Positions 1 to 64,000 of a stretch of 64,000 bases of DNA are shown here, one piece after another. The notes beneath the pieces were generated by a model, which saw nothing but the letters and a program-made list of their open reading frames with translations, was not told the DNA's origin and did no database searches. The stretch spans positions 1 through 64,000 of the forward strand of contig CALSZZ010000003.1 in NCBI GenBank assembly GCA_943841885.1, in the 5' to 3' direction. The DNA is from Candidatus Thalassarchaeaceae archaeon. Lineage in GTDB: Archaea; Thermoplasmatota; Poseidoniia; Poseidoniales; Thalassarchaeaceae. The position numbers were made by a program, and so were the translations under genes. Positions within the stretch are counted from its first letter, which is position 1. Each line of letters opens with the position of its first letter.

Positions 1-1068
1 GAAGTAAACGGACGCTCTTCCTACTCTCATAAATACTACATATTTCGAATGCTCTGTACTTATATTGAAATCATTGAATTGTAATCTAAATTGTATTTCT
101 CCTCTAGAATTAGCTCTCATATTATTCATATTAAACCGGCCTAAATCATCATCTACTGATAGATTTATGAAGTCTATTTCCAATCTAGGAGAAATATTTG
201 TTATCTTTATTAATTCCTTACTTTCAATACTTCCTCCGGCTCTAACGCCCTTTACCGTTTTGAGAATGAATGGATTATCATACTCTCCAGCACCGCTTTC
301 TATTTTTGGGTGTGCACTCGTATAGGGTGGCTCTGGACCTCTAATTTCATCATCGTTTACTCCAAATGGGTTAGCCAACCAAAGAAGTAGTAGTAATAGA
401 AGAACTAATGGGAAACAGCAGATCCATAATATCTTTGGAACATTTTCAATTCCTAATCCCTCTAGCCTGTCGCAGATTCCATTATCATCATCATCAATTG
501 GTATATTTGTACTATTTTTAGGATCAGTAGAACAATCAATCTCTCTAGTATCATTCCATCCATCATTATCATCATCATTATCTTCTACAAGATCCATTAA
601 TGCACATTCAGCTGAATTAACTGCATATTGACATGTGACTTCATCAGGCAAACCATCGCCATCCGTATCTAGCCATGCCGTAGAGTCATTAGCAAAATCA
701 TCAATTAAGTCCGCTCGGCCATCGCCATCATCATCATCATCAATCATTGCACATTTGCCATCATTATCAATGTCAGATGGATATGAATCTGAATCAAAAG
801 GAGAGGATCCACATTCAATCTCAACTAAATCAGTCCACCCATCGCCATCACTGTCTGTATCATCAATTACCTCTGGTAAAATATCAAAATCAACTGTGTA
901 TCTAAATTCATATTGCCCATTCATTGCTTTGATGGTATGAGAATATTCCAATAATAGGTGATTAAATTCTACAAGAGGAACTCCTGAAATAACACCTGTT
1001 GATTTATTTATTTCTAATCCATCTGGTAGTTCTGGAGAGACACTATAATTTAGAATATCTCCGCCAGT
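1..1068 (-). CDS. C-terminal part of the giant surface protein after the frameshift (partial, runs off window)
   Basis: Dropping one C from the C6 run at 1069-1074 lets the minus-strand reading continue from IVAP into TGGDILNYSVSPELPDGLE, completing a He_PIG module, and the frame then stays open to base 1. It encodes TSP3-like Asp-rich loops with paired cysteines (for example DSDGDGWTD and DNDGICDRLEG-like segments), then a hydrophobic helix at about bases 400-460 (ILWICCFPLVLLLLLLLWLA) and a domain of about 120 residues on the far side. This fits a type I membrane anchor with a C-terminal domain on the cytoplasmic side. There is no plausible independent start or signal peptide, so this is the end of the upstream gene, not a separate one. 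The gene's stop codon lies outside the window. Confidence 0.8.
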
Positions 1069-4000
1069 GGGGGGCAACAATAGGTATTATCGGCTGAATT
1101 CCTACTCCAACCATTGCCTCTATCTTATCATTAGGATAGAAGAATAATATTGGTGAATCATCAGTATCATCTAATGTATCACATATACTATCTGAATCCA
1201 TATCTCCTGGGAATTCATAGAATTCGAGTGGATTAGTTCCACATTCTTCTTCTCTTAGATCAGGCCAACCATCGCCATCATCGTCTTCGTCCAAAAAGTC
1301 AGGAATACCATCTCCATCAGTATCCAAGTGATATGCTATTAATGTTAAATTATATGAATCAATATAAATTGAATTACTAGCAGTTATTTCAAAAATAGTC
1401 AAGCTAAAATTATGCTCTGCTGTACCAGAAACGACCCCGTTCGTCTCATTAAAAATCAGCCCTTCAGGAATTTCTGGCAGTATACTCCAACTTGTGACAT
1501 TACCTCCAAAAATCATAGGTTCAAGATATAGATAGTCTAAGTCTACCGTTAAATTAGCATAATCATCAAGATAAATCAATTCAAAATTAGTATCATCAAT
1601 ATCTGCAATAGAAGACTTAAGTGTGATAACTACTGAGTCACTATATTGAGAATTATTTGCCCAAATTGTAAATGTTTCTAAGTCAAATTCATTAATAGAT
1701 GCCCCAGAAATTGTTCCAGTACCAACTGTTTCTAATGATCTGTAAGCAATTCCAGAATCCAAATATAACCCTTCGGGTAATTCTGGATAAACTTCCCATT
1801 CTCTGACATCTCCTCCATATACTGTTGCAATAAGTGCCGTCATAGGCTCGTTTACAAATAAGTTCTGAGATATACTAGAGTAAGTGAGGTATATTTGACT
1901 ATCATCAACATCATCTATGCCATTACAAACTCCATCTTCATCACTATCTGTTGGAATGTCTGTTTCATCTAACGTATCTGTTAAACATGTTATTTCTTCA
2001 GAATCTAACCAACCATCATTATCATCATCTGTATCATTCTCATCTGGTATTCCATCTCCATCTGAATCAAGTAATGTGGCAGATATTTCCATCACATATG
2101 AAGAATAATATTGTGTGTTATTAGCCCATATTGTAATATTATATGGCTCAAAAGCAGATATTGGCATCCCTGTTAAGGCTCCTGTTTGGGTACTGAAAGC
2201 TAGATTATTTTGTAATTCTGGGTATATTTCCCATGTTATTACATCGCCTCCAAAGACGAAGGGGTGTAATGCATTAATGGTCTGATTAACTACAAATTCA
2301 ATATTACTAACTGAATAAGATAAAAATATTTGACTATCATCTATGTTGTCTAGGCCGTCACAAACTCCATCTTCATCACTATCTGTTGGAATGTCTGTTT
2401 CATCTAACGTATCTGTTAAACATGTTATTTCTTCAGAATCTAACCAACCATCATTATCATCATCTGTATCATTCTCATCTGGTATTCCATCTCCATCTGT
2501 ATCTAATAGCGATGAGGTTATCATAAGTTCAAATGAATCTGAATATACAGAATTATTAGCCCAAATTGTATATAAAGAAGCATTGAATGTTGTTATAGAC
2601 ATGCCAGAAATAATTCCATTACTGGGATTAAGTATTATGTTGGTGGGTAAATCAGGACTTGATTCCCAACTAGTTATCGCTCCTCCAGAAGTTACTGGGA
2701 CAAGTGGGATGAAACTTTCATTCACAGTTATATTTAGATTATTTGTTAAGTATGAAATTACAATGATTGAGTCATCGGATTCATCTAGTAAATCACAAAT
2801 TCCATCATTGTCCATGTCTGAAGGTACATCAGTATGATCTAAAGGATCATTACCACATGATGCCTCATTTACATCAGTCCATCCGTCATTATCATCATCA
2901 ATATCTATTATATTTGGTACTCCATCTCCATCTGTATCTAATAATACTGAGATATTCAATTGTGCATTGGCGGATTCTCCAGCCGATGTGTTTACCCAGA
3001 TTGTATATATCGTCCCATTCATTACATTTCTAGGAATCCCCCAGATTGTTCCGTTATTCTCGCCAAATTCTAATCCATTTGGCAAATCTGGTGTAATGTT
3101 CCAGGATTCTGGCGCAGAACCAGACGTTTGTCCTGCAAATGGTTGCATTTCAGTTCCATTAACGAGTTGTAAAATTGAGGTAGGGAATGTAAGGCTGATG
3201 CCACTTCCACTGACAATCAATGTAAAGGTAGTATTTACAGATCCTCCACTATTATTTGCCCAGACTGTATAATTAACTCCTCCAGTGGTTAATAGTGGAG
3301 TTCCGGAAATACTCCCCGATTCTGTATCAAATACCAGTCCTAATGGTAGATTAGTTGGAGAAATTCCAAACGAAGCTACTGCTCCGCCTCCTAAAGTAGG
3401 AAATACATTAACCACGGTATCTCTTCCTACGGTAATTGTTCCGTTTTCGTATTCTATTGTCGCAATTTCTTCATTAATCGTGAAATTAAAATTAATGTTT
3501 CTTGTTGCGCCGTCACTACTCACTTGTAAGGTAAATATTGAACTTGTTAAATTAACTGTTGGGGTCCCCCATATCGTACCATTGGAATTGCCTAATTGTA
3601 ATCCATCTGGTAGTTCTGGAACAATTTGCCATGAAATTATACTCCCATTAATTTCTGAAGGAACTATTGGAGTTATCGGACTTCCTCTTTCAAATATAAA
3701 ATTAGTTTCATTATATGTTACAGTTGGCTTACCATTGCCAATTCCGAATGAAATATTGAAAAATATATTTCCTAATTTTGTATCATTAGCCCATATTGTA
3801 TAGTTAGCACTTGATGAATTATTTAGTGCTGTACCCGTTATTGATCCAGTAGAGGTACTAAAGCTCAACCCTTCAGGTAAATCTGGTGAAATAGCAAAAG
3901 AATCAATGTAATTAGAATCGGATTGACGGATAGCTCCCAAACCCATTACTCGGAAGTCTATTTCCTCTCCTGCAACCGGCATCTTTCCATCTATTGTGTG

Positions 4001-7000
4001 TTCAATAGTATCAATAAAGAACATCTCTCTCCAGCTGTATTGTCCTGAATAATAGACATATGTATCGTCATAAGTCAGGTATGACAATAAAGTATATGCT
4101 CTTGCATAGACGTTATCGTTTGCATCGAAACAAATCCCCTGCCACCTGAAAGAAAAGGTATATGACGGGTTATTGAAACCCGTAAAATTTTCTCTAAAAT
4201 CCGTATTGAAATTATCATCCATTCTCATTATTCCAGAATATCGACCTTCCAAATTATAATACGAGTTACCCAAAAATAACCATAATCTATCTTGAGAATC
4301 AATTTTCATTCTGTTCCCATTATGGGCCTGGTATAATGAATTGTCTAAGATTGGGCATATTTCTCTACTACTTTTTATTGTTAAATTATTTTTATCCAGT
4401 CTGAATAAGACTATTGAGTCGTAAGAACATGAAGTGTTAAACCAGTATGATGTTTCAGATATTTTTATTTCTTGGACATCAGAATTCATCCACATCGAAA
4501 TCATCAAATCTCCACCAGATAATCTTTCCATCATTAAATATGAGGCAGTCTGATCAAACAAATTAATTGGATCCTTATATGCAATCATAGATATTCCTCC
4601 AGTCCAGTTCCCAGATGCGTTTATACTGCCCATTATGGCCTGATTACAATGCGCACCTGTGGAACATCCATCTGTTGCTCCAACAGTGTGTTCATCTAGC
4701 GTATTTACTCCATATGACTTCCAAAGGAGATTCACTTCCCCATTTTCTTGAACTGCCATATCCTCCAAAATTACATGGGCAGAAGTAGAGGGAGCAATAC
4801 TTTTAACCCAAGTAAAATTTCCAGAATTATTCATTCTAACTACAAACGGGCGATAGTAATTATAATTGCTTTCACCAGGTTCTAATGTTAGTTCTCCAAA
4901 AGTTATCGCATTATTATTATTCATTGATGATGCAAATGAGCCAGCAAATGTTAATTCGCCAGTGGAATTATTTACACTTATCTGACTTTGTCCACTGGTA
5001 GTTTCGGCATATGCGTATCCAACTCTCCAATAAGTTGTTGATGGGTCGCTATACATATCTTTTGCCCATCTTACTTCGCCAGAATTATCCAGTGATATTA
5101 CAAATGCTGCACTTCTTGATGGCAAATCCCATTCAGAACCTTCGAAGTCAATAATTCCGCTATTTCTATGCCCAATTACATATGAATTTCCTAAATCATC
5201 TAATATTAATTCAGTTGAGGTATAACATCCGTAGTTACAATCTATAACTTTAGCCCATGCCCATGTTGAATTAGCATATCTTTTTGCTATAATAAGGTCA
5301 TTAGAATTACAAGATGGAACTGTTAGACCATCATATGCAAATTGTACATTCGCATAACAGGCTCCGTAATAATATAGGTTTCCTTCCGAATCATATGCAT
5401 TAAACATGTAGCCTGTACCATGAGTGCTTCTGTGTCCATAATAATCACCAAATCCAGAAAATACAGATGGTTTCGAGGTAATATAAATTGTTAAAGAAAG
5501 AGGATAGGAAGAAGTACTACTATTGGAATAAATCGTGTAAGATGTTCCAGTTAAATCAGAAACTGTGGGCGTTCCAGAAATAACTCCTGTCGAATTATTT
5601 AATTCTAATCCTGCAGGAAGTGAAGGAGCCCAAACCTCTACTAATTCTTGTCCTCTAAATGTAGGCGTCACACTATTCTCAATTTCATTTGTAAATACTA
5701 TACGCTCATTACCATAGTCTATTACTGCAAATTGTAAATTATCGCATATACCATCAGTATTTCTATCAGTTGGAAAATAACTGTATTCTGGCATATCCAT
5801 TGGGCTTTTGTGGTGCATGATAGCATAATTATTATCATCGCCTTTAGACATTAAGAATATATCATCAAACTCATTGAATTTCAGCGTTAACTTTCCATAT
5901 CTATATCCAGTCTGCCAAGTTTGAGAGGAAATATATACTTCTGAGTGAACCCAATTAGATCCTTCAAGGACAGAAAGCATCAAAGTTTTAGAGGATTGAT
6001 TTACCCATGCTAAATGTGGAACACCAGTTGAATTCGATGCAATCACAACTCCTTCATTACCTCCAGTAGATTCTGCAATCACTTCATTACTCCATGTAGT
6101 TCCATCATAACTTGCTACTACTAAATCAGTATTGTTATACATTGCCGCATAAATTACTCCATCGCTTGATAAATGTAAATCAGCATGATAATCTTGAGCA
6201 TCCGAATATGAAGTAGTGCTGTAGGATGATGTACTTTGATTCCTATTAAGAACTAAAATAGGGTCACTCCATTCAACAGTAGATTCTCCGGACATGGAAT
6301 TTCCAAGATCTGCATAAGAATGGTAAAATCCGACAGGCAGGTCAGAATTTCTTGCATTTATATCCATTTGTAATATGTGCAATCTTCCATCAGGGCCAAA
6401 AATATATTGGCTTCCTAATGCTGTTATTGGTGTATCGAAATAGAATGTATCAGCAGCATTACCCTCATTTCCTTCAAGATAACTACCCATCATTTCATTC
6501 TGGTCAGGATTAAAGAATACCATTATTCTACTATCTTGACTTATTGCCAATTCTCCTGTATTTGTTGATGAACTCACAGTAGATCCGTAAAACATGTTAT
6601 AATTGTAATGGGGAGTTCCATTTTTATTCATTCCTTTATATATATAATCTTCATTAGAAATATATAATATTCCATTTTGTTCCTCAACATCAAATTTATC
6701 GTATCTATTATTCTGATATAATTCTGCACTAGGTGACTGAATAGAGCCATCATGTCTTTGTAAACTATTTACTATGTAATCATTATAATAGGTTGCATAT
6801 AAATCAATTCCATAATCACCTATTATGAAGTCGTAACCCCCGTAGGAACTACCATCGTAATTTGAATTCCATGCAGTCGTATGTTGCCAAGTATCAGAAT
6901 AGCCTACATCATGACATTGTCTTTGATATGAGTTCTCCCAACCATTTCCATTTATGTCAGTATCTAGATTATCGCATATCCCATCTCCATCATAATCTGA

Positions 7001-10000
7001 AGGAGTGGACAAAGAGCTCCATGATAAATACCCACAAGCCTCTTCTTCTATGTCTGACCATGTTTCCGCTGTATCTTGTTCTGCTGTCTTGACTGTGGCA
7101 TCATCGTCATCTGTATCCACACTAGTCCCTAATCCATCTCCATCGGCATCTATCCAATCTCTTACGTCCAAAGGTAAATCATCATTAATATCTATATATC
7201 CATCATTATCATCGTCATTATCCCAAATATCTATCCATCCATCTCCATCAGTATCGGGCATTACGAGATTAATGTCAGTAATTTTCATGTTACTGCCCAT
7301 TTCATCTGTACCGTCTCCAATCTGGTCGGTATTTCCGATTCCAAGTTCACCATTGTTATTTTGACCCCAACATCTGACTGAATCATCAAATATAATGGCA
7401 CAAGATAATCTATGCCCACTTGTAACCGACTTAATATAACTGGACGGCAACGTTGGTGAGATCAAACTATCTCCCATTTCTCCTGGCCCATCTCCAATCT
7501 GGGTGCTATTTCCAATTCCAAGTTGGCCCTGTCCATTGTGTCCCCAACATTTTAAACCTTCATTATCTAAAATCAAGCATGTATGATATCCTCCCACACC
7601 TATCTGCTTTGCAGTTCTTCCTGAACCTAGGTCAACACTTGGTAAATTATCTCCCATTTCTCCTGGCCCATCTCCAATCTGGGTGCTATTTCCAATTCCA
7701 AGTTGGCCCTGTCCATTATATCCCCAACATTTTACATCTCTAGTATTTGTAATAGCACAATAATTGAAGAGGCCAGAATCCAAAGATATTGCAGTTATGT
7801 TATCTCCCAAATCTGTTATGGCTAGATTATTACCCATTTCACCCGCACTTTCTCCAATTTGGATGGTATTTCCGATTCCAAGTTGGCCATAACTATTTCT
7901 CCCCCAACATTTTACCAATCCACTGTCTAATATGACGCAAGTACTATGAAACCCAGCAACAATATCTACAGCAGTCCTTCCATATCCTAAATCAACACTT
8001 AGTAAATTATCTCCCATTTCTCCTAGCCCATCTCCAATTTGGTTGGTATTTCCGATTCCAAGTTGGCCATATGTACCTTGTCCCCAACATTTTACATCTC
8101 CTAAATTCGTTATCACGCATGTATGGTGCATTCCACTTGATATATGCGTAGCAGATACATTTGCTCCTAAATCAACCGTGGGATGACTATCTCCCCACAT
8201 ACTCCATAAGTTATTGCCAATATTAGTATTATTTTCAATTCCAAGTTGGCCCTGTCCATTATATCCCCAACATTTTACACTATCATTATCTAAAATTGCG
8301 CATGTATGATACAATCCCAAAGATATCTTCTTTGCAGTTCTATTATTTCCAAGAGGTACGAATGCCAAATTATCTCCCATTTCATTTACATTATCGCCCA
8401 TAGTTGTAGTATTTCCAATTCCAAGTTGGCCATAGTTATTTAATCCCCAACATTTTACATATCCTACATATGATAATGCACAACTATGTCCACCACTCCA
8501 CTTATTCAACACTACTTCCATCACATCATTTGGACCCGTTGCATGATATTCACTACCATCAACAATTACTAAATTAGTTGATTCCCCAGTCTTTACCATA
8601 TTTGTTAAACTTGGCTCACCTAAATTACCCGAAGAAGAACCAGAACCAATCCGGCCATCTTCAGCATGGCCCCAACACATTACATATCTTCCGTCTGTTG
8701 ATAAATTTCTATATATGGAACAAGAAAATCCTGAATCTGAAGATTCAGACTCCTCTATTGATACAGCAACTTCAATTGGAATATATCCAGATATGGGAGT
8801 TACGCTCACTGGAGATAATGACCCAGCTCCAAAATTATCATTGCCAAGTTGCCCGAAAGTCCCTATTCCCCAACATTTAGTTGCATCATCAATGATGGCG
8901 CATCCATGTGTATCTCCAATATCAATTGCAGTGACTGGCATTGATCCACTATCTAATGAAGTCCCTGTATGATGATATACTGAATTGCCAGTTAATAGAG
9001 GACTGTAGTACCCTGCTGTAGCAAATTCTAAATTATCAGATTCTCCATCATAGAATGCCAAGAATTTATAACCATCTTCGATGATAATTTCAACGCCTGA
9101 GTTATCTGTAATGCCTATTCCAGCATCATATTGTATTGTTATTACCCATTCAGAACCACTCCATGTTGCCATTTCTAAATTTCCATTGCTAGAGTCTCTA
9201 TATGCAATACTCGGCTTATCTAGATTATCAAATGCTATTGAAGTATGACTACTGCTGCTGCCTACTGTATCTACCACAGAAATAGTCCAAGAAGACCCAT
9301 CATATTTTGCATAATTTATGTTGTTATTGGTATCATCATAATACGATATATGAGGATAGCCATTACTATCAAGTTCAATATCAGAATATAATCCAGTTTT
9401 AGTTGAACTATCATCAATTACTGTAGTTTCCCATAGTCCGGTTGTTCTATCAATATACGAGTATTGTAATTTTCCAGTACTATCACTTCCGTTATAATAA
9501 GACAGATGTACTAAATTATCACTTACCGTTGAACCTAACTGAAAGTGATAATCGCCAATTGATGAAATATTGTAAATGGTATCAATTCCGGAATAGTAAA
9601 CTGAACTTTCTACTTTTGATGAAGATAAATTATAATAAATAAAATGTATATTCCCAAACTCATCTTGTACAATAGAAGGCATATATCCAACATTATTACC
9701 CCATTCTATTGTATTCTTCTCCCATGATGAAGAACTACCACAAGTGTTTGGACAGTATGCATACTCTAAATCATCTTGTCCGGCATCATAATGGGCAATA
9801 TGTGGATTATTATCAGAATCTACCATAATATCAACCCTTCTTCCAATACTACCCGTACTAGTATCGACATCGTATGTAATGTCCCAATTAGCATTAGAAT
9901 CACACGTAGAAGAACAATAAGCATAATGCAGGTCTGCACCGCTTCTGTCATAATATGCAATATGCAATGAATCATTACTATCGACTGTGAGAGAAGCACT

Positions 10001-13000
10001 TCTTTCAAGTCCACCAGCTGAAGATGCTACTTTTTCAGTATTCCAATATCCTGATGGCCAGTTTTGAATAGTATTATTCGCTATATACAAACTATCATCC
10101 CAGTCATCAAAGTAGATTATGAAAACTGAATCTGTACTATTTATCGCTATTGAAATATCTCTCCCTGTGAGGGTATAACTTGTGAAGGTAGATGCATCTC
10201 TTTCTTGAGTCTTCACATCTCTTATTTCCCATCCACTTCCATTATAGAAAGTATGTCTTACAAAATATTCATTGGCATTGTTATCATTAGCTGCCCTTAC
10301 TTTATATGCAATATGTGGTTTATTATCTGAGTCTATCGCAATTGAAGTTTCACCAATATCGCCCTGATATATACCCCAATCATTGTCAATTTGACTTATC
10401 TCCCATCCCGTACCATTGAACTTAGCATACTTTAATTCATCATTTGTATCATCTTTATATGAAATATGAGGCATTTCATTATTATCTAATGCGATTGAAG
10501 GATATTTGCCAACTGCTCCTTCTGAGTCTATGGTATGTGTTTTCCAAAAACCTCCTCCTTCCTTTGTGGCATAAACCAAATTTGAGTTAGTTTGATCCCA
10601 ATATACTGCATGCAAGATTCCTGAACTATCTATTTCCATTGATGAATAATATCCTCCATCTTCAAGAACAGTTCGATCTACATCTCCAGTTTGTCGGGGT
10701 ATGATATGTTTCAATTTCGAATCATTACTGTCAATATAAATTGCATTCAGATTATTATATTGGTCATAGTGTAGAGATGTACCTGGTTCAGATCCTGATA
10801 AATCTCCTGTTTCTACTAAATCATACTTATGCCAGATTGTATCGGTATAAACTGTCGTATATCTGACTAATCTGTGATTATTATTGTTATCTACATATGC
10901 AACATAGACAGTTCCATCAGAATCAACATAAGAATCGGGCCAGTTACTATGCTTTCCTGAATTGTCTTCAACATCATACTTATACCATATTCCTCCATTA
11001 TTATAGATGACTACTACATTATCTGTTCCTGTAAAGTCTACTGTGGTGATTCTGGGATTATTTAGACTGTCAATCCCAAGCCTAATCGGAGTATTAGAAC
11101 TGGTCTGAATGCTGAACGTATTTACTTCTTCTATATTCCAATTAGATCCATCATTAAAAGCGTATTTTATAGAATTACCGTTTTCTCCGTAGTATGCTAT
11201 TTGGGTTAAATCATAAGAATCAATTTGTAGGCTAGCATATATTCCTGTAGTTCCAGTAGCAGGATCATCGACCTTTTCAAAGATCCAACTTGAACCATCC
11301 CATATTGCTAATTCTAAATTTGTACCTGTGACATTATAGTATGCAATTCTAGGGTAATCATTACTATCTAAGCCAATTGAGCCATGCCGCCCTCTGTCAT
11401 TGCCATCATCTGTTGTTACAGTAGTATCAATCCATGCCGCTCCGTCATAGTAAGAATAACCTAAAGTATCATTTTTATCATCATAATATGCTATATGAGG
11501 GTGATCATTTGAATCTATTTCCAAGGAAGTTTCTAATTTACCAACCCAAGTACTCAATGCACCTGAAAGTGTAATGTCTCTAAGTTGGGTTTTATTCCAA
11601 GAAGTTCCATTGTATGTGGCATACATCAAATACAAAATATCATTGGACGGATTAGAATCCCAAATAAAATAACTTAGATGCAAATTCCCGACCGAATCAA
11701 TTTCCAAATCTTTAATTCCCCAACCGGCGTAATATCCACTAGCTCCTGACTCAATAATAATCGGTGTTGACCATTCTGTCCCGTTAAAGAAGGTATATTT
11801 CATATCCTTATTATCTTGATGATAATAAACTACATGTTTATTCCCATTTGGGCTAACTACAGTAGTCGCAAAATAATTATTAGTTGCAGTAACTGGTGTT
11901 GATTCGGAACTATTAGTTAGTCCTTGAAAATGAACCAAAGTATCATTAGTTAAGTCGTATGCTATTAAATTGGTCCTATTAGTTGAATCTAAATTTACTG
12001 TAACTCCTCTGCCAATATCATTACTACCTGAATATACTGAATTAGTATTCCATACACTTCCATCATATATCGCATAACCCAAATCTCCATTTAGTGATTC
12101 ATAGTAAGCTACACTCCATCTATTTTCAGAATACATCAGTGCGGGGTACTTTCCATCTGAAATGACTATATTCGAACTTGGATTAACGTACTCAGTTTGA
12201 GAAGATTTTCCCCAGCAAATAGATTCTAAATTATCCATAATTACACAAGTAGAATCACTACCTGCATTGATGCTATCAACATTATAACTATCCCAAACAG
12301 AAGAAACAAGACTTCTCGATGATGAAAGGTCTACAAGTTGGGGCTCATAACTATCTAGGCCACCGAATCTATGGTTTCCCAATACATTGGAAAATCTTCC
12401 GCCATTGTAACCCCAACAATAAGTTTCATCACTTCCATTAACATTTGTGTTTTTACTAATACACGAATGGCGATTTCCTAGCGCTATTTCGGATATTGAG
12501 GCAGTATTTGTTAATGCCAATTTCACAGGAATATTTTGATCTTCGACAGATCCAAATGCATAATTCTTAGTAGATAAATCGTCTATTCTCAATTGACATC
12601 TATAGCAATATACTTGAAATCTTAAAGAACGACTTTCATCAGAATAATCTTCAGGTACTGTCATAGTGATTGTTGTCTTACCTTCATCAAAGGTTAACCA
12701 TGAATTATCATTCCACCTAGTTGATGAATTATCGAATATTGTTCCTAGTAAAACATCACCAGACCAAACTTTAACCCATTCGCTAGTTTGACCATTGTTC
12801 CCAAAATCACGAGCATCAAATTCAAATTGTATCTTCGATCCAGGAACTAGGTTTAGTGCATATTCTGGTAATTGATATGAAGTATCCTTCCAACCATTGT
12901 AATAATCTCTTTTCAATATTTTATTCCCATCAGATGTTTCAATTGACCAGTAACCATTTCCAGTCCATCCCAATTGAGTGACATCATCAAAATTTTCATT

Positions 13001-16000
13001 GACATCATTCTGAACGTTTACATTAGTTACTTGCCCAAGCCTTTCATCGTCACTTTCACCCCAACAATAAACTCCTCCATTAATTGTTTTGATGCAATTA
13101 TGTGACGTTCCAACAGCTAAATCTCTGACTAACATGTCATTTGGTAGGACTACATATCCTGGCTCTTCATGAGCAGAAAATGTACCTCTACCTAATTCTC
13201 CTGCAGTATTCCTTCCCCAGCAAACAAGGGTGAAATCTTCTCCAATTGAACATGCATGTCTAGCACCAGTATCTATTGTAGATGCTTTGAATCCTTCAGG
13301 AAAATCTACCATTACAGCATATTCACTACTTGTTCCTACTGAAGTATTTCCAAGTTGTCCTTCTGAATTATCTCCCCAACATGCAACTGAATTATTTGAT
13401 AATAGTGAACATCCAAAATTTTCACCTAATGCCAATGCATTAGATTCCCCCAAACTCAATTCACCAGTTTGTGCACCATCAAATTGCTCACAAATGCCAT
13501 CTTGATCTGTATCGATAGGATAATTTGTACTATCTTTGAAATCTGTACCGCAATTTTCTTCTTCAGCCCTTGTCCATCCATCACCATCAATATCTAGATT
13601 AAGGCCAGCACTAGTCATCCCCTTTTGTCGTAATAAGTAAAATGGATTTGGGTCATCCGGATAATATGCAAATCCCCACATTTGTCCAAGATCCGTAATT
13701 TCTATTCCTGTCCATCCAGCATCTCCAATATTTTTTACTTCATTATAATACCATTGGTTATTCTTTTTATGAAGTGTAAATTCTCCGTCTGGGGTGCCTG
13801 CAAGTATCACTACTGTCTTATCTGGTCCTGTTGCAATGTCTACGACTCCAGTACTATATTCTGCTAATATTTCTTCAGTTGTCCATGAAGATACTGAAGT
13901 ACATGTTGTTTCACAATAAGAATATTGCAATCCATTCGTCATATTATTATGTACGATATGAATTGATTTATCCACTCCAATGTCAATCGATAAAGATGCA
14001 TTGGAACTCGATATATCTCCAAAATTACTGATTGTTTCATAATTCCAATTACTGATTGACGAATAACACAGATTTGAACAAGTCGAAACATGCATGGCAG
14101 TATGAAAATTCACAGCGGTATATGTAATCCAAATCTCGTCATCATATGAGATGTCACTATCTAGTCCATAACCTCCCGATGTTATCACATTAGAACCAAC
14201 TTCAGTCCAAGATGTAGGACTTGTACAATCTGATGATTCTAAACAAGTAATAATTATCATCTCTGTTGAAGTTAAAGTAAAAAGATAGAAATTACCGAAA
14301 CTATCAATTTCTGCACTTAAAGTGGTGCCTTTCCAATCTGAATCAAGTTCTACAGAGGACCACGAGCTACCTGCTTTAGTTTGGTAAACAGGCCCATCAC
14401 CTTCCATGAAAAAAATATGTGGATCATCGTCTGAGTCGAGTAAAATACTTGTATCATATATTTCCGTATCCCACACAATTACATCTTCCAAAGTCCACTT
14501 ATTATTATCAAATATTCCAAATTTTAATTTATTTGATTCATCATCCACATATGCCATACTGGCACAATTTTCTGATGTTAAGGTAGTAGAAACTTTGTTA
14601 CCTACATTACTAGATGTACTATCTAATGCCACCTTTTCTATACTAGTTCCTTCTGCCTGTGTATCGCAGTCAATATCGAAAACAGACATTGGCATAAAGA
14701 GTTGGACATATTCTAAATTATCTCCCATTTCTCCAGTCTCATCGCCCGTTGCACCAGTCTTTCCCAATCCTGTTCTGCCGTCTTCTCCAGTTCCCCAGCA
14801 TTTGACTTGTGCATTATTTAGTATTGCACAACTAAAACCATTTCCAGATTGAATAGAAATTGCTGTTAAACCTGAACCGAGGGAAACTGGGTCCAACTCA
14901 TTACCCATTTCATTATCATCATCTCCTCTTGCATAACCATCTTCATATCCCAGTTGCCCAAATGCATTATTTCCCCAACATTTTAATTGAGCGTTTGTTA
15001 GTATGGCGCAAACATGAGAGTCTCCAGCATCTATGGAATCAGCACCAAGGTTAGTTCCCAAATTAACAATATTTAGATCATCTCCGATTTCATTAGATTC
15101 GTCTCCTTCATCACCCGTAGATCCTGTTCCTAATCTCCCATTAGCTCCATCTCCCCAACAAGCAACACTAGAATCATCAAGAATTGCACAAGTAAAATCT
15201 TCGCCTGCAGTAATTGCAGTTGCAGTTCTAGAAGTAGGTAAATCGACTAATGCCAAATTAGAATTCATTTCATTAGATTCATCTCCAATGGTATCAGTGT
15301 TACCAATTCCTAACTGTCCAGCAGAATTATCCCCCCAGCATCCTATTTCACCATCATTCCAAAGTACGCATGTATGGTCATGGCCCAATGCAATACTTGC
15401 TATATCTCCTCTCTCTGGCAAATCTACATGAGGTAATTCACCTCCTACTAAGTCTCCAGAATCATCTCCTATTGTATTAGTATTACCTAGTCCAAGTTGC
15501 CCTATTGAATTGCCTCCCCAACATACCAAAGAATCACTAGTGCCATTATTGACAACGGCGCAAGCATGTTCAGCACCTGCTTCTACAGACGTGGCGTTCC
15601 AAGATCCAATATCTACAGGAACAATATTCGAACCCATTTCACGATATCCGTCTCCTATTGCTCCCGATCCAGACAACCCTGCAGCATTGCCTAACTTTTC
15701 ATTCTCCCCCCAGCATCTTATTGCACTGTCATTAGTTAATGCACAAGAAAATGTTTCACCAAGTGCAATATCCAAGAATGTCAGATCTTCTCCAACATCT
15801 GTAAAATATAAGTAACGCCCCATTTCAAGTTCTTCATCGCCATAATCTTCTATATTTCCATGTCCCGTTTTGCCTAACGTACCGTCACCCCAACATTTCA
15901 TTTTTTGGTTATTTCCTATGGCACATGCCTGGGCATCACCAAGCGATATAATAGTCACATCGGCATTATTTGCGAAAAAAATATTATTATTATCTGGTAA

Positions 16001-16150
16001 ATTTCTTGAACTAAAATCTAATTCACTTATTGTACCTATTTGTGTACTAAGAATCATTAAAAATACAAGCAAAAACGCTTTTAATTCTTTTTTTCCGTAC
16101 ATGCCCGTCTGCGCGAATAGTTTTGTACTAATAATTCTATTACCTTTCAT
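1043..16150 (-). CDS. Giant exported RCC1 / He_PIG / TSP3 surface protein (main part, frameshifted near C-terminus)
   Basis: 5,035 codons from an ATG to a premature stop. Residues 1-45 hold a signal peptide (basic n-region, then a hydrophobic stretch around 26-40). RCC1-type repeats, each with a Cys pair ending in CWG and a GQLG-like turn, form clusters at about 64-480, 890-1335 (interrupted by a carbohydrate-binding-like beta-sandwich near 1050-1180) and 2390-2960. Between them lie propeller-like repeats with a PHIAYYD-type core, especially 1340-2390. TSP3-like Asp-rich loops occur near 852-890 and 2965-3065 and recur toward the end. SBBP-like repeats lie near 3570-4060 and He_PIG modules (LPxGL...GxIxGTP) run from about 4060 onward. 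Many N-x-S/T sites fit an exported glycoprotein. The last 14 or so residues (after IVAP) are out of frame; the true C-terminus continues in another frame to the left. Role unknown; probably adhesion or surface-layer structure. Confidence 0.85.
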   Translation of the reverse strand: MKGNRIISTKLFAQTGMYGKKELKAFLLVFLMILSTQIGTISELDFSSRNLPDNNNIFFANNADVTIISLGDAQACAIGNNQKMKCWGDGTLGKTGHGNIEDYGDEELEMGRYLYFTDVGEDLTFLDIALGETFSCALTNDSAIRCWGENEKLGNAAGLSGSGAIGDGYREMGSNIVPVDIGSWNATSVEAGAEHACAVVNNGTSDSLVCWGGNSIGQLGLGNTNTIGDDSGDLVGGELPHVDLPERGDIASIALGHDHTCVLWNDGEIGCWGDNSAGQLGIGNTDTIGDESNEMNSNLALVDLPTSRTATAITAGEDFTCAILDDSSVACWGDGANGRLGTGSTGDEGDESNEIGDDLNIVNLGTNLGADSIDAGDSHVCAILTNAQLKCWGNNAFGQLGYEDGYARGDDDNEMGNELDPVSLGSGLTAISIQSGNGFSCAILNNAQVKCWGTGEDGRTGLGKTGATGDETGEMGDNLEYVQLFMPMSVFDIDCDTQAEGTSIEKVALDSTSSNVGNKVSTTLTSENCASMAYVDDESNKLKFGIFDNNKWTLEDVIVWDTEIYDTSILLDSDDDPHIFFMEGDGPVYQTKAGSSWSSVELDSDWKGTTLSAEIDSFGNFYLFTLTSTEMIIITCLESSDCTSPTSWTEVGSNVITSGGYGLDSDISYDDEIWITYTAVNFHTAMHVSTCSNLCYSSISNWNYETISNFGDISSSNASLSIDIGVDKSIHIVHNNMTNGLQYSYCETTCTSVSSWTTEEILAEYSTGVVDIATGPDKTVVILAGTPDGEFTLHKKNNQWYYNEVKNIGDAGWTGIEITDLGQMWGFAYYPDDPNPFYLLRQKGMTSAGLNLDIDGDGWTRAEEENCGTDFKDSTNYPIDTDQDGICEQFDGAQTGELSLGESNALALGENFGCSLLSNNSVACWGDNSEGQLGNTSVGTSSEYAVMVDFPEGFKASTIDTGARHACSIGEDFTLVCWGRNTAGELGRGTFSAHEEPGYVVLPNDMLVRDLAVGTSHNCIKTINGGVYCWGESDDERLGQVTNVNVQNDVNENFDDVTQLGWTGNGYWSIETSDGNKILKRDYYNGWKDTSYQLPEYALNLVPGSKIQFEFDARDFGNNGQTSEWVKVWSGDVLLGTIFDNSSTRWNDNSWLTFDEGKTTITMTVPEDYSDESRSLRFQVYCYRCQLRIDDLSTKNYAFGSVEDQNIPVKLALTNTASISEIALGNRHSCISKNTNVNGSDETYCWGYNGGRFSNVLGNHRFGGLDSYEPQLVDLSSSRSLVSSVWDSYNVDSINAGSDSTCVIMDNLESICWGKSSQTEYVNPSSNIVISDGKYPALMYSENRWSVAYYESLNGDLGYAIYDGSVWNTNSVYSGSNDIGRGVTVNLDSTNRTNLIAYDLTNDTLVHFQGLTNSSESTPVTATNNYFATTVVSPNGNKHVVYYHQDNKDMKYTFFNGTEWSTPIIIESGASGYYAGWGIKDLEIDSVGNLHLSYFIWDSNPSNDILYLMYATYNGTSWNKTQLRDITLSGALSTWVGKLETSLEIDSNDHPHIAYYDDKNDTLGYSYYDGAAWIDTTVTTDDGNDRGRHGSIGLDSNDYPRIAYYNVTGTNLELAIWDGSSWIFEKVDDPATGTTGIYASLQIDSYDLTQIAYYGENGNSIKYAFNDGSNWNIEEVNTFSIQTSSNTPIRLGIDSLNNPRITTVDFTGTDNVVVIYNNGGIWYKYDVEDNSGKHSNWPDSYVDSDGTVYVAYVDNNNNHRLVRYTTVYTDTIWHKYDLVETGDLSGSEPGTSLHYDQYNNLNAIYIDSNDSKLKHIIPRQTGDVDRTVLEDGGYYSSMEIDSSGILHAVYWDQTNSNLVYATKEGGGFWKTHTIDSEGAVGKYPSIALDNNEMPHISYKDDTNDELKYAKFNGTGWEISQIDNDWGIYQGDIGETSIAIDSDNKPHIAYKVRAANDNNANEYFVRHTFYNGSGWEIRDVKTQERDASTFTSYTLTGRDISIAINSTDSVFIIYFDDWDDSLYIANNTIQNWPSGYWNTEKVASSAGGLERSASLTVDSNDSLHIAYYDRSGADLHYAYCSSTCDSNANWDITYDVDTSTGSIGRRVDIMVDSDNNPHIAHYDAGQDDLEYAYCPNTCGSSSSWEKNTIEWGNNVGYMPSIVQDEFGNIHFIYYNLSSSKVESSVYYSGIDTIYNISSIGDYHFQLGSTVSDNLVHLSYYNGSDSTGKLQYSYIDRTTGLWETTVIDDSSTKTGLYSDIELDSNGYPHISYYDDTNNNINYAKYDGSSWTISVVDTVGSSSSHTSIAFDNLDKPSIAYRDSSNGNLEMATWSGSEWVITIQYDAGIGITDNSGVEIIIEDGYKFLAFYDGESDNLEFATAGYYSPLLTGNSVYHHTGTSLDSGSMPVTAIDIGDTHGCAIIDDATKCWGIGTFGQLGNDNFGAGSLSPVSVTPISGYIPIEVAVSIEESESSDSGFSCSIYRNLSTDGRYVMCWGHAEDGRIGSGSSSGNLGEPSLTNMVKTGESTNLVIVDGSEYHATGPNDVMEVVLNKWSGGHSCALSYVGYVKCWGLNNYGQLGIGNTTTMGDNVNEMGDNLAFVPLGNNRTAKKISLGLYHTCAILDNDSVKCWGYNGQGQLGIENNTNIGNNLWSMWGDSHPTVDLGANVSATHISSGMHHTCVITNLGDVKCWGQGTYGQLGIGNTNQIGDGLGEMGDNLLSVDLGYGRTAVDIVAGFHSTCVILDSGLVKCWGRNSYGQLGIGNTIQIGESAGEMGNNLAITDLGDNITAISLDSGLFNYCAITNTRDVKCWGYNGQGQLGIGNSTQIGDGPGEMGDNLPSVDLGSGRTAKQIGVGGYHTCLILDNEGLKCWGHNGQGQLGIGNSTQIGDGPGEMGDSLISPTLPSSYIKSVTSGHRLSCAIIFDDSVRCWGQNNNGELGIGNTDQIGDGTDEMGSNMKITDINLVMPDTDGDGWIDIWDNDDDNDGYIDINDDLPLDVRDWIDADGDGLGTSVDTDDDDATVKTAEQDTAETWSDIEEEACGYLSWSSLSTPSDYDGDGICDNLDTDINGNGWENSYQRQCHDVGYSDTWQHTTAWNSNYDGSSYGGYDFIIGDYGIDLYATYYNDYIVNSLQRHDGSIQSPSAELYQNNRYDKFDVEEQNGILYISNEDYIYKGMNKNGTPHYNYNMFYGSTVSSSTNTGELAISQDSRIMVFFNPDQNEMMGSYLEGNEGNAADTFYFDTPITALGSQYIFGPDGRLHILQMDINARNSDLPVGFYHSYADLGNSMSGESTVEWSDPILVLNRNQSTSSYSTTSYSDAQDYHADLHLSSDGVIYAAMYNNTDLVVASYDGTTWSNEVIAESTGGNEGVVIASNSTGVPHLAWVNQSSKTLMLSVLEGSNWVHSEVYISSQTWQTGYRYGKLTLKFNEFDDIFLMSKGDDNNYAIMHHKSPMDMPEYSYFPTDRNTDGICDNLQFAVIDYGNERIVFTNEIENSVTPTFRGQELVEVWAPSLPAGLELNNSTGVISGTPTVSDLTGTSYTIYSNSSTSSYPLSLTIYITSKPSVFSGFGDYYGHRSTHGTGYMFNAYDSEGNLYYYGACYANVQFAYDGLTVPSCNSNDLIIAKRYANSTWAWAKVIDCNYGCYTSTELILDDLGNSYVIGHRNSGIIDFEGSEWDLPSRSAAFVISLDNSGEVRWAKDMYSDPSTTYWRVGYAYAETTSGQSQISVNNSTGELTFAGSFASSMNNNNAITFGELTLEPGESNYNYYRPFVVRMNNSGNFTWVKSIAPSTSAHVILEDMAVQENGEVNLLWKSYGVNTLDEHTVGATDGCSTGAHCNQAIMGSINASGNWTGGISMIAYKDPINLFDQTASYLMMERLSGGDLMISMWMNSDVQEIKISETSYWFNTSCSYDSIVLFRLDKNNLTIKSSREICPILDNSLYQAHNGNRMKIDSQDRLWLFLGNSYYNLEGRYSGIMRMDDNFNTDFRENFTGFNNPSYTFSFRWQGICFDANDNVYARAYTLLSYLTYDDTYVYYSGQYSWREMFFIDTIEHTIDGKMPVAGEEIDFRVMGLGAIRQSDSNYIDSFAISPDLPEGLSFSTSTGSITGTALNNSSSANYTIWANDTKLGNIFFNISFGIGNGKPTVTYNETNFIFERGSPITPIVPSEINGSIISWQIVPELPDGLQLGNSNGTIWGTPTVNLTSSIFTLQVSSDGATRNINFNFTINEEIATIEYENGTITVGRDTVVNVFPTLGGGAVASFGISPTNLPLGLVFDTESGSISGTPLLTTGGVNYTVWANNSGGSVNTTFTLIVSGSGISLTFPTSILQLVNGTEMQPFAGQTSGSAPESWNITPDLPNGLEFGENNGTIWGIPRNVMNGTIYTIWVNTSAGESANAQLNISVLLDTDGDGVPNIIDIDDDNDGWTDVNEASCGNDPLDHTDVPSDMDNDGICDLLDESDDSIIVISYLTNNLNITVNESFIPLVPVTSGGAITSWESSPDLPTNIILNPSNGIISGMSITTFNASLYTIWANNSVYSDSFELMITSSLLDTDGDGIPDENDTDDDNDGWLDSEEITCLTDTLDETDIPTDSDEDGVCDGLDNIDDSQIFLSYSVSNIEFVVNQTINALHPFVFGGDVITWEIYPELQNNLAFSTQTGALTGMPISAFEPYNITIWANNTQYYSSYVMEISATLLDSDGDGIPDENDTDDDNDGWLDSEEITCLTDTLDETDIPTDSDEDGVCNGIDDVDDSQIYLTYSSISQNLFVNEPMTALIATVYGGDVREWEVYPELPEGLYLDSGIAYRSLETVGTGTISGASINEFDLETFTIWANNSQYSDSVVITLKSSIADIDDTNFELIYLDDYANLTVDLDYLYLEPMIFGGNVTSWSILPEIPEGLIFNETNGVVSGTAEHNFSLTIFEITASNSIYIDSYNLTLIAYHLDTDGDGIPDFLDEDDDGDGWPDLREEECGTNPLEFYEFPGDMDSDSICDTLDDTDDSPILFFYPNDKIEAMVGVGIQPIIPIVAPHWRRYSKL
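1925..2499 (-). repeat. Duplicated He_PIG + TSP3 module with 140-bp identical segments
   Basis: Bases 1925-2064 and 2360-2499 are identical over 140 bp with a period of 435 bp (145 codons). Each copy encodes the same TSP3-like stretch ending a He_PIG module; the He_PIG sequences between them have diverged. This indicates module duplication with recent homogenisation of the Asp-rich part. Confidence 0.85.
7469..7718 (-). repeat. RCC1-repeat DNA duplication, 180-bp period
   Basis: About 70 bp (7469-7538) recurs identically at 7649-7718. It encodes the GQGQLGIGNSTQIGDGPGEM segment of adjacent RCC1-type blades, and the 180-bp spacing equals one 60-residue blade. More divergent copies of the same unit continue to about 8500, giving the third RCC1 cluster of the giant protein. 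Confidence 0.8.
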
Positions 16151-16266
16151 GAATGGGTTTTCTCTAATATTATTCCAAAGCTATAATAATTTTAAATATT
16201 AATACAGATTTAATGCGGTAATATAATCTATTAATCGCTTTCACAGTTAACCGAATAAGTGGCCAC
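16151..16266. promoter_or_regulatory. Divergent promoter region between giant surface gene and HTH regulator
   Basis: 116 bp of very AT-rich DNA separate the two divergent ATG starts. TATA-like stretches are visible around 16180-16200 (serving the minus-strand giant gene) and around 16219-16232 (serving the regulator). The exact boxes are not certain, but both genes must be transcribed from here, so the regulator may act on its giant neighbour. Confidence 0.45.
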
Positions 16267-16920
16267 ATGGAGAAAGAAGATGACTCGAATTTACGATATA
16301 TGCAAATTCACATATCTACAGATTCAGGAAGAAATTTACCAGGTTCTAAATTGATTAATTTTTTTTCTAAAGTAGAATTTCTATCCACAATTGAAAAAAA
16401 ATCAAATGGATTAATCTGTTATGCTTTATTGAAATTTGATAATTTAGATGCTCTATCAAATACCTATGAAGGGTTAGAAATAATCAAAATAATATCAAAA
16501 AATAATAATTCAGCATTAACCAAAATTCACCTCATGGGGCCAGTTGCACGTTTATTTTCTGATGATTTAGATTGTTGGTGGGTTACCCCATCTCACCTTA
16601 CAAGTTCTGGTATGACATTATCCTTACAGGGTACTAAAAATAGTTTTCAAATATTGAAAAATAAGTTCTCACAATTAGTAGGTAATGGTTTTACGGTGAA
16701 AATTGGCAAAGAAAGTTTGAGAAAATCTTTTTCATTAAAAATATTGAATTTAAAGCAAAAAATAGTTTTGGATTATGCAATAAAAATGGGATATTACAAT
16801 AGGCCAAGAGAATGTACACAAAGAGAAATTGCAAAAAAACTCAATCTAAAACAGTCAACTGTATGCGAGCATTTACAATTAGCAGAATCTAAAATTTTTA
16901 ATAGTATGGAATTTGAATAA
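16267..16920 (+). CDS. Bat-type HTH_10 transcriptional regulator
   Basis: 217 residues. The last 55 or so form the HTH_10 (bacterio-opsin activator type) domain: LKQKIVLDYAIKMGYYNRP followed by TQREIAKKLNLKQSTVCEHL, matching the family pattern of a 'LGYF..PR' helix and an 'SxSTxxEHL' recognition helix. The N-terminal 150 residues resemble the poorly conserved sensor part of such archaeal proteins and show no clear cofactor motif. No membrane segment is seen, so it should be a cytoplasmic DNA-binding protein. It is divergent from the giant surface gene, so regulation of that gene is plausible but unproven. The ATG lies just after a short AT-rich promoter region with no strong Shine-Dalgarno sequence, which fits a short-leader archaeal mRNA. 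Confidence 0.75.
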   Translation: MEKEDDSNLRYMQIHISTDSGRNLPGSKLINFFSKVEFLSTIEKKSNGLICYALLKFDNLDALSNTYEGLEIIKIISKNNNSALTKIHLMGPVARLFSDDLDCWWVTPSHLTSSGMTLSLQGTKNSFQILKNKFSQLVGNGFTVKIGKESLRKSFSLKILNLKQKIVLDYAIKMGYYNRPRECTQREIAKKLNLKQSTVCEHLQLAESKIFNSMEFE

Positions 16921-16939
16921 GATAGTCTCTGGTGAAATA

Positions 16940-17554
16940 TTAACTCACCGGCCCTCTAAATAGGAAACCAATCATTAGTAGAATCAATAAAGTACCACAA
17001 ATTGAAAAAATTGTTTTATTAAATGTGGGATCTGAGAAAAATTTTGACAAACTATTTCCAAAAAAAGTCCAGGCAACCATTGCTGGTATACAAATGCCTA
17101 ATGTTATAAAAATTATTATCATAATGCCCCCAATCCCTCCTCCAAATGGACCAATAAATTGACTCATTATCATTATCACGAAAGCCCATTCTTTACCATT
17201 TACAAACTGCATCAATAATCCAGATTTTAAACCTAATTTACCTTTATCAGTCTTTAGATTTACGCTCTCTAAATCAAACCTAAACATTGCTAATCCCATA
17301 ATGAATAAAAAAACTAAACCTATCCAGTGAAGAGCGATTTTCCCATTATCATTATTTACTAAGGATTCAACTGTTAATCCTACTATTAATTCCATTATTG
17401 CCAATCCAATTGCCATTCCTGTGATTAGTGAGATATTACTTTTTTTTCCAAACAATCCGCTGTGTACGAAGGAAGTTAGTGCATTTGGACCTGGAATTGC
17501 CAAACCAATGAAAATTATAATTAATAATTCTAAAATTGCTGTATTTATTCCCAT
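16940..17554 (-). CDS. LysE/RhtB family exporter
   Basis: 204 residues, almost entirely hydrophobic, with about six predicted membrane helices. The N-terminal IPGPNAL motif is the LysE/RhtB hallmark, and the length matches the family (about 200-210). Known members export amino acids or related small metabolites with proton exchange; the substrate here cannot be told. The usual central NPK-type motif appears as NGKEW, a modest departure. It converges with the HTH regulator (19 bp between stops) and sits downstream of the coiled-coil gene on the same strand, about 40 bp away, so co-transcription is possible. Confidence 0.75.
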   Translation of the reverse strand: MGINTAILELLIIIFIGLAIPGPNALTSFVHSGLFGKKSNISLITGMAIGLAIMELIVGLTVESLVNNDNGKIALHWIGLVFLFIMGLAMFRFDLESVNLKTDKGKLGLKSGLLMQFVNGKEWAFVIMIMSQFIGPFGGGIGGIMIIIFITLGICIPAMVAWTFFGNSLSKFFSDPTFNKTIFSICGTLLILLMIGFLFRGPVS

Positions 17555-17595
17555 ATTTACTCCTAAAGGTATAATGACTCAGCATTATAAGTGAT

Positions 17596-20172
17596 TTACA
17601 ACGTATTAAATAAATTATCTTCAATGATTACCTTTGCTTGTTGTACCCAACCCTGTCTCCTAATCCTACCTGGGAAATGCTCTATTGCATCATTAAGTAC
17701 ATCAGCGATATCATCATTCATTTTTGATATTTGATCGAAAGTTGTAATTCCTATTAAGTTCAGTCTTTCTTCTAAGTTATTATCTATCCCTTTAATCATT
17801 TGCAAATCATCATGCCTTCCTCTGGACCTTCCAATTACATCAAAATCCACTAAATGGCCCTTTGCATCTACTCTAGCCATTATATATTCCTTTGGAGTCA
17901 TTTTATCTTCTTCGCCCCTCAATCTTTCTAATTCAGTGCTAATTTCTTCTTCTAACTCTCTCTTAATTCGTTCCTTTTCAGATTCTTTCATTCGCTTATT
18001 CATTCTCTCTTCTTCTTCTTTCTTCTTTCTTGCGTCAGCCTTCTTCTTGACATCATCTCTTGCCTTTTGCATTGCTTTTCTTTCGGCTAGTATTCTCTCT
18101 TCAGCACTCATCTTTGATTTGTCTTCTCTTTCGGCTATTCTAATTGCTCTTAATCTGATTTTTTCGTCTTCTTCTATTTGCTTTTCAAGATTGGCTCTCT
18201 CTTCTTTCGCCTTCTCTTCTTCTTTCTCAGCTACAGCTTTACCTCTCATTGCTTCTTTGGCTTTATTTTCTTCTTCAATTCTTGATATTTTCATATCGCT
18301 AGCCTTCTTCGCCATTTCTGCACGGGCCTTAGTTTCAATATTTTCTTTTCGTTCAGCCTCTTCTCTAGCCAAAGTTTCTACTCCAACTTGAGACATCGCT
18401 TCGATGTATCTCTCAGTTTCTTCTTTTAGGACTCTCTCTGTAGCCTTCCTTTTCTTAATTTCCTCTTGAGAACGCCTTTCAGCTTCTAATTTTTGTTTAT
18501 TTTGTTCCTCTAGTTGTTTCTTCAATTCCGTGATAGTGCTCTTTTGTTTCACAGTCTTTTGTTCTAATTCTCTTCTAACTTTTGCTTCTTCGAGAACTTG
18601 CCTTTCAATATCCTGTTTAGTCTTCTTTGCAATTTCATATTTCTTTTTAGATTCTTCAAAGGATTTCTTTAGTTTCTTAATTTCTTCATTTAATTTTTTA
18701 CTCTTCTTCTCATCCTCTTCAGCTTTTCTTTCAGCTTCTTTGGCTAATTTTTCTTCATTTTCATAATCTAACATCATTTTTTCATTATTTTTCTTGTAAG
18801 AGTTTAGTTTTTTTTCTACTTCTTCCCTCCTCACTAGTATACTAACTGCTATTTTTTCAGCTTCTTTATGTTTCAATTTTGCAGCTTCTAAAACTTCTTT
18901 CTTTTCTTCAGATGTTAGTCTCTCAGATTTAACTTCACTGTGCAATTCTTCAACTTTCTGACGTTTCTTATCATTTTCAATATGAATTTTTTCTAATTTT
19001 TTACCTTGTTCTACAAGCTTATCCTCAACTTTCTTTCTATCTGCTATATTTGTCTGAATCAACTCTTCAACATTATCTAGCTCAATTTTTGTCTTTTTTA
19101 ATTTTATACTAAGATCATGCTCTTCTATTTCGAGTGCTTTTAGTTTCCTTTCAGCCTCTACTCTTGGTTTAACCTCAGCCTGATATTTAATGTCTCTTTC
19201 AGTTCTTAATTTTGCAGCAACTTTTCCTTCTTCTATTGCCCGATCTTTCTTTCCTTTTATTTCTATAATTTTCTTTTTGGCAATTTCTAATTTTTGAGTT
19301 TCCTTTCCAATATCTAGTTCCATTTTTTTCCTAGCCTTGGTATCATTGGCTATTCTCTCATTGAGTTGTTTAACCTCTTTTACTAATTTATCTAATGATT
19401 TAGCCGCTTCAATACTTGTTTTACTCACTGATGCTAATTTTTTATCTAATATTTTATTTTTCTTTGTTATTTCTGAAATTTCTTTTTCTAAAAGAGCTTT
19501 TGTTCTTGCATTTTCTTTTAATGCATCTCTGGACTTTGCTATTGAACCAGTTAGCCTTTCAATATCACTCTCACTTTTATTCTTTTTATCTCTTTCATTC
19601 TTTAATTTAGATTCAGTACTTTCTAAAACCTCGGCTGATTTTTCTGACTGTTCTTTCGCTTTAGCCGTTGCAGTTGCAACTCTTTTCTTTTCCTTTAGTT
19701 CTGCAGCTTGTTTTGTTTTGTGTGCCTTAACTTTGGCCAACGCAATATCTTTTTCTTGCTTTTCTTTTGCATCTGCCACCTTTTTCATATCTTTTGCTTT
19801 AGCAACAGCAGCATCTTTTTCTGCTTTTTCTTTTGCAATAGCGGCTTTTTTCATCTCTTTTGCTTTAGCAACAGCAGCATCTTTTTCTGATTTTTCTTTT
19901 GCAATAGCGGCTTTTTTCATTTCTTTCGCTCTAGCAATAGCAGCTTTTTTCGCCGCTTTATTATTAATTGGAACTTCTACTTTCTTCTGTTCAGTGATTT
20001 TTTGTTCTTCTTTTCCATACTTTCTACTCATTGCTTCCAATAATTTATCATATTTACCATCATATTTATCTAAAAGTTTAGGAATATTTTTTCTCCTCTT
20101 TTCATAATCCTCTCCGCTGAATTGATTTTTGTAGATCAAGTCTATTTCTTTTTCAGCATTTTCTCTATCCAT
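17596..20172 (-). CDS. Long coiled-coil protein with C-terminal helix-hairpin-helix domain
   Basis: 858 residues. Residues 1-55 form a small helical segment (LLDKYDGKYDKLLEAMSRKYG) resembling an N-terminal module seen in coiled-coil proteins of protists. Residues about 60-780 are continuous Lys/Glu-rich heptad-like coiled coil, including a 22-residue repeat near 75-140. Residues about 795-855 (LQMIKGIDNNLEERLNLIGI, then TTFDQISKM and an HFPGRIRRQGWVQQAK segment) match the helix-hairpin-helix domain fused to many bacterial and archaeal proteins and called 'flap-endonuclease-like'. There is no signal peptide or membrane helix. A structural or DNA/RNA-tethering role is inferred. An AGGAG-type ribosome-binding site precedes the ATG, and a TATA box lies about 90 bp upstream. 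Confidence 0.8.
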   Translation of the reverse strand: MDRENAEKEIDLIYKNQFSGEDYEKRRKNIPKLLDKYDGKYDKLLEAMSRKYGKEEQKITEQKKVEVPINNKAAKKAAIARAKEMKKAAIAKEKSEKDAAVAKAKEMKKAAIAKEKAEKDAAVAKAKDMKKVADAKEKQEKDIALAKVKAHKTKQAAELKEKKRVATATAKAKEQSEKSAEVLESTESKLKNERDKKNKSESDIERLTGSIAKSRDALKENARTKALLEKEISEITKKNKILDKKLASVSKTSIEAAKSLDKLVKEVKQLNERIANDTKARKKMELDIGKETQKLEIAKKKIIEIKGKKDRAIEEGKVAAKLRTERDIKYQAEVKPRVEAERKLKALEIEEHDLSIKLKKTKIELDNVEELIQTNIADRKKVEDKLVEQGKKLEKIHIENDKKRQKVEELHSEVKSERLTSEEKKEVLEAAKLKHKEAEKIAVSILVRREEVEKKLNSYKKNNEKMMLDYENEEKLAKEAERKAEEDEKKSKKLNEEIKKLKKSFEESKKKYEIAKKTKQDIERQVLEEAKVRRELEQKTVKQKSTITELKKQLEEQNKQKLEAERRSQEEIKKRKATERVLKEETERYIEAMSQVGVETLAREEAERKENIETKARAEMAKKASDMKISRIEEENKAKEAMRGKAVAEKEEEKAKEERANLEKQIEEDEKIRLRAIRIAEREDKSKMSAEERILAERKAMQKARDDVKKKADARKKKEEEERMNKRMKESEKERIKRELEEEISTELERLRGEEDKMTPKEYIMARVDAKGHLVDFDVIGRSRGRHDDLQMIKGIDNNLEERLNLIGITTFDQISKMNDDIADVLNDAIEHFPGRIRRQGWVQQAKVIIEDNLFNTL
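19749..19946 (-). repeat. 66-bp tandem repeat in coiled-coil gene
   Basis: Three copies with a 66-bp period begin at 19749, 19815 and 19881. Each encodes a 22-residue Ala/Lys/Glu coiled-coil unit of the form AAIAKEKxEKDAAVAKAKEM. The second and third copies are nearly identical over most of their length, which points to recent slippage or unequal crossover. Confidence 0.8.
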
Positions 20173-20320
20173 ATATTTTATCTCCTAAAATATTACTTTG
20201 ACTCATGAACAATTGTATCGCGGCCCGCCACTGCGTTAGACCGCCTTCGACACACCAATTATATTTACAATACGGATAATATGCTCTGTAGTGTATGTAT
20301 GAAGGTCAATTTATTCAAAG
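20173..20320 (-). promoter_or_regulatory. Promoter and GC-rich 5' leader of the coiled-coil gene
   Basis: The minus-strand TATA-like AAATATAA at about 20259-20266 would start transcription near 20235. The transcript would begin with about 40 nt that are strikingly GC-rich for this genome (20218-20252), then an AT-rich stretch with a Shine-Dalgarno-like AGGAGA just before the ATG. I could not fold the GC-rich part into a tRNA or other known RNA. Confidence 0.45.
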
Positions 20321-21736
20321 TTACTCCACATTGGGATGTAAGTCAATATTATCGAATTTTTTATTCTTTAATACTCCAATCACGTAGGAGATTTTTTCAA
20401 CATGAACTTCTACAATGGTATTTTTACTATCTTGTGTTATTTCACCTATTGCTAATTCTGGTATTTTAGTTACATTAATAATCCAGTCACAAATTATCCT
20501 TTTTGATGTCTTATTTTTCCCAATTTGGAGATTCAATTTGACCATTCCGAAGACATCTGATACCTCTCCCCAGTCATCTCTTTTCTTTATTGGATCTCTA
20601 TCAAAATTAGAATTCAGATTTGGAACTTCTACCATTGGAATTTCCATATTCCATGTCGATGCTATTTTATTTAGCATCATCACATCTTCCTTTGTCACAA
20701 AACTCCATGATTCTCCTTTTTTCCCCATTCTTCCTGTGCGTCCAATTCTGTGAACATATGATTCTGTATCATCAGGTAAATCGTAATTTATTACATGTGT
20801 GATCCCATCTACATCCAATCCTCTAGCAGCCACGTCAGTAGCTACAACTATTCTATACTCCCCATCGCGAAACAATCCAAGTATTTTCTCTCTTTTCCCT
20901 TGAGCTATGTCTCCATGTAATCCTATTGCCTTAATCCTAGATCTTTCAAGTCTCTCAACCAAAATATCTACCATTCGTTTAGTATTTGCGAAAATCAACA
21001 TTTGATCTCCTTCATTCAGATTACTAATTATTCTCCCCAACGCCCATAGTTTATTCATTCTCCCAATCAGAATTCCATATTGATTTATCTCTGGTACTTC
21101 TACATCTAATTCTTCACTCATTATGTGAACTGCTTCGCTCATAAATTCATCAGCAGCATCCAAAATTTCCTGAGGAAAAGTTGCACTAAATAACATAGTT
21201 TGTTTTCTATTTTTCATTTTATCAAATATCCATAAAACATCAGGGAAAAAGCCCATATCTAACATTCTGTCAGCTTCATCTAGGCAAAATATTTCTACAT
21301 TCTCAAGGTTAAGATATTCCCTCTTTGTCATATCAATTACTCTGCCTGGGGTGCCGACTACGATGTCTACGCCCTGTGACAGTTTTTTTGCTTGTTTTTC
21401 TAGGTCAACACCTCCATAAACAGTTTGAATCACTAATCCTTTAGTGCCTTGTAATGACTCCATTTCTTCTGCAACTTGGACTGCTAATTCTCTGGTTGGA
21501 CATAAAACTACAGCTTGAACATCTCCTGAGTTTGAACATTTTTCTAACAGAGGTATGCCAAATGCAGCAGTCTTTCCTGATCCTGTTTTGGCTTGACCAA
21601 CTATATCTAAACCCTTCCTAGCTACTGGAATAGCTTCTAATTGAATTTCCGTAGGATTTATCCAACCTTTATTTTCAATGGCTGAAAATATAGCAGATTC
21701 TAAATCCCATAACGAAAAACCATTTACAGGATCCAT
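20321..21736 (-). CDS. DEAD-box RNA helicase with DbpA-like RNA-binding domain
   Basis: 471 residues. Helicase motifs are intact: Q-motif region near 29-34, AKTGSGKT at 49-56, PTRELA at 80-85, TPGR near 129-132, DEAD at 153-156, SAT at 184-186, then ARGLD and HRIGRTGR in the second RecA domain. The last 70 or so residues (MVKLNLQIGKNK onward) resemble the RRM-like domain of DbpA/CsdA helicases, which bind structured rRNA. Likely role: ATP-dependent RNA remodelling in ribosome assembly or cold adaptation. It is the last gene of a tight minus-strand group behind a HEAT-repeat gene and an 89-residue ORF (9-bp gap), suggesting one transcript. Confidence 0.9.
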   Translation of the reverse strand: MDPVNGFSLWDLESAIFSAIENKGWINPTEIQLEAIPVARKGLDIVGQAKTGSGKTAAFGIPLLEKCSNSGDVQAVVLCPTRELAVQVAEEMESLQGTKGLVIQTVYGGVDLEKQAKKLSQGVDIVVGTPGRVIDMTKREYLNLENVEIFCLDEADRMLDMGFFPDVLWIFDKMKNRKQTMLFSATFPQEILDAADEFMSEAVHIMSEELDVEVPEINQYGILIGRMNKLWALGRIISNLNEGDQMLIFANTKRMVDILVERLERSRIKAIGLHGDIAQGKREKILGLFRDGEYRIVVATDVAARGLDVDGITHVINYDLPDDTESYVHRIGRTGRMGKKGESWSFVTKEDVMMLNKIASTWNMEIPMVEVPNLNSNFDRDPIKKRDDWGEVSDVFGMVKLNLQIGKNKTSKRIICDWIINVTKIPELAIGEITQDSKNTIVEVHVEKISYVIGVLKNKKFDNIDLHPNVE

Positions 21737-21745
21737 CTAATCGCC

Positions 21746-22015
21746 TCAGAAGGTTTCTGCATCCTTAATTTCCTTCTGAAGTTCACCCATCCAATACTTT
21801 TTACAATTTTCTCTAGTTAAAAATTGGTCATCACTAGAGAAACTATGGTTGTAGTGTCCTTTATCTGCAGTTGAAGTTTGTTCTTGATTTCTTTTATGGA
21901 ACTTTTGTAATACATGATTTTTCATGTATTGTCTAAATTTTAGTCTTTTTGACCTGTTTTCACTATCCCAAAGTTTGTCGAATTGAGATTCCTTCTCATC
22001 AAAGTCATCGGTCAT
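21746..22015 (-). CDS. Hypothetical small charged protein
   Basis: 89 residues, highly charged, without signal peptide, membrane helix or cysteine pair motif. I do not recognise the family. It is placed 2 bp after the HEAT-repeat gene and 9 bp before the helicase, so it is almost certainly translated from the same mRNA. The basic middle (ENRSKRLKFRQYMKNH) would suit RNA or ribosome binding, but that is a guess from composition and context. Its real-gene status rests on the tight spacing and on an ATG directly following the upstream stop. Confidence 0.6.
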   Translation of the reverse strand: MTDDFDEKESQFDKLWDSENRSKRLKFRQYMKNHVLQKFHKRNQEQTSTADKGHYNHSFSSDDQFLTRENCKKYWMGELQKEIKDAETF

Positions 22016-22017
22016 CT

Positions 22018-23229
22018 TTAGTCCTCTCCGTCTCGCCGACCCAACTCTTGTTTATCATCCTCACCCTTACTTAATTTATTGATTTTAATGGAATTTAGTT
22101 CTTTCTCTATTTCATCTTCAACATATTCTAAGGGGGCCAAAAATTTATTTTTCTCAACCTCAGTACCCTCCATTGCAATATCTATGGACAGAGAGGTTAG
22201 TTTTTTACGCATCTCAGGATTAGTTTCGTGACGTAATAATTCTTCGGCTATTTCTCGTAACCTATCGCCACTCAATATAATTGATAATTGACTTATACAC
22301 GCTTTTCGCATTTCGATATCTCTGGATCGAGCACCATCAATTATTATTCTAGTCACTCTAGGATTCTGCAGATCTAGTTTCTTTAGGGTTTTAATGACAT
22401 TCTTTCTTATTATTCTGTCTTCTTCTTCAATTGCCGACTCTACTAGAATTGTTGCTATTCTAGGCTCAGAATTAGACAGAGCAATAAACGTTTGAGAAGC
22501 ATTTCTGCGTACCTGAACATCCTCATCTTGTAACGACCAGCTAATTAAATCCCAGCCAGTAGCCCCGCCTGAGGATGCTATCGTTTTGAGTATCTTTGAA
22601 CCTCTACGGCGTAAATCTGGATCTTCTTCTCTTATCAACTCATCTAGATGTAAGCACCCAGTTTCTGGCCATCTCTTTGCAGTCAGTCTCAATGCTTCAA
22701 ATGCTTCAGTTCTATACTCTTTATTTGGATTACGTAATTCTCTCCTTAGGATATTCTCACATCCTGAGGGAAAAATAGGTGCTAAAAGTTTTAGACAATC
22801 TCTAGAAACTTCTCTGACTGATTCTTCTTCATCAGTTAATCTATCAGAAAGAAATTGAAAAATAGCAGCACTTTTTCTTAAAGAAAATGAAGGCATGGCT
22901 TTCAATGCGGCAATTCTTACGTCTGGGTAATCATCATCTAATGCATTCAATAGTTCACTATGACCTTTATCAACATCTTTATCGAGGACCCTGTTTAATG
23001 CCTTTATTCCATCAATTCTTCCAGCAAAACCACTTCTTCCCTCACTCAAAGGTAATTCAATTCTTTTTATCTTCCCACTCGCAAGTGAGATTATATCCAT
23101 TACAGGTATTCTTTGCCACGGCCCGGAACTAGGTAATAGCATTCTAATATCTTCATCTTTGTACGACAAAGTACTGATATTGATTGCTTTACCTGTACGA
23201 GGGTCTCGAGCAACGTAGTCTCTAGGCAT
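22018..23229 (-). CDS. HEAT-repeat protein
   Basis: 403 residues. After an N-terminal region of about 75 residues without a recognisable fold, residues about 80-365 form consecutive helical repeats of 35-40 residues with the HEAT pattern (DxxPDVRIAALKAM, DEEESVREVSRDCL, DEDVQVRRNASQTF, EEDRIIRKNVIKTL). HEAT arrays are protein-protein scaffolds; no catalytic residues are visible. It heads the group that includes a small ORF and a DEAD-box helicase, so it may be a scaffold for an RNA-processing or ribosome-associated activity. Transcription starts in the 102-bp gap shared with the divergent DUF2240 gene. Confidence 0.75.
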   Translation of the reverse strand: MPRDYVARDPRTGKAINISTLSYKDEDIRMLLPSSGPWQRIPVMDIISLASGKIKRIELPLSEGRSGFAGRIDGIKALNRVLDKDVDKGHSELLNALDDDYPDVRIAALKAMPSFSLRKSAAIFQFLSDRLTDEEESVREVSRDCLKLLAPIFPSGCENILRRELRNPNKEYRTEAFEALRLTAKRWPETGCLHLDELIREEDPDLRRRGSKILKTIASSGGATGWDLISWSLQDEDVQVRRNASQTFIALSNSEPRIATILVESAIEEEDRIIRKNVIKTLKKLDLQNPRVTRIIIDGARSRDIEMRKACISQLSIILSGDRLREIAEELLRHETNPEMRKKLTSLSIDIAMEGTEVEKNKFLAPLEYVEDEIEKELNSIKINKLSKGEDDKQELGRRDGED

Positions 23230-23331
23230 ACTTATATCGCACCGCGCAAAACAACTTTACTATTCAATCAAACTAATTAATGCTTCAAATTTCTATGTTA
23301 ACTTTATTAATTTGATTCTGAAGGGCTTTTT

Positions 23332-23892
23332 GTGAATACAGATTATCCCGAAATTTCAAAATTATTATTTTCTAGTTTCAATAATAATCTACCAAATATC
23401 AGCAGCGAAGACTTAGTACGTCTTTGGGCTTTGGAATTACAATGGTTTAACCCTGCAGATTCTAATTTGGTATTATTACATTTATTACATAATAATTGGT
23501 TATTAGAATCCATAAATACTATTTATCCAAACCCTAATGTTGAACTAATACCTCCTACGCTAGGTTGGCAACCTATATTACGTGAAATATTAAATCTACC
23601 TTATTGTAAACTAACTACTATTACCTCAGAAAATGAAATTGATAATGTTATAAAAATTATAACTCCTGAAAAAGTTGATGAATCAGAAAATCAAAAAAGT
23701 ATTGAAAATAAGACAATTTCATTGATTAATTATGTTTCTAAAAATTCGGGCCTAACATCTAAAGAAGTTGTTAGAAGGTCTCAAAGAAAACGTAAAGCAT
23801 TAGGGCCAATTACATTATGGTTATGCGTGGCGCTTTTAGCTAGGGAACAGGGATTGGACATGAATGAGATTATCCATATTATTGATGAGTAA
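23332..23892 (+). CDS. DUF2240 family protein
   Basis: 186 residues starting at GTG. The N-terminal half (LWALELQWFNPADSNLVLL, then LLHNNWLLE) and the C-terminal helix set (LINYVSKNSGLTSKEVVRRS, then LLAREQGLDMNEI) follow the archaeal DUF2240 pattern, where a winged-helix-like N-terminus is joined to a C-terminal 'SGLDRREVV...LARREGVD' segment. Function of the family is not established; nucleic-acid binding is usually assumed. It lies upstream of the zinc-ribbon and aEF1B genes but is separated by 168 bp that contains its own promoter-like element, so it is probably a separate transcript. Family assignment is from remembered patterns. Confidence 0.6.
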   Translation: MNTDYPEISKLLFSSFNNNLPNISSEDLVRLWALELQWFNPADSNLVLLHLLHNNWLLESINTIYPNPNVELIPPTLGWQPILREILNLPYCKLTTITSENEIDNVIKIITPEKVDESENQKSIENKTISLINYVSKNSGLTSKEVVRRSQRKRKALGPITLWLCVALLAREQGLDMNEIIHIIDE

Positions 23893-23984
23893 TTTTATAC
23901 TAATATCAGTTTATTATTATATACCTATATTATCTTCATTTACAAGTTATCAAAGGTTTTGGAGCTATTTTAATCAATTATTTT

Positions 23985-24060
23985 TTACTATTTTATATTG
24001 TAACACATCAATCAACGCTAAAAAGGGTGCATCACTCGGCGGCCTCATAGAGGATTGTTG
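23985..24060 (+). promoter_or_regulatory. Promoter region of zinc-ribbon / aEF1B operon
   Basis: A TATA-like TTTTATATT at about 23991-23999 is followed by a leader containing a short GC-rich segment and GAGG just upstream of the ATG at 24061. The rest of the gap (23893-23984) is AT-rich and shows nothing recognisable. Confidence 0.4.
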
Positions 24061-24228
24061 ATGTCGAGGAAAACCAGACTCTGTACTGCATCTGGAGTTC
24101 CACTCGTCAGTAACCGTGATACATATTTCAAGTGTCCAGAATGCGCTCATCAAATAGGTCGCAGTGAACAATGTAGAGTTCAAGGAATAAAGTATATTTG
24201 TCCGGATTGTAGCTTTCAGGGTCCTTAA
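24061..24228 (+). CDS. Archaeal small zinc-ribbon protein (HVO_2753-like)
   Basis: 55 residues with Cys8, CPEC (25-28), Cys38 and CPDC (48-51), ending in SFQGP. This is the pattern of the very small archaeal zinc-finger family exemplified by HVO_2753, which typically ends in CPDCGF-GP and is commonly encoded directly next to aEF1B. Here the aEF1B start is 15 bp downstream, the same arrangement. The family is linked to rRNA or ribosome-related functions in haloarchaea; the exact role is not settled. The gene is very short, but the conserved neighbour and the cysteine spacing make it convincing. Confidence 0.85.
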   Translation: MSRKTRLCTASGVPLVSNRDTYFKCPECAHQIGRSEQCRVQGIKYICPDCSFQGP

Positions 24229-24243
24229 TGGAATGGTAATAAT

Positions 24244-24510
24244 ATGGGGCAAGTTGTTGTAAAATATAAGGTAACTATGAATCAACCAGAAGATGAGACT
24301 CCTAATTATGAGGCCATAGCAGGATTAATCGATAATCTAACCGAAGTCCAAACAGTTGAGATTAAACCATTAGCCTTTGGTATGATGTTTATTGAAGTTC
24401 AAGCTGTTCTAGGTGAAGGCGAAGGAATAGTAGATGGCTTTGAAGAAAAAATTCGATCAGTCAATTCCTTAGTTAGTCAAATAGAGACTCTAGAAATGGG
24501 TAGACTCTGA
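24244..24510 (+). CDS. ef1b: Translation elongation factor 1-beta (aEF1B)
   Basis: 88 residues, the usual length of the archaeal factor. It begins MGQVVVKYKV and contains the conserved IKPLAFGMMFIEVQAVL strand region, ending IETLEMGRL, characteristic of aEF1B/EF-1 beta C-terminal domains. It is the nucleotide-exchange factor that reloads aEF1A with GTP during translation elongation. It sits in an operon with the zinc-ribbon gene and converges on truD (37 bp between stops). Confidence 0.93.
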   Translation: MGQVVVKYKVTMNQPEDETPNYEAIAGLIDNLTEVQTVEIKPLAFGMMFIEVQAVLGEGEGIVDGFEEKIRSVNSLVSQIETLEMGRL

Positions 24511-24547
24511 TTAAAAATTTTTAACGTATTTTTGATTATTAAATCTT

Positions 24548-25942
24548 TCAATAATGATCTAATGGTGACTTCATAAATTCTCTCATTAATACAGTAGCAT
24601 ACGTCCCAGGTGGAAGTGAAAATTTTAATTTCAAACATGAACCTTCAGGATCCCACCTATCTCCGTCATTTTTTCCTTCTATCCAACGATTTGAAGTTAA
24701 ATTAGTGACTTCGGGAGCCTCACTAACGCTAAATTCTCTGAAGAAAACGGATAATGGCCTCCTAGTTCCTGAGGATGTTAACCTTGGAATTTTTTCAATT
24801 CTCCAGTCTACATCATCAAGTTTACTTTGTTTTAACGCAATATTTTCTATTTCACCAGGAATTTCCTTTGCTAAAGCAGATTCCAAACCAGGTAATGGAC
24901 CAGTTACGGCCAATCTACTTGAATCACAATTACGCTTACATCTTTCAAGATTAGTTTCAGAAACATATGCCATTTTTCCTGCATCGATCCTTCCATTTGG
25001 ATTTACAGGAGCAACAATGTCTCCCAGAGTTGGATGAATAATTGGTAGGTTTTTTCTCATTCTCTCTCTCAGTGAATAATTAAACGTCAGTGATTGTACA
25101 GAATGTACCGTCAGTAACTGTAATGAATTTGGAAGAGCCATAAAAGCAGAAACATAATCTTCAGGTTTTTTTTGTAACTTTTCTAGTATATTTCTTTCGT
25201 ATCCTAAATGTTCTGGAATAATATCTAAACAAGCTTCTACATCTCTTGTATCTCTCCATAACTTCCTAAATTGCCTAACATCCTGTCTTGAATTATTACC
25301 CTCCATGCCAAGATATAGATCTACTGCATGTTTATAGTCTCCATTTACTATTGCTCTTCCGACTTCTGGTGTCACTGGCCTTGTTGATCCAAATCTCTGC
25401 GGGCCAATCCAGTTGGGAAATGCATCGGCACCAAGTTTCTTACTCATATCTTCTCTAATTTTATTAACTCTCCTCATTGCTTCTTTACCATCTAAAGGAA
25501 CACCGTTTGAGTCACAACAGCCTCTGACGGTAATTGTAAATCTATTCCCATCATGATCGCTCATTCCAATTTTTTGATGAGTCCTACCTAATATTTCTAT
25601 AGTACTATCCGGAATTTTTATTTTTTCAACCTTATACAAAGGCGAATCTATTACGACAATTTGAGTAGTTACTGCTCTTTTATCTTTCATTCCTGAGGAA
25701 AATATTCTATTCCTACTTATTCCACAAGCTTTAGAAAGTCTTTTTAAAAACCTATTAGTTTCCCAATTAATCATAGTTATTCTGGTGACCGTGAATCTAC
25801 CTTTTGGGTCTAAAGCAGGAATTTTTGATATCTCTTCTACTCTAAAATCCTCTACTCTCGATTTTAATACTCCTCCAATTCCATCATTACTGGAGGTCCA
25901 TTCTGATAATCCTAAACGCTCTTCTAGAGAGCCTTCCATCAA
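24548..25942 (-). CDS. truD: tRNA pseudouridine(13) synthase TruD
   Basis: 464 residues. The catalytic motif GMKDKRAVT (Asp87) is present, preceded by the TruD-specific N-terminal EDFRVEEI strand and followed by the HDGNRFTITVRG and FPNWIGPQRFGSTRP segments that define the family. It isomerises U13 in tRNA. The length is within the archaeal range, which is longer than bacterial TruD because of a larger insertion domain. It follows rpo11 by 12 bp on the same strand and is likely co-transcribed. Two adjacent ATG codons are possible starts. Confidence 0.93.
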   Translation of the reverse strand: MMEGSLEERLGLSEWTSSNDGIGGVLKSRVEDFRVEEISKIPALDPKGRFTVTRITMINWETNRFLKRLSKACGISRNRIFSSGMKDKRAVTTQIVVIDSPLYKVEKIKIPDSTIEILGRTHQKIGMSDHDGNRFTITVRGCCDSNGVPLDGKEAMRRVNKIREDMSKKLGADAFPNWIGPQRFGSTRPVTPEVGRAIVNGDYKHAVDLYLGMEGNNSRQDVRQFRKLWRDTRDVEACLDIIPEHLGYERNILEKLQKKPEDYVSAFMALPNSLQLLTVHSVQSLTFNYSLRERMRKNLPIIHPTLGDIVAPVNPNGRIDAGKMAYVSETNLERCKRNCDSSRLAVTGPLPGLESALAKEIPGEIENIALKQSKLDDVDWRIEKIPRLTSSGTRRPLSVFFREFSVSEAPEVTNLTSNRWIEGKNDGDRWDPEGSCLKLKFSLPPGTYATVLMREFMKSPLDHY

Positions 25943-25954
25943 GACTTCACCGCC

Positions 25955-26212
25955 TCAGAGTTTTATGCCAGAAATTTCTTTATTCAATTCTTTACAAAGA
26001 TCCTTGAAAACTTTTTCTGCCTTTTTACCCTTCTCTGCACGTATAAATATCTCTGGATCATCTAAATCAGGATGATTTTGAAAGTAATTAGCATATTCTA
26101 CATCTTTACTACCATTAAGTCTAGATCTGAACATTTGTAACGTTGTATGGCTCTCTCCACTGATTCTAACTCTCAGTTCACGTCCTTGGTTTTCTAGTAC
26201 TTTGATTGGCAT
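25955..26212 (-). CDS. rpo11: DNA-directed RNA polymerase subunit Rpo11 (RpoL)
   Basis: 85 residues. The family pattern IKVLENQGRELRVRISGESH-TTLQMFRSRL, followed by an NHPDLDDPEIFIRAEKGKK segment, matches archaeal subunit L, the homologue of eukaryotic RPB11 and the bacterial alpha N-terminal domain. It dimerises with Rpo3 to nucleate RNA polymerase assembly. It is divergent from the RND transporter gene and heads the rpo11-truD pair. Confidence 0.92.
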   Translation of the reverse strand: MPIKVLENQGRELRVRISGESHTTLQMFRSRLNGSKDVEYANYFQNHPDLDDPEIFIRAEKGKKAEKVFKDLCKELNKEISGIKL

Positions 26213-26261
26213 AAGACGGGCTTTCGACCTGCCTTCCCTTTTTGAGGCCTTTCATATCTTT

Positions 26262-28895
26262 ATGTCCAAACTTAGATTCAAATTCACCCTAAGTTATACA
26301 TCAGCAGCCTCAGCGGCGGGTATGGCAGTTGCTGACCAACCGTCTGAAAAATTCTCTGAACTTTTCGAAAAAATGGCCCTCCCTATAGTTGTAATTAGTG
26401 TTTTAGCAACAATTTTTCTAGCATCATTCCTATCTCCTTTGCCAAATTTTTCTACAGATTTATCCTCCTTCTCACCCGATACAGAATATGATGATGCCAA
26501 ATTAACTATTTATGATGAAATAACCCAATCAGGAGAACTTATTTATATCAATATTGAAGCAAGTCAGGATGACTCTAGTGTACTTGAAATTGGTGCATTA
26601 AAACAACTTAATAATGATTTTTTCCTTATTCAGAATTATTCTAATTCTAATGGGAATTTTATTAAATCTCAACTTAATGCTGCAAATATTTTGGAAAGAG
26701 TCATCGATCAAAGTAATTATTCAGGATCTTTAAATGACTTTGATGATTGGCAGGATTTACTTAATTCAGTTTTTGAAAATAGTGAAAATTGTGATTCGTC
26801 CTTTTCAAATGATGAAGAAAAAGTAGCATATGCCTCATTTGCATCTTCTGTAATGTTACATCAAGATTTTAATTTTGAATCCCTTTGCGATTGGCTTCTC
26901 GATGGTTCAGGGAATCCTTTACCACATGCTTCTAGTACGCTATGGATTATTGAAATGAATGGAAATTTAGAAGAAGATGAGAATTTAAAATATGCCGATG
27001 ATATAAGAGATATGCTATACCTTGATGATAGTGATTCTATTACTTCTCCTCTAAAGTATGGTGTAATTTCTGATTCATTGATTAGTAACGATATTAATGA
27101 ATCTACACTTGATAATCTAATATATTTATTCTTTTTAGCAATTTTAATCGTTGTTTTACTTCTAGCTGTTACATTTAGATCTTTTATGATGGTAGCTGCT
27201 CCACTTCTAGGTCTTTCTGCATCTTTAGTATGGACATATGGAATAATATCAATGCTGGGATTTGGATTTACCATATTGGAAGTAGCAGTAGCTCCAGTTG
27301 TATTAGGCTTAGGAATAGATTACTCTATTCATCTACAAACAGGATATGATAAAGCTAGATCAAAAACAGATAGTGCGGCTAAAGCTTGGATTCAATCTTT
27401 TATGAAAATAAGAATTGCACTATCTCTCGCGGTAGTAACTACAGTATTTGCTTTCTTAGCAAACTCTTTTTCTCCATTGCCGCCACTACAGGCATTTGGA
27501 TTCACACTAGCTTTAGGCGTAGTTTCAGCATTTATTGCGAGTACAGTTACTGTCGGAGCAGTTCATGTAGTTGTTGAGAAAATGTCGGGGGAGACTCCTT
27601 CAAGAGCGATTAAATTAGACTATATCGCAGATATTGCTACTAATTTTCAAAGAAATAATACTGCCAGAGTTCTTCTGATGGTCGTTCTAATAACAACTGG
27701 TTCTGTAGTTATTGCCCAAAATGGATTAGATACTAGCTTTGAATTAACTGATTTTTTATCTGAAGATGAGATGGAAATAATGCAAGTAAGAAATGACATT
27801 TATGATTCTTATGAAATTGACGCTCTAAAGTCAGTACATATTCTAATTGAGCCCACTGAAAATAATCCATACTTTGATGACGAAAGTAGAATTTTAACTT
27901 CATTGAGAGGTTTCGATCAATCTCTTCCACGGATTCCATCTGTAGTTTCTACACAGGTTTCAGGATCTAGTAATGAATGGCCCTCATATGATAGTCTCTA
28001 TCTAATTCTGAAGGATATGCTAATCCAAAATAATCAATTTGGTGAAAGGCATAATCTGGAATTATTCGGGAATGAAATAGCAACTACTGAAAATTTTGAG
28101 CATGGAGATTTGACAAGTGCTGTTATTGAATTATTATCTAATGACAGTATAGGAGATCAATTAAGAGGCCTATCTTGGGCAGATAGAACTGAACTTTATG
28201 TGGCATTAGATGAATCCAATTCCGCAATAAAATTTCTATCAATAAGAGTAGACGTTGAGGCAGAGTCAAGTACTGAAGTAGGGAATATTGCTAAAGAATT
28301 CGGAATAGAATTACAAATTATCGAAGAAGATATTGGAGGCAATGCATATGTCGATGGTAATCTAATAGTTCTTTCTAACGTTCTTTCAGGATTAATCTCC
28401 TCCATTCTATATTCTACCGCAATTAGCCTTGCAGTCTCCCTAGCAGTTTTAGTAATTCTTACAAGAAGTTTTGGTCAATCCTTAGTCGTCATTTTACCTG
28501 TTGGTTTAGCCGGTTCATGGGTTGTCGGCTCAATGGCAGTATTGGGAATCAATTGGAACGTATTGACTATAATGATAACAGCATTAACTATAGGTCTTGG
28601 TATCGATTACTCAATACATGTATGGAGGAGATTTGAAGAAAATAGACGAGAAGGAATGAAAATTTGGCCTGCAATGAGGGATATGTATGTGACCACCGGA
28701 GCATCATTATTGATATCCGCAGGTACTACAATATGCGGTTTCGCAGTTTTACTCTTATCTCCGATTCCTGTAATAAGAGATTTTGGTATTGTGAGTTCAA
28801 TTTCGGTTGCCTTTTCATTAATTTTAGCATTATTAGTTCTCCCTGGTTTATTAGCAGCTGAGGTGAGAACAAGTAACGGTAATGGAAATAATTAA
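26262..28895 (+). CDS. RND superfamily (MMPL/HAE3-like) membrane exporter
   Basis: About 877 residues. It has the duplicated RND plan: one membrane helix, a large exported loop and a bundle of helices, twice. The conserved VLGLGIDYSIHLQ and IGLGIDYSIHVWRRFEENR motifs mark helix 4 of each half, with Asp residues expected to carry protons. The N-terminal helix is at about residues 40-60. Known relatives export lipids, hopanoids or hydrophobic compounds; the substrate here is unknown. I chose the ATG at 26262 because an earlier in-frame ATG at 26202 lies inside rpo11 and would remove the divergent promoter. It converges with rlmE (4 bp overlap). Confidence 0.85.
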   Translation: MSKLRFKFTLSYTSAASAAGMAVADQPSEKFSELFEKMALPIVVISVLATIFLASFLSPLPNFSTDLSSFSPDTEYDDAKLTIYDEITQSGELIYINIEASQDDSSVLEIGALKQLNNDFFLIQNYSNSNGNFIKSQLNAANILERVIDQSNYSGSLNDFDDWQDLLNSVFENSENCDSSFSNDEEKVAYASFASSVMLHQDFNFESLCDWLLDGSGNPLPHASSTLWIIEMNGNLEEDENLKYADDIRDMLYLDDSDSITSPLKYGVISDSLISNDINESTLDNLIYLFFLAILIVVLLLAVTFRSFMMVAAPLLGLSASLVWTYGIISMLGFGFTILEVAVAPVVLGLGIDYSIHLQTGYDKARSKTDSAAKAWIQSFMKIRIALSLAVVTTVFAFLANSFSPLPPLQAFGFTLALGVVSAFIASTVTVGAVHVVVEKMSGETPSRAIKLDYIADIATNFQRNNTARVLLMVVLITTGSVVIAQNGLDTSFELTDFLSEDEMEIMQVRNDIYDSYEIDALKSVHILIEPTENNPYFDDESRILTSLRGFDQSLPRIPSVVSTQVSGSSNEWPSYDSLYLILKDMLIQNNQFGERHNLELFGNEIATTENFEHGDLTSAVIELLSNDSIGDQLRGLSWADRTELYVALDESNSAIKFLSIRVDVEAESSTEVGNIAKEFGIELQIIEEDIGGNAYVDGNLIVLSNVLSGLISSILYSTAISLAVSLAVLVILTRSFGQSLVVILPVGLAGSWVVGSMAVLGINWNVLTIMITALTIGLGIDYSIHVWRRFEENRREGMKIWPAMRDMYVTTGASLLISAGTTICGFAVLLLSPIPVIRDFGIVSSISVAFSLILALLVLPGLLAAEVRTSNGNGNN

Positions 28896-29644
28896 CCTTC
28901 TCTCTTTCTACTTAATTTCCTAAATCCTTTTACTGCTGGTGCATCTTCAGTTTCGATGTTTTTTACTAGTACGTCTATTTCCTCTAAATGCTCTTGTACT
29001 TGTTGGTAAGCGGTTTTTCCTCTTGCATCTTTTTTGGGCCGAGGTAGTTTATTTTGACAAATCAAATATGTCTCAGATGAAGACTTTCTACTTGCTGTAG
29101 GGGCATATCGTTGCACATTAGAGAATCTTTGTTTGGCGGCTTTCATTAAACCCTCAATGCCAGTTCCTTGGAAAATTTTTGTGACAAAATTACCACCCGG
29201 CGTCAAGATCAACATTGCAGTATCCATTACAAGTGTAGATAATTCTAATGAAATCGCTTGATCTGTATCATATCTCCCAGTTAGTTTTGGAGATATATCA
29301 CTAATTACTGTGTTTAAATTTTTACCATCTAAAATTTCCGAAATATAGCTTAACGTAGAATTTTTAGATATATCTCCTATTATTATTGTAGCCCCTTCTA
29401 CGGGAGAAGTAGATAATAGGTCAACTCCTAATACAAAACCATCTCCTCCAACTTCCTCAACTGCAACTTGAGTCCATCCCCCTGGGTGGCATCCTACATC
29501 TAGAACTGAATCACCTTTTCTAATAATTCCAAATTTATCTTGTATTTGTTTCAATTTATACGCAGAGCGCGCACGATATCCCTTTGAACGAGCCTCTCTC
29601 CTCCAAGGATCACGACGATTTTCTTGGTACCATCGCTTACTCAT
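28892..29644 (-). CDS. rlmE: 23S rRNA 2'-O-ribose methyltransferase RlmE (FtsJ)
   Basis: 250 residues. The S-adenosylmethionine site VLDVGCHPGGWTQ lies at 48-60, and the catalytic K-D-K-E set is visible as Lys30 (RARSAYK), Asp116 (VISDISP), Lys156 (FVTKIFQG) and Glu191 (SSSETYLI). The first 20 residues are rich in Arg and Lys for rRNA contact. It methylates the ribose of U2552 (E. coli numbering) in the A-loop of large-subunit rRNA. The C-terminal 45 residues beyond the core (KKDARGKTAYQQVQEH onward) are extra compared with bacterial RlmE, as in some archaeal members. Confidence 0.93.
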   Translation of the reverse strand: MSKRWYQENRRDPWRREARSKGYRARSAYKLKQIQDKFGIIRKGDSVLDVGCHPGGWTQVAVEEVGGDGFVLGVDLLSTSPVEGATIIIGDISKNSTLSYISEILDGKNLNTVISDISPKLTGRYDTDQAISLELSTLVMDTAMLILTPGGNFVTKIFQGTGIEGLMKAAKQRFSNVQRYAPTASRKSSSETYLICQNKLPRPKKDARGKTAYQQVQEHLEEIDVLVKNIETEDAPAVKGFRKLSRKREG

Positions 29645-29697
29645 TGTTGAATGCGCTAAGACATTAGGTTATGAAAGGAAGCACCCTAGGGCTCTTT

Positions 29698-30594
29698 ATG
29701 GTTATATTCGCGAACCGTTTCATAACCTCCATCATCCTCGTTTTATTGTTCATAAGTTATCCTAATGCAGCGGAAAATACAGAAAATAATAAATGGTCAG
29801 AAAATGGCGGTTATTCAGTTTTAATGGAACAATATACTGCAACATGGTGTGATGTTTGTGCTTCTGTAGATTCATGGATGCCAGAATATGTGGAATCAAA
29901 TGGTAACAGAGTGATTAGAATTGCATTACACGATTCTGTTGATGATCCCATGGGAACTCCAATAACAAACTACAGATTAGAAAAATATACTGAAAACTTA
30001 GTTGCACCTTCTTTTTGGTTTGATGGCAAGATAATTTCCGGAGGGTCACCTGATACTACAACATTACACCGAAGCTTACTATCTGCAGAAAATGAAAGAA
30101 GAGGAGATACTGAAATTAACCTTCAAATTTCACTAGAATCAGATGAATTACACATTACCTCACAGCTTTCTGATTTAGATAATAATTCAGATTCTAAGAT
30201 TTTATTTTTAATTATCGAGGATAATGTTAAAATTACAAACAATACAAAATCTAACGGTGTAAAATTACACCATGATGTGTTATTTGCTTACAATGAGATT
30301 AATCTGAGTAATTCTTCAGATTGGATGTACCCCGTAAGTTCATGGTCTGAAATCGATATTACAGGAAATAATGTCACAACTAAATTTTCTTTTCCTTCCA
30401 CTAAGTCACTAGAAGATATAGAAATTGTAGTTGTTCATGAGTCCATAAAAAACGATACAGATAAAAAAATATTAGGGGCCACATCTATTCATTTAGGGAA
30501 TGAGAATACAAATCAAAAAATAATTATCTTTGTTCCAATTATGGCAATAATTTTTATTTCAGCAATACCGATTATAATCCAATTTCGTCGATGA
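29698..30594 (+). CDS. Exported, membrane-anchored thioredoxin-like protein
   Basis: About 298 residues from the ATG used here; an in-frame ATG at 29671 is an alternative but leaves only 26 bp for two divergent promoters. A signal peptide covers residues 1-25. A thioredoxin-type active site, TATWCDVCASV, has its two cysteines at 51 and 54, and a PSFWFDG segment takes the place of the usual cis-Pro loop. A beta-rich domain of about 150 residues follows, then a C-terminal membrane helix and short basic tail (IQFRR). It is probably an extracytoplasmic dithiol/disulfide protein. It converges with the epimerase gene with a 23-bp overlap and lies about 1.5 kb from the VKOR-thioredoxin pair. Confidence 0.7.
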   Translation: MVIFANRFITSIILVLLFISYPNAAENTENNKWSENGGYSVLMEQYTATWCDVCASVDSWMPEYVESNGNRVIRIALHDSVDDPMGTPITNYRLEKYTENLVAPSFWFDGKIISGGSPDTTTLHRSLLSAENERRGDTEINLQISLESDELHITSQLSDLDNNSDSKILFLIIEDNVKITNNTKSNGVKLHHDVLFAYNEINLSNSSDWMYPVSSWSEIDITGNNVTTKFSFPSTKSLEDIEIVVVHESIKNDTDKKILGATSIHLGNENTNQKIIIFVPIMAIIFISAIPIIIQFRR

Positions 30595-31507
30595 GGTCTA
30601 TTACACAATCTCTAATCGTCTCTTCTGACATTCTGGTGGGTTTGAATCCCGTTTCCAGCAACTTATTTACATTAAGAAAAGTTTTTGGGACATCTCCTGC
30701 CCATCCTCTTTTGCCACCCGTATATTCAATATTTACTTGATCAATCTTGCTTTCTTCTACTACGATTTCAGCAATTCTTCTTACCGAACAGGTATCTCCA
30801 GTACCTAAATTATATAGATTTACATCTTTATTCGCATTTTCAATCAAATGTATCATCGAATTAACACAATCACTTACTGACATGTAAGATTTTTCTTGAA
30901 AACCATCTCCCAAAACTTCCAATCTATTGGGGGTTTTCTTTAATTTGTGTATAAAGTCAAAAATTACCCCATGCGTTCCCCTTGGGCCAACTATATTTGC
31001 AAATCTATGTATCCAGGCTTTTCCTCCAAACGTACCTATCCAAGCAGTTATCAATGTCTCACTTGCAATTTTTGATGCTCCATAAAGAGAGATAGGGAGA
31101 AGTGGGCCATATTTTTCCGAAGTAGGCATTTCTTCTGCTTCCCCATATATCGCCGAAGATGAGGCAAATGATATATTAGTAACATTATTAATTCTCATTG
31201 CCTCAAGAATATTATAAGTAGCAATAGTGCCTTGTTTTAGGTCAGTATCCGTCACCTGAGTGCCTAATCTTATATCAGGATTAGCAGCTAAATGATGTAC
31301 CGTTTCAATTCCTTGCATTGTCTTTTTGAGACTTTCAAAATCTAATAAATCACATTTTATTATTTCTACTTCATCATTGTGATGAGATAGAAATTCCATT
31401 CTTCCACTGCTAAAATTATCGATAACACGGACCTTTTTCCCTTTCTCAACTAATGCATCTACTAAATGAGAGCCTATGAAGCCCGCTCCTCCAGTCACCA
31501 ATTCCAT
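30572..31507 (-). CDS. NAD-dependent nucleotide-sugar epimerase/dehydratase
   Basis: 311 residues of the extended short-chain dehydrogenase type. The Rossmann motif TGGAGFIGSHL is at 5-15, an Asp-Asn pair follows beta-2 (VIDNFSSG), the Ser-Ser-Ala segment (FASSSAIYGEA) precedes the catalytic Tyr-x-x-x-Lys (LYGASKIASE), and a GDGFQEKSY substrate loop follows. Closest in pattern to archaeal UDP-glucose 4-epimerase-like enzymes; the exact sugar is undetermined. A role in making sugars for glycosylated surface proteins is consistent with the many N-glycosylation sequons in the window but is inference. It lies 10 bp downstream of the VKOR gene on the same strand. Confidence 0.85.
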   Translation of the reverse strand: MELVTGGAGFIGSHLVDALVEKGKKVRVIDNFSSGRMEFLSHHNDEVEIIKCDLLDFESLKKTMQGIETVHHLAANPDIRLGTQVTDTDLKQGTIATYNILEAMRINNVTNISFASSSAIYGEAEEMPTSEKYGPLLPISLYGASKIASETLITAWIGTFGGKAWIHRFANIVGPRGTHGVIFDFIHKLKKTPNRLEVLGDGFQEKSYMSVSDCVNSMIHLIENANKDVNLYNLGTGDTCSVRRIAEIVVEESKIDQVNIEYTGGKRGWAGDVPKTFLNVNKLLETGFKPTRMSEETIRDCVIDLIDEIGL

Positions 31508-31517
31508 AAAAAAAACC

Positions 31518-32105
31518 TCAATTATTCGCTATATCCCATTGCCCTTCTTCATTTTGATTTCTTAAGGCATATAATATTACAATTGTAGCAATCATTCCAA
31601 CATGTACAGCTGTACAATAAGGGCAGATATGTGGAGCCCCATCTACTAAGAATAATTCTACAATAACTAGCCAGGCTACTCCAACTAATCCTGGTAAAGA
31701 CATCAGAAAAGCGATACTTAACCATACATTTGCCATTTTATCTCTAGGTCCAAAGAAAAGAGAAACAGAAAGATAGAGTAGGATTGAGAATGATAACATT
31801 CCTATCATTCCCCATGAAATACCAAAAAATTCTGAATATGTCGGATCACCAATTACGCTTCCACATTGAACCATGCCATCTGCAGCGCAGAAATTTGTAC
31901 CTCCTGTAGCCGCTATCTCTCTATGGATAACTTCTGTCCACATCGAGGTTAGTAATGTGCCAGTCTCAACAATTATTAGTCCAAGAAGCATACGCCTTGT
32001 GTCATTAAGTCCAATATTCATATTTCTACCCAGAGGAGTTGCAATAACTATTCCAGAAATTATTATTACACTAAATATTGCTAACGGTCCATATTCTCCT
32101 AGCAT
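31518..32105 (-). CDS. VKOR family membrane disulfide-generating protein
   Basis: 195 residues from the ATG at 32105, which lies 1 bp after the stop of the thioredoxin gene; a longer form starting at 32192 would overlap that gene by 86 bp. There are five or so membrane helices. The VKOR cysteines are present: the loop pair Cys73 and Cys81 (FCAADGMVQCGSVIG) and the membrane CPYC pair Cys161/Cys164, with the conserved FGISWGMIGM motif following the loop. VKOR homologues in prokaryotes replace DsbB: they pass electrons from an exported thioredoxin-like partner to quinone. The adjacent thioredoxin gene is the obvious partner. Confidence 0.85.
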   Translation of the reverse strand: MLGEYGPLAIFSVIIISGIVIATPLGRNMNIGLNDTRRMLLGLIIVETGTLLTSMWTEVIHREIAATGGTNFCAADGMVQCGSVIGDPTYSEFFGISWGMIGMLSFSILLYLSVSLFFGPRDKMANVWLSIAFLMSLPGLVGVAWLVIVELFLVDGAPHICPYCTAVHVGMIATIVILYALRNQNEEGQWDIANN

Positions 32106-32106
32106 T

Positions 32107-32814
32107 TTAATCCCCCAAAAACATTGAAAGAGCATTATCGATACTTTGGCCATCATCGGTATGCTGTGCCTGATTCCATGCAACTTCTCCATTTGGCTTG
32201 AGTATTAGGTGGAATGGAGTTCCTCCTACATCCCAAGATTGCATTGAATCTCCATTTAAATCGTCGACATATTGCCAATTATGTACCTCTCCATTCCTGC
32301 TAGCACAGTTATTTCTACCTGAATTACATCCATCTCCGTCATTCAGGTCTGTCCCAAAATTTGTCTTATCCTTGAAAGCTGTAATTTCTTCTTTAGAACT
32401 TTCATGCCCACTGATGCTCAACTCAACAACCACAGATAAAAAATCTGCTTTTTCACTATATTGATTGTGTCTATCACTCATATCTTCTCCTTCATTGTAA
32501 CAATAAGGACAATCTGTATCTAATACTTGAATGTAAATCCACTTACCATTACTCCCTTCGGACCAACCCCTGTCAAACATTGAATGCAAATCGAAATCTG
32601 TCCATTCTCCATTCTCATAAACTTCACCGCCTATGTTGGGTATTATTTCACCTTCTGCTGGGCCTATTTTGTAATCTGATGCCATACTGATAAAGATTAT
32701 GATTACTACTGATATCACTCCAGAAGTTACCAAGAATGATGTCATTCTTGAATCTCCGTTGTCAACGATGACTTGCGCTTGTTGCTTTCTTCTCCTTCTA
32801 GACATATCTCTCAT
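32107..32814 (-). CDS. Membrane-anchored thioredoxin-like oxidoreductase, partner of VKOR
   Basis: 235 residues. A basic N-terminus (MSRRRRKQQ) precedes one membrane helix at about 25-45, placing the rest outside the cell. The thioredoxin fold carries VLDTDCPYCYNEG with redox cysteines at 102 and 105 and a cis-Pro loop GGTPFHLIL; an insertion holds another Cys pair (GCNSGRNNCASRNG). The CPYC active site is oxidising in character, like glutaredoxin or DsbA (CPHC). Its stop is directly adjacent to the VKOR start, so the two form an operon for disulfide bond formation in exported proteins. The start could also be three codons later. Confidence 0.8.
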   Translation of the reverse strand: MRDMSRRRRKQQAQVIVDNGDSRMTSFLVTSGVISVVIIIFISMASDYKIGPAEGEIIPNIGGEVYENGEWTDFDLHSMFDRGWSEGSNGKWIYIQVLDTDCPYCYNEGEDMSDRHNQYSEKADFLSVVVELSISGHESSKEEITAFKDKTNFGTDLNDGDGCNSGRNNCASRNGEVHNWQYVDDLNGDSMQSWDVGGTPFHLILKPNGEVAWNQAQHTDDGQSIDNALSMFLGD

Positions 32815-32910
32815 TACAATGGCAACAGTTCATGCTTTCAAATATTCCTACTTGTGTTTATCTATATTTAGTCACTTTCTATGAGAAATAAATTTTCCAT
32901 CATTAATACG

Positions 32911-32918
32911 ATATATAT
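32911..32918 (+). promoter_or_regulatory. TATA box for the large RND gene
   Basis: ATATATAT preceded by AC/CG-type bases resembling a BRE-less archaeal TATA box. It would start transcription near 32937-32945, about 20 nt before the ATG at 32962, a typical short archaeal leader. Confidence 0.45.
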
Positions 32919-32961
32919 GACGAAATGAGGCGAACGCTTCATTTGTCTCCTATTATGCCTT

Positions 32962-35900
32962 ATGCTTGTGCCAGACTCTTTCGATGAAGATGAGTTAGAT
33001 GATGAAGCTGTATTTTGGCAAAATTTTTTTAATCGCTTACAACCATTTCGTAACTCATATTACAAAATTAAAACTACCATCTCATCTACCTTCTTAGGTG
33101 AAATTTACGATACATTAGGTCAATTATATGATGATATTTCTGATACTATTGGTGCAATATCAAATAGAGTTACTGAATTAACCTATTCTACGATCCTAAG
33201 AAGTCCAGGTAGCATTATAGCCATACTCCTTCTTTCAACGATTCTTATTGGTAAAGATGCTCTTGATTTTGAACATCAAATCAATGGCGATGTTGAAATT
33301 TATCTTCCTGATGGCGCCGACTCAACTATCTTACTAGAAAATGTTCGTGAGCAGTGGGCCACCGACATAGTAATATTGTATATTCAAACTAATAATGCAG
33401 CCTCAGGTTCTGAAAAAGGTATAGAAAATATTACAGATGTAGAGATGCTCTCTCAAATATCGAGAATAGAAGGAGATGATAATAATGTTCAATTATCGGG
33501 CTACCAAAGAGGATTAGATTATGATAAATCAGATAGAGGAACCAATGATGGAGTTATATGGATTCTATCTCCTGCTCAAATGATTAAAGAAGCAAACTCA
33601 TCTAATTATAGATTCAGCTGCGCCGCTGAGAAATACGGTTTACCAACTGGAAATCAAGATGAATGCACCTTTGCCTCCTTAAATCCCTTTGAAGGATATT
33701 CAATACCTCAGGGAGATGACGCACAAGAAAGAATCGATAGATATGTTGAGAATTCTGGCGAGTTGCTAAATCGCCCTGGTTGCAGGAGTAGTTTGGTTTG
33801 CGATACCAATAATGATGGAATATGGGATACAGGCGTAGTAGTCATGGGAATAATATTCGATATGTCAAATACTGATATTGATGAGAGGCCAGATCCAAAA
33901 AATCCCCAAGAAGAACTTCGTGATCATAAAGCGTTTTTAATGTATGTAGAAAAATTAACTCGTAATGATTGTAATTTACCTGATAATTATGATTTATTAC
34001 GTTGCAGGACTTATGAGAATCCTACTTCTACTATGGATAACGAAAGACTCGATACAATTTGTAGAAATTTACCAGGAGAACCACCATATGAAGGATTTAC
34101 ACAAAATAATGATAAATTTTGCAGAAATGCAATTACAATAACTGGGCTCACTCCTGTGCTACATGATGTATCTGATGCTATTTACTTGGAATTAGTAGAT
34201 ACTATGTTACCTTTAAGCCTCCTTTTTGTAGCTCTGACCATGTTTATATTACATAGAAATCCCAAGGTGGTTATTATATGTGGACTACCAATAATGATGA
34301 GTTTAGCAGTTACTTTTGGAACTACTGTTATATTAGATATTATGTTAACTCCCATGATAATTTCTGCTGGGCCTATCTTAGTCGGATTAGGTGTTGATTA
34401 TGCCCTTCATTTGACAAACAGGATTGAGGAAAATAGAAGTCAACTCATCGCCGAACATCATGAATTGTCGTGGAAAGCCCAAAGAGACGGTTTACAAACA
34501 AAAGAGATAGATCCTTGGAATTCTTATATCAGTCTTACTGCTACTGTAAGATCAGCCAAGACGACTGGACATGCAATTTTCTTATCGGCTTTGACAACAA
34601 TAGTTGGTTTTAGTGTATTAACTTGGACTGAAATAGTTCCTATAGAGCCTATGAGGACTGTTGGCACCACTCTTCTCTTAGGAATCGCTTCAACATTCAT
34701 ACTTTCAATGTTAATGGTTCCTGCGTTAGTCCATATTCTAAGATATAGGAGAGGTGAAATAGATTTTGAATTAACATCTAAACAGATATGGCCTTCTGCA
34801 ATTCTTATCTCTCTATCTTTGTATATTTTCCTTACTAGATTTTTGGATTATGTTTCAAACTTGAATAATATGGATTCAGATAATGCATTCTTACTCTCTT
34901 TTTCTTTATGCCTAGTACTATTATTCTCCTTCCTTCCGAAATTATGGGATAAAATTGGTGAAATACCTCTTAAAGCAACTATTTTGATATTACTCGTTGC
35001 TGGTGCAGTTACCATTGGAGGCATTAGTATCTTCTCTGAAGAACTTGGAAAGGATATTACGGGATCATCAGAAGAAGTACCTCCTGGATTAGAATCATAC
35101 GAATCTCTGAGAGAATATAGCATAGAATTCAAAGGTGGACAAACTAATATGTTTATTGTTGACGCTTCTAATTATGTAAATCCTTCTGATAGCGCTCCAA
35201 TAAGAGATTTATCTATACTAGATGCTATTGAAGAAGCACAAGTAAACAATTTGGATAATATTAGAAATACTTCCACAATAAGTTTAGTTAATATTCTAAA
35301 AGCAATACATGTGGATGTCGAATTTGAAGGCTTTGAATTATACGATCAAAGTCTCTGGGAATTACTTCATGATGAATGTTGGGATGAATCAAATAACCCC
35401 CTGCGTCCTGATTGTTGGGCCTATTCGATATCCAACAGAGAAGATATTATCAATGTAGTTTTTGATACTTTGTCCCCAGAAATTAGGTCTATGTTAATGA
35501 ATGCAGATACTGGAATTGGTGAGACTAAGACATTGGTATATGTCAATCAACCATACATTAATCTTGGTGCGGCTGCCAGTTTAAGAGATTCTATAGATTC
35601 ATATTTGACTGGTGATGGCTGTGTTTCGGCTCTAGATTGTGATACTTTAGGCGTTAATGGAGTTTCCAATTCTCTCCTTACGGGAGGGCTTCCGGTTTCT
35701 CTGGATATCAATAAAGGAATACATGATGCACAATCTGATTCAACAATAGCTACGATGCTAATTCTTCTATTTATTATGTCATTATTATTCCGTTCCCCTA
35801 GATTGTCAATCTTTACTATGATCGCTGTTGGAGCAGTAGTTTTATGGCAACCAATACTCATGAAGTTAGGATCAGTAAATGTAAATGTTTTTACTGCTAT

Positions 35901-36282
35901 GATTGGTACAATAGTATTTGGGATTGGTGTTGATGATTCTATTCATATTGTGGATAGAATAAAAGATGAAAGAGAAACGCCTTCTGGAATAGTTAAGTCC
36001 ATTTCTAGAACTGGACATACAATTTTCGAAACTACTGCAACAACTTGTGCCGGGCTATCCGCAGGTCTCTTTGTGGCGATACCTGGTTTACAAAATTTCT
36101 TTATTCTAATGATGTTATTGTTAGTTTTAGCACTATTAACTAGTTCAATACTATTACCAACTATGATTGTTGCATACAATGAGTTTAAATCTAGAATAAC
36201 TGGTAATGGAGCCTGGTTGGATTATGAAAGTAGTGGAACTTTAGCCCTAGAAACTACTGTAGATGCTGTGGTGTTTGAATAA
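32962..36282 (+). CDS. Large RND superfamily (MMPL/HAE3-like) membrane protein
   Basis: 1,106 residues, larger than the 897-codon RND protein upstream. An acidic N-terminal cytoplasmic segment of about 75 residues precedes the first helix (SIIAILLLSTILIG). The first half has an exported loop with many paired cysteines and then helices with LVGLGVDYALHLTNRIEENR; the second half repeats this with FGIGVDDSIHIVDRIKDERE. Three additional helices between the halves (IWPSAILISLSLYIFL and following) match the RND plan. The substrate is unknown; lipid or surface-polymer export is possible. Paired Cys in both exported loops (for example CDTNNDG and CVSALDC) would need oxidation outside the cell. Confidence 0.82.
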   Translation: MLVPDSFDEDELDDEAVFWQNFFNRLQPFRNSYYKIKTTISSTFLGEIYDTLGQLYDDISDTIGAISNRVTELTYSTILRSPGSIIAILLLSTILIGKDALDFEHQINGDVEIYLPDGADSTILLENVREQWATDIVILYIQTNNAASGSEKGIENITDVEMLSQISRIEGDDNNVQLSGYQRGLDYDKSDRGTNDGVIWILSPAQMIKEANSSNYRFSCAAEKYGLPTGNQDECTFASLNPFEGYSIPQGDDAQERIDRYVENSGELLNRPGCRSSLVCDTNNDGIWDTGVVVMGIIFDMSNTDIDERPDPKNPQEELRDHKAFLMYVEKLTRNDCNLPDNYDLLRCRTYENPTSTMDNERLDTICRNLPGEPPYEGFTQNNDKFCRNAITITGLTPVLHDVSDAIYLELVDTMLPLSLLFVALTMFILHRNPKVVIICGLPIMMSLAVTFGTTVILDIMLTPMIISAGPILVGLGVDYALHLTNRIEENRSQLIAEHHELSWKAQRDGLQTKEIDPWNSYISLTATVRSAKTTGHAIFLSALTTIVGFSVLTWTEIVPIEPMRTVGTTLLLGIASTFILSMLMVPALVHILRYRRGEIDFELTSKQIWPSAILISLSLYIFLTRFLDYVSNLNNMDSDNAFLLSFSLCLVLLFSFLPKLWDKIGEIPLKATILILLVAGAVTIGGISIFSEELGKDITGSSEEVPPGLESYESLREYSIEFKGGQTNMFIVDASNYVNPSDSAPIRDLSILDAIEEAQVNNLDNIRNTSTISLVNILKAIHVDVEFEGFELYDQSLWELLHDECWDESNNPLRPDCWAYSISNREDIINVVFDTLSPEIRSMLMNADTGIGETKTLVYVNQPYINLGAAASLRDSIDSYLTGDGCVSALDCDTLGVNGVSNSLLTGGLPVSLDINKGIHDAQSDSTIATMLILLFIMSLLFRSPRLSIFTMIAVGAVVLWQPILMKLGSVNVNVFTAMIGTIVFGIGVDDSIHIVDRIKDERETPSGIVKSISRTGHTIFETTATTCAGLSAGLFVAIPGLQNFFILMMLLLVLALLTSSILLPTMIVAYNEFKSRITGNGAWLDYESSGTLALETTVDAVVFE

Positions 36283-36316
36283 AACTATTATTTTAATTAT
36301 TATTACTATTATTTAG

Positions 36317-36614
36317 CGAGGGAGTAGGGAATAAGCCCCTTTCTGTTCACCTTACGGCTGGTCGCATTCATCTATGCATCCTACCCGGTCCTGTTGATGC
36401 CATACAGACCTGCTTGGACTTGCTCCGGTGGAGTTGCTCGTTCCAGCTAAGTTCAGGAAACCTCACCTTTTCAGGATCATCGTACGCCTGGCCTAGTTCG
36501 TTTCTGTTGCAGAGCTGACCCTCCCGGGCCTTCGGCTTGCACCGAACCACCTGCATCTTGGAGAGGGGACTTTCCTCAGTGTCGTACACTGTCAGCGACC
36601 CTCCTACTCCCTCT
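36317..36614 (-). ncRNA. rnpB: RNase P RNA
   Basis: The transcript begins GAGGGAGTAGG and ends CCTACTCCCTC, a perfect 11-bp P1 helix. The universal CR-I sequence GAGGAAAGTCC is at 36577-36567 and CR-V ACAGAAAGGGGCTTAT at 36346-36331; together they form the P4 core. Length is about 298 nt, typical of archaeal type A. A TATA-like ATAAAA at about 36636-36631 is about 20-25 nt upstream of the P1 start. Any reading frame here is a by-product. It processes the 5' ends of tRNA precursors. GC content is far above the surrounding DNA. Confidence 0.95.
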
Positions 36615-36731
36615 AACTCACCCTGCAAGGTTTTATGCATGAACTTCTCGGTTGAATGATTTTAAGATAATTTCATAAAAATGAAACATTGTGATAGGAA
36701 TTATCATTCACTCTATCCTATTGGAGATAAT

Positions 36732-37436
36732 ATGAACGCAGTGGAAGTTCTGAAACAAGAGGCTGGAATATCTGCATGTAAGTATGTAAAAAATGGAATG
36801 AAAATAGGGCTTGGGACTGGTTCAACTGTCAAATATACAATTATTGAATTAGGTAGAAGAATTGTTGAAGAGAATTTGGAAATAATCGGAGTACCAACCA
36901 GTGAGAATACTAAAAAATTAGCTAAATCATTGGGGATTCCACTATCTAATTTATCAGAAATAGATAAATTAGACCTAACCATAGATGGAGCCGATGAGTT
37001 TGATGATAATTATGATTTAATAAAAGGTGGAGGAGGGGCATTAACAAGAGAGAAAATAGTCGCATTAGCATCTAATGCAATGATAGTAGTCGCAGATGAT
37101 AGAAAGAAAGTATCGACTCTTGGACAATTCCCATTACCTGTTGAAGTACATATTTCATATTGGGAAAATATAAAAGAAAATATAGAAAAATTTTGTTTTA
37201 ATCAAGTATCTCTAAGATATGGGTCTGAAGGACCATTTGTGACTGATAATGGTGGTTATATTTTAGATTGTAATTTCGGCCCCGTTATATCTGATCCGTA
37301 CACTCTGGAAAATAAAATAAAATCTATTGAAGGAGTAGTAGAAGTAGGTTTATTCGTTGGAATTTGTGATTTAGTAATTATTTCTTCAATGTCCGGAGTT
37401 AAAGTATTAACTAAACCAAATGGTAGATTATCTTAA
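36732..37436 (+). CDS. rpiA: Ribose-5-phosphate isomerase A
   Basis: About 234 residues from the ATG at 36732, preceded by a GGAG ribosome-binding site; an upstream in-frame ATG at 36681 would add 17 residues with no match to the family. Motifs GLGTGSTVKY (phosphate binding), DGADEF (catalytic Asp) and KGGGGALTREK are all intact. The enzyme interconverts ribose-5-phosphate and ribulose-5-phosphate, supplying ribose for nucleotides in archaea without the oxidative pentose pathway. It is divergent from the RNase P RNA and upstream of tRNA-Lys. Confidence 0.93.
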   Translation: MNAVEVLKQEAGISACKYVKNGMKIGLGTGSTVKYTIIELGRRIVEENLEIIGVPTSENTKKLAKSLGIPLSNLSEIDKLDLTIDGADEFDDNYDLIKGGGGALTREKIVALASNAMIVVADDRKKVSTLGQFPLPVEVHISYWENIKENIEKFCFNQVSLRYGSEGPFVTDNGGYILDCNFGPVISDPYTLENKIKSIEGVVEVGLFVGICDLVIISSMSGVKVLTKPNGRLS

Positions 37437-37482
37437 TTGTCTCTTCCGTCGTGATTAAATTGACTCACCAATTCGGAGGCGC

Positions 37483-37556
37483 GGGTCTGTAGCTTAGTCA
37501 GGTAGAGCGCCCGGCTCTTAACCGGGCGGCCGCGGGTTCGAACCCCGTCAGACCCG
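37483..37556 (+). tRNA. tRNA-Lys (anticodon CTT)
   Basis: 74 nt. The acceptor stem GGGTCTG pairs with CAGACCC, followed by discriminator G. The D arm is GCTTAGTCAGGTAGAGC, the anticodon stem CCCGG/CCGGG with loop CTCTTAA (anticodon CTT), and the T loop is TTCGAAC. No CCA is encoded and no intron is seen. A TATA-like ATTAAAT lies about 25-28 nt upstream, and a run of seven T follows. Confidence 0.97.
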
Positions 37557-37559
37557 CTA

Positions 37560-37566
37560 TTTTTTT
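37560..37566 (+). terminator. Poly-T terminator after tRNA-Lys
   Basis: Seven consecutive T three bases after the tRNA end, the usual form of an archaeal intrinsic terminator. Confidence 0.6.
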
Positions 37567-37630
37567 GTACCAATTAATCAAGGTTTCATAACTGTGATGT
37601 ATGTGAGAAGTAAAGTAAGGGGTTAAGCAC

Positions 37631-38959
37631 ATGGCGAAAAATTATTGGATTGGTGATATTCATAAAGGTAATTTTGATGGCCAAGAAGTAGAGTTAAAAG
37701 GTTGGATTTATAGAACTAGAGGATCTAATAAAATTCACTTTTTAGTCCTACGTGACTCTACTGGTGTGATTCAATGCGTAATCAAAAGAGACTCTGTGGG
37801 TGATGAATCATTCGATTTGATTAAATCATCATTAATAGAATCAAGTATAATTTTGAAAGGACTAGTGGAAGTTACAGATCGTGAACACGGTTACGAAATT
37901 CAGGTAAATAATATAGAAATTATTGGAGCCGTAAATCCTGATAGGCCATTCCCAATAACTGAGTCAGCAATGCTAGAAGCGGAAGGAGGAGAATCAGAAT
38001 TTCTTCTTGATAATCGTCACCTGTATCTAAGAACTAGCAGAATGACTACCATGCTAAAAATTCGTTCAACGATATTTGGAACTATTCATTCATATTTCCG
38101 TAATCAAGATTTTATTGAATATCAAGCACCAAACTTTGTTGCTGGAGCAGTTGAAGGGGGAAGTACACTATTTGAAGTACCTTATTTCGGTAAAAAAGCA
38201 TACTTAACCCAATCATGGCAACTATACGCCGAGGCTGCGATGCCTGCCTTGGAAAGACTCTACACCATTGCTCCTTCATTTAGAGCAGAAAAAAGTCGTA
38301 CACGAAGACATTTGACTGAGTTTTGGCATGCTGAAATGGAAGTTGCTTGGGCATCTAACGAAGAAATAATGAAATATGGCGAGGGAGTTGTACGTGCAAC
38401 AGCAAAGAATCTTTTGGAAGAGAGAGAAGTGGAATTGAATGACCTCGGCAGAGATTTGGAATTAATTGCAAGATATGCCGACAGTAAATATCCAATAATG
38501 AGGTATGATGAGGCTGTTGAGATTCTCCAAGGGAAAGGCATAGATATTGATTGGGGACAAGATCTTGATTATTCTAAAGAAAAGATACTTACTGCCGATT
38601 TTGATGTTCCACATTTCTTAACTCATTACCCCAGGATTGCAAAACCATTCTACCACAGGCCAGATCCAGAAGATCCAAAATATGTTTTATGTCATGATTT
38701 ACTAGCTCCAGAAGGTTATGGTGAAATTATTGGAGGAGGAGAAAGAACATGGTCTGAAGAGGAAATATTAGAGCGAATAGATGAGGAAGGTACGCCTCGT
38801 GAACCATATGAGTTCTACATCGATACACGTCGTTACGGAGGAGTTCCGCATGGCGGCTTTGGTTTAGGGGTGGATAGAGTTTGTGCTTGGCTCGCAGGAG
38901 CAGATCACATACGTGAAGTCATCCCATTTCCTAGAGACTCTAGAAGAGTTACGCCATAA
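37631..38959 (+). CDS. asnS: Asparaginyl-tRNA synthetase
   Basis: 442 residues, class IIb. An N-terminal OB-fold anticodon-binding domain (VELKGWIYRTRGSNKIHFLV) is followed by class II motif 1, motif 2 (FRAEKSRTRRHLTEFWHAEM) and motif 3 (GFGLGVDRVCAWL). The segment LLAPEGYGEIIGGGER is typical of asparaginyl enzymes and distinguishes it from AspRS, which has EISSGAQR there; the retained OB domain distinguishes it from archaeal asparagine synthetase A-like paralogues. It charges tRNA-Asn with Asn directly. Position 'QSWQLY' carries Trp where most relatives have Gly or Ala. Confidence 0.9.
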   Translation: MAKNYWIGDIHKGNFDGQEVELKGWIYRTRGSNKIHFLVLRDSTGVIQCVIKRDSVGDESFDLIKSSLIESSIILKGLVEVTDREHGYEIQVNNIEIIGAVNPDRPFPITESAMLEAEGGESEFLLDNRHLYLRTSRMTTMLKIRSTIFGTIHSYFRNQDFIEYQAPNFVAGAVEGGSTLFEVPYFGKKAYLTQSWQLYAEAAMPALERLYTIAPSFRAEKSRTRRHLTEFWHAEMEVAWASNEEIMKYGEGVVRATAKNLLEEREVELNDLGRDLELIARYADSKYPIMRYDEAVEILQGKGIDIDWGQDLDYSKEKILTADFDVPHFLTHYPRIAKPFYHRPDPEDPKYVLCHDLLAPEGYGEIIGGGERTWSEEEILERIDEEGTPREPYEFYIDTRRYGGVPHGGFGLGVDRVCAWLAGADHIREVIPFPRDSRRVTP

Positions 38960-38999
38960 AAAAACATTATTATATATCTAATAACAATTTCCTAAGGGT

Positions 39000-39401
39000 A
39001 TGGAAAGTAATGATGTCTCTTCTTTGGCTCCTGTTATCGGACTTTCTGCTGTAACTGCTAGTTTATGTTGTCTTCCATCTATTATTTGGGTATTATTTGG
39101 TGGTTCTTCTGCAATCGTAGCAGCAAATACATTATCAGAAACACTGTACTATTCTCCTTTTAGATATTTTTTATATTCAATATCTTTTATTATGCTTTTA
39201 TCTGGATTAATATTATTCTTTAGAAAGCAAGGAATATGTACATTAGATGAAGCAAAACAAAATCAACAACGCATAATAAATACTAGTTTAGCGGTTTTCA
39301 CAATAACTATTCTATCGTATCTGGTGTGGAACTTTGTTATTCTGGAAATATTAGGTATTGCTTTAGGACTTCCTTGGGAAGATTCAGCGTTTTGGAATTG
39401 A
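39000..39401 (+). CDS. MerT-like small membrane protein
   Basis: 133 residues, three to four membrane helices. The N-terminal helix holds ASLCCLPSIIWVLFGGSS, closely following the 'AStCCLgPLvLvaLG-SGA' motif of MerT mercuric transporters, and a hydrophilic loop after the second helix contains GICTLDEA, in the place where MerT has its second cysteine region. A fourth helix near the C-terminus is like MerT. No MerA, MerP or MerR is nearby, so transport of mercury cannot be claimed; the family may transport another soft metal. It is 40 bp downstream of asnS and 41 bp upstream of the acyl-CoA dehydrogenase start. Confidence 0.55.
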   Translation: MESNDVSSLAPVIGLSAVTASLCCLPSIIWVLFGGSSAIVAANTLSETLYYSPFRYFLYSISFIMLLSGLILFFRKQGICTLDEAKQNQQRIINTSLAVFTITILSYLVWNFVILEILGIALGLPWEDSAFWN

Positions 39402-39442
39402 CTACTTCCAATCGAATATATCATAGGAGGGTGCATGATAGC

Positions 39443-40663
39443 ATGTATATGGCAGTTGACTGGCGAGAACTCGATATTGCTAATCCAACACAAGAGCATG
39501 CCATGCTGAGAGAAATGGTACGTAGTTTTGTTAAAGAAGAAGTAGAACCACAAGCCTTGGAAAATGATAAAAAAGAGAAGTTCAATGTTGAGTTATTCAG
39601 AAAATTAGGTGAATATGGCCTTCTGGGGATATCTGTACCGGAAGAATATGGAGGGGCAGGGATGGATGCCACTGCTGTGGCTATTGTAAATGAAGAATTA
39701 TCATATTCCGATCCAGCATTTTGTTTAGCCTATCTTGCACACGCACAACTTATGGTAAATAATCTTGCCCAAAACGGTTCAGAAGAGCAAAAAAAGCGCA
39801 TTCTTCCCAAAGTATGTAGCGGGGAATGGATTGGTTGTATGGCTATGAGTGAACCAGGATATGGAACAGATGTACTTGGTATGCAGACAAATGCAGTGCA
39901 AAGAGAAGATGGGCAATGGTTGATTAATGGGAATAAAATGTGGATTACAAATGGTGTAATTGATGATAACAAAACCCCCGCAGACATCGTTTGGCTGTAC
40001 GCTAGTACTGGAAAAGATGACTCTGGCCGTACAGAAATAACTACTTTTTTAATTGAAAATGGAATGCCAGGATATTCTGTGGGTCAAAAAATATATGATA
40101 AAAGTGGTATGAGGGCAAGTAATACTGCTGAACTAGTTTTCGATAGTTGTGTTGTCCCTGCAAAAAATGTCGTGGGGAATCCTGGAGAATCTATGTCACA
40201 CATGATGAGAAATTTAGAAATCGAGAGAATAGGACTTGCTGCAATGGCATTAGGTATCGCCCGACGTAGCTTGTCGGCAATGAATAAATATTCAAGCGAA
40301 AGAGAAGCTTTCGGCCAAGAAATTAGAAATTTCGGACAAATACAAAGACATATAGGAGAATCTTGGGCAGAATATAGAGCAATTAGAGCATATGTTTATG
40401 ATACTGCGGCGAGTACAAACTTAGGTTTAGCAGGAAATAGATTGGATTCTGATGGAGTTAAATTATTTGCTACAACCGCCGCGAAAAACATAGCAGATAG
40501 AGCTATTCAGGTTATGGGCGGTTATGGTTATGTTGGAGAATACGTTGTCGAGAGACTCTGGAGAGATTCAAAATTACTAGAGATTGGAGGTGGGACTTTA
40601 GAAAGCCATCAGAAAAATATTACACGGGATTTAGTCAAAAATCATGAGGCTATAAATAGATAA
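39443..40663 (+). CDS. Acyl-CoA dehydrogenase
   Basis: 406 residues from the ATG at 39443, chosen because an AGGAGGGTG ribosome-binding site lies just upstream and because longer frames would overlap the MerT-like gene. Conserved segments include PEEYGGAGMD, the FAD-binding MAMSEPGYGTDV and WITNG, the substrate-side ERIGLAAMALGIARR and QVMGGYGYVGEY, and the catalytic-base region RDSKLLEIGGGTLE. It introduces the alpha-beta double bond into acyl-CoA and passes electrons to ETF. Together with the 3-hydroxyacyl-CoA dehydrogenase 6 kb away it suggests degradation of fatty or branched-chain acids; the chain-length preference cannot be told. Confidence 0.9.
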   Translation: MYMAVDWRELDIANPTQEHAMLREMVRSFVKEEVEPQALENDKKEKFNVELFRKLGEYGLLGISVPEEYGGAGMDATAVAIVNEELSYSDPAFCLAYLAHAQLMVNNLAQNGSEEQKKRILPKVCSGEWIGCMAMSEPGYGTDVLGMQTNAVQREDGQWLINGNKMWITNGVIDDNKTPADIVWLYASTGKDDSGRTEITTFLIENGMPGYSVGQKIYDKSGMRASNTAELVFDSCVVPAKNVVGNPGESMSHMMRNLEIERIGLAAMALGIARRSLSAMNKYSSEREAFGQEIRNFGQIQRHIGESWAEYRAIRAYVYDTAASTNLGLAGNRLDSDGVKLFATTAAKNIADRAIQVMGGYGYVGEYVVERLWRDSKLLEIGGGTLESHQKNITRDLVKNHEAINR

Positions 40664-40669
40664 TTTTGG

Positions 40670-40742
40670 TAGTCCCGCCCGGATTCGAACCAGGGTCCCC
40701 AGGACCAAAACCTGAGATGATGGACCACTACACTACGGGACT
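40670..40742 (-). tRNA. tRNA-Gln (anticodon TTG)
   Basis: 73 nt on the minus strand. The acceptor stem AGTCCCG pairs with CGGGACT, discriminator A. The anticodon stem TCAGG/CCTGG flanks loop TTTTGGT (anticodon TTG), and the T loop is TTCGAAT. No encoded CCA or intron. A TATA-like AAATACAAAT lies about 26-33 nt upstream, where an apparent TTG start of the following plus-strand ORF also falls. Confidence 0.96.
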
Positions 40743-40830
40743 TCGCGAGCCTCCGTGACGTTACTTCAATTTGTATTTGACGGGACATAATTGCGGTACC
40801 ATCAAGGCGTACATAATTATCGGAACGGTC

Positions 40831-43800
40831 GTGAAGGTACTCAATTCTCTATTCATGGTACTATTATTGGTGTGTTGCCCACTTTCATCTATCGCATCTA
40901 ATGTCTCTAATGAAGATGAACAAATTTTTGTAAATAATGATGATTTTGATTCCTTAATAAGACCAATTCCAGAAACAAATCCATGGATTGATTCTAGTAT
41001 CCATCAGCGAATTAATTCAGGTGACTCAGAAGTAAGAATTACTGTAATAACATGGTCTATTAAAAATCTGAATGATTGGCAACAAAGATATAATGTTTTT
41101 GAAAGACAAGCACCTGCATCAGGCGGTGAATTATTAGTTTACAATGAACCAAAAGATGGAGAAATTAATCATAGAACATTCTGGATTAATTCTAGTTTAT
41201 TCCATAAACTAATTTCTATTACAGGGATTATAGCGTTAATGGATGCAGAACGTACCCCTGAACCGTATGATATTCAGCCATTTGAAAGACCAATCGATAT
41301 TAGCCCAGAATCGGTCAGATCAGGAATAATCCATGGAGCCAATGATGCTTGGGATAAAGGTTACACCGGAGAAGGAATGATTGTAGCAGTAGCAGATACA
41401 GGAGTTGACTTTGGCCATCCTGATCTTAATGGTACTCAAGCTAGAGTCGAATATGAAAACTCTAATTATAAGGGGTGGCCATTAATGTTCGACCACAATA
41501 GTATGTATAATTGGTTAGTAGATGGTAATTCCTATCCACAAACAAGTACATGGTATGCTAATACTTCTTTAGTGGATTTTGATAATGATAGCGATGGATT
41601 ACTGGATGTCACTGGATATAATATAACTGGAATAAATGCGTCCTTATCAGGAATTTATCATCTAGGAGAGCATCCAGATTATACACTAAGGGATAAGGTA
41701 GGGGGCGATGTCCCTATTTTGGTTGTTGATGATATGACATTTGGATTATATGAAACCGTTTATCCCGATATAGATAGGGATGATTGGTTTGGTAATGAGA
41801 CTCCTATGAGGCCTGGTGAAGAAACATCTGGTAGAGATGTTGATGGCGATGGCTTATGGGATATTTCTGCTGGACTAGTTTATTGGGTTGCAGATGGACA
41901 AAATGGGGTGCCTTATGCTGAGACTTATGCTGCAAGACATGGATACTCGAATAGAATTCCTGGATCGGGAAATTTAACTCTTTTTATGCTTGAATCCGGC
42001 AATCATGGTACATTGTGTGCAAGTGCTATTGCAGCCCAAGGAATAGTCTCTGACGGAGCAATAAAAGGCATGGCACCTAATGCTACAATCTCATCTATTG
42101 GCAACCATTATTCAGGTGGTCATGCATTAGATGGTTGGAGATTTATCGCGGAAGGTTATGATGGTGATCCAAATACTCCAGATCAGCCAAATATCGGCTC
42201 TTTCTCTTTTGGATATTCTTCAGTTGATGATTCTGGTTCTGATGGCTATTCATTATATTTGGATTGGCTAACTAGAATTTACAATAACAATACTTCCTAT
42301 GCAGTAGCCATTGGTAATGGAGGTCATGGTTTCGGAACTACAAAGGTGCCCGGGGCTGCTCATGGAATTTTCTCAGTTGGCGCATTCAGTAGTCGTTCAA
42401 GTGACTCTTATGGACAAAATGCTCCATGGTCAAATAGGGGCCCAAATGTTGTTGGTAGGATGGATCCTGATATTGTTTCAGTAGGCTGGTCAGCAACTGG
42501 AGATATGCCTTTGAACTCTTATGATTCAGCCAATTCGGCTTGGACTACATGGGGGGGGACTAGTTTAGCTACTCCCATAGCCGCCGGATTACTTGCTCTA
42601 GTAAGTGAGGCATGGCTGAAGAATAATCAAAATTATCCAAAATCACAGGAATTGAGAGATTTTGTACTTTCAACTTCGGATGATAGAGGTTATGAACCAT
42701 TTATACAAGGTGGAGGGTGGTTTAATGCGTCCAGAGCCGTTTCTACTTTAGATGGAGAGAACGGAACTTGGTGGGCCAGTCCTGCTCAATGGAATAGCGG
42801 GACGTTTCAAGGTCAACATAGGGATGCAAATATCAACTTATTAAAATCAGGAGAATCTCAAAATGTAGATATTAATTTTGCTAATTCCGGTGAATCCGAT
42901 ATAATGTTAAAATATACGCCTACGAAGTTCGCTCCACTTGAACATAATACAATGGTATGGAATAGTGTGGGTAATGGAAGTGAACAAGGAGTCAATGATA
43001 CTTGGAATGGGCATCAGTCAAATGAGCCAGACCTACTAATTCCTTTACATATTACTAATAACTCTTCAATTCATTTACATGAAAATACTACCCAACTTCG
43101 AGCTCGTGCAACTATTGATTATGCCGCTTTTGACCCTAATAAAGATAGAACAACCCATGAAAGAGTCTTTTTACAAATTTATAGATGGACAGATTATGAT
43201 TCTGATGGAGTATTTCATAATGATTCTGACAATGACGGAATGGTAGATTCAGGGGAATGGACCGAACCTGACGAAATGGAGGAGGTGACATATTGGTGGT
43301 CAAATGGACCTCAAGCAGAAGTTAGAGTTGGATTACCTTTCGAAGATGCAAGGGACGGTTTAATGTTAGGAGTTTGGAGGCATGTTGAAGAGTTTTCATC
43401 TGAAGATCCCGTAAGGATAGAAATTGATTGGACTACGTTTGGAAAGATAGAAGATAATTGGATAGACATACAAGATCAATCATTAATTCTTGGAAAAAAG
43501 AATGAAACGATTATGATGAATATATCAGTACCAGAAAATTCTACTCCTGGTTTGTATCAACACAGTTTATTTATAGAAACTTTTATACAAGATTCTGAAG
43601 GTAATTTCACCATTTCTGAATATAATTGGAGTTTACCTATAGTGACCAATGTTCCTTGGGAAGGCCCATTTTCACTATTGCCAAATAAACTCGATGGAAA
43701 CGTGTCAAATCAAACTTTATACACAGAATCCTGGATTAGTGGGGCTACAAGATGGGATTGGCGTGCTGAAAGTGGAGACTGGAGATTCTTGACGATAGAT

Positions 43801-46800
43801 TGGCCTTCTGAACTAGATACAGGCGGAATGGCAATTTTAGATGTTAATTGGGATGATAATCCTTACACAGACATTGATGTTCTATGGCTCTCTGAAACTC
43901 AGCATGGTTATGATCAAGAACATACTGATGCTTATGGAAACTCTACATTTTTTATTGAATCCCGCTCAACAAATAACCATGCTGGCAGTGGTCAGCATAA
44001 TTGGGGGACATTTACTGGTACTTCTCAGGAAGTATTTGCGGCCCCAGTTTCAGAGGGAGTCCATCAAATGGTCCTTCATACAGCATTACATGGAGTCGAA
44101 ACTAATGATAATCCTCTTAACATCTCTGTGGGCTATATTGTTTCAGAAAATGCTAGTTTAGAGAAAACAGTAACAGATTGGTCTGAAGGAAGTGGTAACG
44201 ATTCTCTATATTTGTTGTCTACAATACCACTCCCGATTGATTCAGTTGAAGCTTACGGATGGAATTCTGAGTTAAGTTTTGACAACGAAACTGCATTCAA
44301 TGACGGGTCCAATAAAATGGATGCATCATGGTGGCATAATTTTTCCCTAAGTAATGTTGAAGAAATTGCAATCAATATGGATTCATATGGAGATTCTGAT
44401 TTAGATCTATATCTGTTTAGAGATTCTGATGAGGATGGTAATTTTAGTTCAAATGAAGAAGTAGCTAGGTCTTGGAGTAGCTCTTCGTCAGAATCTATTT
44501 CTGTTATGAATCCGGAAGATGGAAATTATTCTATAGCCGTTCTGGGTTGGTCCGTACCGGGAGAAACAGTTCAATTCTGGCTAAATGGAGAAATAGTTGG
44601 TGGAGAGCAATTTAGAATATTAAATAATACATTATTAACATCAGATTCTATATCAGAGATATGGCCTAATGGAGCCGATGAGTTAGGAGGAGATATTCCA
44701 AATAGTGTTTTAAAAGTCGATATAGACTTTGATTTACCTGATGGCAAAGGAAATTGGACAGGATTCGTGAATGTAATTTTAGATGGAGGAATAAATTTTA
44801 GATTACCATATTTTTATGAATTAATAGACTCCCCTCCTGATATTTCCTTTTTGACTCCTACAAATATGACTTATACAAATGAATTACTTGATATACAGTT
44901 ACATGCTATTGATATCGGTGATGGTTTTTATTTACACAATCTTGATTGCCTAAATCTTAGTAATGGCACTGGAGCATTATTTGCAAAACATGCCTATGGA
45001 GTAAGTTCTAGCGGCGATATATTCAATTTAACTGAATCTTGGAATAATAAAAATTTTTCAAATCTTTCTAATATTTCATTTAGAGAAGTTATGATTTATT
45101 CTTCGATACCTGAAATAGAACAATGGCATGACTACAGAGCATCATTATCTGATAATTATGGAAATTTTGATGATGCTTTTCTATCAGTTTCTTATGATAT
45201 TACAGCACCAGATTTATTCATCACTGGTATTCCTTGGATAACAAATGATTCTCTTCTCATGATAGATATATTTACTGAACCCAATGCAAGTTTAAGTATA
45301 GATGGAGAAAATATAATTACCAATTTAAATGGATCTGTACAATATACACTCAATTTATCTATGACTCAATCTGGATATTATCAGAGTAATAATGAAAATT
45401 TACCATTCTTTTTTCTAGAAGAGGAAAATATCTTCTTGATCAGTTCTTCAGATGTCTCTGGAAATTCTAATAATCGTACTTTTCAGGTAGTTTATGACCC
45501 AGAATCTCCCAATTTTAATCTAATTAAAATTACTGATCAAGGTGGATTTGATTATGACATATCTAATTTAAACGGGCCTATGAATATAACAAGTGCTCAA
45601 ATTTGGGTTAATATGCCATCTGATTCTAAGCAATGGTGCCTGAAACTCTTAGGAATAGATTCAAATGATCATTTTGAAGATTGTAATGAAAATAATATGT
45701 CTCCTTTAATATTTAATCAATCAACTGGATATCCAATAAATGGTATTTCTTTATATGAAAATCATTTGGATAAAATATTACAAATGAATATTCCAAATCT
45801 CATAAATGGAGACTATGAAATGACTTTAGAGGTAACAGACTGGGCAAACAATACCGTTTTGGAGAGTTGGTTTATTTCTTTTGATACAGTACTGCCAATT
45901 GTAAGTTGGATTTCTAATCCTTCAGAAGATTTTCTCTTAACTAGTCATTTACAAAATCTTAGTTGGCAGACTTCAGAAGATGTTAGAATTAATTTTAGTG
46001 TAAATGGTGAAACTATTCTTTTAAAAAATAATTCTAATGATGGTTATTTCAATTTTCAATTGAATAAAACTGGAGTCCATTTGTTATGCTTTGAAGCAAT
46101 AGATAATACATTATGGCATGAAAACTACAATGTGTATAGGGTTTGTAAATCAATGTTATTGGACTCCTCAATTTATGATACTCAATTATCTACATTTACT
46201 AATGAAGGACTAGTTTCTTCTGATTCGCTACAAGTTATTCTTCAAAGAGAATCAACTCAAGAGATAAGGTGGTATAGGAATAATTCAGATCTAATAAATT
46301 TCATCCCTCCCGGCGAAAATGTAGTGGTTTTGAATATTGATTTAGAAGAAGGATACAATGAATTAATAATTGAAATTTCCTCTCTTAATGAGACTGATGA
46401 ATACTTAATTACTCTGGTTAAAGACTCCAAATCACCTATTTTTTCTTTCTCTGAATATTATTACCGAAATTCACCATTAAATAATATGAAAACATTAGAA
46501 GGAATTTGTGAGGCTGACTTACCAGTAACCATTAGTACTGATTTAGAAAATAAAGATTTTATTTGTCCCGAAGAAGGTAACTTTAGTATTGATATTTCAA
46601 TACCTTCCGAATCAGGAATCTATAAAATAGTTGGATTCACAACCGATGAAGCAAACAACATAGCCGATTATCAAATAAACGTTGAAAAACAAGATTGGGG
46701 AGAATGGGCATTTGAAGATATTAAAGAACAAGGTCCAATTTTTACTTGGGTTATTGTCTCAACCTTAATTTTACTGATTATAATATTATCTAATCATTTG

Positions 46801-46833
46801 TTGTCCCGCAGAAAAAAATCACTGAATTTGTGA
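40831..46833 (+). CDS. Giant membrane-anchored subtilase (S8, pyrolysin/TPPII-like)
   Basis: About 2,000 residues from the GTG at 40831; the frame opens at 40771 but that TTG lies in the tRNA-Gln promoter, and the GTG gives a clean signal peptide (KVLNSLFMVLLLVCCPLSSI). An inhibitor-like propeptide covers about 30-165. The catalytic triad is Asp189 (VADTGVDFGHPD), His392 (NHGTLCAS) and Ser578 (GTSLATP), with oxyanion Asn496 (IGNGGHG). About 200 residues separate Asp and His, as in pyrolysin and tripeptidyl-peptidase II. Beyond 620 come beta-sandwich and pre-peptidase-like domains, DSDxDGNF-type calcium loops, then a C-terminal membrane helix and a basic tail (LLSRRKKSLNL). It should be an extracellular protease held at the cell surface, for protein degradation or envelope processing. 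Confidence 0.9.
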   Translation: MKVLNSLFMVLLLVCCPLSSIASNVSNEDEQIFVNNDDFDSLIRPIPETNPWIDSSIHQRINSGDSEVRITVITWSIKNLNDWQQRYNVFERQAPASGGELLVYNEPKDGEINHRTFWINSSLFHKLISITGIIALMDAERTPEPYDIQPFERPIDISPESVRSGIIHGANDAWDKGYTGEGMIVAVADTGVDFGHPDLNGTQARVEYENSNYKGWPLMFDHNSMYNWLVDGNSYPQTSTWYANTSLVDFDNDSDGLLDVTGYNITGINASLSGIYHLGEHPDYTLRDKVGGDVPILVVDDMTFGLYETVYPDIDRDDWFGNETPMRPGEETSGRDVDGDGLWDISAGLVYWVADGQNGVPYAETYAARHGYSNRIPGSGNLTLFMLESGNHGTLCASAIAAQGIVSDGAIKGMAPNATISSIGNHYSGGHALDGWRFIAEGYDGDPNTPDQPNIGSFSFGYSSVDDSGSDGYSLYLDWLTRIYNNNTSYAVAIGNGGHGFGTTKVPGAAHGIFSVGAFSSRSSDSYGQNAPWSNRGPNVVGRMDPDIVSVGWSATGDMPLNSYDSANSAWTTWGGTSLATPIAAGLLALVSEAWLKNNQNYPKSQELRDFVLSTSDDRGYEPFIQGGGWFNASRAVSTLDGENGTWWASPAQWNSGTFQGQHRDANINLLKSGESQNVDINFANSGESDIMLKYTPTKFAPLEHNTMVWNSVGNGSEQGVNDTWNGHQSNEPDLLIPLHITNNSSIHLHENTTQLRARATIDYAAFDPNKDRTTHERVFLQIYRWTDYDSDGVFHNDSDNDGMVDSGEWTEPDEMEEVTYWWSNGPQAEVRVGLPFEDARDGLMLGVWRHVEEFSSEDPVRIEIDWTTFGKIEDNWIDIQDQSLILGKKNETIMMNISVPENSTPGLYQHSLFIETFIQDSEGNFTISEYNWSLPIVTNVPWEGPFSLLPNKLDGNVSNQTLYTESWISGATRWDWRAESGDWRFLTIDWPSELDTGGMAILDVNWDDNPYTDIDVLWLSETQHGYDQEHTDAYGNSTFFIESRSTNNHAGSGQHNWGTFTGTSQEVFAAPVSEGVHQMVLHTALHGVETNDNPLNISVGYIVSENASLEKTVTDWSEGSGNDSLYLLSTIPLPIDSVEAYGWNSELSFDNETAFNDGSNKMDASWWHNFSLSNVEEIAINMDSYGDSDLDLYLFRDSDEDGNFSSNEEVARSWSSSSSESISVMNPEDGNYSIAVLGWSVPGETVQFWLNGEIVGGEQFRILNNTLLTSDSISEIWPNGADELGGDIPNSVLKVDIDFDLPDGKGNWTGFVNVILDGGINFRLPYFYELIDSPPDISFLTPTNMTYTNELLDIQLHAIDIGDGFYLHNLDCLNLSNGTGALFAKHAYGVSSSGDIFNLTESWNNKNFSNLSNISFREVMIYSSIPEIEQWHDYRASLSDNYGNFDDAFLSVSYDITAPDLFITGIPWITNDSLLMIDIFTEPNASLSIDGENIITNLNGSVQYTLNLSMTQSGYYQSNNENLPFFFLEEENIFLISSSDVSGNSNNRTFQVVYDPESPNFNLIKITDQGGFDYDISNLNGPMNITSAQIWVNMPSDSKQWCLKLLGIDSNDHFEDCNENNMSPLIFNQSTGYPINGISLYENHLDKILQMNIPNLINGDYEMTLEVTDWANNTVLESWFISFDTVLPIVSWISNPSEDFLLTSHLQNLSWQTSEDVRINFSVNGETILLKNNSNDGYFNFQLNKTGVHLLCFEAIDNTLWHENYNVYRVCKSMLLDSSIYDTQLSTFTNEGLVSSDSLQVILQRESTQEIRWYRNNSDLINFIPPGENVVVLNIDLEEGYNELIIEISSLNETDEYLITLVKDSKSPIFSFSEYYYRNSPLNNMKTLEGICEADLPVTISTDLENKDFICPEEGNFSIDISIPSESGIYKIVGFTTDEANNIADYQINVEKQDWGEWAFEDIKEQGPIFTWVIVSTLILLIIILSNHLLSRRKKSLNL

Positions 46834-46858
46834 AAATAATGCGAAGACTAATTTCTTA

Positions 46859-47725
46859 ATGCCAGTTCGAAGTGCTATGGTAATACGACATATCGGTGTA
46901 ATAGGTGCTGGTCAAATGGGTAATGGTATAGCACAGGTTGCTGCATGTGCAGGTTTTCAAATAACATTAGTGGATGTTAAACAGGATTTCCTCGATAATG
47001 CAAGAAATAATATCCAGAAATCACTAGAGAAATTAGTTAGTAAAGATAGATTGACGAAATCAGACTCCAATGATGCATTTTCCCGAATTAATTTTGATAT
47101 CGCCATGGAAGAAGTGTCAGATGCCGATTTAGTTATTGAAGCGGTTCCAGAAATATTTGAACTAAAACATTCTATATTTTCAAAACTTGACAAAATTTGC
47201 AAGCCTAATGCAATACTTGCAACTAATACCTCAAGTATTAGTATTGATAAAATTGCTAATTGCACACAACGACCAGAATTAGTCATAGGAATGCATTTTA
47301 TGAATCCTGTGCCCTTGATGAAATTGGTTGAAATTATCAATGGGGCTAAAACTTTACCAGAAGTAAATAATTTAATTGTCAATGCTGCTGAAAAAATGGG
47401 TAAAATAGCACTATCTTGTAATGATTCACCCGGCTTCGTTAGTAATAGAATACTTTGCCCTATGTTAAATGAGGCCATATTAACCTTGCAAGAAGGTGTT
47501 GCAGAACCTGAAGCAATAGATGGAATTATGAAATTAGGAATGAATCACCCAATTGGCCCACTTGCATTAGCAGATCTAATAGGGTTGGATACATTAATGC
47601 ATATATTGGGAGTTTTATATGATGGATTTGGGGAGGATAAATATAAACCTGCTAATTTATTGGTAGAGATGGTCAATAATGGACATCTAGGTCGTAAAAC
47701 AGGCAAAGGATTCTATAACTATTAA
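46859..47725 (+). CDS. 3-hydroxyacyl-CoA (3-hydroxybutyryl-CoA) dehydrogenase
   Basis: 288 residues. The Rossmann motif GVIGAGQMGNGIAQ is near the N-terminus, followed by the NAD-domain segment EAVPEIFELKHSIF and NTSSIS, the catalytic His in GMHFMNPVPLMKLVEII, and the C-terminal dimer domain (DSPGFVSNRIL, GPLALADLIGLD, GRKTGKGFYNY). It oxidises 3-hydroxyacyl-CoA to 3-ketoacyl-CoA with NAD. It stands 25 bp downstream of the subtilase, in a place otherwise given to surface genes, so the context is probably incidental. An ATG six codons later is an alternative start. Confidence 0.92.
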   Translation: MPVRSAMVIRHIGVIGAGQMGNGIAQVAACAGFQITLVDVKQDFLDNARNNIQKSLEKLVSKDRLTKSDSNDAFSRINFDIAMEEVSDADLVIEAVPEIFELKHSIFSKLDKICKPNAILATNTSSISIDKIANCTQRPELVIGMHFMNPVPLMKLVEIINGAKTLPEVNNLIVNAAEKMGKIALSCNDSPGFVSNRILCPMLNEAILTLQEGVAEPEAIDGIMKLGMNHPIGPLALADLIGLDTLMHILGVLYDGFGEDKYKPANLLVEMVNNGHLGRKTGKGFYNY

Positions 47726-47744
47726 TTTTTATTATATAATAATC

Positions 47745-47751
47745 TTTTTTT
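47745..47751 (+). terminator. Poly-T terminator between hydroxyacyl-CoA dehydrogenase and surface gene
   Basis: Seven T in an AT-rich spacer about 20 bp after the stop codon. A TATA-like CTATAATAAT follows immediately at 47756-47765 and could serve the next gene. Confidence 0.5.
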
Positions 47752-47799
47752 AACTCTATAATAATACTGCCAAGGTTGAAAGTTAAGGCCCTTCTAGGA

Positions 47800-50700
47800 A
47801 TGATAATGGTAAGCAAGGCCAAAGCAATAATAATTATTTCATTATTGATTCTCCATTTATTTTCCGGAGTAGTTCAAGCAAATGATGCTGGTAGTGGAGC
47901 CGATGCAGGAGGATCGTTCTCTACTGCTACAAATATTGCCGCTACCAGCTCAACTTATTATGGAAATCTAAGCTCTACTAATGACACAGACGATTTTTAT
48001 TCAATAAATATGTCAAATGATACAAGACTCTACGTAGAACTGAATTTCGATAATTCAAATAATGATTTTGATTTTTATTTATATTCTTCGTCACAAGGAA
48101 CTATTGACACAAGTTTGTCTTGGAATAGTAATGAATCTGTTTCTTCAGGTAATACTACTGTAGGTGGCACCACAGTATATCTACGTGCAAAAGCTTATTC
48201 AGGAGCAGGTAATTATACAATGATAGTATCAATATTTTCGGTGAATTCCGCTTCACAGAATGATGCAAATACAGGAGGAGATGCCTCCAATTCACAATCT
48301 ATGCCCACGAATTTAAACTCTATCAATGCAACATATTATGGATTTATAGATAAAAATACTGATGAATATGACTGGTATAGTTTTAATATTCCGAGTAATT
48401 ATTCAATTACTGCTAGCCTGAGTTGGAATAACACGTCTACCCAAATAGATTTAGATCTACACCTTTTCGATTCCAATAATACTTATCTAGATTATTCATA
48501 TGATGATAATCCTGAAAACGTTTCAAGTGGAAGTGCATCAATAGGAGGGTCATCAGTTACATTGTTAGTAAGGGCTTGGACTGGTTCAGATGACTATACA
48601 TTGTTAATATATTTTGATAATATTTCAAACTCAGAGGTTTACAATCAAAATGATGCTAATTCAGGTGGAGATGTTAGTGGTAATTTTTCCTTGGCATATA
48701 ATTTAACTGCTAATAACACATATTATGGTTGGATATCTGATTCTGGCGATATAAATGATATATACTCCGTTTATGTCCCTCCTTTATTCGCTATTGAAGC
48801 AACTATGTTTTGGAATAACTCAGCAGACGATTATGATTTAGGCTTATTTGATGAAAGTGAAAATCTCATAGATTCAAGTTTATACAGCAATCCAGAATAT
48901 GTTGAAAGTGGAGGGACAAATGTTGGTGATTCAATAGTTTATATTGTAATCCAGGCAGGGTCAGGCGAAGGGAATTACTCAGTTAATGTTTCCCTTGTTA
49001 ATCAAACTTCACTACCAGTTTTCAATCAGAATGATGCCTTCAGTGGAGGAGATTCTGGAGGGGCCTTCTCAAATGCAACAAGTGTAAATGCCAGTTCTGG
49101 AATTTCTTATTGGCCCGGATATATTGACGATTCAACAGATGAATATGATTTTTACTCCTTATATGTGCCTGCAGATCATGGAATATCTACAAGTTTAACA
49201 TATTCTCAAAGTCAGATAGTTGGGATTTATCTTTATGATTCTTCGAATAATCAAATTAATTATTCATTATCCCAACAGCAACCTGTAGTAATATCAACAA
49301 ATAATACTGGGTACTACGTTGGAAATTCAAATATATTTATTGAATTATGGGGTTATTACGGTTCTGGAGACTATAATATCACAATATCAGTATTCACTCT
49401 TGATTTAGATGGCGATGGATATTATGATGAAGTAGAAATTAATTGTGGTTCAGATATTAATGACTCTTCTAGCATCCCATTAGACACAGATGCTGATGGA
49501 ATATGCGATCAAGTAGATGATGATGACGATGATGATGGAGTAGATGACGGAAATGATAGTTTCACAACAGATCCAAATGAAAGTATAGATACAGACAATG
49601 ATGGGGTAGGCGATAATGCTGATACCGATGATGATGGAGATGGTTGGTCAGATATTGATGAGGCTAACTGTAATTCTGATCCATATGACTATACAAATAT
49701 TCCATTAGATTCAGATCAAGATAGCATTTGTGATATAGAAGATGATGATGATGATGGAGATGGATGGTTAGATATCGAGGATGACTTCCAACTAGATTCA
49801 AATGAATGGCTAGATACAGATTATGACGGAATAGGCGATAATGCTGACCCTGATGATGATGATGATGGGTATCAAGATGAATTAGAGTTAGACTGCCTTT
49901 CTAATCCACTTCTCTCCTCCATAATTCCTCAAGACACTGATGATGATGGAACGTGTGATGAATTAGATGATGACATGGATGGTGATGGCACTCCAAATGA
50001 TATTGATTCCTCACCATTAGACTCAACTGAACAATTGGATACTGATGATGATGGTATTGGAGACAATGCCGATACCGATGATGATAATGATGGCTATCCA
50101 GATTTTTATGATATATTCCCTTTGGATGTAACAGAATGGGCTGATTATGATGAGGACGGAATCGGTGATAATTCGGATTCCGATGACGATAATGATGGTT
50201 GGCTAGATGATATAGAAATATTTTGCGAATCTAATTCATTAGACTTCAGTTCTAGGCCATTAGATTTCGATGGTGATTTATCCTGTGACAAGATGGACTC
50301 TGATGATGATGATGATGGAGTTTTAGATGAATCTGATTTATTTCCTTTCGATGCTATGGAATGGTCTGATTTAGATTTAGATGGAATTGGTGATAGACAA
50401 GATACAGATGACGATGGTGATTCTTGGAGTGATACTGATGAACCAATCTGTGGTTCAGATCCATTGGACATCAATTCGTTCCCTCTCGATTATGATTCTG
50501 ATAATATATGCGACTCAATGGATTTAGATGATGATGATGATTCAATTGCAGATATTATGGATGAATTTCCGTATAATCCTACTGAATGGTCTGATATCGA
50601 TGCAGATGGAATAGGGGACAATCTAGATACTGATGCAGATGGAGATGATTGGCCAGATTCTGCTGAACTAATTTGTACATCTAATCCATTAGATGCCACT

Positions 50701-51189
50701 TCGACACCAACCGATACAGATTCTGATATGACTTGCGATTTAATTGATCCAGATGATGATTCAGATGGAATTATAGATATAAATGATATTTTTCCCAAAG
50801 ATGGCACTGAATGGGAAGATTTGAATGGTGATGGTTTAGGAGATAATAAATACCCACTAACAATACTGGATAAAATTAAATTAAATACTAATATTATAAT
50901 ACCTGTTTTTGTTTTTATTGTAGCTATAGTTAGTATAATTTCCTTATTATTAACAAGAAAAACAAGTATATCCGGAAAAAATATCCATAATGATGATAAA
51001 TATGCTGATTTCAATATCGATTTAGAAATCAATGAGAATAATAAAATAAATCCTGACAATCTAGAAATTAATATCGAAGATAATAATTCTGAACCAGGAT
51101 CAAAGAATGAGATAAAATTAGAAAAATTTGATGAATACCCGGGATGGCTATGGGATCATTCTAAAGAAGAATGGATTCCTGAAGATTAA
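47800..51189 (+). CDS. PPC-domain / TSP3 calcium-loop surface protein with membrane anchor
   Basis: About 1,129 residues. A TTG in frame at 47776 and an ATG at 47806 are alternative starts; the ATG at 47800 leads straight into a signal peptide ending GVVQA. Four pre-peptidase C-terminal (PPC) like beta-sandwich domains of about 125 residues follow, each opening with QNDAxSGGDxxG. From about residue 535 to 1020 there is a long run of TSP3-like Asp-rich calcium loops (DxDxDGxxD) with CGSDPLD and D-CD cysteine pairs. A membrane helix lies near 1028-1050, then an acidic cytoplasmic tail ending DEYPGWLWDHSKEEWIPED. It is the first of three consecutive giant acidic surface genes. Function unknown; calcium-stiffened stalk carrying PPC heads is a reasonable picture. 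Confidence 0.85.
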   Translation: MIMVSKAKAIIIISLLILHLFSGVVQANDAGSGADAGGSFSTATNIAATSSTYYGNLSSTNDTDDFYSINMSNDTRLYVELNFDNSNNDFDFYLYSSSQGTIDTSLSWNSNESVSSGNTTVGGTTVYLRAKAYSGAGNYTMIVSIFSVNSASQNDANTGGDASNSQSMPTNLNSINATYYGFIDKNTDEYDWYSFNIPSNYSITASLSWNNTSTQIDLDLHLFDSNNTYLDYSYDDNPENVSSGSASIGGSSVTLLVRAWTGSDDYTLLIYFDNISNSEVYNQNDANSGGDVSGNFSLAYNLTANNTYYGWISDSGDINDIYSVYVPPLFAIEATMFWNNSADDYDLGLFDESENLIDSSLYSNPEYVESGGTNVGDSIVYIVIQAGSGEGNYSVNVSLVNQTSLPVFNQNDAFSGGDSGGAFSNATSVNASSGISYWPGYIDDSTDEYDFYSLYVPADHGISTSLTYSQSQIVGIYLYDSSNNQINYSLSQQQPVVISTNNTGYYVGNSNIFIELWGYYGSGDYNITISVFTLDLDGDGYYDEVEINCGSDINDSSSIPLDTDADGICDQVDDDDDDDGVDDGNDSFTTDPNESIDTDNDGVGDNADTDDDGDGWSDIDEANCNSDPYDYTNIPLDSDQDSICDIEDDDDDGDGWLDIEDDFQLDSNEWLDTDYDGIGDNADPDDDDDGYQDELELDCLSNPLLSSIIPQDTDDDGTCDELDDDMDGDGTPNDIDSSPLDSTEQLDTDDDGIGDNADTDDDNDGYPDFYDIFPLDVTEWADYDEDGIGDNSDSDDDNDGWLDDIEIFCESNSLDFSSRPLDFDGDLSCDKMDSDDDDDGVLDESDLFPFDAMEWSDLDLDGIGDRQDTDDDGDSWSDTDEPICGSDPLDINSFPLDYDSDNICDSMDLDDDDDSIADIMDEFPYNPTEWSDIDADGIGDNLDTDADGDDWPDSAELICTSNPLDATSTPTDTDSDMTCDLIDPDDDSDGIIDINDIFPKDGTEWEDLNGDGLGDNKYPLTILDKIKLNTNIIIPVFVFIVAIVSIISLLLTRKTSISGKNIHNDDKYADFNIDLEINENNKINPDNLEINIEDNNSEPGSKNEIKLEKFDEYPGWLWDHSKEEWIPED

Positions 51190-51507
51190 TTATTTACGAA
51201 TTTGGGTATTGACATGTTCTTTTATAAAGGAAATGGATTTTTCTTTCTCTCCAATTATACCATTTATAATCAAGTGCACTTTTTACACTTCATTTATTTT
51301 TTTTATCTACTTTTATGTAAATTTTCTTTGAAGATGATTTCCGTTTTAAAGAATAATTTATTAAATATTTTACTGTTTTATGAAAAAAACTTCCGTATAA
51401 ATAAACATAAACTAATTTTATGGTAGTATACCGGAACCTAACCAAAAGTGAGCATCTATGGGTAACTTTATAGCAAATACAAGGTCTCATGTAAGTTAGT
51501 GACGCCC
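51190..51507 (+). promoter_or_regulatory. Intergenic region with T-rich terminators and promoter elements
   Basis: About 318 bp without a gene. T-rich tracts at about 51236-51250 and 51297-51305 probably end the upstream transcript. A TATA-like TATAAATAA at about 51395-51403 could start a leader of about 75 nt, and a second one, CTTTATAG at 51466-51473, would start transcription close to 51497, giving an almost leaderless mRNA for the next gene. No RNA gene was recognised. Confidence 0.45.
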
Positions 51508-54500
51508 ATGAACAAACAAACCACCCGTTCGTTAAGCCTAGCCCTGCTAATGATTGCCGCTGCCTGTCTGCCTCTGCTGAGTGCACAAATAGACCCAGCA
51601 GAACTTCAGGAAAATCGCGATGCTGCATTTGCCCCTCCAAGCCCATGTCTTGGTGCGGATGCATGCAGAGGATACGACTCTGGAGTATCTCCCAACGATC
51701 AGATTAATCTGACAGAAGATTTTGATTGGATTGATGGTGTTGAAACTAATTCTTATCCTGGTCAAATAAATGCATCAGGTTATGCTTACAATACAGAGGA
51801 TGGTAGAGATGTATATCAACTTGATATGCAACCAGGATATGCTGTATCATTTACAATCTCTTGGAATGGTTCTACTATGGCTTTCATGGGGGCGATTGGA
51901 GAAATAGATGCTATGAACTATTGGTCATCTGGTTGGATGTATGGATATAATGCACCAGCTGGTACTTCTTCGATAACTTTCTCAACTTCTGCCGATCCAG
52001 GCTGCAATGCTGTATATTCTTACGGTAGTTGTAACACAAATATGGATTTATTAGGCGGTGTAATAGCATTACAAGTAGCATGTTATTACTGTTCATCAAC
52101 TCTATCTAATATACCGGATTATACTATGAATATTTCAGTTTTCCCTGCCGATGGTGGTGCTGCAGGTGATGTTGAAACTCCTATGATGAATCCTTTACTT
52201 TCAATGCCTGATGAACCTTCATCATGGAGCTATCAATCTGATACGTTTACTTTAGACGGATCACAAGAGGCATTAGTTGAGATTACTTCTTGTGATTCTT
52301 GGTGCCCTTCAGAATCTTCTCTTGAAATTACATTACCAGACGGTACTGTAGATAGCTTTGGATACTGGGCAAATGGATTTTCTGGCATAATTGCTAACTA
52401 TAGTGATGCTGGAGAATATACAGTAGAAAAATTAGACAGCTTTGGAGACGGAGGTTACGGCTTAGATGTCGGAATTGCAATTGGTAACTTCTCTGGTCTA
52501 CTAACAGGAGATATGTTTACTCTTGAAGATGCAGCATCAGGCCATGTAAATCAAACTGACGATATGGATGTTTATGCGGTAGTAGTTCCTGAAAATTTCT
52601 ACTCTAATATTACAGTAAGCTGGGATGCAGATGTAGATTTGGACATATGGTTATACTCTGAATCAGATATGACTGGCTTGTTCGACTACTCATTTTACGA
52701 TAATCCAGAATTTGTAGATAATGGACAAACACAAGGTGGAGAAATGTTCTTCGTTGTTGTAGAATATTATTCTGGCTATTCCGATAATCATGCTGGTTAC
52801 ATGATAGAATTAGCAATGGAGCCTGGTTCTCCTCCTCCATGTTGGTTCCAAGATGATGCATGGTCTGGGGATGATGCAGGAGACTCTTCTTCTGAAGCAC
52901 TAAATATAGATGGAATGGGAGTAACTGAATTCTCTGGAATGCTTTGCCAAGGCTTCGACGATGTTGATTATTTTGAAATCACAGTCCCTGCTTATCATGG
53001 TTTGTGGGCTTCATTAGATTGGGGTTATGAAAATGAATCAATAGATGGTCAATTATATTTCTATCAATACATGGATTTAGGATATTCTGCATTTGTATCT
53101 TCGAGTACGGGCTTATGGGATATGCAAGCAGTTGCAACAAATGAATCATACTCTTGGACCAATGATCTAGCAAGTGATTCAACAATTTGGCTTGGTGCTA
53201 TGGTATCGAGCTTACCTGAAAATTATGAAATGAATTATACCATTTCATATTCAATATACAACGCTACGGAAGAACCAATTGATAGCATCTATCAAAATGA
53301 CGGTCTATTTGATGACTTTATGGATGCTGGTGATGATTATACCACAGCTATGGATTTGATTCCAATGAATATGACATTCGAAGGATATGGTCACGATAGT
53401 TTTGATTCATATGATTATTACAAAATATACATGCCTAATAATTATGCAATGCAAGTTACTGTCAGTTTCCCTGATCATAATGATGTAGATGTTGCATTGT
53501 TATACCAAAATCCTAATTTCGGATGGTATAGTACTATATCCTCGTCGTATAATGATAATCCAGAAGTAGTATCTGCAAATTATGATTATGCTGATCAGGA
53601 TATCTATCTTCGTGTACAAACAGATAGAGGTAGTGGAAATTATGAAGTAGAAATTCTAATGTGGACACCTGGACTAGATCCTGGTTCAACACAAGATGAT
53701 TGTGGCACTGGAATGGATATGGATGCTCCTTATTATGCTGGTGGTACGAACGGTAATGATGGCTCATGGGCTAATGAAAGCACATCTGCTGGACTCAACC
53801 CTAATGATCCATCAAACCATATTGGCGGAGTTTGTGAAGGTTGGTTAGATACTGGCTGGGATCAATATGATACTTATCACATACCTGTGCCTGTTGGTTC
53901 CTATGCTGTAATAAATCTTACAGTATTGACTCCAAGTACATATGTATATGCTTACATGACTATGTGTCAAGTACAACATGAAGATTGTAGCGCTACTAAT
54001 CCTATGTATTATGCTGGACCTTTGTGTGGATATCAAACATACGAAGAATCTGCATGTGAATCTAATTCTGGATTATGGCCAGTAGGTCAAACAAATATCA
54101 ATGGAGATAATGGTTGGATTTCTATGTTAATTTACACATATTCAAGCAATGTGACTTATGAGATGAATATCTCATTCCCTGATCTTTCTGAATTAGAAGG
54201 TGGTGTTCAAAATGATGCCAATTCTGGACAAGATGCAGGGCCAGGAATCTTTACAGCTGTACATGTGAATGACCACATGAATGCTTCACAAACTAATATG
54301 CTAACAAATGATAGTGTACTGGAGTGGGAAGGATGGAGTATGGCTGGACTAGACTCTACTGACAGATATTCATTTGACGTACCTGCAAACTCAGGAGTAG
54401 ATATATTCTTGGATTGTGGATATGATATCCCTGATAGATGGTGTATCCTAGATATCTTTGATAGCGCTGGAAATCAAATTGCTGGAAGCTATTACACAAG

Positions 54501-55572
54501 TGGTTATCAACAGTATAATACTACTTCACAAGCATCACAATATGATTCAACAATGATGGTTAACATGAGAAACTGGGGTACATATGATGATGAAGGTACA
54601 AATTATACAATGTCGGTTACCTTCTACACTCTAGACTCTGATGGCGATGGATGGTGGGATCAATTAGAGAATGATTGTGGTACCGATCCAAACGATAGTA
54701 ACAGCACTCCTGCTGATTATGACGGTGATGGACTATGTGACTCTCTAGATGATGATATTGATAATGATGGAGTTCCCAATGATGAGGATGCCATGGATTT
54801 CGACAATGAATCTTCTCTAGATATGGACGGAGATGGAGTTTCTGACTTAGATGACGACGATATTGATGGTGATGGATGGACTAACTACCAAGAACAACAA
54901 TGTCTTGGTTTCCTTCCAGACGGAACTGATTTAGACGGCGACGGGGAGGATGATCCTGAAGCATGGGAGGATAATTCTACCATGCCATCAGATTATGACG
55001 GTGATTTATTATGCGACTTAATAGATGGTGTTTCAGCATGGGACAATGATCCTACTGGAGTTATTGACACAGACAGTGATGATGATGGATATGATGATCT
55101 CGCCTCTGATGGAAGTGTAATAGATCACTTCCCTCTGAATGCTACAGAATGGTACGATACTGATTTAGATAGGATTGGAAACAATGTTGACTCTGATGAT
55201 GATGGAGATGGTTATGATGATGTAGTAGAAATTGAATGTCTATCAGACCCATTAATGTCTACAAGTCAACCAGTTGACAGCGATTCCGATGGAATATGCA
55301 ATACATTAGATGACGATAATGATAATGATGGATATAACAATACTATTGATTGGGCTGAATTTGATCCTCAAGAATGGAGTGATAGCGATGGTGATGGATT
55401 TGGAGACAACGCTGACATGGATGATGATAATGACGGATGGTGGGATTCCTGTGAAGAAATTGATTGGATGAATGCAAGCAACATACAAGTGATTTACAAC
55501 TTCAATAATAACGCAACCATGCCTTCCAATTGTCCTGAACAAGTAGATGCATTCCCTCACGAATTCAACTGA
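51508..55572 (+). CDS. PPC / TSP3 giant surface protein (main part, frameshifted before the membrane anchor)
   Basis: 1,354 codons from the ATG at 51508 (a GTG three codons earlier is possible). The signal peptide is MNKQTTRSLSLALLMIAAAC and on to LLSA. Several PPC-like domains follow (DDMDVYAVVVPENF, FDSYDYYKIYMPNNY, DSTDRYSFDVPANSG), each about 130-150 residues with paired Cys, plus a beta-sandwich with an EKLDSFGDGGYG signature shared with the next gene. From about residue 1045 the TSP3-like Asp-rich region begins. The reading frame ends in VDAFPHEFN and stop, where homologous repeats continue DAFPxDSTEWxD; that continuation is found one frame over. Codon choice in the first 100 bases is richer in G and C than its neighbours. 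Confidence 0.85.
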   Translation: MNKQTTRSLSLALLMIAAACLPLLSAQIDPAELQENRDAAFAPPSPCLGADACRGYDSGVSPNDQINLTEDFDWIDGVETNSYPGQINASGYAYNTEDGRDVYQLDMQPGYAVSFTISWNGSTMAFMGAIGEIDAMNYWSSGWMYGYNAPAGTSSITFSTSADPGCNAVYSYGSCNTNMDLLGGVIALQVACYYCSSTLSNIPDYTMNISVFPADGGAAGDVETPMMNPLLSMPDEPSSWSYQSDTFTLDGSQEALVEITSCDSWCPSESSLEITLPDGTVDSFGYWANGFSGIIANYSDAGEYTVEKLDSFGDGGYGLDVGIAIGNFSGLLTGDMFTLEDAASGHVNQTDDMDVYAVVVPENFYSNITVSWDADVDLDIWLYSESDMTGLFDYSFYDNPEFVDNGQTQGGEMFFVVVEYYSGYSDNHAGYMIELAMEPGSPPPCWFQDDAWSGDDAGDSSSEALNIDGMGVTEFSGMLCQGFDDVDYFEITVPAYHGLWASLDWGYENESIDGQLYFYQYMDLGYSAFVSSSTGLWDMQAVATNESYSWTNDLASDSTIWLGAMVSSLPENYEMNYTISYSIYNATEEPIDSIYQNDGLFDDFMDAGDDYTTAMDLIPMNMTFEGYGHDSFDSYDYYKIYMPNNYAMQVTVSFPDHNDVDVALLYQNPNFGWYSTISSSYNDNPEVVSANYDYADQDIYLRVQTDRGSGNYEVEILMWTPGLDPGSTQDDCGTGMDMDAPYYAGGTNGNDGSWANESTSAGLNPNDPSNHIGGVCEGWLDTGWDQYDTYHIPVPVGSYAVINLTVLTPSTYVYAYMTMCQVQHEDCSATNPMYYAGPLCGYQTYEESACESNSGLWPVGQTNINGDNGWISMLIYTYSSNVTYEMNISFPDLSELEGGVQNDANSGQDAGPGIFTAVHVNDHMNASQTNMLTNDSVLEWEGWSMAGLDSTDRYSFDVPANSGVDIFLDCGYDIPDRWCILDIFDSAGNQIAGSYYTSGYQQYNTTSQASQYDSTMMVNMRNWGTYDDEGTNYTMSVTFYTLDSDGDGWWDQLENDCGTDPNDSNSTPADYDGDGLCDSLDDDIDNDGVPNDEDAMDFDNESSLDMDGDGVSDLDDDDIDGDGWTNYQEQQCLGFLPDGTDLDGDGEDDPEAWEDNSTMPSDYDGDLLCDLIDGVSAWDNDPTGVIDTDSDDDGYDDLASDGSVIDHFPLNATEWYDTDLDRIGNNVDSDDDGDGYDDVVEIECLSDPLMSTSQPVDSDSDGICNTLDDDNDNDGYNNTIDWAEFDPQEWSDSDGDGFGDNADMDDDNDGWWDSCEEIDWMNASNIQVIYNFNNNATMPSNCPEQVDAFPHEFN

Positions 55573-56680
55573 GTGGGTAGATACAGATGACGACGGTACA
55601 GGCGATAATGCCGATACTAACGATGATGGTGATGCATGGACAGATTCTGATGAAGATGACTGCGGTACAAACCCATTAGATGCAACTGATGTGCCTACAG
55701 ATAGTGATATAGATGGAATTTGTGATGTAATGGATCCAGATGATGATGGAGACGGAATAAATGATGTTGACGATGCTTTCCCTAACGATCCTAACGAACA
55801 AGATGATTTCGATGGAGACGGAATTGGAGATGTATCAGATACTGATATTGATAATGACGGATGGTTAAATGAACATGAACTTGGATGTAACACAGACCCT
55901 ATGGATGCATTTGATGTGCCATCAGATAATGATGGAGATTATGCGGAACTTGGTGTCCAAGCATGTGATATTAACGATCCTGACGATGACAACGATCTTG
56001 TTCCAGATCCTGTAGATCCTTCAAATCCACAAATTGGCGAAGATTTCTTCCCATTCAATGAATTTTGGGCAAAAGATACAGATGGTGATGGAATTGGAGA
56101 CTTTGCCGATAACGATGACGATGGCGATGGTTGGTTAGATGTAACCGAAAAACTTTGTGCTGCAGCTGGTGGCCGTGGAGATTCTATGATATCTTCAGAA
56201 ACGCCTGTTGATAGTGATTGGAATCCAGGAGCCGATGGAGAACACGGTACGGATGATGACTTTGCAGAAGGTGATGGCATTTGTGATGCATTAGATCCTG
56301 ATACAGATGGAGATGGATTCCCTAACCCTATGAATCCATTGTCTCCTGAAGCTTGGGAAGATCATTTCCCTACAGACAATACTGAATGGTACGATGCCAA
56401 CGGAGATGGAAAAGGAGACAATGGTGTAAAGCCTACAATCCTTGATGATGTTTCTGCAGATCCTCTTCCATTCGTAGGTGTATTAGTGGCTATAGTTGGC
56501 CTTGGAATAGGTTTGACTCGAATGGCTAATACTGGTTCTAAGGATGAAGAAGTAGATGGTGACTATACCGATGAATTTGAAGACTTTGACTTTGAAGATG
56601 ATGAATTAGATATGGAAGACTCAGAGGATGGCGATGAAGATGCTGATGACTCTGATGAAGAAGATGAAATGGAGGACTGA
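55547..56680 (+). CDS. C-terminal part of the frameshifted giant surface protein (TSP3 region, membrane anchor, acidic tail)
   Basis: This frame continues the TSP3-like repeats without a gap: removing one T from AATTC at about 55559-55563 joins DAFPHE to STEWVDTDDDGTGDNAD. It has no signal peptide, and its ATG is inside the upstream gene, so it is not an independent gene. After about 300 residues of Asp-rich repeats a membrane helix (DPLPFVGVLVAIVGLGIGLT) and a strongly acidic tail of about 50 residues follow. The joined protein would be about 1,725 residues. A GGAGGA ribosome-binding site for the next gene overlaps its end (4 bp between stop and start). Confidence 0.8.
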   Translation: MHSLTNSTEWVDTDDDGTGDNADTNDDGDAWTDSDEDDCGTNPLDATDVPTDSDIDGICDVMDPDDDGDGINDVDDAFPNDPNEQDDFDGDGIGDVSDTDIDNDGWLNEHELGCNTDPMDAFDVPSDNDGDYAELGVQACDINDPDDDNDLVPDPVDPSNPQIGEDFFPFNEFWAKDTDGDGIGDFADNDDDGDGWLDVTEKLCAAAGGRGDSMISSETPVDSDWNPGADGEHGTDDDFAEGDGICDALDPDTDGDGFPNPMNPLSPEAWEDHFPTDNTEWYDANGDGKGDNGVKPTILDDVSADPLPFVGVLVAIVGLGIGLTRMANTGSKDEEVDGDYTDEFEDFDFEDDELDMEDSEDGDEDADDSDEEDEMED

Positions 56681-56684
56681 TACA

Positions 56685-59600
56685 ATGAACGCAAAAATAG
56701 TAGAAAAAGCAAGAACTTTGCTGCTCTGTGCCATTATGGTAACAGCAGCTATGATGCCTATGCTCTCAGGAGCAACTGATGAACAACTAAGAGAACAAGA
56801 CTCTTTGAAATATACAATGATATCTACTAGCGGAGATGTATATACAGAAGAAGGAGAATGGGGATATTACGATGTATGCCTGGATGAAATGCCTAACGGC
56901 GTTGTAATCATTACTCCTTCATCTGATAATGAAGATGTAGAAGTTTTACCTGCTTATCTCAAATTTAGCAAATTGAATTGGGATGAATGTATGTGGTTTG
57001 ATGTAATGTCTAGTGACGATGATGATGCTACAGATACAACAGCTACAATAAGTCATACAATTGATGGTACAGACTCAATATTCATTAACTCAACTATTCC
57101 GGATGTAATGGTAACAGCTTATGACATGGATTCTGATATAGATGGTGACGATTTACCTGATGATTTAGATGATGATATGGATGGCGATGGAGTTATCAAT
57201 TCAGATGATGCATTCCCAGAAGACTCATACGATTCTGAAGATAATGATGGAGACGGAGTTGGAGATAATGCAGATATGGATGATGACAATGATGGTGTTA
57301 ATGATACAGATGATTGGGCTCCATTAGACGACTCAGAACAACTTGATACCGATGGTGATGGAGTTGGAGATAACTCTGACGCGTTCCCTGATGATGCAAA
57401 CGAAACAGATGATGGAGATAGTGATGGAGTTGGAGATAACTCTGACGTATTCCCTGATGATGGTAATGAAACTATTGACACAGATGGTGATGGAGTTGGA
57501 GATACATCCGACGTATTCCCAGTAGATTCAACAGAATGGAATGATACTGATGGTGATGGAGTTGGAGACAACTCTGATGCCTTTCCTGACGATTCTACCG
57601 AAGATTCAGATGCAGATAATGATGGTGTAGGAGACAATGCAGATGCATTCCCTAACGATGCTACTGAAACAATTGATACAGATGGTGATGGAGTTGGAAA
57701 CAATGCTGATACTGATGATGATAATGATACTGTTTTAGATTCTGATGAAATATCAATTGGTGTATTCAACGGTACAAATTTCAATGCGGATTGCCATTTA
57801 ATAGTCGATTGTGATGGAGATGGATATGATGATGCAGATGATGCATTCGATGTAGATCCTGATGCATGGGACGATACTGATGGTGATGGATTAGCAGATT
57901 CTTTCCCAAATCTATTGACTATAATTGACGGAGATTCTCTATGTTATCTATCTGTGACATCCTCAGATGATGATTCTGATGGAGATGGGTATGAGGATCA
58001 AGAGTGCACATTTGATTTGGAAAGTGGTGAATCAGCAGCTCTTAGGTTACAAACAAGAAGTTATGGTTCTGAAGTCGGTTTAAAATTAACGTTCCCTGAT
58101 GGAACACAAATTGTATGGGCACATGGATACAGTACTGGATTCAGTACAAGCACATTTTATGATTTAGGTACTATATCCGATTCTGGTGAATATACATTAC
58201 AGATGTATGATTCTTACGGGGATGGCTGTAATGGCAGTACTACATCACCATGTTATGTTGAAGCTGTATTACAAATTATGGGAATGCCATCTTCTACTGA
58301 ATATGGAACTGTATTAGACGCAGATGACGATGGTGATTCCTGGTCTGATGTCGATGAAGGACTATGTGGTACAGACAGTTTGAACAATACTGATGTACCA
58401 TTAGATACAGATGGCGATTTAACTTGCGATATTGTGGATGATGATGATGATGACGATGGTGTTCTTGATTCCGATGAGGTAGACGGTGCAGCACTAGGTG
58501 CTAATGGAGAAGATGTAAATTGTGTACTTACTGTTGATTGTGATGGTGACGGAGTGGATGACGGAACTGATTCCAATGATGACGATCCATTAGAACAAAC
58601 TGATATGGATGGAGATGGAATTGGTGACAATTCTGACTCTGATAGAGATGGTGATGGTTACGGTAACGCTAACGATGCTTTCGAAAACGATTCAACAGAA
58701 TGGGAAGATTCTGATGGAGATGGTGTTGGAGACAATGCTGATACTGACGATGATGACGATGGAACGCCAGATGACATAGATGATTTCCCATACGATGCTG
58801 ATCAACAATTCGATGTTGACGGAGATGGATGGGGTAATAATGCGGACATGGATGATGACGGAGATGGAATCGAAGATCAAAATGATGATGACGATGATGG
58901 CGACGGATATTCGGATGTTGACGAAGATACAAACTGTGTTGGAGGTAACTCACAAACAGATGATGTAACGCCTAATGATAATGATGGAGATATGATTTGT
59001 GATTCATTAGATGATGATGATGATGATGATGGAACAGATGATGTAGACGATGATTTCCCAATGGATGAGTGTGCAGATACTGATACTGATGGTGACGGCA
59101 TGCCCGATTCCATAGTAGCTGATTGTTCTACAGATTTAACTGAGGACCAAAATGATGACTATGATGATGGAAACGCACCTTCAGTTACATTTGATATTTC
59201 AGTAGCTGGAGATTATTACGACTATTATTATGGAGAAGGTTCTGTTTTACTAGATGGGACGTCAGTATACAATGCATATGCTGATTGGGATATGTACTCT
59301 GCATCAGACGCAGGAGATCATGTAGTATATTCCTTCTCTGGCGTTTCAGGCGACTCATTTACTGTTGCTGCTGATGATGCTTACAGTGATGGAGGATTAT
59401 CTGTATGGGTCCAAGTAGATGGAGTCACCATCTGTGGACCATTAGAAGATAGTTACTCCAGTAGTGCAACATCATGTACATTCGATGCATCGGACTATAT
59501 CTCTGCATTAACATGGAGTGATGACGATGAAGCAACATGTGATACAGATCCTACAGATTCTAGTGATGAGCCAACTGATACAGATGGCGATAATCTTTGT

Positions 59601-62600
59601 GATGATGACCAAGACAATGATAATGATGGTGATGGAACAAACAACAGCGATGACGCATTCCCACTAGATGCTACAGAAGATATCGATACGGATGGTGATG
59701 GTGTTGGAGACAATGCTGATACTGACGATGATGACGATGGAACAGCAGATACAAATGATGCCTTCCCACTAGATGATGCTGAAGATACAGATACAGATGG
59801 TGATGGCGTTGGAGACAATGCTGATACTGATGATGACGGTGACGGATGGTCAGATGCTGACGAAGCTACATGTGGATCTGATGATCCATCTGATACAGAT
59901 GGTGATGGCGTTTGTGATGGATCAGATGCTGACGATGATGGTGATGGAGTAGATGATGGTGATGAATCTGGAAATGATGATACAGGTATTATTACTAGTG
60001 CATATTTCCATGATGACGATAATGATGGAAATTATCAGATAATTTTTAACTTTACACAAGTAACAGTAGTTTCAGGTGGAGATTTAGTATCTTACATTGA
60101 TATGTGGGATGGATCTTCATGGGATAGCATAGATGGTACTGGTTGGTCTTCAGGAGATCGAGATCAGTTCTCATGCAGTGATGATTACTGGTGTGATGAG
60201 TACGATGGAACTTCATATCTAAGATTTAGAATAATTAACAGTGGTCATGCAACTGTAGAAAATGCAACAGCATACTTTGATCCAGCTTCTGGAGAAATAT
60301 CTGGAATTCTATGTGCAATAGATGCAGATTGTGATGATGATGGAGTAGGGGATGCAGATGAAGCAGATGGTTCTGGAATTGGAACAAATGGTGCAGATGT
60401 AGATTGTACGCTAGTATCGGATTGTGATGGTGACACGTATGATGATTCTGTAGATTCTTTCCCTATTGACTCCTCAGAATGGAATGATACAGATGGTGAC
60501 GGATATGGTGACAATGACGATGACCTGGATATCGATGGAGATGGATTAGTCAATGCTTACGACGCATGTCCATATGATTCAACTGAATACTACGATACTG
60601 ACGGAGACGGAATTTGTGATAATGCAGATGATGATGATGATAATGATGGAGTTTCTGATGATGAAGACGTAGCGCCATTAGATGGTGATGAGTCTACTGA
60701 TTGGGATGGTGACGGTATTGGTGATAATACTGATGCTGACGATGACGGAGATGGAATAGATGACGATGTTGATGTTGATGAAAATGGAGAATCACAAGCT
60801 TATGACTTTGATAATGATGGTTGGGATGATGATGATGAAGCTACATGCGGAACAAATATGTCAGATACAACTGATGTGCCAACAGATAATGACGATGATG
60901 GGCTATGTAATGATATCCAGGATGACGATAACGATAACGATGGCACTAACAATACAAATGATGCGTTCCCTCTAGATCCTGATGCATGGGACGATAATGA
61001 TGGTGATGGATTAGCAGATTCTTTCCCAAATCTAGTGACTATAATTGACGGAGATTCTCTATGTTATCTATCTGTGACATCCTCAGATGATGATTCTGAT
61101 GGAGATGGGTATGAGGATCAAGAGTGCACATTTGATTTGGAAAGTGGTGAATCAGCAGCTCTTAGGTTACAAACAAGAAGTTATGGTTCTGAAGTCGGTT
61201 TAAAATTAACGTTCCCTGATGGAACACAAACTGTGTGGGCACATGGATCCAGTACTGGATTCAGTTCAAGCACATTTTATGATTTAGGTACTATATCCGA
61301 TTCTGGTGAATATACATTACAGATGTATGATTCTTACGGGGATGGCTGTAATGGCAGTACTACATCACCATGTTATGTTGAAGCTGTATTACAAATTATG
61401 GGAATGCCATCTTCTACTGAATATGGAACTGTATTAGACGATGATGATGATAATGACGGTTACTCAGATGTAGATGAAGATACTAATTGTGTTGGTGGTA
61501 ACTCATTAACAGATGATGTTACACCTAATGATAATGATGGTGATATGACATGCGACTCATTAGATGATGATGATGATAATGACGGTTACTCAGATGTAGA
61601 TGAAGATACTAATTGTGTTGGTGGTAACTCATTAACAGATGATGTTACACCTAATGATAATGATGGTGATATGATATGCGACTCATTAGATGATGATGAT
61701 GATAATGATGGGTATTCAGATGCTGATGAAGATACAAATTGTGGAGCAGAAGAAGATACAGGTGCGCCTTTTTCTGATTCTTTAGATTACATGGACACAC
61801 CTCCAGATAACGATGGTGATATGATCTGTGATGAATTAGATGACGATGATGATGGTGATGGTACAGATGATGTTGATGATGATTATCCAATGGATCCTTG
61901 TGCAGATTTGGATACTGATGGAGACGGAATACCTGATAGTTTAGTAGATGGTTGTACAACTAATCTAATGGCTGATGAGGATGACGATGATGATGGATTT
62001 TCAGATGCTGATGAGGTGTCAGATTGTGGTACATCTTCAGATCCACTAGATGATGAATCAATACCTCTGGATACAGATGGTGATATGTGGTGTGACGAAC
62101 AAGACGATGACGATGATAATGATGGATACATGGATGATGATGATGCATTCCCTGTACACCAGTCATCTAATGTAGATACTGATGGAGATGGCATGCCTGA
62201 TTTCATTGGAGATGTTACAGAACACATGGGTGATGATTTCGAAGTAGGTAACTGGACCGGAATGGATTGGAATGCAGAAGATGCGCATCCTAACTGGGGC
62301 TGGGATTCTATGTATGGAGAAATATTCCTATGTGAAGATGGATTACCCATATCCTGGTTTGGAAATAATTCCTTCGTACCTTCATACTGGATAAATGATG
62401 GTTATGTTGATTGCAATGATGGTTCTGATGAATCAGTTGATCTAGAAACATTCGGACCTGCCACTACCGGCTGGGAAAGAAGCGGAGATACTAACTTCGG
62501 GCTTGGTACTGGTAGTTTGTTAGATGGATATGCGGCGAAAGCTTCAGGATTGGAGGCAAACGAGTCCGCAATATTATCAATTACTGTTGATACTGACGAA

Positions 62601-64000
62601 GGAATTCTTATGTTTGATATACTAATTAGTACTGAAGAAAGATATGATGAGCTATGTTTCTATGTAGATGGTTATGAAGAAGGATGTGCAAGTGGTCAGG
62701 AACCAAGGGAATCTTATTTGGATGAAGATGGTGAATGGTTAAACTTCATGTGCGAAGAAGCCGGATTATATGGTGATGAGATACCTATCGATTGGGTTCA
62801 AGATGGTTGGGACGACTGTGGAGACTCCGATGGTGATGGTATTTCAGATGATGAAGACTCATCACTGAATATTTGGACATACGCAGAAGAAACCGCTGAA
62901 GTCTACGTCACTGCAGGTATGCATACATTCGAATGGATATACTCTAAAGATGCAGATACAGATGGTGGAGCTGATAGGATATACATCGACAATATAATGT
63001 TCCCAATGGCTGTACAAGGAGATTCTGATCTAGTACTAGATATGGACGATGACAACGATGGAATAGACGATATTGACGATGCATGCCCTCTAGATGATGC
63101 TGAGCAAATAGATACAGATGGTGACGGATTTTGTGATAATCAAGATTCGGATGATGACAATGACGGCGTATATGATTTCAATGATGCAGTGCCTCTAGAT
63201 CCAGATGAGCAATATGACTTCGATGGTGATGGAATTGGTGACAATGCTGATCTTGATGATGATAACGATAGTTGCTTAGATGAACTTGATGACTTACCGT
63301 TTGATGATAGTTCATGTGATGATTTAGATGGAGACGGAATTGGTGATGAATACGATGTTGATGATGATGGAGACAATGTAATGGATGTTGACGATCCATT
63401 CCCAGAAGATGGTACAGCTTGGCTGGATAACGATGGAGATGGATTGCCTGATTTCAATGGCGTACCTCAATTTACCGGGGATTTCGAAACTGGTTCTTTA
63501 GGTGATTATGATACATTTGGAGATGCAGATTGGAGTGTAGTAGATGCTACTACTTCCATAAGTGGGGCAATTATTAATGGTACCTTCTCTGCTGAATCTG
63601 GTGACATTGACAACAGTCAAACAAGCAGTCTTGAAGTGGAGTGGACTACTATTGCGGGGGATATGTCTTTCGAATATGTAACTTCGACAGAGTCTAACTG
63701 GGATTATTTGAGATTCTATGTAGACGGTGCTTTACAAGCATCATGGTCTGGTCAAACTGCAGGTGTTCACGTGCAATCAATAACTGCTGGAACACATACT
63801 TTCGAGTGGCAATTCTACAAAGACGGTAGTGTAAGCTCATATGATGATACAGTATGGATTGATGATGTCTCACTACCTCTGGTACAAATGTCAAACTTTA
63901 ACAATGATACCGATGATGATAACGATGGAGTAATGGATGATTACGATGTAGATCCATTGAACCCATGTGTCTCAATTGATACAGATATGGATGGACTTCC
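56685..64000 (+). CDS. Giant Asp-rich TSP3 surface protein with beta-sandwich and LDLa-like modules (partial, runs off window)
   Basis: More than 2,438 codons, open to the window end. ATG with GGAGGA ribosome-binding site, 4 bp after the previous stop, so it is co-transcribed. The signal peptide is in residues 1-30 (ARTLLLCAIMVTAAMMPMLS). Most of the protein is TSP3-like calcium loops (DxDGDGVGDNxD, DAFPxDxTE). Embedded beta-sandwich domains lie near 57920-58310, 59160-59510, 59990-60310, 61040-61430, 62460-62990 and 63470-63890, the last two being alike. Two LDLa-like motifs are near 62319-62437 and 62742-62835. Amino-acid composition is extremely acidic, fitting a protein that needs bound calcium. 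Whether it ends in a membrane anchor cannot be seen. Confidence 0.85.
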   Translation, partial: MNAKIVEKARTLLLCAIMVTAAMMPMLSGATDEQLREQDSLKYTMISTSGDVYTEEGEWGYYDVCLDEMPNGVVIITPSSDNEDVEVLPAYLKFSKLNWDECMWFDVMSSDDDDATDTTATISHTIDGTDSIFINSTIPDVMVTAYDMDSDIDGDDLPDDLDDDMDGDGVINSDDAFPEDSYDSEDNDGDGVGDNADMDDDNDGVNDTDDWAPLDDSEQLDTDGDGVGDNSDAFPDDANETDDGDSDGVGDNSDVFPDDGNETIDTDGDGVGDTSDVFPVDSTEWNDTDGDGVGDNSDAFPDDSTEDSDADNDGVGDNADAFPNDATETIDTDGDGVGNNADTDDDNDTVLDSDEISIGVFNGTNFNADCHLIVDCDGDGYDDADDAFDVDPDAWDDTDGDGLADSFPNLLTIIDGDSLCYLSVTSSDDDSDGDGYEDQECTFDLESGESAALRLQTRSYGSEVGLKLTFPDGTQIVWAHGYSTGFSTSTFYDLGTISDSGEYTLQMYDSYGDGCNGSTTSPCYVEAVLQIMGMPSSTEYGTVLDADDDGDSWSDVDEGLCGTDSLNNTDVPLDTDGDLTCDIVDDDDDDDGVLDSDEVDGAALGANGEDVNCVLTVDCDGDGVDDGTDSNDDDPLEQTDMDGDGIGDNSDSDRDGDGYGNANDAFENDSTEWEDSDGDGVGDNADTDDDDDGTPDDIDDFPYDADQQFDVDGDGWGNNADMDDDGDGIEDQNDDDDDGDGYSDVDEDTNCVGGNSQTDDVTPNDNDGDMICDSLDDDDDDDGTDDVDDDFPMDECADTDTDGDGMPDSIVADCSTDLTEDQNDDYDDGNAPSVTFDISVAGDYYDYYYGEGSVLLDGTSVYNAYADWDMYSASDAGDHVVYSFSGVSGDSFTVAADDAYSDGGLSVWVQVDGVTICGPLEDSYSSSATSCTFDASDYISALTWSDDDEATCDTDPTDSSDEPTDTDGDNLCDDDQDNDNDGDGTNNSDDAFPLDATEDIDTDGDGVGDNADTDDDDDGTADTNDAFPLDDAEDTDTDGDGVGDNADTDDDGDGWSDADEATCGSDDPSDTDGDGVCDGSDADDDGDGVDDGDESGNDDTGIITSAYFHDDDNDGNYQIIFNFTQVTVVSGGDLVSYIDMWDGSSWDSIDGTGWSSGDRDQFSCSDDYWCDEYDGTSYLRFRIINSGHATVENATAYFDPASGEISGILCAIDADCDDDGVGDADEADGSGIGTNGADVDCTLVSDCDGDTYDDSVDSFPIDSSEWNDTDGDGYGDNDDDLDIDGDGLVNAYDACPYDSTEYYDTDGDGICDNADDDDDNDGVSDDEDVAPLDGDESTDWDGDGIGDNTDADDDGDGIDDDVDVDENGESQAYDFDNDGWDDDDEATCGTNMSDTTDVPTDNDDDGLCNDIQDDDNDNDGTNNTNDAFPLDPDAWDDNDGDGLADSFPNLVTIIDGDSLCYLSVTSSDDDSDGDGYEDQECTFDLESGESAALRLQTRSYGSEVGLKLTFPDGTQTVWAHGSSTGFSSSTFYDLGTISDSGEYTLQMYDSYGDGCNGSTTSPCYVEAVLQIMGMPSSTEYGTVLDDDDDNDGYSDVDEDTNCVGGNSLTDDVTPNDNDGDMTCDSLDDDDDNDGYSDVDEDTNCVGGNSLTDDVTPNDNDGDMICDSLDDDDDNDGYSDADEDTNCGAEEDTGAPFSDSLDYMDTPPDNDGDMICDELDDDDDGDGTDDVDDDYPMDPCADLDTDGDGIPDSLVDGCTTNLMADEDDDDDGFSDADEVSDCGTSSDPLDDESIPLDTDGDMWCDEQDDDDDNDGYMDDDDAFPVHQSSNVDTDGDGMPDFIGDVTEHMGDDFEVGNWTGMDWNAEDAHPNWGWDSMYGEIFLCEDGLPISWFGNNSFVPSYWINDGYVDCNDGSDESVDLETFGPATTGWERSGDTNFGLGTGSLLDGYAAKASGLEANESAILSITVDTDEGILMFDILISTEERYDELCFYVDGYEEGCASGQEPRESYLDEDGEWLNFMCEEAGLYGDEIPIDWVQDGWDDCGDSDGDGISDDEDSSLNIWTYAEETAEVYVTAGMHTFEWIYSKDADTDGGADRIYIDNIMFPMAVQGDSDLVLDMDDDNDGIDDIDDACPLDDAEQIDTDGDGFCDNQDSDDDNDGVYDFNDAVPLDPDEQYDFDGDGIGDNADLDDDNDSCLDELDDLPFDDSSCDDLDGDGIGDEYDVDDDGDNVMDVDDPFPEDGTAWLDNDGDGLPDFNGVPQFTGDFETGSLGDYDTFGDADWSVVDATTSISGAIINGTFSAESGDIDNSQTSSLEVEWTTIAGDMSFEYVTSTESNWDYLRFYVDGALQASWSGQTAGVHVQSITAGTHTFEWQFYKDGSVSSYDDTVWIDDVSLPLVQMSNFNNDTDDDNDGVMDDYDVDPLNPCVSIDTDMDGL
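57856..58320 (+). repeat. 465-bp near-identical duplication, copy 1
   Basis: Almost identical to 60976-61440 (offset 3,120 bp, about half a dozen base differences). It encodes a beta-sandwich with the signature SGEYTLQMYDSYGDGCNGST and a preceding LKLTFPDGTQ strand. The offset is a multiple of three, so both copies are in frame. Confidence 0.9.
60976..61440 (+). repeat. 465-bp near-identical duplication, copy 2
   Basis: Second copy of the module at 57856-58320. The flanking TSP3 sequences differ from those of the first copy, so the similarity stops sharply at both ends, as expected for a recent duplication or gene conversion of one domain. Confidence 0.9.
61441..61692 (+). repeat. 126-bp tandem repeat (42-residue TSP3 unit)
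   Basis: Two copies with a 126-bp period differ at one base or so (ATGACATGC against ATGATATGC). Each encodes DNDGYSDVDEDTNCVGGNSL and the following TDDVTPNDNDGDMTCDSLDD-type segment. A third, diverged copy starts at about 61693 and a related unit lies at about 58890-59015. Confidence 0.9.

Follow-up and report, generated by a model that had tools for sequence, protein, structure and literature searches.

Cysteine-paired RCC1-type propellers in a giant and probably surface-exposed protein from a marine Group II archaeon

A single giant ORF (P0001, 5035 aa; 1043..16150, minus strand) in a 64,000-nucleotide stretch of contig CALSZZ010000003.1 from a Candidatus Thalassarchaeaceae archaeon (the whole stretch is hereafter termed the window) encodes 21 RCC1-type blades, He_PIG domains, and D-rich stretches, and the pattern C-x(8-14)-C-W-G is present in 21/21 of these blades. 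We consider it likely that this marine Group II archaeon exports the product and retains it in the membrane through a C-terminal segment, and that the head of the protein would comprise three RCC1-type propellers of seven blades. Within every one of these 21 blades, two Cys of neighboring strands would be bonded extracellularly, such that an intra-hairpin disulfide staples the hairpin at the place occupied mostly by L and A in Cys-free prokaryotic relatives. Propeller 2 would be a single ring, into which a block of other propellers has been inserted so as to divide it 5+2; a VKOR protein and its CPYC neighbor would probably form the bonds, with another route operating in genomes without these two proteins. 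Mounted on an Ig-like stalk, the stapled rings could then serve as sturdy binding platforms, most likely for recognizing particles, glycans, or other cells or for attaching to them.

Architecture of the giant protein

The blades, which number 3 x 7, span about positions 7253-15973 of the window, agreeing with the range given in a preliminary description of this DNA, and all parts of the giant protein lie on the minus strand. Propeller 1 (14711..15973, ends approximate) comprises seven blades, with the first Cys of each at aa 76, 136, 197, 261, 321, 381, and 441, and is separated from propeller 2 by three 'YYD'-type repeats (aa 520-761; 13868..14593). Blades 1-5 of propeller 2 (12176..13459; Cys at aa 914, 967, 1019, 1230, and 1302) include a smaller inserted domain between blades 3 and 4 (12521..13009, ends by eye), for which Pfam gave only sub-cut-off matches to BACON and GEVED. 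Between blades 5 and 6 is a 1,074-aa insertion of 21 'YYD'-type repeats (8954..12175), parts of which have fold matches to seven-bladed propellers. The final two blades of propeller 2 (8561..8953; Cys at aa 2417 and 2477) are followed by the seven blades of propeller 3 (7253..8539; Cys at aa 2557, 2617, 2678, 2738, 2798, 2858, and 2917).

The stalk-like part (1046..5656) consists of He_PIG Ig-like domains and D-rich, TSP3-like stretches, with an SBBP-propeller-like stretch (~4997-5314) that scored below cut-off. A frame break occurs at ~1071 of the window, where six C follow one another (1069-1074), and the chain continues in another frame for 360 aa (1..1080), through He_PIG and D-rich sequence, a transmembrane segment, and the start of a tail, before running off the contig end. 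Owing to this break, the membrane anchor of the window lies outside the giant ORF's own frame. An orthologue, L224, is a single 5510-aa ORF with hydrophobic segments close to its start and at 5244. A hydropathy scan of the window's giant ORF at 1.9 gave no segment, and its N-terminal hydrophobic stretch was recognized by eye and by its likeness to L224. The architecture is thus one of a head of nested propellers on an Ig/D-rich stalk, with a membrane anchor as seen in the close orthologue; the protein would be exported, with its anchor in the membrane, and is probably surface-exposed. At least three RCC1 clusters alternating with other propeller types in one protein had been anticipated, and this is what was found. 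The accompanying picture of beads on a string applies in that several propellers occur in one chain, but one ring is split and the C-terminal part is made of He_PIG and D-rich sequence. Other RCC1 ORFs of the same genome, intact in the stretches read, carry 14, 7, and 7 Cys pairs.

Paired cysteines and the predicted fold of the blades

Pfam models PF00415 (RCC1) and PF13540 (RCC1_2) scored above their cut-offs in all three clusters, confirming the proposed family assignment, and WD40_RLD (cut-off 150) reached 172.8 bits in the first piece, 204.9 in the third, and 98, which is below the cut-off, in the second. The pattern C..C[WY]G has 21 matches in the giant ORF, all of them CWG. C.{8,16}C[WY]G likewise matches 21 times, whereas shuffling the protein 1,000 times gave on average 0.092 matches and never more than 2. 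In 17 of the 21 blades the second Cys follows the first at an offset of 10 residues; in the other four, the offset is 9, 13, 15, and 15. The paired Cys make up 42 of the 79 Cys in the giant protein, and the delimited RCC1 regions (1,255 residues) contain zero Cys besides them. The preliminary description placed such pairs in almost every blade, with the form H-x-C...C-W-G; the CWG pair is in fact in all 21, but the H is often substituted by F, S, N, or Q.

An AlphaFold model of aa 2395-2975 contains a confident seven-bladed domain that corresponds to propeller 3 (block-mean pLDDT 87-98 over residues 151-570), with block means of 37-78 over model residues 1-150. In 7/7 blades of the confident model, two successive strands of a single hairpin each carry one Cys of the pair as their third residue, in keeping with the earlier suggestion that they flank a hairpin. 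A fold search with the model of propeller 3, which is a predicted fold, retrieved UVR8 (Z 50.1, rmsd 2.0 over 364) and the CRINKLY4 ectodomains (Z 24.8 and 24.6). UVR8 alignments have V, L, A, or M at one Cys place and S, G, or A at the other, and this, together with a statement in PMC4617170 on its RCC1 and BLIP-II templates, agrees with the view that solved RCC1-like templates lack these Cys.

A disulfide in each pair, the possibility raised in the preliminary description, would be expected to leave blades with both Cys or neither. Blades of several phyla were scored with a model that ignores both Cys positions; of 1,359 distinct blades, 1,028 had both Cys, 331 had neither, and 0 had a single Cys. 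These counts are not independent trials as the blades are related by descent, such that much of the two-class pattern may rest on few switches. The absence of any single-Cys blade is strong evidence for a disulfide. At the level of ORFs, 110 were all-paired, 48 all-unpaired, and 2 mixed, the mixed ORFs having single blades that miss both Cys together, and a quick, poorly resolved tree (42 of 100 inner branches open, with a long-branch warning) indicated 6 changes of Cys state. This both-or-neither rule, spanning >1,300 blades, provides a simple sequence test by which unstapled RCC1 propellers can be told from stapled and probably exported ones.

The survey loci were the best matches, at most 30 per search. 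Distinct matches of at least 8 bits numbered 1,424, of which 64 were excluded for being gapped at either position; neither the 524 duplicates nor the 348 weaker matches entered the blade count. Inspection of 40 of the 64 gapped matches revealed that where one Cys was seen, either its partner was visible upstream or the match met a contig edge or masked letters. The first model, built from 45 of 75 non-redundant homologous segments, scored 21/21 blades of the window, and the rebuilt model 19/21. An alignment-free count, 947 in total, yielded 700 with both Cys, 230 with neither, and 17 discordant cases, all of which upon inspection involved Cys elsewhere (in many cases immediately ahead of the H), masked letters, partial blades at the N-terminus, or frames unrelated to the repeat. 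It should be noted that loci L039-L073 were fetched by peptide patterns, several of them Cys-containing, and are therefore biased; loci fetched with PF00415 are unbiased toward Cys because PF00415 scores 11 bits better without Cys. The RCC1_2 score falls by 33 bits without Cys, indicating that the pair is partly built into that model.

The pair of each blade is very probably a disulfide staple. Metal sites or thiol/disulfide redox sensors, rather than permanent staples, would be an unlikely use of the pairs: paired loss would also be expected of a two-Cys metal or redox site, but the blade consensus has no extra conserved ligand residue accompanying the pair. The other nearly invariant positions in Cys-majority ORFs are W, G, and L, and the H before the first Cys occurs at 74% in these ORFs and at 78% in the Cys-free class. 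Further, the pair stands in for the packing pair of the Cys-free prokaryotic relatives, which have mostly L and A at these positions. It is more improbable still that the Cys form bonds between blades or molecules, cross-linking a fiber or surface layer. Such bonds would suit a large, probably exported, Cys-rich protein and the fiber envisaged in the preliminary description, but in all seven modeled blades the partner Cys occupies the corresponding place on the following strand, and presence or absence is decided blade by blade, even in the two mixed ORFs.

The split second ring and its insertion

A second ring interrupted by about 1,050-1,080 aa was found in L223, L224, L226, L230, and the window, while orthologues L227 and L229, which are without the insertion, have a contiguous second ring; L225 and L231 fit this comparison. 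In L227, seven contiguous blades are followed by seven more (one recognized by eye, with CAG), and L229 has the same seven + seven order (two blades by eye, with CMG). These orthologues bear on the alternative that blades 13-21 are one larger propeller and blades 8-12 a separate five-bladed unit, with no ring being split. Nine blades are indeed consecutive in the window, and aa 2395-2975 were modeled without blades 8-12. Nevertheless, only the last seven blades are confident in the model and the orthologues show 7 + 7, making this arrangement improbable; a nine-bladed third propeller was accordingly rejected.

Propeller 2 is thus best read as a ring divided 5+2, and an RCC1 ring that is interrupted in this way, by other rings amounting to a thousand residues, is an unusual feature. 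For the insertion, the best fold matches were seven-bladed PLL / BP39L-type lectins, CylK, and virginiamycin B lyase (Z 30-33, 9-12% identity), the likeness to the lectins being one of fold alone. Searches of the insertion returned nothing above cut-off in Pfam and NCBIfam, and in PHROGs only a weak match to a family without known function. A bolder proposal, offered tentatively and with some doubt, is that the head is doubly nested, with the stapled RCC1 ring (5+2) enclosing a ring of the other type, this inner ring being divided in turn, as 2+1+4, around two more complete seven-bladed rings, and that prokaryotic RCC1 propellers fall into stapled and unstapled classes that switch as whole propellers, without single-Cys intermediates. 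Together with the insertion-free orthologues, the split ring offers a natural before/after case of propellers inserted in a propeller.

Candidate disulfide-forming proteins and comparison with known systems

A VKOR-family protein, a candidate disulfide-forming enzyme, is encoded at 31518..32192 (minus strand; PF07884 57.7 bits, cut-off 27.5). Its translation contains CPYC and two further nearby Cys, matching the four conserved Cys, including CxxC, that are described for the family in PMC4555120. A CPYC protein with an N-terminal hydrophobic segment (32107..32814, minus strand; AhpC-TSA 21.1 bits, below the cut-off of 26), possibly a thioredoxin-like oxidoreductase, is a candidate VKOR partner, identified by gene position, and adjoins VKOR in 20 of 22 VKOR-bearing relatives. 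Both proteins were undetected at E <= 0.001 in G014, G018, and G024, where the giant Cys-paired protein is present, and 7 relatives without RCC1_2 still possess VKOR. A VKOR link specific to RCC1 proteins was rejected, given three relatives with the giant protein only and seven with VKOR only. The DsbA-type model PF13462 matched 0 of 26 genomes, although 9 of 14 genomes used as controls gave a match. Enzyme and partner, VKOR and the CPYC protein would probably act on the blade Cys, and this gene pair represents a concrete candidate oxidative-folding pathway for these uncultured archaea.

By both sequence and fold, the best solved relatives of the propellers are those of UVR8, HERC, RPGR, RCC1, and BLIP-II. 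The eukaryotic UVR8, HERC, RPGR, and RCC1 propellers have intracellular roles. The CRINKLY4/ACR4 ectodomain (PDB 7a0j, 7a0k) resembles the giant protein in having seven C..CWG repeats per propeller, as do propellers 1 and 3, and a sequence profile search retrieved 7a0j at E 3.9e-20. CRINKLY4 is described in PMC4617170 as having seven RCC1-related repeats with the core C(X10)CWG and with Cys on neighboring antiparallel strands that are thought to be bonded, whereas the spacing here, as counted, is CX9CWG in 17/21 blades. The repeats of CRINKLY4 are also shorter (about 39 aa versus about 60 in the giant protein). Moreover, CRINKLY4 belongs to the plant receptor kinases and carries a kinase as well as a TNFR-like Cys-rich domain. 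For the giant protein, Pfam gave no match to the TNFR-like domain across the ORF pieces at E <= 0.1, and no kinase match was found in window positions 1-1080 or in the L224 tail stretch (271 aa, reaching the contig end).

That the Cys pair is an archaeal peculiarity, a reading suggested by the preliminary description, was rejected since bacterial loci of several phyla commonly carry the pair and PMC4617170 reports it for plant CRINKLY4. The CRINKLY4-type design is therefore widespread in bacteria and archaea. Among the papers listed in literature searches, none dealt with Poseidoniales RCC1 proteins or with the prokaryotic Cys pair, a weak negative as the coverage took in few subscription papers. 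According to PMC4449606, anchored surface proteins of honeybee bifidobacteria contain several domains of about seven RCC1 repeats each. The giant protein shares the repeat with these bifidobacterial RCC1-like proteins, but differs from prokaryotic RCC1-like repeat proteins in its split ring and its array of other repeats.

Cysteine pairs in the RCC1-type blades

A giant ORF (P0001; 16150-1043, minus strand) encoding 5035 aa lies at the left end of the window. The closest named relatives are MAGs titled Euryarchaeota UBA557 (61%, best segment) and Ca. Thalassarchaeaceae (62%), which makes a Group II archaeon of the latter family the very probable host. Its blades belong to the RCC1-like superfamily. 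The preliminary description had proposed a search against the RCC1 profile as a check, and Pfam RCC1 and RCC1_2, along with WD40_RLD, all match the ORF. The Cys pair that the same description had noted in the RCC1-type blades was confirmed by a motif search, with C-x(8-14)-C-W-G present in each of the 21 blades versus a mean of 0.092 such motifs in the shuffled protein. The two Cys are 10 positions apart in 17 blades, 9 in one, 13 in one, and 15 in two, and the RCC1 regions contain no Cys beyond these pairs. The 37 Cys outside the blades mostly occur in close pairs too, as CxxxC in several YYD repeats and at a spacing of 20 within D-rich stretches, with Cys 3079, 3469, and 4007 among the few that look unpaired. 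Further RCC1 ORFs of the same genome encode 14 (7+7; L219), 7 (L220), and 7 (L221) Cys pairs, again multiples of seven. Another RCC1 region of this genome (L218; G000:C1:57000-62000) is spread over five short ORFs (101-246 aa), which suggests a broken or badly assembled gene, and at C1:525009 a stop lies inside a match.

Evidence for probable disulfide staples in the blades

A structure model of aa 2395-2975, built from an alignment of 46 sequences (A1), has block-mean pLDDT values of 87-98 over residues 151-570, where a single strand pattern occurs seven times; the first 150 residues, comprising two preceding blades, have values of 37-78. In each of these seven blades, both members of the Cys pair occupy the third position of their strands, which follow one another in the predicted fold (for example, Cys 163 and 173 in strands 161-166 and 171-175), and they should thus lie opposite each other or within about one residue of this. 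Structure comparison identified UVR8 (Z 50.1), HERC2, HERC1, RPGR, RCC1, and BLIP-II (Z 25.6) among solved structures, as well as the CRINKLY4 ectodomains 7a0k (Z 24.8) and 7a0j (Z 24.6); fold relatives were also sought with Foldseek.

A blade model blind to the two Cys positions was made from the blades of the window, rebuilt a single time from its own matches, and scored on 217 loci and the window. Among 1,360 distinct blades that reached at least 8 bits and had letters at both Cys positions (64 with a gap there were left out), 1,028 had both Cys, 331 neither, and none a single Cys; the remaining blade had a masked letter. The counts of both, neither, and one were 998/324/0 at 12 bits and 965/315/0 at 16 bits, one masked blade apart. 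Since blades share descent, these counts are a strong pattern in the sequences and not a probability. ORFs with at least three blades were pure with the pair (110) or pure without it (48), and two were mixed. In Cys-free blades (n=324) the commonest letters at the two positions are L (202) and A (190). When 103 ORFs were placed on a tree with their Cys blanked, the two pure states had to change into each other 6 times, or 8 times when mixed ORFs are included; starred branches by themselves require 4 changes for the Cys group and 2 for the Cys-free group. It is very likely that the blades are stapled by Cys-Cys bonds.

The public model RCC1_2 already holds the pair in part, since its score falls by 33 bits without the Cys; RCC1_2 occurs in 28 of 40 near relatives. 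The PF00415 score rises by 11 bits when the Cys of the window's segment are replaced by Ala, so loci drawn with PF00415 do not favor Cys. At 12 bits, such loci yielded blades with and without the pair in numbers of 165/5 in the phylum of the window, 114/90 in Actinomycetota (the phylum of a Brooklawnia MAG), 69/96 in the phylum of a Chloroflexi MAG, and 14/126 in Pseudomonadota (the phylum of a Rhodanobacteraceae MAG). RCC1 (PF00415) itself has matches in 26 of 145 genomes from the window's phylum, 24 of them in its own order, and, by draw, in 31 of 198 Actinomycetota, 16 of 200 Pseudomonadota, and 20 of 121 Chloroflexi genomes.

Excerpts of the literature describe comparable designs. In plant CRINKLY4 receptors, each of seven repeats that are distant relatives of RCC1 has a C(X10)CWG core, whose paired Cys are close together on neighbouring antiparallel strands, likely bonded, and absent from the template structures (PMC4617170). 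The Cys-pair design is the same as in the archaeal blades; the giant protein is not a member of the CRINKLY4 family, though the CRINKLY4 ectodomain works alike. Bifidobacterial proteins, according to an excerpt of PMC4449606, are cell-wall-anchored and have 2-4 domains with a mean of seven RCC1 repeats per domain. Given these two cases, the Cys staple and the use of several such domains at the surface are both of a known kind.

A VKOR-family protein (31518-32192, minus strand) is encoded beside a CPYC protein with a weak thioredoxin-like assignment (32107-32814, minus strand). Of 26 relatives, 22 have VKOR at E <= 0.001 (20 exceed the cut-off), and the CPYC protein was detected in 33 of 40 genomes; by coordinates, the two genes adjoin on one strand in 20 of the 22 relatives with VKOR, the exceptions being G015 and G031. 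They are likely an oxidative-folding pair of this archaeal order. Two observations speak against a tight link with the giant Cys-paired protein: in three genomes that encode it (G014, G018, and G024), both genes are missing at E <= 0.001, and seven relatives have VKOR without RCC1_2.

A probable split in the second ring

The Cys pairs are grouped 7, 3, 2, and 9 along the giant ORF. Within rings, the spacing of successive pairs is 52-80 residues, or 211 where a smaller domain is inserted; it is 473 from propeller 1 to propeller 2 and 1,115 from blade 12 to blade 13. This layout recurs in orthologues L223, L224, and L226, and in L230 from the second group on (its ORF begins at a contig edge). 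It is also compatible with L225, where one motif was missed, and with L231, which lies at a contig end. In L227, from another genus of the same family, the second ring is contiguous, with 3 blades and 4 blades on either side of a domain of ~200 aa, and is followed by seven further blades, one read by eye as CAG. The long insertion is also absent from L229, which belongs to a different family within the order; by-eye reading gave CMG for two of its blades. From the sequences of these two orthologues, 3 x 7 is the natural number of blades, and the second ring of the window is likely opened between blades five and six, "insertion" being a label for either gain or loss.

The insertion comprises 21 repeats spaced mostly 44-64 aa apart. 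In its model (alignment A2, seven sequences; mean pLDDT 78.9), residues 89-447 match the complete seven-bladed propeller CylK (Z 33), and residues 495-865 match the complete seven-bladed BP39L and PLL lectins and virginiamycin B lyase (Z 30-32). The leftover repeats sum to seven (2+1+4), and a possible third ring is arithmetic, not a result.

C-terminal region and neighboring genes

He_PIG domains (Pfam) occur toward the C-terminus, and D-rich, TSP3-like stretches were noted by eye, their family matches all being below cut-off. At 1069-1074, in a run of six C, the reading frame is broken, and the coding continues in another frame with He_PIG and D-rich stretches, a transmembrane segment, and a tail that the contig end cuts off. 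An error of sequencing or assembly probably accounts for the break, as orthologue L224 is a single 5510-aa ORF across this site, with 86% identity over the 360 residues of the continuation; a real frameshift is conceivable. A hydropathy scan placed hydrophobic segments at 15 and 5244 in L224 and none above threshold in the window's own giant ORF, where a stretch resembling the N-terminal one of L224 was seen by eye at aa 27-45. The giant protein may serve as a recognition or attachment head. The transmembrane segment (residues ~217-235 of the continuation, P0002) carries a Cys-Cys doublet (WICC/WLCC) in all three orthologues seen, including L227 and L224.

Elsewhere in the window, a second giant ORF at 56628-63998 (+) encodes 2457 aa, continues past the window, and has no Pfam match at E <= 0.001. 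An HTH_10 regulator-like gene (16267-16920, +) is divergent from the giant gene, a 2020-aa protein (40771-46833, +) combines subtilase and PPC domains, and two proteins are MMPL-family transporter-like (26202-28895 and 32962-36282, +).
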